From assembly GCA_944323875.1 (NCBI GenBank), contig CALUUH010000012.1, positions 1-51,524 on the forward strand: a DNA stretch of 51,524 bases, in the 5' to 3' direction. The position numbers and the translations under genes were made by a program. This stretch comes from Candidatus Gastranaerophilales bacterium. Lineage in GTDB: Bacteria; Cyanobacteriota; Vampirovibrionia; Gastranaerophilales; Gastranaerophilaceae. This document shows, piece by piece, positions 1 to 51,524 of the stretch (positions within the stretch are counted from its first letter, which is position 1; every line of letters starts with the position of its first letter). The notes under the pieces were generated by a model. It did not search any database and was not told the DNA's origin. It worked only from the letters and a program-made list of their open reading frames with translations.

Positions 1-152
1 GTGGTGGGTTATATTTACGCGGCACAAATATAACATCTTTGCCGGATAACCTTACTGTTGGGGATTGGTTAGATTTACGCGGCACAAGCATAACATCTTT
101 GCCGGATAACCTTACTGTTGGTGGTGGGTTATATTTACGCGGCACAAGCATA
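1..152 (+). repeat. 60-bp tandem repeat coding for 20-aa LRR units
   Basis: Bases 1-60 and 61-120 align in register with few differences, and 121-152 is the start of a third unit. The period is exactly 60 bp, so copy changes keep frame. The array continues out of the window to the left, so its copy number is unknown. Confidence 0.9.
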
Positions 153-644
153 AAAGAAAAAATTAAGCTACAGGATTTCCCAAAAGATTTTTATGCCAAA
201 TATAGAAGTTATGTTGAGTCTAAATTAAGCTGGCAAAACGGTAAATATCGCAAAATAGACGGCATTTTTTGTGAAGTTATAAAACAGAAAAATAATATTT
301 TAACTGTTAAAATTAACAATAAACAAGCATATATTTTTACCAAAAATGGTATTTATGCTCATGGTCAAACAGTTAAACAAGCGTATTTTGACTGGTTATT
401 TAAAACTTCAGATAGAGATGTTAGTAAATATAAAAATTTAACCACTAAAGATGTAAGAGATTTAAGCTTTTGGGTTATTGCATATCGTACTATAACCGGT
501 GCTTGCAGCTTTGGTACTAACAATTATCTTCAAAATAACAAAGATAAGTATAAAGAAAAAATGAGCCTACAAGAAGTCTTTACTGCTACTAAAGGACAAT
601 ACGGCGCAACAACTTTCAAAGATTTTTTTAAACAGGAGGCTTAA
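3..644 (+). CDS. Leucine-rich-repeat phage-type protein, 5' end outside window
   Basis: The reading frame is open to the left edge, so the real start lies upstream of the window; the first in-window start-like codon (TTG at 39) is not credible. The visible N-terminal part consists of 20-residue units of the form LTVGGGLYLRGTSITSLPDN, a degenerate leucine-rich repeat seen in proteins of gut phages and prophages. After about residue 50 the repeats stop. A roughly 160-residue unique C-terminal region follows, rich in Lys, Tyr and Asn and without a motif I recognise. It is followed after 3 bases by a well-spaced small gene, so it belongs to the element's plus-strand gene row. The repeat suggests protein binding; no enzymatic role is visible. 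Confidence 0.75.
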   Translation, partial: GGLYLRGTNITSLPDNLTVGDWLDLRGTSITSLPDNLTVGGGLYLRGTSIKEKIKLQDFPKDFYAKYRSYVESKLSWQNGKYRKIDGIFCEVIKQKNNILTVKINNKQAYIFTKNGIYAHGQTVKQAYFDWLFKTSDRDVSKYKNLTTKDVRDLSFWVIAYRTITGACSFGTNNYLQNNKDKYKEKMSLQEVFTATKGQYGATTFKDFFKQEA

Positions 645-647
645 ATA

Positions 648-740
648 ATGCAAAAAGAAACAATAGGCGAATTTATCGCAACATGCGCCTTCTTTCTGCC
701 GATGTTTTTTATGGCGGTATGGGGGCTGATTTATGGATAA
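648..740 (+). CDS. 30-aa single-pass membrane peptide of the element
   Basis: This small gene has an ideal ribosome binding site (AGGAGG at 634-639, 8 bases before ATG). The product has a charged N-terminus (MQKETIGEF) followed by a hydrophobic stretch of about 20 residues containing FFLPMFFMAVWGLIYG, enough for one membrane segment. It overlaps the next small gene by 8 bases, the coupling expected in a phage early operon. No family recognised. Small membrane peptides in phages can be exclusion or lysis-related factors, but nothing here shows such a role. Confidence 0.55.
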   Translation: MQKETIGEFIATCAFFLPMFFMAVWGLIYG

Positions 741-897
741 AAACGAATTTGAAAACTACTCCGAATGGGCTGAACAGGAGCTTATCTGGGGTAAAGGTAT
801 GTATAACTGGTGCCGTTCTGATTCAAAAGAAAAACAGGAAAAACAAAAGCAGTTATGTGATTATGACGAATTAATTAAAACTGAAATCCCATATTGA
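733..897 (+). CDS. 54-aa acidic/charged hypothetical protein
   Basis: ATG lies inside the end of the preceding small gene. The product (MDKNEFENYSEWAEQEL...) is hydrophilic and rich in Glu, Lys, Gln and Trp, with a probable amphipathic helix in the KEKQEKQKQ region. It ends 32 bases before the exonuclease gene. No known domain. The overlap with the upstream gene and the absence of another open frame here are the reasons for calling it. Confidence 0.5.
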   Translation: MDKNEFENYSEWAEQELIWGKGMYNWCRSDSKEKQEKQKQLCDYDELIKTEIPY

Positions 898-929
898 GAA
901 AAGGTTAATGATGAAACAAGGATGATTAA

Positions 930-1592
930 ATGCACAATATTATTGGAATTGACAACATTGATGATTGGTTAAAATATCGTTCTAAAGGGATTGGCGGAAG
1001 CGATGCAGCTTGCATATTAGGGCGGAACCCTCACAAATCCAACCTTGATTTATGGCGGGAAAAAACTGGCAGAAAAATCCCTGAAGATATTTCGAATAAA
1101 GATGTTGTTAAGTATGGAAAAAATGCAGAAGAGCCTTTAAGGCAATTATTCATACTTGATTATCCGCAATATATAGTTAAATATTCACCTTTTAACATTC
1201 ACTGCAATAAAGAACTTGATTTTATTCGAGGAACATTTGATGCTGAATTAGTTGAAATTCTTACAGAAGAACAGGGCATATGGGAGTGCAAAACTTCTGA
1301 AATACGACAAACTTCGGATTGGCAGAAATGGCATAATCGGATACCTGATAACTATTTTTGTCAGGTTTTACACTACTTCGCCATAGATGAAGATTACAAG
1401 TTTTGTAAACTTAAAGCACAATTAAAGCATTATGACCTTGATAGTAATGAAATAACTCTCACAACAAAACATTATCATTTAAATAGGGATGATTATTTAT
1501 CGGATATTGAATATTTAATTAACGAAGAAATAAAGTTTAACTGGTATATAAAAAACGACAAAGAACCACCGTTGATATTGCCTGTTATATAA
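930..1592 (+). CDS. YqaJ-family viral recombinase / exonuclease
   Basis: This 220-aa protein matches the YqaJ/lambda-Exo class of the PD-(D/E)XK nuclease fold. The family signature GIGGSDAACILGRNP lies near residues 22-36, followed by a conserved Gly/Glu region (YGKNAEEPLRQLF). The catalytic acidic residue sits in GTFDAEL and the ECKT core contributes the E-x-K catalytic pair. Family members resect double-strand ends 5'-to-3' to give 3' single strands for a partner annealing protein. The partner is present two genes downstream (RecT), so this is a phage recombination module for circularisation, repair and possibly genetic exchange. ATG has AAGGA upstream. Confidence 0.9.
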   Translation: MHNIIGIDNIDDWLKYRSKGIGGSDAACILGRNPHKSNLDLWREKTGRKIPEDISNKDVVKYGKNAEEPLRQLFILDYPQYIVKYSPFNIHCNKELDFIRGTFDAELVEILTEEQGIWECKTSEIRQTSDWQKWHNRIPDNYFCQVLHYFAIDEDYKFCKLKAQLKHYDLDSNEITLTTKHYHLNRDDYLSDIEYLINEEIKFNWYIKNDKEPPLILPVI

Positions 1593-1606
1593 AGAAAGGA
1601 TAAAAA

Positions 1607-2425
1607 ATGGAATTTAAAATTATTAATCCGCATGATGACAGCGGATTTTTACAATCTATTGAATTTAATTTTGATGAATTAAAAACAGAATTGACACAAA
1701 GACTTGAAAAATATCAGAATCTTATTTTTACAGAAGATACGGTAAAAGAAGCAAAAGAAACAAAAGCGGGATTAAACAAATTTAAAGAAGCTATTGAAAC
1801 CCGCAGAAAAGAAATTAAAAAGCTTTGTTTAAAACCTTATGACGAATTTGAAAATAAGGTTAAGGAACTTACAAAATTAATTGATGAGCCTATAAATACT
1901 ATTAATTCACAAATAAAAACTTTTGAAGAAAAACGAATTACACAAAAAATTGAAGAAATTAAAGAAAATTATAATGATATTTTTGAAGGTTATACAGACA
2001 TTATACCTTTTGAAAAGATATTTATTGAACAATGGAAAAATGCAACTTTCAAATTAACAAAAATTCGTATAGAACTTCAAACGATGTTTGAGCAGATTAC
2101 AGGGGAATTAAAAACCATAAATGACATGAATTTACCTGAAAATATTGCCTTACAGGTAAAAGATGTTTACTTGAGGTCTTTTAATTTTGCACAGGCTATT
2201 CAAGAGAAAACAAGACTTGAAGAACTACAAAAACAATTAAAGAAACAGGAAGAAATACAAAAGGCAGACAACGCAGTTGAAAGTCTCCTAGATACACCTG
2301 TAAAAGAAGAAACAACCGTGTTAAAAATTTACGAACGTAAATTTTGGGTAAAAGGGACTGCCGGACAATTAAAAGCATTAGGTCAATATATGAAAGAAAA
2401 CCGTATAGAATATGGAGGATTTTAA
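1607..2425 (+). CDS. DUF1351 phage protein between exonuclease and RecT
   Basis: The 272-aa product is mainly predicted helical and coiled coil, with many Glu and Lys. It ends in the pattern ERKFWVKGTAGQLKALGQYM, typical of DUF1351 proteins, which are found in Firmicute and related phages next to RecT and YqaJ. The start has a good Shine-Dalgarno (AAAGGA). The gene sits 14 bases after the exonuclease and 3 bases before recT, so all three are probably one transcript. Its biochemical role is not established; position suggests a helper in single-strand annealing recombination. Confidence 0.8.
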   Translation: MEFKIINPHDDSGFLQSIEFNFDELKTELTQRLEKYQNLIFTEDTVKEAKETKAGLNKFKEAIETRRKEIKKLCLKPYDEFENKVKELTKLIDEPINTINSQIKTFEEKRITQKIEEIKENYNDIFEGYTDIIPFEKIFIEQWKNATFKLTKIRIELQTMFEQITGELKTINDMNLPENIALQVKDVYLRSFNFAQAIQEKTRLEELQKQLKKQEEIQKADNAVESLLDTPVKEETTVLKIYERKFWVKGTAGQLKALGQYMKENRIEYGGF

Positions 2426-2428
2426 AAA

Positions 2429-3283
2429 ATGACAGTATCGAACAGTTTAGTAGCAAAAAAAACAACTTTTTCAACATTCATTACATCTGATGCAATCAAA
2501 ACAAAAATAAATCAGATGGTTGCGGGCAGAGATGGTGCAAAATTCATTACAAGCTTAATTTCCCTTGTATCAAATAACCCTATGCTTGCTGAATGTGAAC
2601 ACTCAACAATTTTATCAAGTGCATTATTGGGTGAAAGTTTAAAACTTTCACCAAGCCCACAATTAGGACAATACTATATGGTACCGTTTAACGACAATAA
2701 AAACGGCAGAAAAGTCGCACAATTCCAAATAGGATATAAAGGTTATATTCAATTAGCAATGCGCAGCGGTCAATACCGGGATTTAGACGTTATTGAAGTC
2801 AGAGAAGGCGAATACAAGGGTAAAGATGCTTTTACAGGTAAAGCCAGAGTTGAATTTATTGAAGATGATAACGAACGTTTAAAATTACCGATAATTGGCT
2901 ATTTTGCATATTTTGAACTATTAAACGGATTTAGAAAATCTTTATACTGGACAAAAGAAAAAATGGAACAACATGCTCTAACCTATTCTCAAGCTTATAA
3001 AACCGATGTAAAAAAAGGTTGGAATATGAGCTTTTGGAGCAAGGATTTTGATGGAATGGCATTTAAGACAATGTTAAGGCAATTAATAAGCAAATGGGGC
3101 ATTATGTCAGTCGAATTTCAAACAGCATATACAAACGATATGGGTGTTATTGAAAATGACAGTAACGCAAACTTTGTAGATAGTGTAGATGAGCCTGTGC
3201 AAGAAATTAAAACATTGCCCAAAGTCGAAAACACAGAACCAATTATCGAAAATAATGATCCTTTAAATAATTTTGAAGAATAA
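2429..3283 (+). CDS. recT: RecT-family single-strand annealing protein
   Basis: The 284-aa protein has the RecT core: NPMLAECEHSTILSSALLGESLKLSPS, then QLGQYYMVPF, and the conserved QIGYKGYIQLAMRSGQY segment, all in family order. RecT proteins bind single-stranded DNA and pair complementary strands after end resection, here presumably working with the YqaJ exonuclease encoded upstream. The C-terminal 50 residues are acidic and low complexity, as in other RecT proteins. ATG follows a GGAGG 12 bases upstream. The gene is followed by a rho-independent terminator, so it closes the recombination transcription unit. Confidence 0.92.
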   Translation: MTVSNSLVAKKTTFSTFITSDAIKTKINQMVAGRDGAKFITSLISLVSNNPMLAECEHSTILSSALLGESLKLSPSPQLGQYYMVPFNDNKNGRKVAQFQIGYKGYIQLAMRSGQYRDLDVIEVREGEYKGKDAFTGKARVEFIEDDNERLKLPIIGYFAYFELLNGFRKSLYWTKEKMEQHALTYSQAYKTDVKKGWNMSFWSKDFDGMAFKTMLRQLISKWGIMSVEFQTAYTNDMGVIENDSNANFVDSVDEPVQEIKTLPKVENTEPIIENNDPLNNFEE

Positions 3284-3307
3284 ATACAAGCAAAATTATT
3301 AGATGTT

Positions 3308-3336
3308 AAAAGCCACTCTGCCAAGGGTGGCTTTTT
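3308..3336 (+). terminator. Rho-independent terminator after recT
   Basis: AAAGCCAC (3309-3316) pairs with GTGGCTTT (3327-3334) around a 10-base loop and runs into a T tract. It lies between recT and the replication gene and argues that the ATG at 3337, inside the tail of the hairpin, is not the start of the next gene. Confidence 0.8.
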
Positions 3337-3348
3337 ATGGAGAAAACA

Positions 3349-4128
3349 ATGGATATACAACGCGGATACATTCGTTTATTCAGGCAATTTGAAGAATGGG
3401 AATGGTACGATAATCCCTTTACCAAGGCCATATTTATACATTGCCTGCTAAAAGCTAACGATAAATCAAAAAAATGGAGAGATTTAACTATTAAGCGCGG
3501 GCAACTCGTTACAAGCTATGAAAAGCTTGCAGCATCTAACGGAATGACCATTCAACAAACGAGAACCGTTTTAAAACAACTCCAATCAACAGACGAAATT
3601 GAATACCAATCAACAAACCAATACACACTAATAACGGTAAAAAAATACAATTTGTATCAGGCAAGTAACATACGAAAAATTGAGGCAGATATTATACCAA
3701 GTAACAAACCAAACGGGGGGCAAGTAACAACAACGAATAATAATATAGATAATACTAAAGAATATATATATCTCTCATCATCAATAGAGAAAAATTCAAA
3801 AAATGAAATTTCGGATGATGAGAGAGAAATTTTAAAAAATTATGTAAAAAGAAATAAGTTAGCAAAAACTAATCTTAGAGGATATGTCAAAAAAATAATT
3901 GACAATGGAGATTATCTCGACATTCTCAAAGAAGAAAAAGAAAGACTGGCAAAACTTGAACGGCAAAAAGCAGAGGTAAATTTTCCGGCGCCGGAAAATA
4001 AAAATAACGAGACAGAAGAAGAACGCCAAAAAGCCTATGAGGATTTTAAGGCGAAGGTTAGAAAAATAAAAGAGAGAAAAAATGACGACCAAGACAGCAC
4101 ACAAAGAGAAAAACGACAAATCGGCTAG
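3349..4128 (+). CDS. Phage replication initiation protein, winged-helix (DnaD/replisome organiser type)
   Basis: The product starts MDIQRGYIRLFRQFEEWEWY. It has the N-terminal pattern of phage replisome organisers: a region on the transition to WY and 'FTKAIFIHCLLKAN', the RGQLVTSYEKLA motif, and a winged helix-turn-helix (residues about 60-105: NGMTIQQTRTVLKQLQ). The C-terminal half is charged, with a DDEREILKNYVKRNKL segment that may bind single-stranded DNA or helicase. I chose ATG 3349 over 3337 because 3337 lies in the terminator T-tract and GGAG at 3339-3342 is correctly spaced for 3349. The probable role is to open the element's origin and load helicase. The ORF's end overlaps the next gene by 47 bases. 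Confidence 0.7.
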   Translation: MDIQRGYIRLFRQFEEWEWYDNPFTKAIFIHCLLKANDKSKKWRDLTIKRGQLVTSYEKLAASNGMTIQQTRTVLKQLQSTDEIEYQSTNQYTLITVKKYNLYQASNIRKIEADIIPSNKPNGGQVTTTNNNIDNTKEYIYLSSSIEKNSKNEISDDEREILKNYVKRNKLAKTNLRGYVKKIIDNGDYLDILKEEKERLAKLERQKAEVNFPAPENKNNETEEERQKAYEDFKAKVRKIKERKNDDQDSTQREKRQIG

Positions 4129-4615
4129 CACTAACCAGATGTTTATCAACAAAGTGAAGCTAAACAATGACGGTACCGCAGCGATTTATTATCGTACAAC
4201 TTGTGACCATAATGCTCAAGAAGTTTATTTTCAGGGCAAAGATGAAGTTACAGAGGACTTTAAACGTGCTTTTCAGGCAACAGTATCTGGATTCACAGGA
4301 GTAATACCGAAACTGGCATCCGAAGTTTCCAGAATAACTATGAATGCTATCAAGTTTGATTACGGCAAAGATGAGTTTTTAAAAACAGCTTTATACTCTG
4401 TGAAATATGCTTTTAACGACCAGAATAATGCTGTGATAAACATAAGCACGCCGCCGTTACCTATCTATAAAGAAGGAATGGAAAATACATTCACAATTTC
4501 GGGTAAGGATGAAGAAGCCTTGCATGAAGTTATTGCAAAAGCTAAAGCATACATTAACGGCGAAAGCCGCGTAACTCAAATGAAATTAGTTGTTGACAAT
4601 ACAGAGGAGAAATAA
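4082..4615 (+). CDS. Hypothetical phage protein, 177 aa
   Basis: No family recognised. The first 20 residues are hydrophilic and disordered-looking (TKTAHKEKNDKSAS); the rest looks like a compact alpha/beta domain (FINKVKLNNDGTAAIYY, then ALHEVIAKAKAYI near the C-terminus). The gene lies between the replication initiator and RusA, a position where phages often code for single-strand-binding or other replication accessory proteins, but no motif supports that. The called start overlaps the previous gene by 47 bases; ATG 4139 (residue 20) is a possible alternative. It overlaps RusA by one base (TAATG), indicating coupling. Confidence 0.65.
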   Translation: MTTKTAHKEKNDKSASTNQMFINKVKLNNDGTAAIYYRTTCDHNAQEVYFQGKDEVTEDFKRAFQATVSGFTGVIPKLASEVSRITMNAIKFDYGKDEFLKTALYSVKYAFNDQNNAVINISTPPLPIYKEGMENTFTISGKDEEALHEVIAKAKAYINGESRVTQMKLVVDNTEEK

Positions 4616-5043
4616 TGAGGATAGAGTTTACAATTCCGGTAAGACCTGCGACTAAAAAAAATAGTGGTCAGATTATACAGGTAAGAGGACGAAGCATTTT
4701 AATTCCTTCTAAACAATATCAAATGTTTGAAAAAGCCTGTCAACCATACCTATATCGAGTCAAGGAGACTGCCGGAGTCGTAAACTATCCGGTAAATATT
4801 CAATGCAGTTTTTTTACTGAAACAAAAAGAAAAATCGATTTACCGAATTTACTCAATGCGATAGATGATGCTATGGTCAAATCCGGCCTAATACTGGATG
4901 ACAATAGGGATATCATAGCAGGTCACGACGGATCAAGAGTTTATCACGACAAATTTAACCCGCGAATAGAGGTTGCTATAACCGAAATAAAAAATTACAT
5001 ACAATGGAAAGATACAACAATTGAACAAAAATCTATCTTCTGA
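4615..5043 (+). CDS. rusA: RusA-family Holliday junction endonuclease
   Basis: The 142-aa protein has the RusA layout. The N-terminus reads EFTIPVRPATKKNSGQI. The acidic core is RKIDLPNLLNAIDDAM followed by LILDDNRDI, with D75, D84/D85 and D96/D97 as candidate metal ligands. A basic, substrate-facing N-terminal segment is also present. RusA dimers resolve four-way junctions made during phage recombination and replication. This fits the YqaJ and RecT genes upstream. Translation is coupled to the preceding gene by a one-base overlap. Confidence 0.88.
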   Translation: MRIEFTIPVRPATKKNSGQIIQVRGRSILIPSKQYQMFEKACQPYLYRVKETAGVVNYPVNIQCSFFTETKRKIDLPNLLNAIDDAMVKSGLILDDNRDIIAGHDGSRVYHDKFNPRIEVAITEIKNYIQWKDTTIEQKSIF

Positions 5044-5065
5044 TGCATACAAAAGGGAATTAGAT

Positions 5066-5281
5066 ATGAAAGAGAAAAAAAGAGAAGTAAAAATAACCCC
5101 GAGAGAGCGGAAACTGCTTGAATACATTTCCGCCGGATACAATGACAACGAAATAGCAGAATTAGTTGATATATCATATTACACCGTACGCACAACTTTT
5201 GCCAGACTTTTAGGCAAAAGCGGGACCGTAAGCCGACCGCATCTGGTGGCGTGGGCATACAAAGAAGGGATTTTGAAATAG
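5066..5281 (+). CDS. Stand-alone LuxR/GerE-type HTH protein (first copy)
   Basis: The 71-aa product is essentially one LuxR C-terminal helix-turn-helix: ITPRERKLLEYISAGYNDNEIA, then a recognition helix region ISYYTVRTTFARLL. There is no sensor or receiver domain. I placed the start at ATG 5066 with AAAGGGA at 5052-5058; an upstream TTG in the same frame at 5021 would overlap rusA and has no ribosome site. It is one of three similar small HTH genes in the element. A transcriptional role in phage gene timing is inference. Confidence 0.75.
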   Translation: MKEKKREVKITPRERKLLEYISAGYNDNEIAELVDISYYTVRTTFARLLGKSGTVSRPHLVAWAYKEGILK

Positions 5282-5291
5282 GGAGCTTAAT

Positions 5292-5849
5292 ATGGACAAT
5301 AAAACAATTGTTTATGAGCCTATAACGCTGCAGCGTTTAGATGATTTTGCCGAAATCTCCCAAGAATATAACGAGCTTTTGGAGCGCAAAAAGAAAATGG
5401 AGAGGCGGTTGAATTCACTTGCGGCAGTAGATTATTCCAAAATAAAAGTTACATCCGGCGATAACAAGTGTATATCAACGCAAGAGCGTTATGCAGTTGC
5501 TCTGGAAGCGCTAAACGAAGAAATCCACAAATATGAAGGCTGGCTGCCAAGAGAAAAAGAAATTATTAAAAATCAAATAGCAAGGATATCCAAGCCAAGA
5601 TACAGACAAGTACTTGTTTTACGGTATATCGAACGCTGGAAATGGAGTGAAATAATCGAGGAGTGTTTTTGGTATGAGGATAACTTTGATGAGGACAAAA
5701 ACGGCAAGTACAAAGACATCGTTATGTACTGGAATAGGCGAGCACTGGAAGAGTTGGAAAAAATCAGCCAGAAACCTTATTCACCAATAGTTAGGCAGTT
5801 AGTTATTAATGAAGATATGACAGGAGTAATTGAAAAAACGGTGGAGTAG
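5292..5849 (+). CDS. Sigma-like phage transcriptional regulator (ArpU/late-operon type)
   Basis: The 185-aa protein has an N-terminal coiled-coil region with many Glu and Lys (YNELLERKKKMERRL). A second half follows that resembles sigma-70 region 4: RYRQVLVLRYIERWKWSEIIEECF, then a spacer and VMYWNRRALEELEKI. Small sigma-like proteins of this layout (ArpU, RinA and DUF1492-like) switch on late genes in Firmicute phages. The acidic insertion in the HTH (EDNFDEDKNGKYKD) is unusual. It sits between two LuxR-type HTH genes. Family assignment is by pattern only. Confidence 0.6.
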   Translation: MDNKTIVYEPITLQRLDDFAEISQEYNELLERKKKMERRLNSLAAVDYSKIKVTSGDNKCISTQERYAVALEALNEEIHKYEGWLPREKEIIKNQIARISKPRYRQVLVLRYIERWKWSEIIEECFWYEDNFDEDKNGKYKDIVMYWNRRALEELEKISQKPYSPIVRQLVINEDMTGVIEKTVE

Positions 5850-5867
5850 ATTTTAAAAGGAGAGCAC

Positions 5868-6101
5868 ATGGGACGTAAATTTTTAAATACCAAGCGATTA
5901 ACCCCAAGAGAAATGGAAATCATTAAGCTTAAAAGTCTAGGTTTTTTAGACAAAGAAGTGGCCCTCTCATTGGGGATAAAATATTGCACTGTAAGGCAAC
6001 ATTTAAGCCGTATTTCTTGGAAGTTGAATGCTAGTTCAACATTGGAAGCAATAATGATTATAGTGTCGCAAGGAATGTTAAAGGAGATGAAGAAATGTTG
6101 A
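5868..6101 (+). CDS. Stand-alone LuxR/GerE-type HTH protein (second copy)
   Basis: The 77-aa product has RLTPREMEIIKLKSLGFLDKE and the recognition helix segment CTVRQHLSRI, the LuxR-type DNA-binding fold without any input domain. AAAGGAG precedes ATG. It overlaps the next gene by 7 bases. It is diverged from the first copy, so this is not a recent tandem duplication. Function is presumably transcriptional control within the element. Confidence 0.75.
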   Translation: MGRKFLNTKRLTPREMEIIKLKSLGFLDKEVALSLGIKYCTVRQHLSRISWKLNASSTLEAIMIIVSQGMLKEMKKC

Positions 6102-6466
6102 GTGTTAAAGATATCAACCTATTAGAAGGTCAGAATCAAGGGCTTAAAAAGCAAAATAAGTCCTTGCAAAAAGAAGTTAAAGAACTCCGGCAAAAATTAA
6201 AGTTATCAGAAGAACGACATGAGGTCTTACTTAATGAGTATGACGAATTGTTACATAAAACGCCGGAAAATGTTTCGAATTGTACCGAATGTGAGAACGA
6301 CGTATTACTAAAGTCTGCGGATCTCGAAATGCGATGTGAAAAGCTTGAATGGTGGTATAAAACTTTGAATAAAGCTCTTGATATAAAAGATGAATTGAAT
6401 CGTGCTTTGCGCGAGGAAAACGAAGAACTGAAAAATAAATTAAGGATATTGAAAAATGACAGATAA
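6095..6466 (+). CDS. Coiled-coil hypothetical protein, 123 aa
   Basis: Residues about 8-50 and 85-120 have strong heptad character (QNQGLKKQNKSLQKEVKELRQKL and ELNRALREENEELKNKL). They are separated by a short segment with two cysteines (CTECENDV) and a third at MRCEKLEWWY. No enzymatic motif. It overlaps both neighbours by a few bases, so it is part of the early operon. The architecture suggests a dimeric scaffold or partner-binding protein. Confidence 0.65.
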   Translation: MLSVKDINLLEGQNQGLKKQNKSLQKEVKELRQKLKLSEERHEVLLNEYDELLHKTPENVSNCTECENDVLLKSADLEMRCEKLEWWYKTLNKALDIKDELNRALREENEELKNKLRILKNDR

Positions 6467-6710
6467 AGAACAGATAATAATAGATGGCGTGGATGTGAGT
6501 AAATGTGAATATGCTTGTAATACAGCTTTTGGCAAAAACGGTTGTAAACATCCCGGGATGAAAAATATATTTTGTTCTAAAAATCCTAATTACAAAAAGG
6601 CTTGTGAAATTCATTCTTTAGATTTAAATGCCATTCAAATAAATACAGAAAATAAACAGTATGAAATAATCGGCAACATCTATGAAAATCCTGAATTACT
6701 GGAGGAATAA
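6456..6710 (+). CDS. Cys-rich small hypothetical protein, 84 aa
   Basis: The N-terminal half carries five cysteines in the order CEYACNTAF, CKHPGM, FCSKNPNY and ACEIHS, with two histidines nearby, a layout that could bind zinc. The C-terminal half is acidic and unstructured-looking. It overlaps the upstream coiled-coil gene by 11 bases and the downstream ASCH gene by one. Similar short Cys-rich proteins are common in phage early regions and are usually uncharacterised. Confidence 0.6.
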   Translation: MTDKEQIIIDGVDVSKCEYACNTAFGKNGCKHPGMKNIFCSKNPNYKKACEIHSLDLNAIQINTENKQYEIIGNIYENPELLEE

Positions 6711-7042
6711 TGCTAACATTTAACGTTAAAAAGGAATGGTTTGAGAAAATCAAATCAGGCGAGAAAACACACGAGTATAGAGAATATAAGCCATATTGGA
6801 GAAATCGGCTTGAAAAATGTATTGGTTATGATTTTTCAGCAAGAAGATTAAGATTCGGCAATCCCGTTGTTATTGAATACCCGCATTATATAACCTTTGT
6901 ATGCGGATATGCTTCAAAAGAAGATAAAAACAAAAGATTAAAGGCACGACTAATTTCTATAAGGTTAGTTGACGGCAGGGAAACCGATTTGAAAATATAT
7001 AAACTAGTTTATGATATTAAATTTGAACTTATAAAGGAGTAA
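6710..7042 (+). CDS. ASCH-domain protein
   Basis: The 110-aa product begins LTFNVKKEWFEKIKSGEKTHEYREYKPYW, the pattern of phage ASCH-domain proteins: a beta-barrel with the GxKxxExR-type loop, here GEKTHEYRE. ASCH domains bind RNA or modified nucleosides, and some are nucleoside amidohydrolases or ribonucleases. The conserved Lys and Glu of the SGEKTHEYR segment are present. It is coupled by a one-base overlap to the upstream gene. The substrate is unknown. Confidence 0.75.
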   Translation: MLTFNVKKEWFEKIKSGEKTHEYREYKPYWRNRLEKCIGYDFSARRLRFGNPVVIEYPHYITFVCGYASKEDKNKRLKARLISIRLVDGRETDLKIYKLVYDIKFELIKE

Positions 7043-7045
7043 AAA

Positions 7046-7292
7046 ATGGTTAAACATACAATTAATTTTCTAGTAAAAGGAGAAGAAATGACTAACACCG
7101 AGAGAGCTTGAAGTGTTGAAATTGCTGTGCTTGCAAGATAAAGAAATTTCAAAACGCTTAATAATAAGTGTGAGAACCGTAAAATGTCACATTCATAATA
7201 TTTTGAATAAGCTGGTATGTGAAACCCGTCAAAAAGCACTTATTAAAGCACTTAAACTCAAGATTATAGATATAGACGAGGTAGAAGGATGA
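7046..7292 (+). pseudogene. Third LuxR-type HTH gene, frameshifted
   Basis: Two starts with ribosome sites (ATG 7046 and, with AAAGGAG, ATG 7088) open the same frame, which ends at TGA 7109-7111 after MTNTERA. One frame over, from 7092, the sequence codes for LTPRELEVLKLLCLQ, then KRLIISVRTVKCHIHNIL and on to a stop at 7290-7292. This is a full LuxR HTH closely like the two intact copies. A TGA stands immediately before the CTA codon in that frame, so no start codon can serve the intact HTH. A one-base insertion or two-base deletion near 7091-7094 explains this. The HTH frame ends with an ATGA overlap on the methyltransferase start, showing that the ancestral gene was coupled to it. A programmed shift or assembly error is possible. 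Confidence 0.7.
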
Positions 7293-8068
7293 TAGATCGG
7301 GATCAAATAAGACAACAGGATCTTTACCTTATAAATGACAGTTTTCAAAATAGAAAGCAGTATAATATTCCTAAAGCGCAGTTGGTTATCGCAGACATTC
7401 CATATAATGTCGGAAACAATGCTTATGCAAGTAGTGTGCGTTGGTATAAAGACGGGGATATTAAAAACGGGGAAAGTGAATTTGCAAACTCACAATTCTT
7501 TGATACTGACAAAAATTTCAATCTTCACGAATTTTTTCATTTTTGTTCTAAACTAATTAAGCCCGAGCCCAAAGAAAAGAATAAAGCTGGTGCGTTAATA
7601 GTATTCTGTGCATTTGAACAACAATTTGAATTAATAAATCTTGCTAAACAGTTTAATTTTAAAAATTATATACCCTTGTCATTTTATAAAAACTATAGTC
7701 CGCAAGTTTTAAAAGCTAATATGCGTATTGTTGGAAATACGGAATATGCATTGCTATTCTATCGAGATAAATTACCAAAATTCAACAATAATCACAAAAT
7801 GATATTTAACTCAATGCCATACATCAAGGATAACAATATAGTAAAAATACATCCAACACAAAAAAGTACAAAGGTATTAAAGCAACTTATAAGTTTATTT
7901 ACGGATGTTGGTGATGTTGTTATTGATCCTTGTGCCGGCAGTGGGTCAACCCTGATCGCTGCAGCCGAGCTTAATAGAAAGGCTTATGGATTTGAGATAA
8001 AAAAAGAATTTGTAGCTAAATTTAATACAATGCTAAAAACGAATATTCAAAAGAATTTATTTGCTTAA
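7289..8068 (+). CDS. Orphan phage DNA methyltransferase (beta class, N6-A or N4-C)
   Basis: The 259-aa protein has the methyltransferase catalytic motif IV as DIPYN at residues 36-40 (usual form DPPY). The HPTQKS motif at 188-193 and the AdoMet-binding motif I as DPCAGSGST at 213-221 follow. The order IV-target region-I defines the beta class, which methylates adenine N6 or cytosine N4. No restriction enzyme gene is near, so it probably protects the element from host restriction or regulates its genes. Its ATG overlaps the stop of the upstream broken HTH frame (ATGA). A hairpin follows at 8094-8115. Confidence 0.85.
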   Translation: MIDRDQIRQQDLYLINDSFQNRKQYNIPKAQLVIADIPYNVGNNAYASSVRWYKDGDIKNGESEFANSQFFDTDKNFNLHEFFHFCSKLIKPEPKEKNKAGALIVFCAFEQQFELINLAKQFNFKNYIPLSFYKNYSPQVLKANMRIVGNTEYALLFYRDKLPKFNNNHKMIFNSMPYIKDNNIVKIHPTQKSTKVLKQLISLFTDVGDVVIDPCAGSGSTLIAAAELNRKAYGFEIKKEFVAKFNTMLKTNIQKNLFA

Positions 8069-8093
8069 GATTTACGGAAATAATGACTAAAAT

Positions 8094-8115
8094 CAGGCGG
8101 AAGCCCTTTCGCCTG
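8094..8115 (+). terminator. Possible weak terminator hairpin after the methyltransferase
   Basis: CAGGCG (8094-8099) pairs with CGCCTG (8110-8115) around a 10-base loop. There is no T tract directly after it, so intrinsic termination is uncertain; it may instead stabilise the transcript end. Confidence 0.4.
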
Positions 8116-8156
8116 TTACAAAAATTCATGAAGTTATTTTAAAAAGGAGAAAATAT

Positions 8157-8360
8157 ATGAAAAATAATGTTATATCACTTAATAATGATGTTTCAAGTAG
8201 AAGATTTTTGCGAGCAAAAGATATTCAGAAATTTTTTAATATAGCTCGAGCAACTGTGGATAATTGGGCCAAATATGGATATTTAACCCGTCATAAAATT
8301 GGCCGAAATGTATTTTATGAAGCAGAAGAAGTCGAAAAATTAAAAAGGATAGGGGTATAA
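8157..8360 (+). CDS. Excisionase-like / MerR-fold HTH protein
   Basis: The 67-aa product carries FLRAKDIQKFFNIARATVDNWAKYGYLTRHKIGRNVFY, the winged-helix pattern of small excisionase and MerR-like (HTH_17) DNA-binding proteins. AAAAGGAG precedes ATG. It lies one base upstream of the integrase in the same direction, the usual place for a directionality factor. Excisionase function is inferred from size, fold and position. Confidence 0.75.
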   Translation: MKNNVISLNNDVSSRRFLRAKDIQKFFNIARATVDNWAKYGYLTRHKIGRNVFYEAEEVEKLKRIGV

Positions 8361-8361
8361 A

Positions 8362-9477
8362 ATGGCAAGTATAAGAAAAAGAACCTGGAAAAATAAATCA
8401 GGAACACATATTTGTTATGAAATAAACTATGTTATTGATGGCAAACAATATCGGAAAAGTGGTTATAAATCATTAATAGAAGCGCAGCTAGACTTGCCTA
8501 ATGTTATTTTGGATAATAGTTCAGATATTAAATTTTCTATTTTGGCAAATGATTATTTGAACCGTCATTGCGAGTTAAATTGTAAACCTTCAACAAAAGC
8601 CTTATATGAGAATTATTTAAAAGTGAATTTAGCGGAAATAAAAGCCAAAAAAGCACGAGAAATAAAAAGACGAGATATAGAAACATTAATATTATTTTTA
8701 AAGGGCAAAGGATTAAGTAATAAAACTATTAACGGCATTATTACTTTTGTTCAAGCGGTATTAAATTATGGTGTCGATAACAGTTTTTTGAAAGAGAATC
8801 CAATAGCTAAATTTAAAAAACTACCGCAGACTAAACCTACCGTGCATTTTTTAAACGAAATACAGATAAAAGTTTTTTTAAAACTGGCAAAAGAATATTC
8901 AACAATGTATTATTCCTTTTTTGCCACCGCTTTATTCACTGGGATGAGACGCGGTGAATTGCTAGGACTGGAATGGTCGGATATTGATTTTAAGAGAGGT
9001 AAAATTAGTGTAAATAAACAAATATATAAGGGTGTGAAACAGTCAACAAAAACGAATAAAGAACGTATAATTGATATTTCAGAAAATTTGCTTGAAATTT
9101 TAAAGGAATATAAGATAAAAAATACGACATTTTCTAAATTAGTTTTTCATAATAAATCTGGAGGCCCATTGCATCCTTACAATATGGAGCAGTGGTATTT
9201 TCATCCTTTAATCCGACGATGCAATGAAATACTTGACGAAGAAAACCAGATTAAAAGGTTGAGATTTCATGATCTAAGACATACATATGCAACCTATTTA
9301 CTTTCCAACGGAGTTCCTGTAAAATATGTACAGGAACAGTTGGGGCATGCCACAGCGCGGATGACGTTAGATACATATGCGAGTGTTATGCCGAGTGTAA
9401 AATTTGAAGCACTTGATTTGCTAAAAAGACTACAAAAAAATGAAGTAATTGAGCACAAATTGAGCACGAAAGACTGA
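8362..9477 (+). CDS. int: Tyrosine recombinase (phage integrase)
   Basis: The 371-aa protein has an N-terminal arm-type DNA-binding region (MASIRKRTWKNKSGTH, YVIDGKQYRKSGYKS), a SAM-like core-binding domain (about 55-150) and a catalytic domain. The catalytic residues are visible: R196 in FTGMRRGELLGLEW, H303 and R306 in HDLRHTYAT, H329 in QLGHA and the nucleophile Y339 in LDTYA. It would carry out site-specific integration and excision of the element. The gene ends 17 bases before tRNA-Ser, which is the likely attachment region. The att core cannot be mapped because the other element end is outside the window. Confidence 0.93.
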   Translation: MASIRKRTWKNKSGTHICYEINYVIDGKQYRKSGYKSLIEAQLDLPNVILDNSSDIKFSILANDYLNRHCELNCKPSTKALYENYLKVNLAEIKAKKAREIKRRDIETLILFLKGKGLSNKTINGIITFVQAVLNYGVDNSFLKENPIAKFKKLPQTKPTVHFLNEIQIKVFLKLAKEYSTMYYSFFATALFTGMRRGELLGLEWSDIDFKRGKISVNKQIYKGVKQSTKTNKERIIDISENLLEILKEYKIKNTTFSKLVFHNKSGGPLHPYNMEQWYFHPLIRRCNEILDEENQIKRLRFHDLRHTYATYLLSNGVPVKYVQEQLGHATARMTLDTYASVMPSVKFEALDLLKRLQKNEVIEHKLSTKD

Positions 9478-9494
9478 AACCCAATACTCACAAA

Positions 9495-9581
9495 GGAGAG
9501 GTGTCCGAGCGGCTTAAGGTGCAATCTTGGAAAGGTTGTGTGGGGGCAACTCCACCGAGGGTTCGAATCCCTCCCTCTCTG
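9495..9581 (+). tRNA. tRNA-Ser (anticodon GGA)
   Basis: The acceptor stem GGAGAGG (9495-9501) pairs with CCTCTCT (9574-9580), with one G-U pair. The anticodon arm is CAATC-TTGGAAA-GGTTG, giving anticodon GGA. A long variable arm (GTGGGGGCAACTCCAC) marks a class II tRNA, and the T arm is GAGGG-TTCGAAT-CCCTC. CCA is not encoded. The integrase gene lies just upstream, so this is the likely integration target of the element. Confidence 0.95.
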
Positions 9582-9845
9582 TTTTTGGGGAGATAATTAT
9601 TCCAGGCTATGTCAAGGCTGCAACAGAGAATAGAAAACTTTAACTGAGCCTTTTCCATCTTGGCAGATGAGGTCAGAGCTTACCAAAGTAATAGTATGAA
9701 TATTTTAACTCACATGGTTTTAATACAATCTTTTGAAGTTTTCTTTGAGCTCGTATGGAAAGTATTAAATTTAGACAAAGTTAACGCAATTGTGACAAAT
9801 ATTGCATTATAGACGTAAAGACATTTCAATAGAATAGGATAACTA
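9582..9845. other. Intergenic region after tRNA-Ser, possible promoter
   Basis: I see no gene here. It begins with a short T run after the tRNA and contains a region (about 9610-9700) with local inverted stretches such as GGCT and AGCC but no clear RNA family. Near the right end TTAACG (9781-9786) and CATTAT (9805-9810), 18 bases apart, could be a promoter for the glycan genes starting at 9846. This assignment is weak. Confidence 0.3.
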
Positions 9846-11057
9846 ATGGAAAAGAACAAGGTATTTATATTTAACCTCTGGCACACAATGAATAATTATG
9901 GTGCTAATCTGACAGCTTATGCATTGCAGGAAATTTTAAAAACACTCAATTACGATCCTGAATTGGTCAATAATGCCTTTCATAAGACAGAGAGAAAAAA
10001 CAAAAGCAGCAATTGCTCAATTCAATTCTGGAATAAATATTTGCAGACCTCAAAAAATTTTGTAAATGATGTTAATGCTTTAAATAACGAAGCAGACAAA
10101 TTCATTGTTGGGTCTGATCAGGTGTTCAGACCTATTTATATGGGACATAAAACAAGAGAGTACTTATTGGATTTTGTCAAACCCGATAGTAAAAAAATAG
10201 CGCTTGCCGCAAGTTTTGGTGTCGATAAAAATTACTTTTTAGAAGAAAATCCTAGAGAACAAGTAGAACAAATGAAAAAATCATTACAGTCATTTGACTA
10301 CGTATCTGTAAGAGAAAATGCCGGAGTTGAAATCTGCTGCGATATTATGGGTGTGGAAGCCGAGTGGATTATTGATCCGGTATTTATTTTAGATAAATCG
10401 TATTATGAAAAACTAATTTGTAATGCAACAGAGGATTATTCTGACAGAATAGTATCTTATGTACTTGATCCGAATGCTGATTACCGCCAGGCACGTAAGT
10501 ATCTTGAGAAACAATACAATACCAAAGTTGTCGAACTTGCCAACTCAAATACATCAGTTGAAAACTGGCTTTCTGCAATAAAAAATTGCAAATTCCTTGT
10601 TACGGATTCGTTTCATGGCACCTGTTTTGCGATAATGTTTAACAAACCTTTTATAGTCTGTCTTGCAAACAGGGGGAATGCAACGACAAGATTTGAGTCA
10701 ATTTTGTCGTTATTAAATATAGAAAATAAGTGTATCAATTCTTACAATGAAATTTTGCAAAAAGATTGTCTTTTTAGTTATGACTATGAACAGGTTAACC
10801 GAATAATTGAGCGAGAAGCGCAAAAAGGCTTAAATTTTCTTAAAAATGCGCTTGAAACGCCTGTAAAAGTAACTGAGAAAAAAGTTAATATTCGGATGGA
10901 ATATCTTGAATTCCTTGTGAAAAAGTTGCAGCATCAGGCAACTTTGAAATATCAAATTAAAAGAGCACTCTGGTACAAATGGCTTATAATATCTGATTAT
11001 ATGCCTTTGTTTTTACAAAATTTTATGGTTTACATAAGGAATAAATTTAATGGCTAA
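9846..11057 (+). CDS. Polysaccharide pyruvyl transferase family protein
   Basis: The 403-aa protein has the family hallmarks: an N-terminal WHTMNNYGANLTAYAL segment, VGSDQVFRP at 88-96, YVSVRENAG at 152-160, and TDSFHGTCFAIM from 253. The family (PF04230, WcaK/CsaB) includes enzymes adding pyruvate ketals to surface sugars and others of unproven reaction. The VGSDQVF-type branch usually sits beside an FrhB-like iron-sulfur protein, and one follows immediately with an 8-base overlap. The pair may act together on a glycan, but the reaction is not established. AGGA precedes ATG. Confidence 0.85.
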   Translation: MEKNKVFIFNLWHTMNNYGANLTAYALQEILKTLNYDPELVNNAFHKTERKNKSSNCSIQFWNKYLQTSKNFVNDVNALNNEADKFIVGSDQVFRPIYMGHKTREYLLDFVKPDSKKIALAASFGVDKNYFLEENPREQVEQMKKSLQSFDYVSVRENAGVEICCDIMGVEAEWIIDPVFILDKSYYEKLICNATEDYSDRIVSYVLDPNADYRQARKYLEKQYNTKVVELANSNTSVENWLSAIKNCKFLVTDSFHGTCFAIMFNKPFIVCLANRGNATTRFESILSLLNIENKCINSYNEILQKDCLFSYDYEQVNRIIEREAQKGLNFLKNALETPVKVTEKKVNIRMEYLEFLVKKLQHQATLKYQIKRALWYKWLIISDYMPLFLQNFMVYIRNKFNG

Positions 11058-12249
11058 ATTGAGAGTTAAGAATTGTACCGGCTGCGGTGCCTGCGCAAAT
11101 ATTTGTCATCAACAGGCAATAAGAATGGTTGAAGATGAAAGGGGATTTCTGAAGCCGCAAATCAATAAGAATAAATGCACTAACTGCGGTTTATGTGAAA
11201 AAATATGTCCGGCTTTGCATTATGAATCGGTTAACGCTTCTCTTCCTAAGGTCTGTGCTTTTATTAACAAGAACGAAAAAACACGATTTAAGTCAGCCTC
11301 CGGCGGAGTGTTTCCGGCTTTTGCAAATTATGCATTGAAGAACAACGGGATAGTTTTCGGTGCAATTTACGACAGTGATATGAAAGTTTGCCATACTAAA
11401 GGAGAAAGCAGAGAAGAAATATCTAAAATGCAATCGTCAAAGTATGTTCAAAGTGATACAAAATATACATATCAAGAGGCAAAAAACGCCCTAGATAACG
11501 GAAAATTTGTTTTATACACCGGTACTCCATGCCAGATAGCCGGTCTGAACTCTTATTTAGGCAAAGATTATGAAAAGTTACTCACAATAGAGGTAATTTG
11601 CCATGGTGTACCTTCCAGAAAAGTTTTTGAAATGTATAAGAAAGAATTTATGCAGCAACATAATGACAAAATTCTTGATATAAATATGAAAGATAAGGTA
11701 CCAGGCTGGAATGCGGCAATGATAAGGATTGCAACAGCCACTTCCGAATATTCTTTTAATTCTTCAGAAGATAGTTTTATGCTGAGTTTTTTGTATAATT
11801 TGAGTATCAATGCTCCTTGTGTGAATTGTAAGTTTAATAAACTTCCCCGAGTTGCTGATATAACCATGGGGGATTTCTGGGGAGTCGATGATTTTGACAA
11901 ATCTTTGAATGACGGCAAAGGAACTTCAATCGTTCTTATAAATTCGCCTAAAGGTGAAAAGTATTTTGATAAAATAGTTAAACACGAACAACCGCTAATA
12001 AAAGATGTACCTATTGAAGTGGCCGTAAGACAAAATGCTAATATCGTCCGCTCATCAGAACCGCATCACAAAAGAAAGCAGTTTTTTAAAGATGTAGCAA
12101 AAGGCAGCAAAACGCTGGAGGCATTAATTAAGAAATATCTTTTTGCAAGCAAGTATCCCAAAACGGTTATGGTTATATATAAAATCTTGCCGCCATGCAT
12201 TAAAAATCCGCTTCGCAAAATTGTTCAAAAACTTTTATTTAGATTATAA
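11050..12249 (+). CDS. F420 hydrogenase/dehydrogenase beta-subunit (FrhB)-like iron-sulfur protein
   Basis: Two ferredoxin-type cluster motifs stand at the N-terminus: C9-C12-C15-C19 (CTGCGACANIC) and C43-C46-C49-C53 (CTNCGLCEKIC). The FrhB-type domains follow, with SASGGVFPAFA, YTGTPCQIAGL and CHGVPSRKVF. A further cysteine-rich segment (APCVNCKFN) and TMGDFWG lie toward the C-terminus. Homologues in polysaccharide loci are thought to be flavin/iron-sulfur oxidoreductases acting with pyruvyltransferase-family proteins. It overlaps its upstream partner by 8 bases. The substrate is unknown; no F420 pathway gene is present here. Confidence 0.85.
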   Translation: MAKLRVKNCTGCGACANICHQQAIRMVEDERGFLKPQINKNKCTNCGLCEKICPALHYESVNASLPKVCAFINKNEKTRFKSASGGVFPAFANYALKNNGIVFGAIYDSDMKVCHTKGESREEISKMQSSKYVQSDTKYTYQEAKNALDNGKFVLYTGTPCQIAGLNSYLGKDYEKLLTIEVICHGVPSRKVFEMYKKEFMQQHNDKILDINMKDKVPGWNAAMIRIATATSEYSFNSSEDSFMLSFLYNLSINAPCVNCKFNKLPRVADITMGDFWGVDDFDKSLNDGKGTSIVLINSPKGEKYFDKIVKHEQPLIKDVPIEVAVRQNANIVRSSEPHHKRKQFFKDVAKGSKTLEALIKKYLFASKYPKTVMVIYKILPPCIKNPLRKIVQKLLFRL

Positions 12250-12262
12250 TAGGTAATCAATT

Positions 12263-14026
12263 ATGTTATTTAAATCTAAAAATAATAATTACTCGAAAAA
12301 GAATATACTGCTGTTATCGGACAAATTACAGGTAGAAAAAAGTGAAACCAATCTTCTTAATCTATCTAAAACTTTGATTGAAGCAGGATATTCTTGCACA
12401 GTTGTTTCGGCAAACGACAGCACTGAAAAAGAAATTTTTCAAAATGAAAATATTAAAACGGAAATACTTAACAGTGATTATAAAAAGCATTACGATAAAA
12501 TTATTGAATATGCAAAGTGTTTTGATTTAGTTATTGCAAATGGCGTTGATGCATACGATTTTGTTGAATTACTTAAAGGCAAAGTATCTCTTGTGTGGTA
12601 TATGCGTGAAACTGATAACACAATTGAGTTTATTGCAGGGAATGAATTAACACAAAGGCACCCCAATCGCTCATATCTAAATCTTTCAAATGCCGCCTAT
12701 CAACAAATTGTAAAAAGACTGATTGAGGAAAATACAAGCAATACGCATGTTGTATCTAATGAAAGAATTTCGCATTTTTTTCCGCTTTTTAAAAAGAAAA
12801 CGTTACTCATAAATTTAGGATTTATAAAGTTCCGTGTAACTTTGAATTTGAAATTTCTGCTGGGTAAAATATTCTCGTTCTCTGACAGTATTAATTACAA
12901 AACAATAACATTTTTATGGAAGCAGTATAGATTTGAATATTTGAGCCGCAAAAATATAGAAAATATAAATAAATTTCTGACACTGAATTTCAAAGAAAAT
13001 GCCATTCTTCTGGTCGAAATAAATGACTGCCATGGTGAAGTTCTACCGGGATACAGCAAATATTTTTCGGATTTGGGTTACAATGTGGATGTTGTTATGC
13101 CGCATACGGAATATTCTCTCAACCCTTTTGTGCGCTGCAAATCTGATAATCTGCATGTCTTTGAACTGAGTAAACTTGAGATAAAATATCTTTTGAAAAA
13201 CAAAAAAATTTCATCTTACAGATATATTGTATTTAATTCTGACATCACAATTAACTGTTTGCAGGACAAATTGTCAAGTTTATTTCAATATTTCGGTAAA
13301 ATCCAAAAGCCGCAAAAGGATTTTATAAGCGTGATACATCAACCGGAATATATTGATGATATAACACTGAATACCAGTAAAAATATCATTCTTGCGGATT
13401 TGCCGTTAAAACTTAATCCTAAACCCACTGTTGTCAATCCGCACTATTTCGGAAAAGTAAAAATTACACCTAAAAATGATGCAGTAACTGATTTTATTGT
13501 AATAGGCAGTATTCAAAAACAACGTAAAAATTATGATTTACTGATAGAGGCCGTACAGGGATTAGTAAACAAAGGTATCACCAATTTTAAAATAACAGTA
13601 ATTGGCCAGTATGGACATCTTGGTTACATGCCGGAAAATATATCTCAATACATAGATTTTCGGGGTAAACTTGATTTTGAAAACATGTTTTCAGCAATGG
13701 AGAGAGCGGATTTCTTTTTGCCGCTCCTTGATCCTGAAAATCCGGACCATGAAAGATATATAACAACAGGTACCTCCGGTTCCTTCCAGCTTATTTACGG
13801 ATTTGCCAAACCTTGTCTGATATGCAAAAAATTTGCGGATGTTCACGGGTTTACAAACTCAAACAGTATTATATATAATGCTAACAGCGATCTAGAAAAA
13901 TCTATGACGGATGCAATAAATATGTCATCAGATGTATATGCTGAAAAACAAAAGGAACTTAAACAGTACTCGCAGGATTTATATCAAAAATCCTTAGAGA
14001 ATTTGAGGGGAATGCTAAATGAGTAA
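12263..14026 (+). CDS. Two-domain glycosyltransferase, GT4-like C-terminal half
   Basis: This 587-aa protein has an N-terminal half (1-about 240) with a degenerate Rossmann-like glycosyltransferase start (KNILLLSDKLQVEKSETNLL). The C-terminal half (about 250-587) resembles retaining GT-B enzymes. It closely parallels the separate 378-aa protein at 17061-18197, sharing VVNPHYFG-VKITPKN and the nucleotide-sugar-binding-like GTSG-FQL-YGF-KPC segments. Thus the C-terminal half is a paralogue with an extra domain in front. It overlaps the next gene by 8 bases. The sugar and acceptor are unknown. Confidence 0.75.
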   Translation: MLFKSKNNNYSKKNILLLSDKLQVEKSETNLLNLSKTLIEAGYSCTVVSANDSTEKEIFQNENIKTEILNSDYKKHYDKIIEYAKCFDLVIANGVDAYDFVELLKGKVSLVWYMRETDNTIEFIAGNELTQRHPNRSYLNLSNAAYQQIVKRLIEENTSNTHVVSNERISHFFPLFKKKTLLINLGFIKFRVTLNLKFLLGKIFSFSDSINYKTITFLWKQYRFEYLSRKNIENINKFLTLNFKENAILLVEINDCHGEVLPGYSKYFSDLGYNVDVVMPHTEYSLNPFVRCKSDNLHVFELSKLEIKYLLKNKKISSYRYIVFNSDITINCLQDKLSSLFQYFGKIQKPQKDFISVIHQPEYIDDITLNTSKNIILADLPLKLNPKPTVVNPHYFGKVKITPKNDAVTDFIVIGSIQKQRKNYDLLIEAVQGLVNKGITNFKITVIGQYGHLGYMPENISQYIDFRGKLDFENMFSAMERADFFLPLLDPENPDHERYITTGTSGSFQLIYGFAKPCLICKKFADVHGFTNSNSIIYNANSDLEKSMTDAINMSSDVYAEKQKELKQYSQDLYQKSLENLRGMLNE

Positions 14027-16226
14027 TGAAAAAATATCTGTAATAATCCCTGTTTACAATGTAGAAAAATATCTACCCAAATGTTTGGACAGTCTAATTA
14101 ATCAAACATACCAAAATCTTGAAATTATTTGTATTGATGACGGTTCAACAGATACTTCGCCGCAAATCCTCAAAGAATATGCTCAAAAAGACTCTCGTAT
14201 AAAAATAATTACAAGTTGCAATGAGGGACTATCTGCTGCAAGAAATAAAGGATTGAAGCAGATGACAGGTGTATATGTATCATTTGTAGACAGTGACGAT
14301 TGGTTGGATGAAAAAACTTATGAAAAAGCTTTATCTCATTTTACAAAAGATGTAGATTCGGTTTGTTGGTTTGCCGCACTTGTACCCGATACCCCGAACA
14401 TTAATATAACATCCGACAAGAAAAAATATCATGACGTAAACTTTAAAGGGAAACTTCATCTCGATCAGAATAACTTTTTTGAACTGACAGTGACAGTTTG
14501 GAATAAAATATATAGAAAATCTATTATTGATAAATATAAAATTAATTTTGCTGTTGGACTTAATCATGAAGATTTTTCTTTTTTCACAAAGTATATGATT
14601 CTCGCACCTGATACATATTGTATAAATGAGTATTTATATTTTTATCGCCAAAGAGAAAACTCAATTACGACCGTAAATGCTGCGAAAAAGCTTAAATATC
14701 TTACAGATGGGATAAAGAATTTTGAACATACTTACGACTTTTTTAGACAAATTCCACTTACATTGCAACAAGAACTTATACTGGTAAAAATGTTTGAGAT
14801 TTGTTGCAGGCATGATTATGCTGAAGCTCCAAAATTTGCAGCCAAAAATGTATTAAAATATGCCAATAATCTTTTACCGCAAATAAGATTTCAAGGTGAT
14901 TATAATCTTAAGGAAATACTAAAAAATATATCAAGGAAAAAATTATTTAAACCGGGCTTAAAGCGGCGTCTCAGACAAAGATTTTTAAATCCGAAAAATT
15001 TTATATTTAAGCTTTGTCGTACTGTGCTTATACAACAGTTTGCAGAATGGCAGAATGAACAAAAAGAATTTATTGCAGATACGATATTTTCGATGAAAAA
15101 AATATTAAATAATCAGGCTGATGTTGAAATTAATATCGCTGCAAATATAAAATATCAGGTTGACAGGCAAATTTTGGAGTCTCTAAAGGCCCTTGACGAA
15201 TTTTATTTTTGGCCAAATTTTGGCAATATTGGAGATGTTGTTATTGCTTCTGCAGAATATCAACTGCTTGATAATAATGAACTCCGCTACAAAATATATA
15301 ATAACTCGCTAAATTTTAATATTAACGAACAGTTTGATCTTGTATACGGCGGGGGCGGCTTATTTGTAAAACATTGGAATTATCAATATGTTAAGGAAGT
15401 TTTTAAAAGTCAGAATTTAAGAAAAGCCGTTATTTTACCGGCCAGCTTTTTTGAATGTGATGATTTGCTGGAAGTATTAGATGAGAGATTTATTGTTTTT
15501 TGTCGGGAAAAGCGCAGTTATGAATACTGTAAATCTAAAAATACCAGAGCTCAATTCTTTTTGACAAATGATATGGTTTTCAGCCTTGATTTAGCACAAT
15601 GTAAAATAAACAATTCTAACAGGGCATTAATAAAAGAGCAGCTTGAAATTTTATCTGATGAACAGTTTCTATTTATACACAAAGAACGTTACCAAATATA
15701 TAAAGCTTTGTTTAAGCGGATTATGTCAGCATTGAATATAATCACTCTGGAGCACAATGGATTAAAACTGGGATATTTTTTGCGCGAAGACGCTGAAAAG
15801 GCACAACATGATGCATTTTACGTTCCATCTATAGATTTATCATCATTATTGTGCAGCACTTCCTGTGATAAGGGTATGGTAAATATTCTTTCCAAATTAT
15901 TTATGTGTTCGATAGACTGTTTAGACGTTATAGTGACTGACCGGCTTCATATAGGTTTATGCGCGGCTCTGCAGAACAAAAAAGTGTGTTTACTTGATAA
16001 TAATTACGGTAAACTTTCAGGTATTTTCGAACAAACTCTTAAAGACTTCCCGAATGTTAAATTTTTCAACAATATTGATGAGCTTAAAAGTGAACTTAAT
16101 TCAATATCCGGTCAAAGTGCTTCAAAACTTATGGAATACAGTGACATGTTGTCTTTTCCGGAATTTCTGCTTGAATATCTGTCAATCCGGCAAAATTTAA
16201 CTAAAATCACAGAGCTTCCTTTATAA
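14019..16226 (+). CDS. Fusion of GT2 glycosyltransferase and polysaccharide pyruvyl transferase
   Basis: The 735-aa product starts as a classical GT2 family inverting glycosyltransferase: VSVIIPVYNVEKYL-type strand, IICIDDGSTDTS, GLSAARNKG and the DxD-like FVDSDDW, covering residues 1-230. After a helical linker, residues about 390-720 form a pyruvyl-transferase-family domain with FWPNFGNIGDVVIASAEY, YGGGGLFVKHW and the C-terminal VTDRLHIGLCAALQNKK segment. A single protein may add a sugar and modify it with a ketal. GGGGA precedes ATG. It is the last plus-strand gene before the toxin-antitoxin pair. Confidence 0.82.
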   Translation: MSNEKISVIIPVYNVEKYLPKCLDSLINQTYQNLEIICIDDGSTDTSPQILKEYAQKDSRIKIITSCNEGLSAARNKGLKQMTGVYVSFVDSDDWLDEKTYEKALSHFTKDVDSVCWFAALVPDTPNINITSDKKKYHDVNFKGKLHLDQNNFFELTVTVWNKIYRKSIIDKYKINFAVGLNHEDFSFFTKYMILAPDTYCINEYLYFYRQRENSITTVNAAKKLKYLTDGIKNFEHTYDFFRQIPLTLQQELILVKMFEICCRHDYAEAPKFAAKNVLKYANNLLPQIRFQGDYNLKEILKNISRKKLFKPGLKRRLRQRFLNPKNFIFKLCRTVLIQQFAEWQNEQKEFIADTIFSMKKILNNQADVEINIAANIKYQVDRQILESLKALDEFYFWPNFGNIGDVVIASAEYQLLDNNELRYKIYNNSLNFNINEQFDLVYGGGGLFVKHWNYQYVKEVFKSQNLRKAVILPASFFECDDLLEVLDERFIVFCREKRSYEYCKSKNTRAQFFLTNDMVFSLDLAQCKINNSNRALIKEQLEILSDEQFLFIHKERYQIYKALFKRIMSALNIITLEHNGLKLGYFLREDAEKAQHDAFYVPSIDLSSLLCSTSCDKGMVNILSKLFMCSIDCLDVIVTDRLHIGLCAALQNKKVCLLDNNYGKLSGIFEQTLKDFPNVKFFNNIDELKSELNSISGQSASKLMEYSDMLSFPEFLLEYLSIRQNLTKITELPL

Positions 16227-16262
16227 ATCTCAAATTAATTTTTATAAATAGCGAAAGAAATA

Positions 16263-16592
16263 TTATGCAAATTTAACCTCTATTTCAGCGCCTAAGCCTC
16301 TGAGAATTTTCATTGTAGTATAAAAACTCGGTTGCACTTTGCCTTTTAAAATGTTAGACAGGTTAGAACGGTTCATATTCAAATCTTTTGCAAGCTGGCT
16401 CACTGTTGTACGTACTTTTACAACCCTTTCCAGTGCCTTGAAAAATAGTGTATAGTCACCGTTTTTTGCATAATCTTCAAGATTAAGACGCAAATACTCC
16501 TTCTGAATATCATTGTCCTGTAGTTGTTCAAGAATATGATCTTCAAAAGAAGGAAAATCATTTAATATCTTATTTATATTTAAGTTAGTCAT
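16263..16592 (-). CDS. Antidote of RelE/HigB-type toxin-antitoxin pair, HTH protein
   Basis: The 109-aa product ends in a helix-turn-helix, TVSQLAKDLNMNRSNLSNILKGK, followed by TMKILRGLGAEIEVKF, the pattern of 'addiction module antidote' (HigA-like) proteins. The N-terminal part (NLEDYAKNGDYTLFFKALERVV) is the usual antidote region. I start at ATG 16592, preceded on its strand by AGAAAGG; the frame is open further upstream but has no ribosome site. It overlaps the toxin gene by 8 bases. It should neutralise the toxin and repress the shared promoter. Confidence 0.82.
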   Translation of the reverse strand: MTNLNINKILNDFPSFEDHILEQLQDNDIQKEYLRLNLEDYAKNGDYTLFFKALERVVKVRTTVSQLAKDLNMNRSNLSNILKGKVQPSFYTTMKILRGLGAEIEVKFA

Positions 16593-16911
16593 TTTTATAC
16601 CTTTCTTTATAATCTTTAATGTACAGTTTTGCTTTTTCAATGTCCTTAGATTGTGTTGATTTATCTCCAGCACAAAGAATGATTATTATAATATTCTCAA
16701 CTTCCGAGAAATAAATTCTGTAGCCTGAGCCAAACTTGCATCTTAATTCATATAAATCATTAGATAATTTTTTAAAATCACCATAGTGGCCTTCTTCTAA
16801 TTTTTCAAGCCGCGTAAGAATTCTTGCTTTGATACTTTTATCAAGCTTATTAAACCATATATAATAAGGGCATTTATCATCTTGTGTCTTGTAAAAAATA
16901 ATTTGTTTCAT
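16585..16911 (-). CDS. RelE/ParE-superfamily toxin (addiction module killer protein)
   Basis: The 108-aa product (MKQIIFYKTQDDKCPYYIWF...) has the family pattern: ARILTRLEKLEEGHYGDFKKL, LYELRCKFGSGYRIYF and IIIILCAGDKSTQSKDIEKAK. These proteins are usually ribosome-dependent mRNA interferases. The toxin gene precedes the antidote, the HigBA order. I start at ATG 16911 rather than the upstream 16938 because the -10 element lies between them. The promoter predicts transcription to start on the A of this ATG. The pair lies on the opposite strand inside the glycan locus. Confidence 0.82.
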   Translation of the reverse strand: MKQIIFYKTQDDKCPYYIWFNKLDKSIKARILTRLEKLEEGHYGDFKKLSNDLYELRCKFGSGYRIYFSEVENIIIIILCAGDKSTQSKDIEKAKLYIKDYKERYKND

Positions 16912-16917
16912 ATTAAT

Positions 16918-16946
16918 ATTGTATGTTTTAACATACAACTTGTCAA
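16918..16946 (-). promoter_or_regulatory. Promoter and operator of the toxin-antitoxin operon
   Basis: On the minus strand TTGACA (16946-16941) and TACAAT (16923-16918) are separated by exactly 17 bases, near-perfect consensus. A perfect inverted repeat, GTATGTT-TT-AACATAC (16921-16936), covers the spacer and part of the -10, well placed for autorepression by the antidote. The predicted +1 is 16911, the first base of the toxin start codon. Confidence 0.75.
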
Positions 16947-17060
16947 GTATAAGTATAACAATTTTTATATTTGAATTAATATTTCTATAAATTTATAAAT
17001 TTTTATAATGTTTTATGATAGAATAGAGAAAAGGGATAGTAGTTGAGAGGTTAGTCGGAT

Positions 17061-18197
17061 ATGCAGAATACTTTAAACAAATCTCAAAACATACGCGGAT
17101 TGCAAAGATTTTTGGAATGTATATTTCCAGTGAAAAAGCCGGTGATAAAAGACAATACCTTTTTTGTCTGGGAACCTTGCAGCAAATCCCATTCTGAAGT
17201 TGTACCGGGGTATACAAGATACCTGTTAGATTTAGGTTATCATGTTTCTGTTCTTGTCACTCCTGACAGACTAAAAGAAGGTTTGTTTTCAAGATTTCAG
17301 CATCCGAATATTACTCTCAACAAAATGTCTCAAAAAGCTATTCACAAATATTTTAAGACGTCGGATTTGTCTGAGGTTGCCGGCCTTATGGTTACAACTG
17401 TCGGCAAATTGTGTGATGACATTCATTTTGATGAATGTTATTCGCATTTCGCTCATGAGGTAGATAAAAACAAATTATTTTTTGTTGAACACGAGGCAAA
17501 ATACGCTGTAGATGCCGGAACCTGGCGTGATGATTTGATTATTTTGAGAAAATTGAATTATAAAGGTGCGCAAGGCATTGTTGTAAATCCGCACTATTTC
17601 GGCGAAGTTAAAATTACACCTAAAAATAAAGATATAACTAACTTTATTACTGTCGGTGCGGTATCGTTAAAAAAGAAAAACAGTGAATTTATAATAAATG
17701 CCGTGGCAAAGCTCCATGAAAAAGGATATAGAAATTTTAAAGTTACAGTTGTCGGCAAAGGTTCATTAAAAGGCCTGCCAAAAGAACTCCACAGGTATTT
17801 TGATATAAAAGGCCGTCTGCCGTTTGACAAAATGTATGAAGAAATTGAAAAGGCTGATTTTCTTCTGACTTCTTATGATACGCGTCTGGAAAACCATGTC
17901 AGGTACAATGAATCCGGCACAAGCGGTAACTTCCAGCTTGTTTACGGTTTTTGCAAACCATGCGTTATTTTAAGAAGTTTCGGTCCTATAAACGAATTTG
18001 ATGAAACAAATTCAATTCTTTATGATAAAGATGAAGATTACTATATGGCTATGGAAAAAGGTATTAATATAAGTGCAGAAGAATACGCCTCAATGCAAAA
18101 CAGTCTTAAAAAAGTTGCGGACAATCTGTATCAAACTTCGTTAAAAAATTTAAGATCGCTTATATCTCATCAAAAGAAAGCAGGAAAATATGAATAG
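17061..18197 (+). CDS. Glycosyltransferase, GT4-like, paralogue of the C-terminal half of 12263-14026
   Basis: The 378-aa protein has a GT-B-like layout. The N-terminal half includes FVWEPCSKSHSEVVPGYTRYL and the C-terminal half FITVGAVSLKKKNSEFIINAV, followed by GRLPFDKMYEEIEKADF and SGTSGNFQLVYGFCKPC, which resemble nucleotide-sugar-binding elements of retaining transferases. It shares long blocks with the C-terminal half of the 587-aa protein upstream, including VVNPHYFGEVKITPKN. GAGAGG lies upstream of ATG. It overlaps the GT8 gene by 8 bases. Substrates unknown. Confidence 0.75.
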   Translation: MQNTLNKSQNIRGLQRFLECIFPVKKPVIKDNTFFVWEPCSKSHSEVVPGYTRYLLDLGYHVSVLVTPDRLKEGLFSRFQHPNITLNKMSQKAIHKYFKTSDLSEVAGLMVTTVGKLCDDIHFDECYSHFAHEVDKNKLFFVEHEAKYAVDAGTWRDDLIILRKLNYKGAQGIVVNPHYFGEVKITPKNKDITNFITVGAVSLKKKNSEFIINAVAKLHEKGYRNFKVTVVGKGSLKGLPKELHRYFDIKGRLPFDKMYEEIEKADFLLTSYDTRLENHVRYNESGTSGNFQLVYGFCKPCVILRSFGPINEFDETNSILYDKDEDYYMAMEKGINISAEEYASMQNSLKKVADNLYQTSLKNLRSLISHQKKAGKYE

Positions 18198-19080
18198 AAT
18201 TCCTGTAGTATTTACTTTTGATAACCGAATAATACTGGCTGCTGCTGTAAGCATTCGTAGTTTAATTGATAATGCTGCAAAAGATACTGAGTATGATATC
18301 TATGTTTTACATGACGGGCTGTCTAAAAAAAATATTTCCGGTTTGGAAAAGATTGTTGAAGATACCAGACATACATTAAAGTTTCATTACGTTGATAAAT
18401 CGCTATTTACAGGGGTTAAGAAAAGTAAAAATAGCTGGACAGAAATAGTCTATTACAGAACTTATATACCTGAAATTTTAACTGATTATGATAAAGTTAT
18501 TTATTCTGATGTAGATGTATGTTTCTGCGGAGATTTAACAGAGGTATATAACACGTATCTTGCAGATTATGAATGGGGCGGTGTTAGGGCAGAAGTTAAC
18601 TCGCCAGCCGTTACCGGATGTAAATATTTTCCTGAAAACAAAAATAAATATATTTTCTGGACTGGTTTCATGTTGATTAATTGTAAAAAATTGCGAGAAG
18701 AAAAATATTTTCCAAAATTTTTAAAAACAGCACGCGATTTTAAAGACAGAGTATCACTTTATGACCTTGATGTAATAAATATCACATGTGATAATATTTT
18801 GCCATTGTCTCTAAAATACTGCCTTCTGGAAGCTTTTTATGAATTTTCAGATTTTAGAACCTGTAAGGACTACAGGTATTTAAAAAATATTTATTCAGAT
18901 GATGAAATAACAGATGCTATACAACATCCGGTAATCATACATTATGCAGGAGAGCTTGGAAAACCGTGGCGCAGAAAAAATGTTCCGCAATATTATAAAG
19001 ATTATATTGCAAGAATTCCTAAAGAGACGCGTAAATATACCTTTAGAGATTTAAGAAAAAGATTTTTCAGCAAGATATAA
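18190..19080 (+). CDS. GT8-family glycosyltransferase
   Basis: The 296-aa protein opens IPVVFTFDNRIILAAAVSIRSLI, has VYYRTYIPEIL-like text and the metal-binding DxD as YSDVDVCF, then WTGFMLINCKKLRE and IIHYAGELGKPWRR near the end. This is the order in GT8 retaining transferases such as LPS galactosyl- and glucosyltransferases (WaaJ/RfaJ group). It probably adds a hexose to the surface glycan. AGGAAAA precedes the start, and it overlaps the upstream transferase by 8 bases. It is the last gene before the internal promoter at 19081. Confidence 0.88.
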   Translation: MNRIPVVFTFDNRIILAAAVSIRSLIDNAAKDTEYDIYVLHDGLSKKNISGLEKIVEDTRHTLKFHYVDKSLFTGVKKSKNSWTEIVYYRTYIPEILTDYDKVIYSDVDVCFCGDLTEVYNTYLADYEWGGVRAEVNSPAVTGCKYFPENKNKYIFWTGFMLINCKKLREEKYFPKFLKTARDFKDRVSLYDLDVINITCDNILPLSLKYCLLEAFYEFSDFRTCKDYRYLKNIYSDDEITDAIQHPVIIHYAGELGKPWRRKNVPQYYKDYIARIPKETRKYTFRDLRKRFFSKI

Positions 19081-19109
19081 TTTGCATTCAAAATTTAATA
19101 AGGTATAAT
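19081..19109 (+). promoter_or_regulatory. Internal promoter for the deacetylase-pse gene row
   Basis: TTTGCA (19081-19086) and TATAAT (19104-19109) are 17 bases apart, directly after the GT8 stop codon and 37 bases before the next ATG. The whole row 19146-35040 could be driven from here. Confidence 0.6.
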
Positions 19110-19145
19110 AAAAAATAGGACAAAATTCAAAAGTAAGATCTAATT

Positions 19146-19964
19146 ATGAAATTGCAAATTACCAATATATTTAATAAAGATATGGATTGTTTGTTAAATA
19201 TTACCAAACAAACAAAGTGTTTACTTGTAGCACCTCATCCTGACGATGATATTATTGGCGCTGGTGGATTATTAATTAAGTATGCTAATAATTTTGATTG
19301 TATCTGTATAGGTAGTTCCGGTGTCGAACTGCAAGACCCTTATATTACAGCTAAAGCTCGTTCTGATTTAAGAATAAAAGAGTTTAATGAAATTATGGAT
19401 ATGGTAGGTGTAAAAAATCATTGGATTTTTGAAACTTATGGAGTTCCGAGATTTGATGATCAGATAGAAAGTCACTTTGCAGAATACTGTCAAGCTTTAA
19501 AAAATTTAAAACAGTATGATTATATATTTCTGCCACATCCGTTGGACGGGCATCATGAGCATAGATTCATTACTAACAAAATATTTAAGAGGATACTAAA
19601 AAAAGTTGGATATAATCAAGCAACGAAAATAGTATTTTATGAAGTATGGGCAGATATACAATTTCCTAATACCTTCTTTGATATTTCAGGCAGTGGTTTT
19701 CTATATTCAACCCAAGACACAACTGATACACAAGATGCAAATTCTAAGATTAATTTATTCTCTGAGAAATCGTTATTTGATTTGAAGTTAAAAATAGCAA
19801 AACTTTATAGAAGCCAATGGGATTATGATGATATATATTCTGTTCCAACAATCAAACGTAGTATTCAAAGGCCAATAGAACGATACAGAGTTTTACCTGT
19901 AAATAAATATCTAAAATTACTATCTTTAAGTTTTAAATATGGTATTGTAGGATTGGGGGTGTGA
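19146..19964 (+). CDS. LmbE/PIG-L family N-acetylglucosaminyl deacetylase-like protein
   Basis: The zinc motif APHPDDDIIGAGG (residues 29-41, with H31 and D34) and the second metal motif HPLDGHHEH (131-139) are complete. This family removes N-acetyl groups from GlcNAc-containing glycolipids, mycothiol precursors and similar substrates. In a nonulosonate and amino-sugar locus it may free an amino group that is then re-acylated, for example by the acyl cassette at 22635-25631; that link is inference. Length (272 aa) is normal. It stops with a TGATG overlap onto the next gene. Confidence 0.85.
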   Translation: MKLQITNIFNKDMDCLLNITKQTKCLLVAPHPDDDIIGAGGLLIKYANNFDCICIGSSGVELQDPYITAKARSDLRIKEFNEIMDMVGVKNHWIFETYGVPRFDDQIESHFAEYCQALKNLKQYDYIFLPHPLDGHHEHRFITNKIFKRILKKVGYNQATKIVFYEVWADIQFPNTFFDISGSGFLYSTQDTTDTQDANSKINLFSEKSLFDLKLKIAKLYRSQWDYDDIYSVPTIKRSIQRPIERYRVLPVNKYLKLLSLSFKYGIVGLGV

Positions 19965-20752
19965 TGAAAAAAACAGCGATTATAACACTAACCTATAACA
20001 AATTGGATACAGCAACAAAACCGTATTTAGAGTCATTATATAAATATACGGATGAGAATACTTTTGATTTAATAATTGTTGATAACAATTCTACTGATGG
20101 TACTTTAGAGTACATTAAAATGTTTATGAAGCAGTATTCCAATATAAGCTTAATTTGTAATACAGAAAATTTAGGATACTCCAAAGGAAATAATATAGGA
20201 ATACGTTCAGTAATAAATAAAAATTATGAATACATTGCTTTATTAAATAATGATATACTTCTAACGCCCAATTGGCTTGAAGATACTATTGCTGGATTTA
20301 AACTTGACAGACAACTAGGTTTACTCTCTCCAAGAAATAATGAGAAATGTAAGCTAACTGTTAACAATTATCTCTCAGGATATAAAAAGTATCTATCAAA
20401 GTTTAAAAATAAATTGCGCTATGTAGTCACCCCATTTTTCAGTTGCGTACTTATAAAAAAAGAAGTTATTGATAAAATCGGCTTATTTGATGAAGCGTAT
20501 AGTCCGGCATTTTGGGAAGATGATGATTTGTCAATAAGAGCGATGTATGCAGGATTTAGTTGTGCCTATTTGAATTCTACATTTATATTTCACAACCATT
20601 CAATGACTTCATCTTCTGTACCATCTGAAATCATAACAAGAAATAGAGAATATTTTTTCAAGAAACATCCTCTGGGAAAATATATATGGGAACATAAAAG
20701 AACGAATGTTATAAAAGATTTTATAAGATATATTAAAGAAAGCAATATTTAA
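19964..20752 (+). CDS. GT2-family glycosyltransferase (rhamnosyltransferase-like)
   Basis: The 262-aa product has AIITLTYNKLDTATKPYLESL, LIIVDNNSTDGTLEYI, NTENLGYSKGNNIGI, the DxD-like ALLNNDILL, and the late acidic WEDDDLSIRAMYAGF. Together these are the signature of WbbL-type GT2 enzymes. It adds one sugar with inversion to a lipid-linked or surface glycan. I chose ATG 19964 (TGATG overlap with the deacetylase) over the in-frame GTG at 19961. A G-rich ribosome site lies at about 19952-19957. Confidence 0.88.
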   Translation: MKKTAIITLTYNKLDTATKPYLESLYKYTDENTFDLIIVDNNSTDGTLEYIKMFMKQYSNISLICNTENLGYSKGNNIGIRSVINKNYEYIALLNNDILLTPNWLEDTIAGFKLDRQLGLLSPRNNEKCKLTVNNYLSGYKKYLSKFKNKLRYVVTPFFSCVLIKKEVIDKIGLFDEAYSPAFWEDDDLSIRAMYAGFSCAYLNSTFIFHNHSMTSSSVPSEIITRNREYFFKKHPLGKYIWEHKRTNVIKDFIRYIKESNI

Positions 20753-20773
20753 AATGATTGGAGAATGCATTTT

Positions 20774-21646
20774 ATGAGAATTAAATTTGTTCAAAATTTA
20801 ATAGATAGAATTAGAAATAAAGATTCCTTTAGAGAAACTTCAGCGAGAGAAGGTGTCAATAAGTTACGAAAGGAACTTTTAGAATTAAAATACATTCATC
20901 TACCAGCATTGAAAGCACACGAACAGGTATTCTGTAAATACAAAAATATTTATAAGGGTAAGGAAGTTGTGCTTGTCGCATCTGGTCCCACTGTTAAGGA
21001 ATATAATATGCTAAATGGAGCAGTACATATCGGTGTTAACCATACATTCACTTTGAGTAATGTCATATTGGATTATTTGTTTATCCATGATAGTTTAAAT
21101 AACTCGTCTTCATCAGAAATGCATAGTAAGGCAAATGATTATCGCCGTGGGCTATGTAAAAAAATGTATGGATATCATCCAATGAATATATGTAGTATCG
21201 CTGAACAGGATGCTATGGATGCAGATGCTGAACGTTACTATTTTGTCGACAATGAAATACCTACTTCTGAATATGTGCTGCTATCGGCCGATATTACTTC
21301 GCGCCCCTTAAATTGTTGGGCTTCTATAGTATTTCCAGCAATGGAATTTGCATTATATACACATCCTAAAAAAATATATCTTGTGGGATGTGATTGTGCA
21401 AAAAATGGTCATATTTATGCTTCTAACAAAAAAGATTTTTGTTCTGATCGTGATAAAATAATTTATGGTTGGAAACAAATCAAAAAATTTGCAAACAAGA
21501 AGTATCCAGATATAGAAATAGTTTCAATAAATCCAGTTGGATTGAAAAGTTTATTTAAAGATGTTTATACAGAAAATTACATACATAAACATCCTGAATT
21601 ATTAAAAGAAGATATTGAAATCATAACAAAGGAGAACCTATGTTAA
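20774..21646 (+). CDS. MptE/DUF115-like (motility accessory factor type) putative glycosyltransferase
   Basis: The 290-aa product has a Rossmann-like start after a helical N-terminus: YKGKEVVLVASGPTVKEYNML, later CWASIVFPAMEFALY and KIYLVGCDCAKNG. This resembles the MptE-like/DUF115 fold of Maf proteins, which are linked to transfer of pseudaminic or legionaminic acid, and more distantly GT42 sialyltransferases. It sits next to pseB, so a nonulosonate transferase is a reasonable guess but not proven. I use ATG 20774 because GGAG at 20760-20763 fits it; ATG 20765 is too close. It overlaps pseB by 7 bases. Confidence 0.6.
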   Translation: MRIKFVQNLIDRIRNKDSFRETSAREGVNKLRKELLELKYIHLPALKAHEQVFCKYKNIYKGKEVVLVASGPTVKEYNMLNGAVHIGVNHTFTLSNVILDYLFIHDSLNNSSSSEMHSKANDYRRGLCKKMYGYHPMNICSIAEQDAMDADAERYYFVDNEIPTSEYVLLSADITSRPLNCWASIVFPAMEFALYTHPKKIYLVGCDCAKNGHIYASNKKDFCSDRDKIIYGWKQIKKFANKKYPDIEIVSINPVGLKSLFKDVYTENYIHKHPELLKEDIEIITKENLC

Positions 21647-22632
21647 AAGACAAAACTATATTAGTAACAGGCGGAACAGGCAGTTTCGGAAAAAAATTCA
21701 TAAAAACAGTATTTGAAAAACATCCTGATGTAAAAAAGATTATTGTATTTTCCAGAGATGAATACAAACAATTTGTTATGTCTACAATGCCGGAATTTAA
21801 ACCATATCTTAACAAACTAAGATTTTTCATCGGCGATGTCAGAGATAAAGAACGTTTGATGAGAGCGTTTGAAAATGTGGATATAGTTATACACGCTGCA
21901 GCATTAAAACAGGTGCCGGCATGTGAATATAACCCGTTTGAAGCAATTAAAACAAATGTATTAGGTGCACAAAACATTATTGATGCAGCTATAGACAGAG
22001 GCGTAAAAAAGGTGGTTGCTCTTTCTACTGATAAAGCCTGCGCTCCGATTAATTTGTATGGAGCAACAAAATTGTGCTCTGATAAATTGTTTATTGCGGG
22101 TAATGCCTATTGCGGCGACAAAGATACGAGATTTGCCGTTGTAAGATACGGTAATGTTGCAGGTTCACGCGGTTCGGTTATTCCATACTGGCAAAAACTT
22201 GTCAAAGAAGGTGCAAAAGAATTACCTATAACAGATATGAATATGACGCGGTTCTGGTTGAAACTTGAACAGGCTGTTGAAATGGTACTTGAAGCAATTG
22301 AAAATATGCATGGCGGCGAATTGTATGTTAAAAAGATACCTTCAATGCGCATGCCGGATTTAGCAAAGGCAATTGCACCGGAGTTAAAAACAGTAGAAGT
22401 CGGTATCAGACCTGGTGAAAAAATCCATGAACAAATGATTACTCAGGCAGATGCTCCGAATACTATTGAATTTAACGATTATTATATTATTCTGCCGCAA
22501 ATGGATTTTGAAAATATTGAGTATAAATATCCGAATGCCAAATGTGTTGCGCCTGATTTCGAATATCATTCCGGCAACAACGATAGATGGCTCACTATTG
22601 ATGAGATGAGAAAGTTAATAAGCGAGATATAA
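21640..22632 (+). CDS. pseB: PseB, UDP-GlcNAc 4,6-dehydratase (inverting)
   Basis: The 330-aa protein is a short-chain-type dehydratase. NADP binding is shown by TGGTGSFGKKF (residues 10-20), and the catalytic group STDKACAPINLYGATK contains T130, D131, K132 and Y140-xxx-K144. The early HAAALKQVPACEYNPFEAIKTN segment is typical of PseB/FlaA1. It converts UDP-GlcNAc to the 4-keto-6-deoxy altrose-type intermediate, the first step of pseudaminic acid synthesis. GGAG precedes ATG. PseC lies 4.2 kb downstream, with an acyl-modification cassette between them. Confidence 0.93.
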   Translation: MLKDKTILVTGGTGSFGKKFIKTVFEKHPDVKKIIVFSRDEYKQFVMSTMPEFKPYLNKLRFFIGDVRDKERLMRAFENVDIVIHAAALKQVPACEYNPFEAIKTNVLGAQNIIDAAIDRGVKKVVALSTDKACAPINLYGATKLCSDKLFIAGNAYCGDKDTRFAVVRYGNVAGSRGSVIPYWQKLVKEGAKELPITDMNMTRFWLKLEQAVEMVLEAIENMHGGELYVKKIPSMRMPDLAKAIAPELKTVEVGIRPGEKIHEQMITQADAPNTIEFNDYYIILPQMDFENIEYKYPNAKCVAPDFEYHSGNNDRWLTIDEMRKLISEI

Positions 22633-22634
22633 AT

Positions 22635-23417
22635 ATGATTAATGAACTTAAAAATAAATTTACTGAACTGGGTATTGAGGAAGGCGATACAATTTTTGTT
22701 TCCTCTGACGTAACTCTGTTATTATATGACTCACTAAGAAGAAAACAAAAAATCACCTTAGACGATATAATTAATATATTACAAGACATAATAGGTCATA
22801 ACGGCAATTTAATTTTTCCAACTTACAACTGGGATTTCTGTAAGGGGAAAACTTTTGATTATAGTAAGACGATATCAAAAACCGGTTCGCTAACCCAAAG
22901 AGCACTAGATAGAATAGACTTTAAACGAACTAAACATCCTATATATTCGTTTGTGGTCTGGGGAAAGGATCAAGATTACCTTACAAGTCTTAATTATAAG
23001 GATTCTTTCGGGGCTGATTCAATATTTGGCTGGTTTGAAAAGGTGCAGGCAAAAAATTTAATTATTAATGTTTCATATCAACATTCTGCAACATTTGTTC
23101 ATTTCCTTGAAGAACGAAATAATGTCAACTACAGATTTATTAAGGATTTTACTGCACAATATACAGATGAAAACGGTAATACAAGTGTACAAACATATTC
23201 AATGTTTGTACGGTATCTGGATAAAGAAGTTATAACGACTATTGACCCTATGCATGAAGTGTTTGTAAAAAATGGTGCAGTCAAAGAAACCAAGTTTGTT
23301 AATTCTTATTTAAGATTATTAGATATGAAAAAAGCTTATGAGCTTGTTGAGTACAATATAAAATATGAAAATAGTGACAAATTAGCAATAATTAAAGAAT
23401 TAGAAGTTGCAAACTAA
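22635..23417 (+). CDS. AAC(3)-family N-acyltransferase, likely acting on a glycan amino sugar
   Basis: The 260-aa protein matches the AAC(3) fold: GIEEGDTIFVSSDV, GNLIFPTYNWDF, R-x-x-HP-x-YSF (with H101) and SATFVHFLEERNNV (H156). The family includes aminoglycoside acetyltransferases, but many members lie in glycan loci and acylate amino sugars. Followed by an acyl carrier protein and FkbH, it is the best candidate to move an acyl group from the carrier protein to the sugar. No antibiotic-resistance role is implied by context. It begins 2 bases after pseB and lacks a clear ribosome site. Confidence 0.8.
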   Translation: MINELKNKFTELGIEEGDTIFVSSDVTLLLYDSLRRKQKITLDDIINILQDIIGHNGNLIFPTYNWDFCKGKTFDYSKTISKTGSLTQRALDRIDFKRTKHPIYSFVVWGKDQDYLTSLNYKDSFGADSIFGWFEKVQAKNLIINVSYQHSATFVHFLEERNNVNYRFIKDFTAQYTDENGNTSVQTYSMFVRYLDKEVITTIDPMHEVFVKNGAVKETKFVNSYLRLLDMKKAYELVEYNIKYENSDKLAIIKELEVAN

Positions 23418-23434
23418 ATAGGAGAAATGTATAA

Positions 23435-23653
23435 ATGAATAATAAGGAAAAAATATTAGACTTAATGTCCACTATACTAAATAAGGAAATTACAGAAGAT
23501 GATACCAATAGTAGTGTAGATACGTGGGATTCTATGGCACAGCTTGAAATAATAGTAACAATAGAAGAAGAATTTGGGATAAAAATTCCTGAGGATAAAA
23601 TTCCTGAAATGACTTCTATTAAGAAAATTTTAGAGGTAATTGATAGTTTATGA
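23435..23653 (+). CDS. Stand-alone acyl carrier protein
   Basis: The 72-aa acidic protein has the phosphopantetheine site DTWDSMAQLEIIV with S33, and EEFGIKIPEDKIPEMTSI further on, the helix II-III pattern of carrier proteins. It is a dedicated carrier rather than the fatty-acid ACP, judging by its place in the glycan operon between an acyltransferase and FkbH. The attached group is unknown; glyceryl from 1,3-bisphosphoglycerate is the best-known FkbH product. AGGAG precedes ATG, and it overlaps the next gene by 4 bases (ATGA). Confidence 0.88.
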   Translation: MNNKEKILDLMSTILNKEITEDDTNSSVDTWDSMAQLEIIVTIEEEFGIKIPEDKIPEMTSIKKILEVIDSL

Positions 23654-24057
23654 TAAAATTTGAACTTGACCATCTTGGAATAATTGTAAAATCCATTGAT
23701 AAGGAACTAGAGACCTACAAAGCTTTAGGTTATAGTGTTGAGAGCGATATTTTTCAAGATAACAACCAGAAAATGAGAGGGCTTTTCTTAAATTCTCCAT
23801 CCAATGATTGTAGAATTGAACTTATTGAAGATTTGAGTGAAAGCAGAGCGCTTAGTAAAATGTTAAATACTCAGTGCGGTAGAATTTATCACCTAGCTTT
23901 TAAGGTTAAAAATTTGGAAGAACAAATTGAAGAAATTTTGAAACAATTAAACGCTAGAATATTATCTCCAATTAAAGAGGCTGAATATTATGCCAAAGTT
24001 TGTTTTTTATTTCTTCCTAATGCACAAATTATAGAATTGGTAGAATACAAATGCTAG
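23650..24057 (+). CDS. VOC/glyoxalase-fold protein, methylmalonyl-CoA epimerase-like
   Basis: The 135-aa protein starts FELDHLGIIVKSIDKELETY, then GLFLNSPSNDCRIELIED, GRIYHLAFKVKNLEEQI and IIELVEYKC. This is the paired beta-alpha-beta-beta-beta layout of the VOC superfamily, with likely metal ligands H9, E62, H90-region and E130-region. In this cassette it could epimerise or otherwise reshape the carrier-bound acyl group. Both ends overlap neighbours (4 and 7 bases), so it is tightly co-translated. The reaction is unknown. Confidence 0.75.
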   Translation: MIKFELDHLGIIVKSIDKELETYKALGYSVESDIFQDNNQKMRGLFLNSPSNDCRIELIEDLSESRALSKMLNTQCGRIYHLAFKVKNLEEQIEEILKQLNARILSPIKEAEYYAKVCFLFLPNAQIIELVEYKC

Positions 24058-25631
24058 AACAATTATTAAATAAAAATTTAACTAGATTAGAAATTCTAAA
24101 ATCAAAAACAGATAAAGAATTACTAAAAACTGTGCACATATCTGTATATAGAAATCATTCTTTTGAACATATGACGGGTATGATAAATAAGTTTTTAAAC
24201 CAGACAGGTTTAACTGCAGAATTTTCATTTAGTGATTATGATGACAGCTTTAATTTTGCACCATTAAGTCAGGATAATGATTTGAATTTAATCTGGATTG
24301 ATTTTTCCAGATATTCCCAAATTGATATTAATACCTGGTTTAATGAAAGAATTACGGCTTTAAAATCCATTTCTAAAAAGCCTATTCTTATATATTATAC
24401 AGGTACTAATTCAGTTATGCCGGATTGCAAAGATGTTGTAATAGTGAATTCTAACGATATTGAAGCAGAAATGGGAGCGGAATTTTTTGATATTGAAAAA
24501 TTTGAATACTCCGGAACTAGATTATCTTCAAAAGCTTCAATTAGAATATCACAAGAACTCGGGTTAAAATATCTGCCATCCTTTTTCTTGACTCCGATAA
24601 AAGCTATTGTTACGGATATGGACAATACGTTTTACAAAGGTATTATTGGTGAAGACGGATTTGATAATATTATTTCGAACTTGGAATATCAGAAAATATT
24701 AAAGAAACTAAAAGACAATGGTGTATTACTTTCCATTGCATCCAAAAATGAATATGAAGATGTAAAAAAATTATTTGAACTAAGAAAAGATTTTATTTTA
24801 AAATGGGATGATTTTTCATCTCATAACATATCCTGGGAGTCAAAAGACAAAGCTATATTGAATACTGCCAAACAATTTAATATAGGTATTGATAGTATTC
24901 TTTTTATTGATGATAATATTGGCGAAATAAATCTGGTAAAAAATTGTTATCCTAAAATTAATACTCTAATAGCTGGTGATAATCTTGATTATAAAATAAA
25001 TATCTATCCGCTACTAGAGAGATACACTGTTTCAAATGAAGACAAGTTGCGTGCAAGTGATATTGATGCTAATCAAAAACGAAATGAAATGTTTGCGACA
25101 ATGGATAAGGATGAATATTTTAAAAGCCTTGAAATGGTATTAACTTATTCATTTGATGATTCAAACCATTTTGAGCGTGCTATACAACTTTTAAACAAGA
25201 CAAATCAATTTATTTTTTCTTATGCCAGATATTCTAAAGAGGACATAACAAATAAGCAGCACATCTTAACTATTAGCTTAAAAGATAAACTTTCTGACAG
25301 CGGAATTATCGGAATTATTGTTGCTGAAAAAAACAATGAGAATAATTTACAGGTTGATGAAGTTGTTATATCTTGCAGGGCATTAGGCAGAAATATAGAA
25401 GATTTAATGCTTAATAAAGCTTTTGAGTATTTAGCAAAAAAATTAGAAACATCTGATGATATAATTTTTAACTTCAAAATTGGTGAACGCAATACACCGG
25501 CAAAAAATTGGCTTCAAAATTATATTAACAAGTCCATTGTGCATGATTGCATTGTTAATGCTAAAATCAAAAATATTAATGAAAATAAATATATTAAAGT
25601 GGAGTATAAAGACAAATGTATGAGCTACTAA
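24051..25631 (+). CDS. FkbH-family HAD-like acyl-transfer enzyme
   Basis: The 526-aa product has an N-terminal region (1-about 180), a HAD-IIIC domain with DMDNTFYKGIIGEDG (D189, D191, T193) and SIASKNEYEDV plus FIDDNIGEINLVK. A C-terminal GNAT-like region ends near ERNTPAKNWL. FkbH proteins load a glyceryl group from 1,3-bisphosphoglycerate onto an acyl carrier protein while removing phosphate; relatives act in polyketide and glycan loci. The adjacent ACP is the expected partner. It overlaps the VOC gene by 7 and the next gene by 16 bases. Confidence 0.85.
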   Translation: MLEQLLNKNLTRLEILKSKTDKELLKTVHISVYRNHSFEHMTGMINKFLNQTGLTAEFSFSDYDDSFNFAPLSQDNDLNLIWIDFSRYSQIDINTWFNERITALKSISKKPILIYYTGTNSVMPDCKDVVIVNSNDIEAEMGAEFFDIEKFEYSGTRLSSKASIRISQELGLKYLPSFFLTPIKAIVTDMDNTFYKGIIGEDGFDNIISNLEYQKILKKLKDNGVLLSIASKNEYEDVKKLFELRKDFILKWDDFSSHNISWESKDKAILNTAKQFNIGIDSILFIDDNIGEINLVKNCYPKINTLIAGDNLDYKINIYPLLERYTVSNEDKLRASDIDANQKRNEMFATMDKDEYFKSLEMVLTYSFDDSNHFERAIQLLNKTNQFIFSYARYSKEDITNKQHILTISLKDKLSDSGIIGIIVAEKNNENNLQVDEVVISCRALGRNIEDLMLNKAFEYLAKKLETSDDIIFNFKIGERNTPAKNWLQNYINKSIVHDCIVNAKIKNINENKYIKVEYKDKCMSY

Positions 25632-26875
25632 AGAAAATTTTTCCTATTTGCCGCTCTATTACAGGCAAAGGTGTAAGAGAGACCTTGAATATTTTAAAAG
25701 AAGAATGTCAATTGCTAAATATTTATGAAATTCCATCAGGCACACCTGTTTTTGATTGGACAATTCCTGATGAATGGAATATAAATGATGCCTGGATTAA
25801 AAATTCAAAAGGTGAAAAAATAATCGACTTTAAAGAAAACAATCTTCATGTTGTCGGTTATTCTACCCCTATTCACAAAAAAGTTAATTTAGAAGAACTT
25901 TTAAAAATTGTATATACATTACCAGAACAACCTGATGCTATACCATATATAACCTCATATTATAAAGAAAGATATGGCTTTTGTATGAGTGAAAATCAAA
26001 AAAAAGCTCTTGTTGATGATGAATACGAAATCTTTATTGACTCAGAGTTAAAACCCGGTTCATTAACTTATGGAGAAATTATAATCCCGGGTCAAAGTAC
26101 AAAAGAAATCTTTTTATCTACTTATATTTGTCATCCATCAATGGCAAATAATGAATGCTCCGGTCCTGTTGTTGCAATAAATCTTGCAAAATGGCTTATG
26201 AACAGGCAGAATAAATATACTTACCGAATTGTATTTGCTCCTGAAACAATAGGTAGTATAACTTATTTAAGTAAAAATTTAAAAGTCTTAAAAGAAAATG
26301 TAATTGCAGGATATATATTAACCTGTGTCGGCGATAATCGTTGTTATTCATATTTAGCCAGCCGTTATGGTAATACACTTGCTGATAGAGCAGCATTAAG
26401 TATTTTAAAAAATTATGCTCCTGATTATGTTCATTATTCTTATCTTGACAGAGGATCAGATGAAAGACAGTATTGCTCTCCCGGTGTAGATTTGCCGGTA
26501 TGTTCTGTTATGCGGACTAAATACGGAGTTTATCCTGAATACCATACTTCGCTGGATAATTTAGATTTGGTTAATGAGGAAGGACTCAGAGGTACATTTG
26601 AGTTATACAAAAAAATTATTACGGCTATTGAAAACAATGCTAAATACAAAATTAACACACCTTGTGAACCTCAATTAGGAAAGCGGGGACTTTATCCTAC
26701 ACTTTCAACAAAACAGAGCGGTAAACAAGTACGTAATTTAATGAATGTTATAACATATCTTGACGGAACAAATGATATATTTGACATATCAGAAATAACT
26801 AAAGTTTCTGTTGACGAAGTTATAGAGCATATCCAAAAATTAAAATCCGCAGGCCTATTGGAGGAAGTTCAATGA
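25616..26875 (+). CDS. DUF4910 aminopeptidase-like protein with winged-helix tail
   Basis: The 419-aa protein has the aminopeptidase-like (M28-related) layout seen in DUF4910/DUF2172 proteins of polysaccharide loci. It opens IFPICRSITGKGVRETL. The metal-site segments are STYICHPSMANNECSGP, APETIGSITYL, DRGSDERQYCSPGVDLP and YPEYHTSLDNLD, and a winged-helix-like C-terminus (FDISEITKVSVDEVI) follows. Homologues are repeatedly found in glycan operons but their substrate is not known; a hydrolase of an amide on a sugar is possible. It overlaps FkbH by 16 bases and pseC by 4. Confidence 0.75.
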   Translation: MYELLKKIFPICRSITGKGVRETLNILKEECQLLNIYEIPSGTPVFDWTIPDEWNINDAWIKNSKGEKIIDFKENNLHVVGYSTPIHKKVNLEELLKIVYTLPEQPDAIPYITSYYKERYGFCMSENQKKALVDDEYEIFIDSELKPGSLTYGEIIIPGQSTKEIFLSTYICHPSMANNECSGPVVAINLAKWLMNRQNKYTYRIVFAPETIGSITYLSKNLKVLKENVIAGYILTCVGDNRCYSYLASRYGNTLADRAALSILKNYAPDYVHYSYLDRGSDERQYCSPGVDLPVCSVMRTKYGVYPEYHTSLDNLDLVNEEGLRGTFELYKKIITAIENNAKYKINTPCEPQLGKRGLYPTLSTKQSGKQVRNLMNVITYLDGTNDIFDISEITKVSVDEVIEHIQKLKSAGLLEEVQ

Positions 26876-27960
26876 AAACATACAGTTACGGTAAACAACA
26901 TATTACGGATGAAGATATACAGAGCGTGGTTGAGGTTTTAAAATCGCCATATCTGACCTGCGGGCCGAAAGTCAGCAAATTTGAACAGGCAATCTGTGAT
27001 TATACAGGCGCAAAATACTGTGTTACTGTTAATTCCGCGACTTCAGGACTTCATATCGCAATGCTTGCGGCGGGCGTCGGAGTTGGTGATGAAGTTATTA
27101 CAACACCGATTACGTTTTTGGCAAGTGCCAATTGCGCACGATATTGCGGCGCTGATGTTAAGTTTGCTGATATAGAAAAAGATACGGCAAACATTGATCC
27201 GGAAGAAATAAAAAAACACCTGTCGGCTAAAACAAAAGCGCTTGTTCCGGTACATTTTGCCGGTCAAAGCTGTGATATGGAACGCATTGCAAAAATTGCA
27301 AAAGAAAATAATTTAATTGTGGTAGAAGATGCTGCGCACGCTATCGGGTCTGAATACAAGGGCTCAAAAGTTGGATCTTGTAAATATTCTGATATGACGG
27401 TATTTTCTTTCCATCCGGTAAAAACAATTACGACAGCAGAAGGCGGGGCCGTCACGACAAACGATGAGGCACTTTATAAAAAATTGCTGGCATATCGTTC
27501 TCATGGCATGCATCATACACAGGATTGGAAATACGATATGATAGAACTCGGGTTCAACTATCGTATGACAGATGTTCAAGCGGCACTCGGAATTTCACAG
27601 ATGAAAAAACTGGCGCAATTCAAAAAACGCAGACGCGAGATAGTTGATTTTTATAATAAAAATCTTGGTTTGCCGCATTTGATTGAGCGGGAATTTTCAG
27701 ATGCCTGCTTCCATCTTTATCCGGTATTGGTAGAGGAGCGGGAAGCTTTTTATCATAATGCGAGAAAAGTTGGCTTGAACTTGCAGGTGCATTATATACC
27801 TGTGCATACTCAGCCGTACTATCAGACACAAGGATACAAATGGGGCGATTATCCGAATGCGGAAGAATACTATAATCACTGCATTTCATTGCCTCTGTAT
27901 CCGGATTTAACTGATGAAGATTTACAAGAAATTGTGAAAAGGATAAAGGAAATTTTATGA
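26872..27960 (+). CDS. pseC: PseC, UDP-4-keto-6-deoxy-sugar aminotransferase
   Basis: The 362-aa protein is a DegT/DnrJ/EryC1-type PLP aminotransferase: SYGKQHITDEDIQSVVEVL, NSATSGLHIAML, VVEDAAHAIGSEYKG and the PLP lysine K184 in FSFHPVKTITTAEGG. RSHGMH and FNYRMTDVQAALG also follow the family. It aminates the PseB product at C4 in pseudaminic acid synthesis. The GC content is visibly higher than in the cassette just upstream (22635-26875). It overlaps both neighbours by 4 bases (ATGA). Confidence 0.92.
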   Translation: MKTYSYGKQHITDEDIQSVVEVLKSPYLTCGPKVSKFEQAICDYTGAKYCVTVNSATSGLHIAMLAAGVGVGDEVITTPITFLASANCARYCGADVKFADIEKDTANIDPEEIKKHLSAKTKALVPVHFAGQSCDMERIAKIAKENNLIVVEDAAHAIGSEYKGSKVGSCKYSDMTVFSFHPVKTITTAEGGAVTTNDEALYKKLLAYRSHGMHHTQDWKYDMIELGFNYRMTDVQAALGISQMKKLAQFKKRRREIVDFYNKNLGLPHLIEREFSDACFHLYPVLVEEREAFYHNARKVGLNLQVHYIPVHTQPYYQTQGYKWGDYPNAEEYYNHCISLPLYPDLTDEDLQEIVKRIKEIL

Positions 27961-28856
27961 AATTATGTATTGGTACTGTCCAATTTGGAATGGATTACGG
28001 AATTAACAACCAGAAAAAACCGACGTTGGAAGATAGTATAAAAATGCTTGACTATGCAACACAAAATGGCATTGATAATATTGATACAGCTTTTGCCTAT
28101 GGTTCTGCCGAAGATGTTGTTGGAGCATTTTTAAATAAAAAAACTATTTCTAGAGACAAGTTATTCATTATTTCCAAATTTAAACCTAATGAATTAGATA
28201 ATGTTAAACCTGAAAATTATCAAAAAGTTATTGAAGAAAATTTGGAAAAATCTCTGAAACGTTTGGGAACAGATTATTTAGACAGCTATATGCTGCATAG
28301 TTCTCGTTATGCTTTTAATGATGAAATATTAGAAGCAATGTACAATGTTAAAAAAAGCGGTAAAATACGGCATTGCGGAGTTTCTGTATACTATCCGGAT
28401 GAAGCAAAAAAATGTATAAACAGTGATTTTGTTGATTTTATGCAGCTTCCATTCAGCATTTTTGATCAAAGAATGGCTAATGAAGGAGTATTTGACCTCG
28501 CGGCCAATGTAAAAAACACCCAGATTCATTCAAGAAGTGCCTTTATTCAAGGTTTAATCCTGATGTCGGAAAATGATGTTCCGGAATTTTTATCCGGAGC
28601 AAAACCTATAGTTCGAAAAATAGATACCTTATGTAATAAGCATAAGATTTCCAGAATTAAGCTTGCTCTCTTGTTCGTAAAGCAGTTTGCGGAAATATCT
28701 CATCTTGTTTTTGGAGTTGATAACATTGAGCAGCTAAAGGAAAATATAAAAATTTTTGAAGAAGATTTTTCAAAAGATATTTTGGAAGAAATTGCTCAAG
28801 AATTTAAAAATATTGATACGAATATCGTTATGCCAAGTTTATGGGTTAAAAAGTAA
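27957..28856 (+). CDS. Aldo/keto reductase of the nonulosonate locus
   Basis: The 299-aa protein is an AKR: LCIGTVQFGMDYGI, IDNIDTAFAYGSAEDVVG (catalytic Asp and Tyr), FIISKFKP, YLDSYMLHSS and IRHCGVSVYYPDEA. It lacks nothing obvious of the TIM-barrel core. In many pse-type loci an AKR accompanies pseC and pseF without an assigned step; it could reduce a sugar or a carrier-derived precursor. It overlaps pseC by 4 bases and is followed after 1 base by the GNAT gene. Confidence 0.85.
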   Translation: MKLCIGTVQFGMDYGINNQKKPTLEDSIKMLDYATQNGIDNIDTAFAYGSAEDVVGAFLNKKTISRDKLFIISKFKPNELDNVKPENYQKVIEENLEKSLKRLGTDYLDSYMLHSSRYAFNDEILEAMYNVKKSGKIRHCGVSVYYPDEAKKCINSDFVDFMQLPFSIFDQRMANEGVFDLAANVKNTQIHSRSAFIQGLILMSENDVPEFLSGAKPIVRKIDTLCNKHKISRIKLALLFVKQFAEISHLVFGVDNIEQLKENIKIFEEDFSKDILEEIAQEFKNIDTNIVMPSLWVKK

Positions 28857-28857
28857 T

Positions 28858-29415
28858 ATGATATACAATGAAATTATAAATGGTCAAAAAATATATTTGA
28901 GAATGCTTGAATTGGATGATTGTAAGCAATATTATGCTGATTGGATGAATGATAAAGCAGTAAATCAATATTTGGAAAGCCGCTGGACAGAACAAACGCC
29001 GGCGCGCATACAGGATTTTGTAAAATCAATTAGAGAAAGCACTCATAGTTATATGTTTGCGATTATTTTTCAAAACAGACATGTTGGTAATATAAAACTA
29101 GGTCCAATACATCCTATATATAAATATGCGGATATCGGTTATCTTATTGGCGATAGAACCGTATGGGGATTAGGAATTGCAACAGAAGCTATTTCTTTGA
29201 TTACAAGATTTGGATTTGAAGTTCTTAAACTGAATCGATTGCAAGCAGGATGTTTTGAACAGAATATTGGCTCACAACGGGCACTTCAAAAAAATAATTA
29301 CACACTTGAATGTATAAACCGGCAAAAAGCATTTTTAAATTATGGTGATACTTATAGTGATATTTATCAATATGCTATTTTGTGTGACGAATGGAATAAA
29401 ATGAAGGAGGCTTAA
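28858..29415 (+). CDS. GNAT N-acetyltransferase, RimJ/RimL-like, PseH candidate
   Basis: The 185-aa product has the GNAT core: YLRMLELDDCKQYYADWMNDKAVN, FAIIFQNRHVGNIKL, and the acetyl-CoA loop region WGLGIATEAISLITRFGF, then LQAGCFEQNIGSQRALQK. PseH acetylates the 4-amino group of the UDP-altrose intermediate, and this stand-alone GNAT is one of two candidates; the other is the domain fused to PseI. I start at ATG 28858 because the longer upstream extension overlaps the AKR gene and is out of family. Confidence 0.75.
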   Translation: MIYNEIINGQKIYLRMLELDDCKQYYADWMNDKAVNQYLESRWTEQTPARIQDFVKSIRESTHSYMFAIIFQNRHVGNIKLGPIHPIYKYADIGYLIGDRTVWGLGIATEAISLITRFGFEVLKLNRLQAGCFEQNIGSQRALQKNNYTLECINRQKAFLNYGDTYSDIYQYAILCDEWNKMKEA

Positions 29416-29416
29416 A

Positions 29417-30742
29417 ATGAAAACTATATTAAATAATCAAAAATCAAAAGAATTACAGGAAAAAGCAGCTAAAATAATTCCAGGAATGACCCAACTGTTA
29501 TCTAAACGACCTGACAGATATTCAAGAGGCGTATGGCCAACTTATTTTAAAGAAGCGCATGGTATCGAAGTTGTGGATTTAGATGATAATAAATATTTGG
29601 ACTTTAGTATTGGCGGAGTTGGAGCCACTGTTTTAGGCTATGCTGATCCTGATGTAAATCAGGCTGTCATTGATGTTATAAATAAGGGTTCTGCCTCAAC
29701 ACTCAACCCGCCGGAAGAAGTAAAATTAGCTGAAAAACTGCTGGAGTTGCATCCCTGGGCGGATATGGCACGATTTGCACGTGGCGGCGGTGAAGCAATG
29801 TCTATAGCAGTAAGAATTGCACGTGTTGCAACGGGTAAAGATAAGATTGTTTTTTGTGGTTATCATGGATGGTGCGACTGGTATCTTGCAGCAAATTTAG
29901 GTAAACAAGGAGCATTAGATGACCAATGGATTCCGGGATTAAACCCTAACGGCGTCCCTAAAGGTTTGACAGGTACAGCTATTCCTTTTTATTATAATGA
30001 TATAGATAATTTTAAAAAAGCTATTGAACAGGCTGGTGATGATTTAGCTGCCATTGTTATGGAACCTATAAGAAATTATGAACCAACTCAAGAATTTATT
30101 GATGCAATACATGATATGGCACATACTAAAAAAGTTCCTCTAATCATTGATGAAATCACAGCTGCATTTAGAATGTGTAATGGCGGAGCACACTTAAAAC
30201 TCGGATTTAATCCGGATATGGCTGTATTTTCAAAAGCACTGGGAAACGGATTTCCAAGTTCTGCTGTTATTGGTAAAAAATGGATAATGGAATATGCTCA
30301 AGATGCATTCATAACATCTACAAATTGGACTGAACGCGTTGGGGCTGCTGCGGCTTTGGCAATGATCGAAAAATTTGTAAAAGTTGATGCATCAACCCAT
30401 ATGTTGGCAATATCTGATAAAGTATGGGAAATATGGGAAAATCTAGGTAAAAAGTATGGTATAAAACTTCATATCGGAGGATTTAAGCCTCTTATACATT
30501 TCTCTTTTGAAGAAAATCATGCGGTTAATATCGCATACTTTACTCAGGAAATGCTAAAAAAAGGATTCCTTGCAGGAAGCGGATTTTATGCAATGTATGC
30601 ACACACATTTGCAGATGTTGACAAGTATGAAAAAGCTGCTGATGAAGTATTTGCACAACTATCTGAACTTATAAAATCAGGTAAGGTAAAAGAAAATCTT
30701 GAAGGTGAACCTGCAGCAAGTGGTTTTGGGAGAATAAACTAA
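29417..30742 (+). CDS. Class III PLP aminotransferase, glutamate-1-semialdehyde aminomutase-like
   Basis: The 441-aa protein has HemL-like features: RYSRGVWPTYFKEAHG, VDLDDNKYLDFSIGGVG, FARGGGEAMSIAVRIAR, CGYHGWCDWYLA, LIIDEITAAFR and the PLP lysine in VFSKALGNGFPSSAVIG. It is probably not the tetrapyrrole enzyme, since it lies between a GNAT and the CMP-sugar synthetase in the nonulosonate operon; similar genes occur in other such loci. It may aminate a sugar or acyl precursor. GGAGG precedes ATG, and it overlaps pseF by one base. Confidence 0.82.
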   Translation: MKTILNNQKSKELQEKAAKIIPGMTQLLSKRPDRYSRGVWPTYFKEAHGIEVVDLDDNKYLDFSIGGVGATVLGYADPDVNQAVIDVINKGSASTLNPPEEVKLAEKLLELHPWADMARFARGGGEAMSIAVRIARVATGKDKIVFCGYHGWCDWYLAANLGKQGALDDQWIPGLNPNGVPKGLTGTAIPFYYNDIDNFKKAIEQAGDDLAAIVMEPIRNYEPTQEFIDAIHDMAHTKKVPLIIDEITAAFRMCNGGAHLKLGFNPDMAVFSKALGNGFPSSAVIGKKWIMEYAQDAFITSTNWTERVGAAAALAMIEKFVKVDASTHMLAISDKVWEIWENLGKKYGIKLHIGGFKPLIHFSFEENHAVNIAYFTQEMLKKGFLAGSGFYAMYAHTFADVDKYEKAADEVFAQLSELIKSGKVKENLEGEPAASGFGRIN

Positions 30743-31425
30743 TGTCAACTCTTGCAATAATAACAGCACGCGGTGGAAGCAAAAGAATTCCGCGCAAAAA
30801 TATACGAGATTTTATGGGGAAACCTATGATTGCTTATGCAATTGAGGCGGCCAGGGACTCTCATATTTTTGATGAAATAATGGTATCGACAGAAGATACA
30901 GAAATTGCTCAAATTGCAGTAAAATACGGAGCCAACGTTCCTTTTATGAGGAGTGAAAAAACGGCGAGTGATTATGCTACGACATTTGATGTTCTTGATG
31001 AAGTTATAAAAGAATACTCAAAGCTTGGTAAAAAATTTGAGAATATTTGTTGTATTTATCCATGCGTGCCTTTTTTAAAATCGGAGACCTTAATTGAATG
31101 TTACAAAAAATTTCAAAATTTTGATGCACTCATACCTGTTTGCAAATATCCGGTACCGATAGAATGGGCAATGAAAATAGAAAATAATTTACTTGTACCA
31201 AATGATCGAGATGCTCAGAATATGCGCTCTCAAGATTTGAGTGCTAAATATTTTGATGTCGGCATGTTTTATTTTTGTAAAACCGTAAAAATGTATGAAT
31301 ATAAATCGCTTGTGCCTGAAAAGACTACCGCTTATATTATTGATGAACTGGAATGTCAGGACATCGATACAGAAGACGACTGGAAAATGGCAGAATTAAA
31401 GTATAAGGTGCTGCGCAATGTATAA
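30742..31425 (+). CDS. pseF: PseF/NeuA-type CMP-nonulosonate cytidylyltransferase
   Basis: The 227-aa protein has the cytidylyltransferase start IITARGGSKRIPRKNIRDF (7-25), KPMIAYAIEAA, VSTEDTEIAQIA, YPCVPFLKS and the late DVGMFYF and IDTEDDWKMAE segments. It activates pseudaminic-type acid with CTP to the CMP-sugar donor. PseF rather than NeuA is favoured by the neighbouring PseB, PseC and PseI genes. Overlaps: one base upstream, 8 bases downstream. Confidence 0.88.
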   Translation: MSTLAIITARGGSKRIPRKNIRDFMGKPMIAYAIEAARDSHIFDEIMVSTEDTEIAQIAVKYGANVPFMRSEKTASDYATTFDVLDEVIKEYSKLGKKFENICCIYPCVPFLKSETLIECYKKFQNFDALIPVCKYPVPIEWAMKIENNLLVPNDRDAQNMRSQDLSAKYFDVGMFYFCKTVKMYEYKSLVPEKTTAYIIDELECQDIDTEDDWKMAELKYKVLRNV

Positions 31426-32179
31426 ACTTGGACTAAAACTCTGGAGTATAAATACAGATTATTATTACGACGAAGCAATTCGCCTGTATAATGACGGAGT
31501 TTTTGATTATATTGAGTTATATGTTGTACCGGACACGCTTGACAGGCTTGACAAGTGGAAAAACTTGGACATTCCGTTTATTATTCACTGTCCGCATTTT
31601 ATGCACGGCTTTAATATGGCAAAGGTTGAGAAAAAAGAAAGCAACTTGGCTATTTATAAGCAGGTAAAGCAATTTGCAGATGAATTAAACGCTGAATATA
31701 TAATTTTTCATGGCGGTATTGACGGAAATATTGAAGAAACAGCCCGCCAGCTTGCGAGTTTTAAAGAGCCGCGTGCCTTGATTGAAAACAAACCTTTTGT
31801 AGCGCTGCCAAATACAATGGGCGGAAATTTTTGCCGCGGTTACAATATTGACGAAATAAAAAAAGTAATGGAGGCAGCAAAATGTGGATTTTGCCTGGAT
31901 ATCGGGCATGCAATTTGTGCCGCTAACAGCCAAAATAAAGAAATATATCGCTACAGTGAAGATTTTATGATTTTAAAACCTAAAATGTTTCACCTTACAG
32001 ATAATGAGGATATAACATCTCCTTATGATACACATTTACATCTTGGAACAGGAACATTAGATTTAGATAAAATCAAAAAAATCCTTCCGGCAGATGCGAG
32101 AATTACACTTGAAACAGTCAAAAATTCTAAAACAAATCTGGATGATTTTGTGGAGGATGCAAAATGCGTGAAGAACTAA
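31418..32179 (+). CDS. Sugar phosphate isomerase/epimerase-like TIM-barrel protein
   Basis: The 253-aa product follows the xylose-isomerase-like TIM barrel: LGLKLWSINTDYYYDEAI, DYIELYVVPDTL, IIHCPHFMHG, YIIFHGGIDGN, FCLDIGHAIC and MFHLTDNED, with likely metal ligands E, H and D on successive strands. Its position between pseF and pseI is where pseG would be expected, but the fold is different from the PseG nucleotide-sugar hydrolase. Its reaction is unknown; it might replace a missing step or modify the precursor. It overlaps both neighbours. Confidence 0.72.
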   Translation: MYKLGLKLWSINTDYYYDEAIRLYNDGVFDYIELYVVPDTLDRLDKWKNLDIPFIIHCPHFMHGFNMAKVEKKESNLAIYKQVKQFADELNAEYIIFHGGIDGNIEETARQLASFKEPRALIENKPFVALPNTMGGNFCRGYNIDEIKKVMEAAKCGFCLDIGHAICAANSQNKEIYRYSEDFMILKPKMFHLTDNEDITSPYDTHLHLGTGTLDLDKIKKILPADARITLETVKNSKTNLDDFVEDAKCVKN

Positions 32180-33639
32180 AATTAAGATTAGCAGAAGAAA
32201 AAGACATTGAAAATGTATTTGATTTATCAAATGATCCAACTGTAAGATTAAATTCTTTTCATACTGAAAAAATTTCCTGGACAACTCATGAGAAATGGTA
32301 CAGTGATAAAATAAATTCTGTTGACACCTTTTTTTATATTATAGAAATTAACAAAGAATTTACAGGCTATATAAGACTAGATAAAGATAATACAAAATGG
32401 CTGATATCAATTGCAATAAATCCTGTTGCTCGTGGTAAAAGTTACGGTTTAAAAGCTTTGCAAAAACTCCAAAAAATTCATCCTGATAAAACTCTTATTG
32501 CTTATGTAAAAATTAACAATAAAGCATCAATTAATATGTTTTTAAAAGATAATTTTAAAATAATACAACAAGAATCAATATCTGGTCAACCTGCCTACAA
32601 ACTTATTGCATCACCACAAAATCGAGTATACATCATAGCGGAAATGTCGGCAAATCATTGCGGCGACAAGGAATTAGCAAAAAAAATCATCAAAAAAGCA
32701 AAAGAAATTGGCGCAGATGCCGTTAAAATTCAAACCTATACAGCTGATACAATAACCATCAACTGCGACAGTGACATTTTTATGACAAAACCCGACAGTT
32801 TATGGGCCGGTCAAACTCTTTACAGCCTGTACCAGAAAGCTTACACTCCATGGGAATGGCAGGGTGAATTAAAGGCCTATGCTGATGAAATAGGTATTGA
32901 CTTTTTCTCAACCCCGTTCGATTACACCGCTGTTGATTTTCTCGAAAGCATCAATGTTCCGATGTACAAAATAGCTTCTTTTGAGGCAATTGACTATCCT
33001 TTGATAAAATACGCGGCACGGCACGGAAAACCGATGATTATTTCTGTCGGCATATCCTCTTTTGAAGAAATTCAAGGCGCAATCGATGCCTGCAAGTCCG
33101 TCGGCAACAATGATATTACAATCTTGAAATGCACCTCCGCCTATCCTGCAAAATTAGAAGATATGAATTTGAATACTATCAAAGATATGTATGAAAAATT
33201 TGCTCCGCAAGGCGTTAAAATAGGCATTTCAGATCACTCCATGAGTATAGTACCGCCTGTAACAGCCGTTGCTCTTGGCGCTAAGGTAATAGAAAAGCAT
33301 CTGACTCTTGATAGGCGATTAGGGGGTGAAGATAGCGGTTTTTCACTTAATGCAGATGAATTTGCGACAATGATAAAGGCCGTGCGCGAAACCGAAAAAG
33401 TGCTCGGTAAAGTTGATTATTCAATAAATGAAAATAATCGTAAAAGCGCGCGCTCTCTGTTTGTCGTTAAAAATATCAAAAAAGGCGAAAAATTTACGCA
33501 GGAAAATATTCGTTCTATCAGGCCGTCTAACGGATTACATCCGAAATTTTACGAAAATGTTCTGGGAAAAACCGCGGTTTGCGATTTGAACTTCGGCACA
33601 CCACTACAAAAAGAATTTATAAAAGAAGGATTAGAATAA
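32164..33639 (+). CDS. pseI: GNAT-PseI fusion, pseudaminic acid synthase with N-terminal acetyltransferase
   Basis: Residues 1-150 form a GNAT domain: RLAEEKDIENVFDLSNDP, NSFHTEKISWTTHEKWY, IAINPVARGKSYGLKAL and NNKASINMFLKDNF. That subtype is typically seen at the C-terminus of PseG. From residue 155 it is a NeuB-family synthase (YIIAEMSANHCGDKELAKK, DAVKIQTYTADT, FFSTPFDYTAVDFL, IGISDHS, EKHLTLDRRLGGEDSGFS) with a SAF domain at the C-terminus. It condenses the 6-deoxy sugar with phosphoenolpyruvate. Length 491 aa is about 150 more than normal PseI. It overlaps the TIM-barrel gene by 16 bases. Confidence 0.9.
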   Translation: MREELKLRLAEEKDIENVFDLSNDPTVRLNSFHTEKISWTTHEKWYSDKINSVDTFFYIIEINKEFTGYIRLDKDNTKWLISIAINPVARGKSYGLKALQKLQKIHPDKTLIAYVKINNKASINMFLKDNFKIIQQESISGQPAYKLIASPQNRVYIIAEMSANHCGDKELAKKIIKKAKEIGADAVKIQTYTADTITINCDSDIFMTKPDSLWAGQTLYSLYQKAYTPWEWQGELKAYADEIGIDFFSTPFDYTAVDFLESINVPMYKIASFEAIDYPLIKYAARHGKPMIISVGISSFEEIQGAIDACKSVGNNDITILKCTSAYPAKLEDMNLNTIKDMYEKFAPQGVKIGISDHSMSIVPPVTAVALGAKVIEKHLTLDRRLGGEDSGFSLNADEFATMIKAVRETEKVLGKVDYSINENNRKSARSLFVVKNIKKGEKFTQENIRSIRPSNGLHPKFYENVLGKTAVCDLNFGTPLQKEFIKEGLE

Positions 33640-33651
33640 GGGGGAAAACTT

Positions 33652-35040
33652 ATGAAATGTATTATATTGGCAGGCGGATCAGGCAGCAGATTATGGCCGT
33701 TATCAAGGGAAATGTACCCGAAACAGCTTCTTTCGATCGACAAAGAAGAAAGCCTTTTGCAGCAGACTTTCTTACGCTTGCAGCAATTTGCCAAGCCGGA
33801 AAATATCCTGACTATTACCAATATTAAACATTTTACGGACATCAGACTTCAACTGAATTCTATTGATAAATCCAATATAGTCCTTGCCGAACCGCTAGGA
33901 AAAAATACTGCTCCGGCTATTGCCTGTGCGCTGGAATATTTTATCCAAAAGCACGATGAAGATGATATTGTGCTGGTTGTTCCGTCCGATCATCTGATAA
34001 AAAATTCAGAAGCCTTTAAAAATACGGTAGAAGCCGCAACACCGCTTGCCGAACAGGGATATATCGTTACTTTCGGAATAAAGCCGACTTATCCGGAAAC
34101 CGGCTATGGATACATAAAAACAGCCCGACAACTTGATAAAGGTTATGAGGTCGAGTGTTTTGTGGAAAAACCTGATTTACAAACCGCGGAAAAATACCTT
34201 CAAGACGGTAATTATTACTGGAATGGCGGTATCTTTATGGGCAGAATATCTACATTTATGGAAGAATTTAAGACCTACGCGCCTGAAATTTTTGCAGCAT
34301 TAAAAGACCTTGATTATTCAAAAGAAAACAAAATTAAATATTCCGTGTATGAAGAAATGCCTTCTATTTCAATAGATTACGCGATAATGGAAAAATCACA
34401 ACGCATAGCGCTTGTGCCACTCCAATCAGATTGGAACGATTTAGGCTCATGGCAGGCTATATATGATGTTAAAGACAAAAACAGCGACGGAAATGTACTT
34501 ATAGGCAATGTTATAACTTATGATGTCAAAAATTCGCTGATTTTTTCTCAAAAAGAGCTGGTTGCGGCAGCCGGACTTGATGACCTTATTCTTGTAGAGA
34601 CCGAGGATGCGATTATGGCCTGCAAAAAGAGTTCGTCACAGGATGTAAAGAAACTGTATGAGAAGTTGAAAAACATGGAAAGTGACACGGTCAAGCTTCA
34701 TAAAACAGTTTTCCGTCCGTGGGGCTACTACACTTGCCTTAATGGCGGCGAAGGCTATTTAACAAAAACTATTTGTGTATTGCCGCACCAGAAATTATCC
34801 TTGCAATCACATGCACACCGCTCCGAACACTGGGTTGTCCTGGAAGGTAAAGCGCTTGTTATTCTGGATGATGAAAAACACGAGATTTTAGCGGGCGGAA
34901 GTATAGATATTCCGCTAGGCTCAAAGCATTCGCTTCAAAACCCTTATGATGAGGAGTTGAAAATTATTGAAGTGCAAAAAGGCGATTATATTTCTGAGGA
35001 CGACATTGTGCGCTACGAGGATGTCTACGGCAGGGTGTAA
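33652..35040 (+). CDS. manC: Mannose-1-phosphate guanylyltransferase/mannose-6-phosphate isomerase (ManC/AlgA)
   Basis: The 462-aa protein has LAGGSGSRLWPLSREMYPKQ, the nucleotidyltransferase site, FVEKPD and WNGGIFMGR. A C-terminal cupin isomerase domain carries FRPWGYYTCL, HQKLSLQSHAHRSEHWVVLEG and IPLGSKHSLQNP. It makes GDP-mannose, used for mannose, fucose or perosamine in surface glycans. GGGGG precedes ATG. It is the last gene of the glycan row; I see no clear terminator after it. Confidence 0.93.
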   Translation: MKCIILAGGSGSRLWPLSREMYPKQLLSIDKEESLLQQTFLRLQQFAKPENILTITNIKHFTDIRLQLNSIDKSNIVLAEPLGKNTAPAIACALEYFIQKHDEDDIVLVVPSDHLIKNSEAFKNTVEAATPLAEQGYIVTFGIKPTYPETGYGYIKTARQLDKGYEVECFVEKPDLQTAEKYLQDGNYYWNGGIFMGRISTFMEEFKTYAPEIFAALKDLDYSKENKIKYSVYEEMPSISIDYAIMEKSQRIALVPLQSDWNDLGSWQAIYDVKDKNSDGNVLIGNVITYDVKNSLIFSQKELVAAAGLDDLILVETEDAIMACKKSSSQDVKKLYEKLKNMESDTVKLHKTVFRPWGYYTCLNGGEGYLTKTICVLPHQKLSLQSHAHRSEHWVVLEGKALVILDDEKHEILAGGSIDIPLGSKHSLQNPYDEELKIIEVQKGDYISEDDIVRYEDVYGRV

Positions 35041-35062
35041 GTTATAGCTTTTTAAACGAGTC

Positions 35063-35091
35063 TTGTAATATTCAACGTAATACATTATAAT
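35063..35091 (+). promoter_or_regulatory. Strong plus-strand promoter before a 17-codon ORF
   Basis: TTGTAA (35063-35068) and TATAAT (35086-35091) have a 17-base spacer. About 20 bases on comes AGGAG and an ATG at 35124. The transcript would run into the 3' end of the minus-strand gene at 35161-35511. Confidence 0.6.
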
Positions 35092-35123
35092 AAATATAAG
35101 AATAAGGTTAATAGGAGACGCTA

Positions 35124-35177
35124 ATGTCAGAAGCTTGGGAAAAATGTCTTATCGACTTTATTAACAGAATGATGTAA
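35124..35177 (+). CDS. 17-codon ORF with ideal ribosome site, possibly a frameshifted gene start
   Basis: ATG 35124 has AGGAG six bases upstream and reads MSEAWEKCLIDFINRMM. The first residues recall the start of DnaA domain I (W-x-KCL), but the length forbids any firm claim. In the -1 frame the sequence continues open from 35165 to a stop at 35300-35302 as a Pro-rich tail, though that tail is also the mirror of the Gly-rich gene on the other strand. It could be a leader peptide, a broken gene or a small peptide. Confidence 0.35.
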   Translation: MSEAWEKCLIDFINRMM

Positions 35178-35511
35178 ATCCGCCGCCTGAGCAGCCGCCT
35201 GAAGAAGCTCCGCAGCTTGCTGTTGCGCCGCCTGAAAATCCGCCTGCTGCACCGAGAGTTGATACTGCATTAGAAAAATTACCCAGAAATCCTCCGCTGT
35301 AAGCAACTGTTTCTCCGTCGCCGCAGTCTGCATACATTGCGTAGTTTACTGCAAACGGATTGCTTGAAGAAAATGAATCATAAGATTCTGCTGCAAAATA
35401 ATTAAACGCTGAATTCATTGCTAATGACCCTGCTGTTTCTACAGCTTTTGTCGGTCTTGCGCTCTCGGTTTGATTAGCTCTGCTTGAAGATTTACCTGTA
35501 ATCCCGTTCAT
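35161..35511 (-). CDS. Small protein with Gly/Ser/Cys-rich C-terminus, possible peptide precursor
   Basis: The 116-aa product starts MNGITGKSSSRANQTES with AAGGAG nine bases upstream (ATG 35511, preferred over 35532). The N-terminal half is polar and Ser-rich; the middle has alternating aromatic residues (FNYFAAESYDSF). The last 30 residues are mostly Gly, Ser, Ala and Cys (GATASCGASSGGC, then SGGGFTSFC). Such a tail resembles precursors of post-translationally modified peptides or a structural protein, but no modification enzyme is next to it. No family recognised. A TATAAT lies on its strand at 35552-35547. Confidence 0.6.
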   Translation of the reverse strand: MNGITGKSSSRANQTESARPTKAVETAGSLAMNSAFNYFAAESYDSFSSSNPFAVNYAMYADCGDGETVAYSGGFLGNFSNAVSTLGAAGGFSGGATASCGASSGGCSGGGFTSFC

Positions 35512-35760
35512 TATCTCTGACTCCTTAATCATCTCGTGCTTACATTATTATAAAAAAAAATATTTTTACCCGATTTCAAGCATGGTATTTTTTCGTAACA
35601 TTTGTTAACAAATTCTCATTAAATAAATGATTACTGTCAATAGCCAATCTTTACAAGGAATATAGACCTTACGGTTTAGTTATTTTTAAACCAATGGATT
35701 GATGTTTGTTTACAACAATACCGCTAGTATATAAGTGTAAAAGATTAGGGGAAAAATAAG

Positions 35761-36378
35761 TTGAGAAGATTAATTTTAATAGTTACAATATTATTTATAT
35801 TTGCCGTCAATGCGGTATCTGCCGCCGGAAACTTTTTAAATTCCGTTGTGCTTGAAGGTACTGAAAACGGCTACAATGTTGTTTTGAGATCGGATGCACG
35901 TGTGAAGGTTAAAAAGTCAATTAAATCCAACGATAGCATGGTGTTGACGCTTCGCGGAATTACTGTTGCGGATAATATTAATACTCTGTATAAAAATACA
36001 ACCAGTGTAAATAATATTATTGTTGAATCGGCCGCGCCAGATGAGGTTAAGGTTTATATTAATGCAAAAGATATTGCAAAGGCAAATGTTATTCTAAGCA
36101 CGCCTAACTCTGCCCCGCTGGCTGTCGGAGACAGGTTTGCCAGAGAAAAGATGGTCTGGACAGGATTTTCAGTGATATTTTTGCTTCTTATGATACATTC
36201 AATCAAATCCCAAAATAGGCGCATTGTTCGGAAAATGAATATGAGAGACCGTGAAATAGAGTTTTATAAAGCAACTATACCAAGCATTAATTATAAAGTT
36301 AAAAACACATATTCTACAATCCCTACTGCTAACAATGCAAGAACACTTAGACAATTCCAAAACTTAACAAAGTTCTAA
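35761..36378 (+). CDS. Membrane protein with AMIN-like periplasmic domain
   Basis: Starts at TTG with AGGGGA upstream. Residues 1-22 form a signal or anchor (RRLILIVTILFIFAVNAVSAAG). Residues 25-115 form beta-rich text like AMIN domains (VVLEGTENGYNVVLRSDARV), which bind peptidoglycan or secretin parts. A second hydrophobic segment, WTGFSVIFLLLMIHSI, near residue 140 anchors the C-terminus, leaving a basic cytoplasmic tail. A role in the cell envelope or pilus machinery is possible. A bidirectional terminator follows. Confidence 0.65.
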   Translation: MRRLILIVTILFIFAVNAVSAAGNFLNSVVLEGTENGYNVVLRSDARVKVKKSIKSNDSMVLTLRGITVADNINTLYKNTTSVNNIIVESAAPDEVKVYINAKDIAKANVILSTPNSAPLAVGDRFAREKMVWTGFSVIFLLLMIHSIKSQNRRIVRKMNMRDREIEFYKATIPSINYKVKNTYSTIPTANNARTLRQFQNLTKF

Positions 36379-36403
36379 ACAAAATGATTTACATTATTTC
36401 GAA

Positions 36404-36428
36404 AAAAGCCCTTATTTAAAGGGCTTTT
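36404..36428. terminator. Bidirectional terminator between AMIN-like gene and wecB
   Basis: AAAAGCCCTT (36404-36413) pairs with AAGGGCTTTT (36419-36428) around ATTTA. It has T tracts on both strands, longer on the minus strand, so it serves both converging genes. Confidence 0.9.
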
Positions 36429-36431
36429 GTG

Positions 36432-37553
36432 TTATTTAAAATATTTTTGTATAATTGTTTCAATAATTTTTGCAGACTTGCCGTCTCCGTAAGGATTTTG
36501 AGCCTTTAGCCTTGTGTTTGCAAATGTTCCGGACAAAATTTCTTCTGACTCTGATATTATTTTTTCGTAATCAGCGCCTACGAGTTTGGAAACACCTGCG
36601 TCTATACCTTCCTGTCGTTCTGTTTCATAGCGCATAACAAGGGTCGGACAGCCGAATGACGGTGCTTCTTCCTGAATACCGCCGGAATCTGTCAGGATTA
36701 ATTTGGCATGTTTCATTAAATATACCAAATTGGGGTAATCAAGCGGCGATAAAAGTTTAATATTGTTGTACTTTTCAAGGCGCGAATGAATTTTATCTTT
36801 GACATTAGGATTTGGATGTACCGGAATGACAAAAACATGGTCTTTGTATTCTTTTGCAAGATATTCTATTGCATCAAGTATTCTGTTTATCCTTTCACCA
36901 TGGTTTTCGCGTCTGTGAACAGTTATCAAAATAAGTTTATCGTTTATCTCTATATTTTGTCCTTTAAAAAATTTAGATGCATGATTTAATGTATTTTCAG
37001 AAAGGCAGAAAAGCGCATCAATCACGGTATTTCCAACAACAAAAATTTTACTGTCTGAAATATCTTCACGCAAAAGTGCCTGTCTGTTTTTCTCCGTCGG
37101 AGCAAAGTTGAGTTCTGCAACTCGTGTTGTCATCTGGCGCATAACTTCTTCCGGAAACGGTTCATATATGTCATAAGAGCGCAGGCCTGCTTCAACATGG
37201 AATACAGGAATTTTTCTGTAAAAACTCGTCAGCGCCCCGCAAAGGACAGTCATTGTATCTCCCTGAACAACTGTTGCATCTATTTGATTTTGTTCATATA
37301 CCTTATCAAGTGCAGTTAATATCCGTGACTGAACGCCAGCAAGAGATTGATTTTCGCGCATTACATCAAGATTGAAATCAGCCTTGAGATTAAAATATGA
37401 AAGTGTTTGATTAGAAAGCTCTTTTTGCTGTTCTGTATTGCAAATCAAAACATTATATCTCGCCGGATATTTTTTCATCTCCAATATAACCGGAGCGAGT
37501 TTTATAACCTCGGGACGCGTCCCGAATACAAATAATATATTCTTCTTATCCAT
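36432..37553 (-). CDS. wecB: UDP-N-acetylglucosamine 2-epimerase, non-hydrolysing
   Basis: The 373-aa protein has FVFGTRPEVIKLAPVI, VVQGDTMTVLCGAL, VEAGLRSYD, PFPEEVMRQMTTR, VHRRENHG and the uridine-site TDSGGIQEEAPSFGCPTLVMR with ERQEG. All are diagnostic of WecB. It makes UDP-ManNAc for surface polysaccharide or teichoic-acid-like polymers. It lies apart from and opposite to the main glycan row. A perfect 7-bp inverted repeat GTTTATA/TATAAAC (37555-37574) stands right at its start. Confidence 0.93.
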   Translation of the reverse strand: MDKKNILFVFGTRPEVIKLAPVILEMKKYPARYNVLICNTEQQKELSNQTLSYFNLKADFNLDVMRENQSLAGVQSRILTALDKVYEQNQIDATVVQGDTMTVLCGALTSFYRKIPVFHVEAGLRSYDIYEPFPEEVMRQMTTRVAELNFAPTEKNRQALLREDISDSKIFVVGNTVIDALFCLSENTLNHASKFFKGQNIEINDKLILITVHRRENHGERINRILDAIEYLAKEYKDHVFVIPVHPNPNVKDKIHSRLEKYNNIKLLSPLDYPNLVYLMKHAKLILTDSGGIQEEAPSFGCPTLVMRYETERQEGIDAGVSKLVGADYEKIISESEEILSGTFANTRLKAQNPYGDGKSAKIIETIIQKYFK

Positions 37554-37672
37554 AGTTTATAGTCTAGTATAAACAATTATTATTGGCAATTATATACCTT
37601 AGAAAATTAGCAAATAAGGCAATTAAAAATTGCTCTATTCAGCTTAATATTTATCAGAAAGGAGTTGCTGCT

Positions 37673-37903
37673 ATGTACGAATTATATGTATTGGAAACCT
37701 GTCCGTATTGTCATAAAGTAATGGAATATTTAGACAAAAACAATATCAAATATATTAAAAAAATTATAACTGATGAGAATGTACACAAAGAACTTTTAAA
37801 AATTGGCGGACACGATCAAGTACCTTTTTTGTATGACAAAGAAAAAGGTATCAAGTTATATGAATCTGACGATATTATTGAATTTATAAGTGAAAACAAG
37901 TAG
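37673..37903 (+). CDS. Glutaredoxin
   Basis: The 76-aa protein has the CPYC redox site at residues 10-13, then VPFLYDKEKGIKLYESDDIIEFI, the usual cis-Pro and glutathione-binding region. I begin at ATG 37673 with GAAAGGAG upstream; the frame is open further but without a site. It reduces disulfides or handles iron-sulfur clusters. Eight bases later is the Hcp-like gene, suggesting a shared redox task. Confidence 0.88.
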   Translation: MYELYVLETCPYCHKVMEYLDKNNIKYIKKIITDENVHKELLKIGGHDQVPFLYDKEKGIKLYESDDIIEFISENK

Positions 37904-37911
37904 GTGAAGAT

Positions 37912-39504
37912 ATGTATTATAATTTTAAACCTGATAATGATGAAACCTGTGTATCACGCGGAATTTGTTCGACATCTCCGGAGATTGCAGCGTTGCAAGA
38001 AGTTATGTTTGTAATGCTCCGCGGGCTTGCCTATTATGTAATCAAACTGGAATTGTCCGGTGCTAAAAATACCAAAATTAAGATGGATATGGTGCAAAAT
38101 ATTGTCTATCTTTCTTCCTTGCAAGAGTATACAGATGAACAGGTGCATCAGATTGTTAATAATCTTTTTTCAAACTTTATAAACACTGAAAAAATATATA
38201 AGGATTTTTGCACAAGCAGCAAAATGACATTTGATAAGTTTAATTCGCCTATTAAATTTGAAAATAATATGGATATGAATAAATTAATCAGTGAAGGAGA
38301 TAAGGTTTATAAAAACAAATACCGCAGTCTTGATAAGACAATAAAAAATTATGCTGAAATTCTTTTTTGCATTCTTAAAAGTCTGGCTTTTTTAGTCATA
38401 GACCTGAGCGATAATGACATAGAAAGTACAGAAGCACAAAAAGAGATTATAAAAGCTTTAAACCTCTTTAACCAGCATAATTTATCTGATGATAAACTGA
38501 GAAAACTAATCTATAATCTTGCGGATATAAATGCTGATTTAATGTTCAAACTAAATGATATTAAAACAAAGAAATTCGGTCAGATACATAGTACAGAGGT
38601 TTCGTGCTCAACACAAAAAGGCAAAGCAATTCTGGTATCAGGAAATAATTTATCAGAATTACAAGAAGTTTTGGAAGCTGTCAAGGATAAGGATATAAAT
38701 GTTTATACAAACGGTAATTTATTAATTGCCCATGCTTATGAAAAATTTGCAGAATATGAAAACCTTAAAGGACACTTTGGAAACGGAGTGCAAACATCTG
38801 TTCTCGATTTTGCAACTTTTCCGGGGGCGATATTACTTACAAAAAATGAAGCGCATAATGTTGAATATCTTTATCGCGGCCGAATATTTACAACAGATGA
38901 AATTCCGCCCAAAGGTGTGGCAAAATTAAATTCTAAAAATCTCGTTCCGCTGATAGAGGGCGCAATGAATACAAAGGGTTTTGCACGCTCCCATAATAGA
39001 CCATCTGTATCCGTAGGGTTTGATATTGATAAAGTTGAAGAACAATTCGACGAAGTAGCAATGCAGCTTGAAAGCGGTGTTTACAAGCATCTTTTTATTA
39101 TCGGGCTTTCTAATCCGACTTATCAGCTGGATAATTATTTCAAAAATTTATTTTTGCTAAAACCTGATGATGCAGCTGTTATAAGTTTTTCATACAGTGC
39201 CAATTGTAAGAATATATACACAATAAATGCAGCAAGTGATTATTCACTGGCAACCAGTCTATTATACAAATTATTTGAAAAAGTTCCTGTTGACAGTCCG
39301 CAATTAACGTTTTTCCTGACACGCTGTGATAACAGTGCATTTGCAGGGATGATAAGACTAAATCAAAAGTGCGCTAAAAACATTTATATGTCTGCATGCC
39401 AGCCAAATATAATGAATCCTGCAACACTTGATGCATTCAAAGGTCTGTATAATATAAACAATATGAGTATAGCAAGCGTTGATTTGGAAAAAATTATCGG
39501 TTAA
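37912..39504 (+). CDS. Hybrid-cluster-protein family homologue lacking most metal ligands
   Basis: The 530-aa protein follows the Hcp/prismane layout. Its N-terminus has TCVSRGICSTSPEIAALQEV, with C13 and C19 (true Hcp has four cysteines). The Rossmann-like part contains ILVSGNNLSELQEVLEAVKDKDINVYTNGNLLIAHAYEKF, with a conserved His, and then GHFGNGVQTSVLDFATFPGAILL. The usual hybrid-cluster cysteines appear lost: TTNC is here LTKNEA, the GCDG motif is GLSNP, and the last Cys and Glu-x-Lys sites have no match. It is probably not a functional hydroxylamine reductase; perhaps a sensor or repurposed scaffold. It follows glutaredoxin by 8 bases. Confidence 0.7.
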   Translation: MYYNFKPDNDETCVSRGICSTSPEIAALQEVMFVMLRGLAYYVIKLELSGAKNTKIKMDMVQNIVYLSSLQEYTDEQVHQIVNNLFSNFINTEKIYKDFCTSSKMTFDKFNSPIKFENNMDMNKLISEGDKVYKNKYRSLDKTIKNYAEILFCILKSLAFLVIDLSDNDIESTEAQKEIIKALNLFNQHNLSDDKLRKLIYNLADINADLMFKLNDIKTKKFGQIHSTEVSCSTQKGKAILVSGNNLSELQEVLEAVKDKDINVYTNGNLLIAHAYEKFAEYENLKGHFGNGVQTSVLDFATFPGAILLTKNEAHNVEYLYRGRIFTTDEIPPKGVAKLNSKNLVPLIEGAMNTKGFARSHNRPSVSVGFDIDKVEEQFDEVAMQLESGVYKHLFIIGLSNPTYQLDNYFKNLFLLKPDDAAVISFSYSANCKNIYTINAASDYSLATSLLYKLFEKVPVDSPQLTFFLTRCDNSAFAGMIRLNQKCAKNIYMSACQPNIMNPATLDAFKGLYNINNMSIASVDLEKIIG

Positions 39505-40154
39505 AGTTTCCAGGGATAATCGTCCGGGATTTTCCAGTCATTGAGCTGTATGATTTTGGCTGCGGCGCTTGCGTACTTATACAAAAGTGTTTCATCAAAT
39601 GTTATAGTGTTTCCCTCATCATCTGTTACGTAGCATGGAACATAAGGTTCAATTCCTTTGTCCTTGTAGTTTTTGTCACAAGCCGGAGTTTCTTGTAAAT
39701 TGGGATAAAAACCAAAACGAAAACAATTGCTGCCTAAAAACTCGCTGTAATCACCTGAAAAGTATTTAGATTTAGCATCAATGCAATAGAGATAATCTCT
39801 TTCTCTGAAGGTCATAGACATTCCGGAGCCATCAACAAAGTATAATATAAAATTATTGTTGGCTTTATCAGTTTTGACAGTCTTTAAGTATTTAGCGAAG
39901 TATTGAGTATAAAATTGCTCTTTTGCCTCAGGAGTATTGTCAATAAAAGTGTCCCAGGTAGTTTTATCGCCGTTATCAATTTCAGAAAGTCTGATTGCTT
40001 CATTTATATTGGTGTAAAATTTTATTAATTTAGTTTCAACAACTTTCTTTTTGTAGGAGGTTATTAGTGAAGGAATTGTTACTGCTGCGACTATGCCGAT
40101 TACCGCGAGTGTTATCAAAACTTCTGCCATTGTGAAAGCGTTTTTAGTTGTCAT
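39501..40154 (-). CDS. Type IV pilin-like prepilin (FTMAEVLITL leader)
   Basis: The 217-aa product begins with a short basic leader and the prepilin methylation motif FTMAEVLITLAVIGIVAAVTIPSL, with Glu at position +5 after the cleavage site. A globular domain with several Cys follows (YCIDAKSKYF, CFRFGFYPNL). A type IV pilus, type II secretion or competence pseudopilin is likely. It is typical of the many orphan prepilins of Gastranaerophilales-like genomes. It overlaps the Hcp-like gene's 3' end by 4 bases. Confidence 0.85.
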   Translation of the reverse strand: MTTKNAFTMAEVLITLAVIGIVAAVTIPSLITSYKKKVVETKLIKFYTNINEAIRLSEIDNGDKTTWDTFIDNTPEAKEQFYTQYFAKYLKTVKTDKANNNFILYFVDGSGMSMTFRERDYLYCIDAKSKYFSGDYSEFLGSNCFRFGFYPNLQETPACDKNYKDKGIEPYVPCYVTDDEGNTITFDETLLYKYASAAAKIIQLNDWKIPDDYPWKL

Positions 40155-40285
40155 AATATATCCTTTTGTATGTTATTTAACTTCTATTTTTATTTGTATT
40201 ATATGGCATTTTATTTCAAATTGCAAGTAATTATATTGGGTTAACTTATTATTTCTTATAAATACTATTAATAATAGGAGTAGGT

Positions 40286-40612
40286 ATGCAAAATCGTATT
40301 TGTAAAACACTTGGAGAAAATATTAAACGTATAAGAAAAGCAAAGGGCCTTAATCAGGATACTCTCGCAGAACTCGTTGGTATTGAGATTAAATCGTTAA
40401 GTCTGATAGAAACAGGTAAAGGATTTGTATCTGCAAAAACTCTTGAAAAACTTACTAAGGTTCTGAATATAAGTGCGGCAGAGCTTTTTGAAGATAGCAC
40501 GGACAAAGATACTGAAAAAATATATAGTTCTATCATATCTAATCTGGAACTTATAAGAAATAATGCAGAAAAACTTGAAACAGCAAATCTTGTTATAAAA
40601 AGTTTATTGTAA
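40286..40612 (+). CDS. XRE-family transcriptional regulator
   Basis: The 108-aa product has the helix-turn-helix LGENIKRIRKAKGLNQDTLAELVGIEIKSLSLIETGKG, followed by a helical tail that may dimerise. AGGAG precedes ATG. It stands alone between the prepilin and rpsG, both on the other strand. Target genes unknown. Confidence 0.85.
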   Translation: MQNRICKTLGENIKRIRKAKGLNQDTLAELVGIEIKSLSLIETGKGFVSAKTLEKLTKVLNISAAELFEDSTDKDTEKIYSSIISNLELIRNNAEKLETANLVIKSLL

Positions 40613-40614
40613 AC

Positions 40615-40647
40615 AAAAAGCGAGGTTAAATAAACCCCCGCTTTTTT
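40615..40647. terminator. Terminator between XRE gene and rpsG
   Basis: An imperfect stem of GCGAGGTT (40620-40627) with AACCCCCGC (40633-40641), extended by A and T tracts, lies between the two convergent genes. It can act on both strands. Confidence 0.75.
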
Positions 40648-40668
40648 ATTATATCAATAAAAAATTGA

Positions 40669-41139
40669 TTAATATCTGTAATGAGCGAATGCTTTGTTAG
40701 CTTCAGCCATCTTGTGGGTATCTTCACGTTTCTTACAAGCTGCGCCTGAGCCGTTTGAAGCATCGATTAATTCATTGGTTAATTTGTCAATGAATGATTT
40801 GCCGCCGCGTTTTTTAGCAGATTCAATAATCCATGAAGAAGCGAGCGCAAATCCTCTGTCAGCTTTAACTTCGATAGGTACTTGATATGTAGACCCACCG
40901 ATACGTCTTGCTTTTACTTCCAGTAACGGAGTTGCGTTAGTAAGTGCCTTCTGGAATATTTCAAGCGCTTTTTCATTAGTTCTTTCTTCGATTTTACTCA
41001 TAGTAGAATAGAAGATTTTTTCAGCGAGTGATTTTTTACCACGGCGCATAATTCTGTTGATAAATTTAGAGATATCAACGCTGTTGTATACAGGATCAGC
41101 TAACGGAATACGTTTAGCCGGTTTAGAACGTCTTGACAT
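40669..41139 (-). CDS. rpsG: 30S ribosomal protein S7
   Basis: The 156-aa protein has the full S7 pattern: [56 protein letters not shown] and the C-terminal KANKAFAHYRY-like end (EANKAFAHYRY). It binds 16S rRNA at the head of the small subunit. The start overlaps the rpsL stop by one base. The usual downstream fusA and tuf are absent: an XRE gene and a terminator follow. Confidence 0.97.
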   Translation of the reverse strand: MSRRSKPAKRIPLADPVYNSVDISKFINRIMRRGKKSLAEKIFYSTMSKIEERTNEKALEIFQKALTNATPLLEVKARRIGGSTYQVPIEVKADRGFALASSWIIESAKKRGGKSFIDKLTNELIDASNGSGAACKKREDTHKMAEANKAFAHYRY

Positions 41140-41525
41140 TACTTCTTACCTCCTTTTGCATTTTTCTTAGCACCGTATTTAGATCTGCTTTGTGCGCGGT
41201 TTGCAACGCCTGCAGTATCCAGAGTACCTCTGATGATGTGGTAACGAACACCAGGAAGGTCTTTAACCCTGCCGCCTCTGATAAGAACAACACTGTGTTC
41301 TTGAAGGTTGTGGCCGATACCAGGGATATATGAAGTAACTTCATAACCGTTTGTTAATCTTACTCTGGCAACTTTTCTAAGTGCAGAGTTAGGTTTTTTA
41401 GGGGTAGTTGTGTAAACCCTTGTACATACTCCGCGTCTTTGAGGACATTCCATCAATGCCGGAGATTTTGTTTTGTCGATTAGCTTTTTGCGTTCTTTAC
41501 GAACAAGCTGGTTAATTGTAGGCAT
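41139..41525 (-). CDS. rpsL: 30S ribosomal protein S12
   Basis: The 128-aa protein shows [76 protein letters not shown] and the basic tail [16 protein letters not shown]. It is a decoding-centre protein and its PNSALRK loop carries the streptomycin-related lysine. AAAAGGAG precedes ATG. A roughly 200-base leader with hairpins lies upstream. Confidence 0.97.
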
Positions 41526-41748
41526 TTTTTTCTCCTTTTATTTAGTAACATATTCGGCAAAATCATAAACCTGAAACCCTTACGCATTCCGGTACGACCG
41601 GACCACGGGCGCTTATTTAAAAGCTTGCGGGTAAATCGCTGGCAGTATTATAAAAACCGGCTTTCCGCCCCTTACGTCCTATTTTTGCCTCACTATACTG
41701 ACAATTCAGCACGATATTTCAACATAGTGTACTATAATTAAACTACTC
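41526..41748 (-). promoter_or_regulatory. Leader of the rpsL-rpsG operon, structured
   Basis: No gene is visible. On the minus strand a -10-like TATAGT stands near 41695, and a 6-bp perfect hairpin TCCGGT-CGT-ACCGGA (41588-41602) lies about 65-75 bases before the rpsL start. Further GC-rich stretches (AAGGGGCGGAAAGCCGG) could pair. Such a leader is consistent with autoregulation by S7 or S12, but I cannot match it to a known motif. Confidence 0.4.
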
Positions 41749-42756
41749 TCAAAAACTATTGTCAATAGGTTTATCCGGCTGCAATTTTTCAATTTCCGCA
41801 AGCGCATTTTCTAAAGGTAAGTTTTTTAGCAATGCTTTAATATGCGCACCTTTTTCAAGATCATAATAATAACCGGAGAATTTGTTGTAACTTACCGCAT
41901 ATTCTGAACAGTTAACAGCCTCTTCGACAGGAAGGTCTGTTAATAGCTTTTGGGTGAAATGGAACATTTGATTTGAAAAATATTCATTTTCATCGCGGTC
42001 GCTCAATACACATGAATTCATAATCTGTTCCACATCTGCAACAGGATATTGCTTTGCAAGCTTAAATCCCTGCTCAAATAAAGCATAATCAACTGTTTCA
42101 TTACCGAATCTATCCTGCAGCTTGGCCGTATTTGCAACGGCGGCTACTATCTCAAGCGGATATTCATCCAGTTTCTGATCTATATTTTTTTGAAGCTTAT
42201 TATTTACAATATGCTTGTCATTTTTCATAATTTTTGTTGAATCAATATATATTTCCCTGTCATCCTCATCCGTAAAATCATCAATCTTTGAGTTCATTTT
42301 CGGCGGCTCCGGAATAACTACAGACAAGCTGAAAATTGGTTCTTTATAAAACAGTTCATTGTCTAGTTCTTCAGTTTGGAAGCACCCGTTCAGGTCAAAA
42401 TCACAATCTTTATTTAGTAAATAATCAGGATGTATAGGATTAAAGAAATGTTTTGGAGCTTTTATATCATCTTCATCATATTCCATATACCCCCGTTTGT
42501 CATAATCCCGTTTTGGATCAAACAGTTCGTCGTCGCGAAAAATTGCTCTGCACGGGCCATCATATTCTTCCGGCTCATTTTCCTCAGGAGTATAAAGTGA
42601 AGCAGGCAAAATAAACGGCCTTGGATATGTATAATTTTGTTCATAAACCTGCATTTTATCAGTGTTTATATCCTTATTGTTTTTTTGTTGTTTTTGAGCA
42701 GTAAAATTAGTCTGTGATTTATGCAAATTGTTAAATGATATATTTTGTATTCTCAT
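41749..42756 (-). CDS. Acidic hypothetical protein, 335 aa
   Basis: The N-terminus MRIQNISFNN-xxx-NFTAQ resembles a start common in Gastranaerophilales proteins of unknown role (ISF...F-T/G-A). The middle is acidic and disordered-looking with many Tyr, Asp and Pro (EEYDGPCRAIF, YMEYDEDDIKAPKHFF). The C-terminal half looks helical, with repeats such as DLPVEEAVNCSEYAV and NLPLENALAEIEKL. No membrane segment, no known family. It ends in front of rpsL. Confidence 0.6.
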   Translation of the reverse strand: MRIQNISFNNLHKSQTNFTAQKQQKNNKDINTDKMQVYEQNYTYPRPFILPASLYTPEENEPEEYDGPCRAIFRDDELFDPKRDYDKRGYMEYDEDDIKAPKHFFNPIHPDYLLNKDCDFDLNGCFQTEELDNELFYKEPIFSLSVVIPEPPKMNSKIDDFTDEDDREIYIDSTKIMKNDKHIVNNKLQKNIDQKLDEYPLEIVAAVANTAKLQDRFGNETVDYALFEQGFKLAKQYPVADVEQIMNSCVLSDRDENEYFSNQMFHFTQKLLTDLPVEEAVNCSEYAVSYNKFSGYYYDLEKGAHIKALLKNLPLENALAEIEKLQPDKPIDNSF

Positions 42757-42823
42757 GAGACCCCTTTAGTTTTGAAAACGACATTATTTGCATTAAAATC
42801 CTAAAATATTTTTTTTTGCTAGT

Positions 42824-43318
42824 CTATGTCAATTTAAAATCGCCGTATTTTTTGATATGTTCAACAAGCCCGCCGTCTTGCAACATTTTTATCATAACTG
42901 GAGGAAGCGGCTCTATGGCGATTATAGCGCCGTTAGTCAAGTCTTTCAGAATACCTTTTTCTATGTCCAAATCCAATTCATCCCCCGCATTAATAGCGTC
43001 GGTATCGCACTCAATTGCAAGCAGGCCGATATTTATGGCGTTTCTGTAGAAAATTCTGGCAAATGATTTTGCAATAACCGCGCCTACGCCTGCAATTTTA
43101 ATAATCTGCGGGGCATGTTCACGCGAAGATCCGAGTCCAAAGTTTTTACCGCCGACAACAAAATCCCCCTTTTGCATTTTGCTCGCGAATGTCGGATCTG
43201 CGTCTTCCAGAACATGTTTTGCAAATTCCGGTAAATTAGACCTGAGGTGGAACAATCTCCCCGGTGCTATATGGTCTGTCGAAATGTTATCTCCGAATTT
43301 AAAAGCTTTGCCTCTCAT
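42824..43318 (-). CDS. leuD: 3-isopropylmalate dehydratase small subunit
   Basis: The 164-aa product has DNISTDHIAPGRLFHLR, the conserved GGKNFGLGSSREHAPQIIK loop, IAKSFARIFYRNAINIGL and the C-terminal GDELDLD part. It is the small subunit of the aconitase-family leucine-biosynthesis isomerase (LeuCD type). LeuC is not in the window. Divergent from the phosphatase gene. Confidence 0.93.
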   Translation of the reverse strand: MRGKAFKFGDNISTDHIAPGRLFHLRSNLPEFAKHVLEDADPTFASKMQKGDFVVGGKNFGLGSSREHAPQIIKIAGVGAVIAKSFARIFYRNAINIGLLAIECDTDAINAGDELDLDIEKGILKDLTNGAIIAIEPLPPVMIKMLQDGGLVEHIKKYGDFKLT

Positions 43319-43413
43319 ATAAATCTCCTATATCTGTTGTATTTCTACTTATATTCTACTATTAAAATTTTTAAATGTATGTTATAATTAAGAAAAATAA
43401 ACAGGAGTTAATT

Positions 43414-44037
43414 ATGTATTTTGACAGAAAATGTAAAATCACTTATATAAGCCACGGGGCAACTATATATTCAGACGAATTTCGTTTTTCAGACGCCGAG
43501 CATTATCCGCCGCTTAACGAAGCAGGATATGAAGAAGTTGAAAAGATTTGCGAATTTTTGAAGCTGCGCGGGGTTAAAAACGATAAAATATATGCGTCCC
43601 CTTCTGTTAGAACTGTGCAAACTGCTGAAATCATTGCAAAATTATACAAAAAGGATTATCAAATAGCAGAAAATCTGCACCCGAAACCATGCGGTGTGTG
43701 GAACGGTTTAACTTTTGAGCAGGTCGAGGCCAAGAGTCCTACAGCCTTTACTGATGCATTTGCTAATCCTGATAAAAAACTTTTCGGTGAAAAAGAATCA
43801 ACTCAGGAATTTGTAGCACGTGTCGGGGCTGCCATTGATAAAATTGTTGCCGATAATATCGGAAACCGTATTATTGTTGTAACTCATCCGGAAGTTATTC
43901 AGGCCGCAATATGTAATGCTATAGGGCTGCCGCTGGACAAGATGGCAAGAATATATATCAGAACAGGCTCTGCTACCCAGATTAGCTATTATGAAGATTG
44001 GTCAAGCCTTAAATATTCAGGGTATGTTCCTGTTTAA
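43414..44037 (+). CDS. Histidine-phosphatase-family protein with altered catalytic RHG motif
   Basis: The 207-aa product has the branch-1 histidine phosphatase layout: ITYISHGATIYS, LNEAGYEEVEKI, IYASPSVRTVQTAEII, GVWNGLTFEQVEA and VVTHPEVIQAAI. The canonical RHG appears as SHG, so the first arginine is replaced by serine, and the usual Glu before the GxW segment is also missing. Activity may be reduced or changed. ATG 43414 is supported by CAGGAG and by TATAAT at 43383-43388; a longer frame from 43375 is unlikely. It overlaps the radical SAM gene by 29 bases at the 3' ends. Confidence 0.75.
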   Translation: MYFDRKCKITYISHGATIYSDEFRFSDAEHYPPLNEAGYEEVEKICEFLKLRGVKNDKIYASPSVRTVQTAEIIAKLYKKDYQIAENLHPKPCGVWNGLTFEQVEAKSPTAFTDAFANPDKKLFGEKESTQEFVARVGAAIDKIVADNIGNRIIVVTHPEVIQAAICNAIGLPLDKMARIYIRTGSATQISYYEDWSSLKYSGYVPV

Positions 44038-45562
44038 GCAGTCGATTATTTTCCTGCTGTAAAAATTCTTTGCCCGGTCTTATATCAATAAAATCCCATG
44101 GAAATTCTGTATTGGCCGGAAAATTTGTGTATGCATAATAATCAGTGTTGATATTGTGTTCTTTAGCGGCCGCTTTGAATGCACCGATTTTACCGCCTTT
44201 TCGGTAAACATCAATCAAGAAATCAGTAAAAGTGCTGTCTCCTCTTGATAAAACAGCCTGCCAGTAATCCCATTTAATGCTTGAAACAGAAGCGGTAACA
44301 CCGATTTTATGCATCTCCTTTTTGATATAATTGGATTTTGCCTCTAACGATTTTGTTTCTTCTCGTCCGCACCATTGGAAAGGTGTATGAGGTTTCGGAA
44401 CAAAGCTTGAAAATCCAAAAGAAATATCAAACATTTTGAATTCCTTTTTCAACCGTGCGGCAAGCCTTACAATTTCTTCTAAATCCTCATAGGTTTCTGT
44501 CGGCAAACCGAGCATTCCATAAAATTTAAGCCCTCTCAAGCCGTTATCGCGGCATATTCTGACAGCATTAAATATTTGTTCTTCTGTTACATTTTTATTG
44601 ATAACTTTTCTCAAACGCTCAGATCCTGCTTCTATTGCAAGCGTCGAATTTTTTTGACCGGCCGCAACAAGAGTTTGTACAACATCAGGCGTAATCGCAT
44701 CCACTCTTAATGACGAAACACTCATTTCTATCTTTTCACCGCTTTGAATTTTTTTATATATGTAGTCGCAAATGTCGTGAAAATGCGGATGCGCGCTTAT
44801 TTGTGCCCCGAGTAAAGCAATTTTATTTGTATGACTTAGTCCGAGATTAATTATTTCTATAAGATTATCGTAAGGCATAAATCTCAGCGGCAAATTAAGA
44901 TAAGACGCCAGACAGAACCCGCATCTGTTTGCGCACCCTCTTGCCAGTTCTACAATAAATGTGTTTTTGAAAAATGCACCGTCGCTTAAAATAGGAGTAT
45001 AAATACATTCAGAAAGCTTTTTAGTAAGCTTTTTAACTGTTTTATGCCCGAGTGACGGTACATAAACACCTTCAAGCTCAGAAAGTTTTTTCAAAATATC
45101 TGCTTTGGCAGCCCTTTTATTTTCTTTACAAATTCTCACAACATCAAGATTTATATCTTCCCCGTCGCCAATAATAAAGAAATCAAAAAAATCTTTATAC
45201 GGTTCAGGATTTGCTGTCACAACAGGGCCGCCTGCAAAAATAAGCGGATAATTTTCGCTGCGTTCAGCGGCTTTTAGAGGCAAACCAAAGCGCTCAAGCA
45301 TCGCAAATATAGTTAAAAAATCCGTATCAAACGTAAAAGAAAATCCGTATAAATCGATTTTGTCTTTATATAAAACCGTTTCTTTTGTATCTGTGTAAAT
45401 TCTTTCGATATTAACGCCATCCATTTCATCTATTGATTTGAACATCCACAAATACCCGAGAGATGACATTGCAAACGAGTATGGCCCCGGAAAAGCCATC
45501 CACATGTTAAAATCAGCATTTTTAGAACTTTTAGGAGTATATAAAAAAGTTTCTTTACTCAT
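44009..45562 (-). CDS. Radical SAM protein with B12-binding-like N-terminus
   Basis: The 517-aa protein has an N-terminal cobalamin-binding-like region (FPGPYSFAMSSLGYLW, FDTDFLTIFAML, GGPVVTANPEP). The radical SAM cluster ARGCANRCGFC (C-x3-C-x2-C) follows, then LAIEAGSERLRKVINKNV and GLRGLKFYGMLGLPTET. The family resembles the TIGR03960-type proteins seen in many anaerobes. Substrate unknown. It overlaps the AI-2E gene by 8 bases. Confidence 0.88.
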   Translation of the reverse strand: MSKETFLYTPKSSKNADFNMWMAFPGPYSFAMSSLGYLWMFKSIDEMDGVNIERIYTDTKETVLYKDKIDLYGFSFTFDTDFLTIFAMLERFGLPLKAAERSENYPLIFAGGPVVTANPEPYKDFFDFFIIGDGEDINLDVVRICKENKRAAKADILKKLSELEGVYVPSLGHKTVKKLTKKLSECIYTPILSDGAFFKNTFIVELARGCANRCGFCLASYLNLPLRFMPYDNLIEIINLGLSHTNKIALLGAQISAHPHFHDICDYIYKKIQSGEKIEMSVSSLRVDAITPDVVQTLVAAGQKNSTLAIEAGSERLRKVINKNVTEEQIFNAVRICRDNGLRGLKFYGMLGLPTETYEDLEEIVRLAARLKKEFKMFDISFGFSSFVPKPHTPFQWCGREETKSLEAKSNYIKKEMHKIGVTASVSSIKWDYWQAVLSRGDSTFTDFLIDVYRKGGKIGAFKAAAKEHNINTDYYAYTNFPANTEFPWDFIDIRPGKEFLQQENNRLLKQEHTLNI

Positions 45563-46598
45563 TTATGCTCACTTCATTGTTATTTATTGGCATTATATAT
45601 AACTCGTCAATCAAAACACAAATAGTTGCAGCTATAGCCGGAGAAAGTATTACGCCCCAGAAACCGAGAAACTGTTCGGCCAAAAATAATGCTAAGAATA
45701 TCATCAGAGGGTGTAATGCCATGAATTTTCCGAACAAAACTGGTCTCACAACATAATTTGATATCTGTTGTACAAGTAAAAATCCTAATATTGCAAGAAT
45801 AATTTTAACAATACCGAGCGGGTAAGCAATCAAAAGAATAACTGCAAGAGCAATTGTCGGTCCCAAAAGCGGAATAATATCCATTACACCGGCAATTAAG
45901 CCTAACAATATAGGATATTCAACGCCTAAAATCATAAGTACAACAGTTGTCATAATACCAACGGCTATCATAGATAATATCTGTGCTCTGACATATCCGC
46001 CGACCTTGTCACTTATTGTTCGCAGTATGTGTGCTGCTTTTTCTTTAAGTGCAGGCGGAAAAAATTGAATAAACTTTTCTCTTAAATACGTTTTATCCAT
46101 AAGTATATAATATACAATCATGGTCAATGCTATTGAAATAACCAGAAATTGGAATACGCCTACTGTCAAATTCCAGCTCTGGCTGAATACACCATGAGCA
46201 AATTCAGATGTGGAAGATGCACCCATAATAGAGTTTAAATCAAATAAATCAGCCAATCTTTTCCCGTGAAATTGGAAATTCATCAGGTAATTTGTAACTA
46301 ATTGTAACTTTTGCGGAAAATATGTAAGAAAAGTTTTAATCTCCTTGTATGCAACAAAAAATATTGGCAGGAATATACCAATTACTGTGGCAACACCGCC
46401 AAATACAGCAATTGCAACCGCCCAGCCGCGTTTCATCTTTTTTTCCAGCTTGTTGATATATGGTATAAGAGCGCATGCAATTACATAAGCACCAAAAAAC
46501 AGCATTAGAACTCCGCAAATTTTGGGAATAATAAATATTAGTGCGATAACAAGCACCGCAAAAATTATATTCTTACTCGTAAAATAGTCTTTTATCAC
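45555..46598 (-). CDS. AI-2E family transporter (PerM-like membrane protein)
   Basis: The 347-aa protein has about eight hydrophobic segments, starting FAVLVIALIFIIPKI, and the family core ILLGLIAGVMDIIPLLGPTIAL and GKFMALHPLMIFLAL. Members are putative exporters or ion exchangers; some export autoinducer-2. It is co-transcribed with the radical SAM gene (8-base overlap). Confidence 0.9.
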   Translation of the reverse strand: MIKDYFTSKNIIFAVLVIALIFIIPKICGVLMLFFGAYVIACALIPYINKLEKKMKRGWAVAIAVFGGVATVIGIFLPIFFVAYKEIKTFLTYFPQKLQLVTNYLMNFQFHGKRLADLFDLNSIMGASSTSEFAHGVFSQSWNLTVGVFQFLVISIALTMIVYYILMDKTYLREKFIQFFPPALKEKAAHILRTISDKVGGYVRAQILSMIAVGIMTTVVLMILGVEYPILLGLIAGVMDIIPLLGPTIALAVILLIAYPLGIVKIILAILGFLLVQQISNYVVRPVLFGKFMALHPLMIFLALFLAEQFLGFWGVILSPAIAATICVLIDELYIMPINNNEVSINE

Positions 46599-46680
46599 AG
46601 AAAATACTCCTTATTATTTCGGACAAAACTATTTTAGATTAAATAAAAGGAAAATGCAATTGCACAGGCAAGTTAACTGA

Positions 46681-46709
46681 TTGTAAAGAAATGTTAATAT
46701 ATTTATTAT
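46681..46709 (+). promoter_or_regulatory. Promoter of the Gln-rich protein gene
   Basis: TTGTAA (46681-46686) and TATTAT (46704-46709) with a 17-base spacer lie 67 bases before the ATG of the coiled-coil gene. Confidence 0.55.
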
Positions 46710-46775
46710 ATATAGCAATTTACTAAAAAGTATATACTTTATATATTTAAGAGTAAAAAAATACGAGGTCGAGAC

Positions 46776-47306
46776 ATGGGTTTTTTAACCAGTAACTTTA
46801 TTAATGTATTATTGGCGCGAGAGCAGGTAAGATTAAATAACCAGCTCACCAGCATTATGTCTCGTATTCGTATGGCTAAAAAACAATCTCAAAATGTTGA
46901 GAATATGATTAATTCTCAATTAAGGTACTCCCAGAATGCGGCACGTGCAAATTATCAGCAGAGTATATTCCAAGCTCAGCAGCAAGCAATGATGCAAGCT
47001 GGTCTATCGTCACTCACGGATACATCTGATCCGACAAAAACATCAGTATTCACACAATTGTCATCTCAATTGCAAATGCAGGCACAAAGTCAATTGCAAT
47101 TTGCACTATCACAGGCCGAGCAAGATGCACAAACGATGAAAGAAATGCAGTTACAGCCATTAAACGATCTGGCCGAGGATCTGGAGGTACGCAAGGCGCA
47201 AATCGAATCCGAGTTGCAACTCAACAAAGAATGGAAGGATGCAGCCAAAGAGGATGTCAAGAACAGCGCTCAAAACCTCAAACCAAACTACGGCGGCAAT
47301 TCTTAA
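46776..47306 (+). CDS. Gln-rich coiled-coil protein, 176 aa
   Basis: The product is helical and very rich in Gln, Ala, Ser and Met (SQNVENMINSQLRYSQNAARA, SQLQMQAQSQLQFAL), with a charged C-terminal coiled coil (LAEDLEVRKAQIESELQL). No transmembrane segment or known domain. GAGG precedes ATG, and a strong terminator follows. It may be a structural or secreted protein. I do not recognise the family. Confidence 0.7.
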   Translation: MGFLTSNFINVLLAREQVRLNNQLTSIMSRIRMAKKQSQNVENMINSQLRYSQNAARANYQQSIFQAQQQAMMQAGLSSLTDTSDPTKTSVFTQLSSQLQMQAQSQLQFALSQAEQDAQTMKEMQLQPLNDLAEDLEVRKAQIESELQLNKEWKDAAKEDVKNSAQNLKPNYGGNS

Positions 47307-47326
47307 AACACAGCATAAAAGATTTA

Positions 47327-47352
47327 AAAAAGCTCCCATTCGGGAGCTTTTT
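47327..47352. terminator. Bidirectional terminator between the Gln-rich gene and thrB
   Basis: An 11-bp perfect stem, AAAAAGCTCCC (47327-47337) with GGGAGCTTTTT (47342-47352), and a 4-base loop, placed between two convergent genes. Confidence 0.92.
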
Positions 47353-47363
47353 AGTTATGTTTA

Positions 47364-48314
47364 TTAATCATCTTCGTGTGTGATAATAGTCGCGCCTTGT
47401 TTTTCTATTGTTGTATCAAAAATATCCACCTTAACATTCAAATCTGCCCATGTGTCGCGGACAATGGACTTGATTTTGTCCTGATTATTGCCTTTTGAAA
47501 CAATCAATATAGATGGCCCTGCGCCGCTCAGCACAGTACCGAGTACATTTTCTTCATGCCTGAGGTTCGCAATAATTTTTTCCAATCCCGGCACAAGTTT
47601 CATTCTGTAAGGCTGATGCAGCCTATCTTTGAGCGCAAGTTTCATAAGTTCTGCATCTTTGGTATGAATAGCATGGACAAACATTCCCATTCTTTGTGCA
47701 TTAAATACGGCATCCTGCATCGGAACTTCTTTAGGCAAAACAGAACGCGAAATATCTGTCGCAAGTTCATAATCCGGAACGCAAACAGTCAGGCGCCATT
47801 CTTCCGGCCAATCTAATTTTTTATACACAATACTTCCGTCATCTTCTCTTGACGTCAAGACAAGTCCGCCGACAATTGCCGGAGTAACATTGTCCGGATG
47901 GCCTTCAACCTCGGTTGCGATAGAGAGCAACGCCACCTCGTCAGCCGGTTTTCCCAGCAATTCGTTGGCCGCGATAAGACCGCCGACAATAACAGATGCG
48001 CTGCTGCCAAGCCCTCTGGCAATTGGTATTTGCGACTGAATAGTTATTTTAAGTTCGCTCGGCGTCTGGCCGATTGAATTATATAAAAGTTCTACAGCCC
48101 TGTAAATAATGCTGTTTTCATCCATCGGAATATGGTCAAGTCTAAGTTCATTCTCCATATCCTCACCGGCCAGAACATTAATTTCAACGCCGGTTCCAGG
48201 CAGCACAGTTTCTTCAATGGTTATCGTATTATATAATGGGATAGCAAGTCCCATACAATCAAATCCGGGGCCTAAGTTCGCCGACGTCGCCGGCACTTTC
48301 ACACTTACTTTCAT
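47364..48314 (-). CDS. thrB: Homoserine kinase
   Basis: The 316-aa GHMP kinase has KVPATSANLGPGFDCMGLA, the ATP loop PIARGLGSSASVIVGGL, HPDNVTPAIVGG and GTVLSGAGPSIL. It phosphorylates homoserine in threonine synthesis. I start at ATG 48314 because AGGG is correctly spaced; ATG 48326 four codons earlier lacks spacing. The gene stands alone on the minus strand. Confidence 0.93.
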   Translation of the reverse strand: MKVSVKVPATSANLGPGFDCMGLAIPLYNTITIEETVLPGTGVEINVLAGEDMENELRLDHIPMDENSIIYRAVELLYNSIGQTPSELKITIQSQIPIARGLGSSASVIVGGLIAANELLGKPADEVALLSIATEVEGHPDNVTPAIVGGLVLTSREDDGSIVYKKLDWPEEWRLTVCVPDYELATDISRSVLPKEVPMQDAVFNAQRMGMFVHAIHTKDAELMKLALKDRLHQPYRMKLVPGLEKIIANLRHEENVLGTVLSGAGPSILIVSKGNNQDKIKSIVRDTWADLNVKVDIFDTTIEKQGATIITHEDD

Positions 48315-48389
48315 CTTTTCCCTCATTACTTTCCAAATATATTATAACAGAAAAATAAAAATTAATGCGCAAATCTATCTTAGTTATCT

Positions 48390-48420
48390 GTCATTGCGAG
48401 CGAACGCGAAGCAATCCAGC
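48390..48420. repeat. Left 31-bp inverted repeat of a GIY-YIG cassette
   Basis: Bases 48390-48420 are the exact reverse complement of 48726-48756. The core starts GTCATTGCGAGCG and ends GAAGCAATCCAGC. This resembles a REP-like repeat common in many bacteria. The GIY-YIG stop codon begins at the very next base, 48421. Confidence 0.95.
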
Positions 48421-48711
48421 CTATTCAACGATTTCATAGTACAAATCAAGCCACTCAGGATTGTGTATTTCTATAAGTTCCAATTTTTTTCTTCTTGAAG
48501 CACCTTTTAATCTTTTTTCTCTTTCAATAGCTAAAGTAATATTGTCATAGATTTCGTAATATCCAAGTTTATCAACTCCATATTTACTGGTAAAACCTGG
48601 AACAAACTTATTTTTGTGTTCGTATACTCTTTTTACTATATCAGAGGTTACTCCGACATATAGCGTTCCATTCCGTTTATTAAATAAGATATAGACATAG
48701 CTATTATTCAT
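48421..48711 (-). CDS. Small GIY-YIG nuclease-domain protein
   Basis: The 96-aa product is a single GIY-YIG domain: YVYILFNKRNGTLYVGVTSD (Y5, Y18, G20), KRVYEHKNKF with R28, GVDKLGYYEIYDNI and REKRLKGASRRKKLELIE. AGGAAA precedes ATG 48711. It is enclosed by perfect 31-bp inverted repeats at 48390-48420 and 48726-48756, with no other gene in the 367-bp unit. Such proteins are often called UvrC-like endonucleases; here a mobile or repeat-linked nuclease is suggested. Catalytic residues look intact. Confidence 0.9.
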   Translation of the reverse strand: MNNSYVYILFNKRNGTLYVGVTSDIVKRVYEHKNKFVPGFTSKYGVDKLGYYEIYDNITLAIEREKRLKGASRRKKLELIEIHNPEWLDLYYEIVE

Positions 48712-48725
48712 TATATTTCCTATTA

Positions 48726-48756
48726 GCTGGATTGCTTCGCGTTCGCTCGCAATGAC
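48726..48756. repeat. Right 31-bp inverted repeat of the GIY-YIG cassette
   Basis: Perfect reverse complement of 48390-48420; it lies 14 bases upstream of the GIY-YIG start codon. Bases outside the 31 do not match, so the repeat boundaries are sharp. Confidence 0.95.
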
Positions 48757-48797
48757 ATTATATGTTAATATAGCATAATTTTAAAAATGTTACAATA

Positions 48798-48826
48798 TTG
48801 CAATACATGAATAATAATAATATAAT
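48798..48826 (+). promoter_or_regulatory. Promoter of mnmD-like gene, predicts leaderless mRNA
   Basis: TTGCAA (48798-48803) and TATAAT (48821-48826) have a 17-base spacer. Counting from the -10 puts +1 at 48833, the A of the start codon, and no ribosome site precedes the ATG. Confidence 0.7.
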
Positions 48827-48832
48827 ACCCTT

Positions 48833-50188
48833 ATGTACGAATTATACCCATACTATACAAACGACGGATCAGTAGGACTATTCAGCCCCGAAGCGGACGA
48901 TATATACCATTCAACATACGGCGCACTCACAGAAGCTTATGAAAAATTTGTGTTGCCAGCTGATTTTGAAAAATATTTCTCAAAAAACAATCAAATAAAA
49001 ATTCTCGATATTTGTTTCGGAATTGGATACAACACAAAAAGTTTTTTAAATTATTTTTTGGAAAAAATTTTAGAAGAAAAAATTTCTAAAAAAAATATGT
49101 ATATCGAAACGATAGATACTGATAACATTACTTGTAACGATAAGATATATACTGATAACGTAAATTGTGAAAATTCTCTACATGAGTCCATGGAAAAAAC
49201 AAATTTTTCAAATAAAAATGAAAAAAGTGATATTAAAATTCGCGAACATGATTCAGTAGAAAATAAAAAAATTAAAATTTTTATCAAAGCAATAGATACT
49301 GATAAAAATCTTGCATTTCTTTCGCCGTTTTTTGTGACAGGCAAAAAAATTCGCAGAAAAGAAAAAATAAATTTTCATCAGGATAAAATCGAAAAAATGC
49401 TGCAAAAGCAAAATGGCAAAAAATTACCTAAAAAACGATTAAAAGATGAAACAAATATTATATTGCTCGAAAAGATTATCGAAAATCATCCTGAAATTTT
49501 GGAAGATGCCGAAATACAGCAAATTTTATACGCTAAAAAATACCGCCGCTACTTTGACCGATATTTAAGGGGATTATTTAAATTTTATAAATTTGAGAAG
49601 GGTAAATATACCCCTTTAAGCCGGTTAAAAGCCTATTTACATAATATATATTATAGGTATATTTCTAAGCGTCAGAAAAAAGCACTGAATACCCTTAAAT
49701 TGCTTGATTTTAATTTTGACCTAAAAATCGAGGATGCGCGAAAAATTTTATCGGCCGATGATAACATATATAATTTTGTGTTTTTGGATGCATTTACGCC
49801 GGCAAAGTGTCCATGTCTGTGGACAGTGGATTTTTTCAGGCTGCTATATTCGCATCTGGATGAGGATGGAATGATTTTGACATATTCCAATGCAGCTAAT
49901 GTTAGAAGTGCATTTATAGAAGCAGGATTTTTTGTTGGCAAGATATATAATGACGCGGCCGGTAAATTTATGGGGACTATTGCTGTCAAAAATAAATCTC
50001 TCATAAAAAATGAGCTTTCAGAATACGATTTAGGGCTTTTAAAAACAAAGGCGGGTATATTTTATCGTGACGAAAATTTAACAGGCCAAAATGAGGCAAT
50101 TATCGCGGCTCATGAAAAAGAAGTCGAAACCAGTGCCAGAATATCAAGTTCAAAATTCATAAAGCAGTGGAAGAGGGTAAAATCATAG
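48833..50188 (+). CDS. MnmD-like tRNA U34 methyltransferase domain protein with large insertion
   Basis: The 451-aa product starts YPYYTNDGSVGLFSPEADD, then YHSTYGALTEAYEKFVLP and the AdoMet motif ILDICFGIGYNTKSFLNYF. It has the later VFLDAFTPAKCPCLWTVDFFRLL and YSNAANVRSAFIEAGF parts of the MnmC N-terminal (MnmD) family, which methylates the aminomethyl group at the tRNA wobble uridine. Between motif I and FLDAF lies a long Lys-rich region (residues about 80-305). It includes a 60-codon segment flanked by 14-bp direct repeats (49112 and 49292). No MnmC oxidase domain follows. Confidence 0.78.
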   Translation: MYELYPYYTNDGSVGLFSPEADDIYHSTYGALTEAYEKFVLPADFEKYFSKNNQIKILDICFGIGYNTKSFLNYFLEKILEEKISKKNMYIETIDTDNITCNDKIYTDNVNCENSLHESMEKTNFSNKNEKSDIKIREHDSVENKKIKIFIKAIDTDKNLAFLSPFFVTGKKIRRKEKINFHQDKIEKMLQKQNGKKLPKKRLKDETNIILLEKIIENHPEILEDAEIQQILYAKKYRRYFDRYLRGLFKFYKFEKGKYTPLSRLKAYLHNIYYRYISKRQKKALNTLKLLDFNFDLKIEDARKILSADDNIYNFVFLDAFTPAKCPCLWTVDFFRLLYSHLDEDGMILTYSNAANVRSAFIEAGFFVGKIYNDAAGKFMGTIAVKNKSLIKNELSEYDLGLLKTKAGIFYRDENLTGQNEAIIAAHEKEVETSARISSSKFIKQWKRVKS

Positions 50189-50339
50189 ACGTTAAGCCGA
50201 TAGGAGGTTAAGTCTTTATCTACAAAGGGTTATCTAATTATTTAATGTAACTTATAAAATGAAATGTACTTAAAGTATTATCGTCCTAACGTCTTTTTGT
50301 TATTAGTATCTATCTAAACGATATAATGCTAAATATAAA

Positions 50340-50558
50340 TCAATTTTCTTCTGTAATTTTTTTGAGGACGATTTCGTAGCCGAGAAGTTTTGCAAAAAAT
50401 TCCGCGTCATCAAAACGCAATGTACCCAAACGCATTTTGTGTGAAAGACCGTCCGGCGAGAATTTTTTATCGCCCTTTTCTGAGGCGACCTGCGCCAGTT
50501 CTTTTAATGTCATACACTCTTTTGCCAATAATATTTTTACAAATTCTCTTGCTGTCAT
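50340..50558 (-). CDS. Small HTH-like regulatory protein, 72 aa
   Basis: The product reads MTAREFVKILLAKECMTLKELAQVA with a helix-turn-helix-like centre and KFSPDGLSHKMRLGTLRFDDAEFFAKLLG. I chose ATG 50558 with AGAGG upstream; TTG 50564 is less likely. A TTGTCA-17-TAAAAT promoter lies upstream on its strand and a palindrome covers the ribosome site. Function unknown, perhaps self-regulating. Confidence 0.65.
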   Translation of the reverse strand: MTAREFVKILLAKECMTLKELAQVASEKGDKKFSPDGLSHKMRLGTLRFDDAEFFAKLLGYEIVLKKITEEN

Positions 50559-50575
50559 ACTCAACCTCTTGAGTT

Positions 50576-50604
50576 ATTTTACAAATTATTGAGTATATTG
50601 ACAA
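50576..50604 (-). promoter_or_regulatory. Promoter of the small HTH gene, with nearby palindrome
   Basis: TTGTCA (50604-50599) and TAAAAT (50581-50576) on the minus strand, 17-base spacer. A perfect repeat ACTCAA-CCTC-TTGAGT (50559-50574) lies between promoter and start, covering the ribosome site; it could be an operator. Confidence 0.65.
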
Positions 50605-50700
50605 TTTTTTGATGATACTCTATTATAAATGAAGTATTAATTATTAATAAGATGATTGTATCACTTTATTAGTAGTAAAACTTAATTAAGAGGAATTATT

Positions 50701-51524
50701 ATGAAAAAACTATTCGCATTCACTTTGGCCGAGGTCTTAATCACCCTCGCAGTCATTGGCATCGTGGCTGTACTTGTTCTTCCGCCGCTGGTGAGGAATT
50801 ATCAGAGTAGAAGCTGGTCAACCGCCTCAGATTTGTTCCAAAAGCGCTTGGCCGAAGCAACCAAACAGATGAATACTCAGGGGCAATTATTAGGTTATTC
50901 ATCAACCGAAGATTTTGTCAATAACGGTTTGTCCAAGTATATGAAAATAATAAAAAAATGTAATAAGGATGAACTAGATAAATGCTTTAGTTCGAAATTT
51001 GAATACGGAACCGAAGAATTGGAAACTTCAGCCTTAACGTCAGCCAGCAATTTTGGTAAAGATGATTGGACGACAGATCCGTATGGTATAATTCTGGATA
51101 ACGGAACAACAGCCCTTCTGGTTTATAATAAAGATTGTTCTTATATAGATCCGTATAATAATCAAGTAGACGGCACTTCTTGTCTTTCTGTTGCGTACGA
51201 TGTTAATGGAATGAAAACGCCTAATGCAATAAATAAAGATTTGTACACGATGAATGCCTCATTGTCAAAATACGCTTGTATTTCTAAAGGCTTGTTGAAT
51301 GAAACAGGAGTATGTTTAACTCAGTCAATTTCGACAGGTAGTTTTACAGTTGCAGATTGTTTAAAAATACAAGATGAATATGGCTTAAAATATTGCTATG
51401 GATTTTATCTATCCGGCGGTAGTAGTGAACTTTATGCTAATGACAGTTTTGCCGGAGCCGTTGTTGCTTGCGGCGGCATAAATCACGTTGCTTCTGAAGC
51501 GCAATTAAAACAAATAGCACAGTA
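50701..51524 (+). CDS. Type IV prepilin-like protein, runs off the window
   Basis: Begins MKKLFAFTLAEVLITLAVIGIVAVLVLPPL, a prepilin leader with the +5 Glu and a hydrophobic helix, followed by a long globular domain with Cys pairs (CNKDELDKCF, DCSYIDPYNNQ, CLKIQDEYGLKYCY). GAGG precedes ATG. The frame is open through the last base, so the C-terminus is missing; 274 codons are visible. It is a second prepilin besides 39501-40154 and may be an orphan pilin or secreted-substrate pseudopilin. Confidence 0.88.
   Translation, partial: MKKLFAFTLAEVLITLAVIGIVAVLVLPPLVRNYQSRSWSTASDLFQKRLAEATKQMNTQGQLLGYSSTEDFVNNGLSKYMKIIKKCNKDELDKCFSSKFEYGTEELETSALTSASNFGKDDWTTDPYGIILDNGTTALLVYNKDCSYIDPYNNQVDGTSCLSVAYDVNGMKTPNAINKDLYTMNASLSKYACISKGLLNETGVCLTQSISTGSFTVADCLKIQDEYGLKYCYGFYLSGGSSELYANDSFAGAVVACGGINHVASEAQLKQIAQ

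Follow-up and report, generated by a model that had tools for sequence, protein, structure and literature searches.

A putative N-acyl exchange gene set with its own carrier protein in a pseudaminic acid locus of a Gastranaerophilales bacterium

Described systems closest to the gene set

The closest described system is the cj1293-cj1302 locus of Campylobacter jejuni, where the product is the 2,3-di-O-methyl glyceroyl form. The gene for Cj1295, a DUF4910 protein of 435 aa, immediately follows pseB and pseC, and the protein is needed for the N5 di-O-methylglyceroyl of pseudaminic acid (PMC3068675). At the same locus, cj1302 is said to contain an FkbH domain and cj1301 to encode an epimerase (PMC7099621). 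Our literature search, which paired FkbH with either pseudaminic acid or the glycosylation of flagellin, returned only this mention of cj1302, and in the C. jejuni literature that we found only Cj1295 is tied to glyceroyl, not the homologues of FkbH, the acyl carrier protein (ACP), the VOC protein or AAC(3). N-glyceroyl pseudaminic acid is also known from the CMP-Pse locus of Tannerella forsythia (Pse5Am7Gra), but there the glyceroyl is at C7 and the responsible gene "remains elusive" (PMC6120980).

Similar gene combinations occur in other pathways. Next to spsE and spsF, the CA_C2186-CA_C2199 operon of Clostridium acetobutylicum contains a DUF4910 gene (CA_C2195, structure 3K9T), a glyoxylase, an ACP, an N-acetyltransferase and an N-acetyltransferase-HAD fusion (PMC4000134, Table 2). 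We read this operon here as the same kind of module, although the paper does not call the HAD domain FkbH and does not name the acyl group (PMC4000134). An FkbH-like enzyme and a stand-alone ACP form glyceryl-ACP in the tetronate and methoxymalonyl pathways, chemistry that has been described in studied polyketide pathways (PMC7489565), but the glyceryl there goes to a polyketide rather than a sugar amine. In natural-product pathways, FkbH domains are also used for acyl groups other than glyceryl. Finally, we found FkbH-ACP-(GNAT-VOC) sets, often accompanied by FdtA, in dTDP-sugar loci of Vibrio ruber, Treponema, Clostridia and others; these use GNAT as the N-acyltransferase instead of AAC(3), lack DUF4910, and have genes for dTDP-3-amino-dideoxyhexose in place of pse.

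The five genes between pseB and pseC

The window is the whole stretch of 51,524 nucleotides that we analysed, from a Gastranaerophilales genome. Its cassette has the order PseB, AAC(3), ACP, VOC, FkbH, DUF4910, PseC. We identified genes from Pfam and NCBIfam profile scores and judged the pse flanks by curated equivalog cut-offs, as follows.

21640..22632, + strand: PseB, UDP-GlcNAc 4,6-dehydratase (inverting), upstream border (TIGR03589, 515 bits; cut-off 408)
22635..23417, + strand: N-acyltransferase with the AAC(3) fold; putative role, transfer of glyceroyl from ACP to the amine of a nonulosonate or its precursor (Antibiotic_NAT, PF02522, 93 bits; cut-off 25)
23435..23653, + strand: stand-alone ACP (PP-binding, PF00550, 28.1 bits; cut-off 20.8), S33 in a WDS motif
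23650..24057, + strand: VOC-fold protein, proposed epimerase-like tailoring enzyme acting on carrier-bound acyl (Glyoxalase_4, PF13669, 60 bits; cut-off 27)
24051..25631, + strand: FkbH, HAD-IIIC glyceryl-ACP loading enzyme (TIGR01686, 272 bits; cut-off 147)
25616..26875, + strand: aminopeptidase-like protein with DUF4910, DUF2172 and HTH_47, related to Cj1295; putative N-deacylase or transacylase (PF16254, 355 bits)
26872..27960, + strand: PseC aminotransferase, downstream border (TIGR03588, 486 bits; cut-off 424)
28756..29415, + strand: PseH-like GNAT, likely N-acylating the 4-amino group (future N7) (PF13302, 83 bits)
30742..31425, + strand: PseF, CMP-pseudaminic acid synthetase (TIGR03584, 259 bits; cut-off 206)
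32164..33639, + strand: PseI, pseudaminic acid synthase that carries a PseH-like GNAT domain at its N-terminus (TIGR03586, 462 bits; cut-off 340)

PseB, PseC, PseF and PseI all exceed their equivalog cut-offs. The GNAT at 28756..29415 scores 35 bits against the PseH model TIGR03585, under the cut-off of 93, and together with the N-terminus of PseI it makes two PseH-like GNAT domains in the window. Its listed start overlaps an AKR gene and is probably too early. PseG (TIGR03590) was not found in the whole genome, which is 97% complete, and a TIM-barrel protein may act as its substitute. No LuxE-type family member was present in the genome, and viral contigs scanned with FkbH gave no match.

All five cassette genes are on the + strand, at or very near the positions given by the sequence-only reading, which had described five overlapping genes inside the pseudaminic acid pathway. 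Profiles and flanks bear out the gene identities and their setting. The overlap extends from ACP through to PseC (ACP/VOC 4 bp, VOC/FkbH 7 bp, FkbH/DUF4910 16 bp, and DUF4910/PseC 4 bp) but does not include AAC(3) and ACP, which are separated by 17 bp; the gap between PseB and AAC(3) is 2 bp. The residues named in that reading were recovered as well: S33 of the ACP, the phosphopantetheine site in a DS motif, and D189, D191 and T193 (DxDxT) of FkbH. The FkbH residues are invariant in our alignment, as is C442, the conserved cysteine that serves acyl transfer in FkbH enzymes.

The predicted structure of the AAC(3) protein agrees with its profile assignment (AF2 model, pLDDT 90; Z of 23-26 against AAC(3) family structures). 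H156, the catalytic histidine of the family, and E159 are kept and invariant across 16 aligned sequences, and identity to the Campylobacterota AAC(3) proteins is 25-28%. By score the third protein is a VOC relative rather than methylmalonyl-CoA epimerase itself, with 49 bits against TIGR03081, under its cut-off of 115; its conserved motifs are H8, ELIE, YH and IELVE. The genome also has a candidate Sfp-type phosphopantetheinyl transferase, a weak match identified from motifs read by eye for which Pfam gave no match at the threshold used. With this candidate present, charging of the ACP is plausible.

The DUF4910 protein also matches DUF2172 and HTH_47 in the domain order of the family, matches 3K9T with 404 bits, and is 46-51% identical to its Campylobacterota relatives. 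Two of the three zinc ligands of 3K9T (His189, Asp195, His324) are kept as H173 and H310, while Asp195 is replaced by N179; this ligand set defines zinc binding, not membership in the DUF4910 family. The Asp-to-Asn change is common to a whole class, including the Campylobacterota relatives, which we call NNE (H173, N179, E180 and H310 in the window protein), whereas CA_C2195 belongs to an NDN class that keeps the zinc aspartate. DUF4910 thus divides into two classes with different metal sites, and in the tree the NNE class forms one side of a single branch (support 100/99). The catalytic residues typical of M28 enzymes are missing from the family (PMC4000134). Because of this and the Asn in place of the zinc-ligand Asp, the chemistry of the NNE class is uncertain and hydrolysis is only a candidate. 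Simple M28-type hydrolysis is weakened by the missing Asp ligand.

Recurrence in other genomes and natural fusions

The sequence-only reading had proposed a search for the set in other nonulosonate loci, and the set does recur. PseB-PseC-DUF4910-AAC(3) was found in 11 Campylobacterota genomes, usually followed by ACP-methyltransferase-(VOC)-FkbH, and the gene order in these genomes matches C. jejuni cj1293-cj1302. A Spirochaetia contig has the full set as ACP-VOC-FkbH-AAC(3)-DUF4910 behind two methyltransferases, and its DUF4910 protein is sister to that of the window (100/99). A further locus beside flgK and PseB reads FkbH-ACP-AAC(3)-methyltransferase-DUF4910. Natural fusions join the same partners: AAC(3)-FkbH in three Pseudomonadota loci, AAC(3)-DUF4910 in the host's own bacterial family, and GNAT (N-acyltransferase)-VOC in many FkbH-ACP loci. 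The cassette is not a chance grouping, given the presence of the set in further phyla and the natural fusions. Trees give at least two origins or exchanges for the pairing of FkbH with AAC(3).

Some components are less constant. No VOC gene was detected in four of the 11 Campylobacterota cassettes, one of which (L120) also lacks a stand-alone ACP there and has a MaoC-like protein in its place. We therefore reject VOC as an essential part of the module; the earlier idea that it adjusts the acyl group is kept as a tailoring step, and only as an optional one. Six of the 16 NNE-class DUF4910 loci with enough flanking sequence have no AAC(3) nearby. Beside related AAC(3)-DUF4910 pairs, the place of FkbH-VOC is taken by AMP ligases or MaoC-SDR proteins, so the acyl group probably varies.

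The window cassette shares PseB, PseC, NNE DUF4910, AAC(3), ACP, VOC and FkbH with the Campylobacterota loci. It thereby matches a Campylobacter gene set, for the most part uncharacterised, by which flagella are decorated with methylated glyceroyl, and it suggests candidate enzymes for this modification. Compared with C. jejuni, however, the order is rearranged, with the cassette between pseB and pseC, and poly-G tracts are absent. Neither an O-methyltransferase, which the methylated product requires, nor FabH was found beside it, and a tblastn search of the window with four cassette methyltransferases gave no match up to E = 1. The predicted product is therefore pseudaminic acid with an unmethylated N-glyceroyl group. 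As the host genome yielded no flagellin gene, this sugar is probably destined for a surface polysaccharide or a glycan outside the flagellum.

Proposed acyl exchange and its alternatives

Most likely, the five-gene set loads glyceric acid on a small carrier protein and then swaps it onto a sugar amino group. Taken together, the profiles and gene context make it fairly probable that the cassette serves N-acyl exchange on pseudaminic acid, with a dedicated carrier protein and glyceroyl as the acyl group. FkbH would take glyceryl from 1,3-bisphosphoglycerate, load the ACP and remove the phosphate, following established FkbH chemistry. The VOC protein would tailor the ACP-bound glyceryl, probably by epimerising the carbon beside the thioester, which is the weakest step of the scheme. 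The N5 acyl of pseudaminic acid derives from the N-acetyl group of UDP-GlcNAc, so this amide has to be opened before another acyl can take its place. DUF4910 would open this amide or take part in the exchange, as proposed for Cj1295, and the AAC(3)-fold enzyme would move glyceryl from the ACP onto the freed N5 amine. The core of the sequence-only reading, a glyceroyl amide delivered to a nonulosonate by a carrier protein, fits the AAC(3)-FkbH fusions and C. jejuni genetics (PMC3068675). Its choice of the LmbE deacetylase at 19146 to free the amino group is not supported, as this gene ends 2.7 kb upstream and is outside all recurring sets; the more likely partner is the cassette's own DUF4910 protein, with LmbE as a weak alternative.

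The site, the sugar and the acyl group could each differ. It is unlikely that AAC(3) instead places the acyl on the 4-amino group from the PseC reaction (future N7), with DUF4910 as a helper or acting on another substrate rather than as a deacylase. The cassette directly precedes PseC, the Tannerella glyceroyl is at C7/N7 (PMC6120980, PMC6388019) and the DUF4910 metal site is altered, but two PseH-like GNAT domains are already available for N7, in C. jejuni the related glyceroyl is found on N5 and requires the DUF4910 protein (PMC3068675), and pairs or fusions of AAC(3) with DUF4910 occur in different phyla. We give slightly less weight still to a different small hydroxy-acid on the carrier, in which FkbH and VOC make a modified C3 unit. 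The AMP ligase and MaoC-SDR neighbours of related pairs would fit such variation, whereas the C. jejuni-like set with FkbH gives a glyceroyl derivative and FkbH yields glyceryl-ACP in the studied polyketide pathways (PMC7489565).

It appears improbable that the LmbE/PIG-L protein frees a different amino sugar of the surface glycan to receive the acyl. FkbH-ACP-VOC sets do occur with FdtA, RmlA, RmlB and DegT, suggesting N-acylated 3-amino-dideoxyhexoses, and the PIG-L gene ends 2.7 kb upstream. However, the window cassette is without FdtA and is located between pseB and pseC, FdtA-type sets mostly use a GNAT-VOC fusion in place of AAC(3) and DUF4910, and PIG-L is absent from the recurring sets. 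The AAC(3) fold could also point to a true aminoglycoside resistance gene, or to a natural-product fragment lying in the pse locus by chance, but we consider this highly implausible. The protein scores 30 bits against the curated resistance equivalog NF033082 (cut-off 270), on which ground we reject a resistance role, no PKS or NRPS genes are among the annotated neighbours of the cassette, and the same set recurs in pse loci.

If N-acyl exchange on pseudaminic acid is correct, the cassette names FkbH, ACP, VOC and AAC(3) as candidates for glyceroyl addition, and a sugar-decorating use would be added to AAC(3), known from antibiotic resistance, and FkbH, known from polyketide supply. More tentatively, and with somewhat less than even confidence, NNE DUF4910 and AAC(3) may form a general and portable N-acyl exchange pair for nonulosonic acids, in which the altered metal site does new amide-exchange chemistry. 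Varied carrier-protein acyl suppliers could then be plugged in, with FkbH-ACP-VOC for glyceryl and MaoC-SDR-ACP or AMP ligases for others.

Arrangement of the cassette in the window

The window (51,524 bases of contig C12) comes from a genome of 1.94 Mb that is closely related to named Candidatus Gastranaerophilales genomes, which places the host among the gut Melainabacteria. It carries genes for an AAC(3)-type acyltransferase, an acyl carrier protein (ACP), a VOC protein, FkbH, and a DUF4910 protein, all on the forward strand and enclosed by two pseudaminic acid (pse) genes.

21640-22632, forward strand: PseB, upstream border of the cassette
26872-27960, forward strand: PseC, downstream border of the cassette

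The sequence-only reading described five overlapping genes; the tight packing held, with four overlapping junctions, but AAC(3) and ACP are separated by a 17 bp gap. The G+C content of the five genes is 28%–32%, compared with 37% for PseB and 41% for PseC, which is compatible with an inserted cassette, although G+C is just as low in other genes of the locus. PseF and PseI lie downstream, both above curated cut-offs.

The pse locus also contains an aldo-keto reductase (27957-28856) and a glutamate-1-semialdehyde-type aminotransferase (29417-30742). PseI (32164-33639) has a PseH-like GNAT domain at its N-terminus, the second such domain besides that at 28756-29415. Upstream of the glycan locus, genes for a DNA methylase and an integrase of phage type occupy 7289-9477. 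On contig C10 of the same genome (L136:1078-1761), we noted a divergent candidate Sfp-type phosphopantetheinyl transferase, which was barely recognized by the ACPS family model and had no Pfam match at the threshold used.

Recurrence of the set and DUF4910 classes

A profile search found FkbH in 42 of 298 Campylobacterota genomes, and 20 Campylobacterota FkbH regions were fetched for gene-order comparison. Eleven showed the order PseB-PseC-DUF4910-AAC(3), with FkbH and FabH-ACP further on, bearing out the claim that the set recurs in other pse loci. In all of these except L120, the stretch between AAC(3) and FkbH holds an ACP together with either one methyltransferase or two; in L120, a MaoC/SDR-like protein replaces the stand-alone ACP ahead of FkbH. 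DUF4910 or AAC(3) is frameshift-split in some Campylobacterota genomes, a state that phase variation would produce. Campylobacterota DUF4910, AAC(3), and VOC genes (L114, L123, L125, and others) contain runs of at least 9 G or C, so the module looks phase-variable there; the window cassette contains no such tract.

The VOC gene was undetected in four cassettes (L113, L120, L121, and L122) whose only methyltransferase is about 60% identical to that of L118. It was present in L116–L119 and L132, which have the L118-like methyltransferase, and in L114 and L123, which have both. Because VOC presence tracks methyltransferase type and the L114 and L123 VOC genes contain a poly-G tract, this small sample of 11 cassettes suggests that VOC makes ready the substrate of one methyltransferase and is switchable.

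Beyond Campylobacterota, a Spirochaetia MAG (L050) has the order methyltransferase-methyltransferase-ACP-VOC-FkbH-AAC(3)-DUF4910, with 58% (AAC(3)) and 66% (DUF4910) identity to the window proteins. A Pseudomonadota locus (L177) has FkbH-ACP-AAC(3)-methyltransferase-DUF4910, followed by flgK, a gene judged by eye to be flgL-like, and PseB. The FkbH tree groups the window with L050 and L051 (support 100/98) and places the Campylobacterota pse cassettes in a separate clade. The label "with AAC(3)" requires at least two changes on this tree; therefore, the same partners joined, or were exchanged among module carriers, more than once.

DUF4910 proteins fell into two main classes by metal site. The NNE class, set off by a single tree branch with support 100/99, has CHPSMANNE.SGP and comprises the window and L050 proteins, the relatives from Campylobacterota, and many from Pseudomonadota, while CHPS..NDN.SG (NDN) is found in 3K9T, the structure of a Clostridium acetobutylicum DUF4910 protein, and others. 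Asp195 of 3K9T is a zinc ligand (PMC4000134), and this position is Asn in the NNE class. Outside Campylobacterota, among loci with enough flank (two short contigs left out), AAC(3) lay within 7 kb in 10 of 16 NNE loci, the window included, but in none of the 8 NDN loci. The Fisher p value of 0.006 is only indicative because the pattern was noticed before counting, the window was counted, some of the loci nearly duplicate one another, and two contigs were dropped.

Gene fusions and related putative acylation sets

Three Pseudomonadota loci (L178, L179, and L181) encode AAC(3) and FkbH as a single protein of about 831–848 aa. A 704 aa AAC(3)-DUF4910 protein, whose divergent DUF4910 part belongs to neither main class, is encoded by a genome from the same family as the window (L141/L199), and GNAT-VOC fusions of 325–332 aa occur in many FkbH-ACP loci with FdtA, RmlA, RmlB, or DegT genes. 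These fusions tie each enzyme type to N-acyl transfer independently of gene order in the window.

The FkbH-ACP-VOC set is also widespread in dTDP-sugar loci of Clostridia, Vibrio, Ruegeria, Mixta, Treponema, and Gastranaerophilales (L049, L056, L063–L068, L071–L075, and others). There, VOC is mostly GNAT-fused, FdtA is often present, and the sets likely N-acylate 3-amino-dideoxyhexoses. SDR proteins with MaoC-like N-terminal parts (L178:1427-2908, L179:4436-5920, and L120:7410-8771; two of the three end in ACP) accompany AAC(3)-FkbH or AAC(3)-DUF4910 genes, hinting at acyl groups of other kinds.

Relation to C. jejuni and a proposed acyl exchange

In C. jejuni, pseB (Cj1293), pseC (Cj1294), and Cj1295, a DUF4910 gene, adjoin one another, and di-O-methylglyceroyl at N5 depends on Cj1295 (PMC3068675). 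Cj1296/7 is described as an N-acetyltransferase, cj1301 as an epimerase, and cj1302 as an FkbH-domain gene (PMC7099621). Based on these published placements, the gene order of the 11 Campylobacterota genomes appears to correspond to cj1293-cj1304. We take cj1299 to be the ACP and cj1300 a methyltransferase.

Compared with this known Campylobacter set, the window set is rearranged and without methyltransferases (none related to the cassette types was found in the window), and its genome has no flagellin match; like gene content, catalytic residues, recurrence, and fusions, these absences are direct observations. Glyceroyl decoration and its link to a DUF4910 protein are already known. A 2014 paper had remarked that genes for ACP, acyltransferase, and HAD proteins lie next to DUF4910 (PMC4000134). 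Among open-licence literature, we found no paper assigning FkbH, ACP, VOC, and AAC(3) to glyceroyl, though one may exist elsewhere.

FkbH with ACP produces glyceryl-ACP (PMC7489565), and glyceryl would similarly be loaded onto the window ACP, with VOC putatively acting as an epimerase. The DUF4910 protein is needed for the C. jejuni glyceroyl, and in the NNE class its zinc-binding Asp is replaced. The N5 nitrogen of pseudaminic acid derives from UDP-GlcNAc and already bears an acetyl group, so an exchange step is needed. DUF4910 may open the N5 amide and AAC(3) would then transfer the acyl group, with a product predicted to be unmethylated.

PseG, the UDP-sugar hydrolase of the pathway, had no match anywhere in the window's genome. 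Between PseF and PseI, 31418-32179 encodes an endonuclease IV-related TIM-barrel protein, a close relative of which lies between PseC-like and NeuB genes in an Akkermansia MAG (L070:1463-2320); this protein may substitute for PseG.
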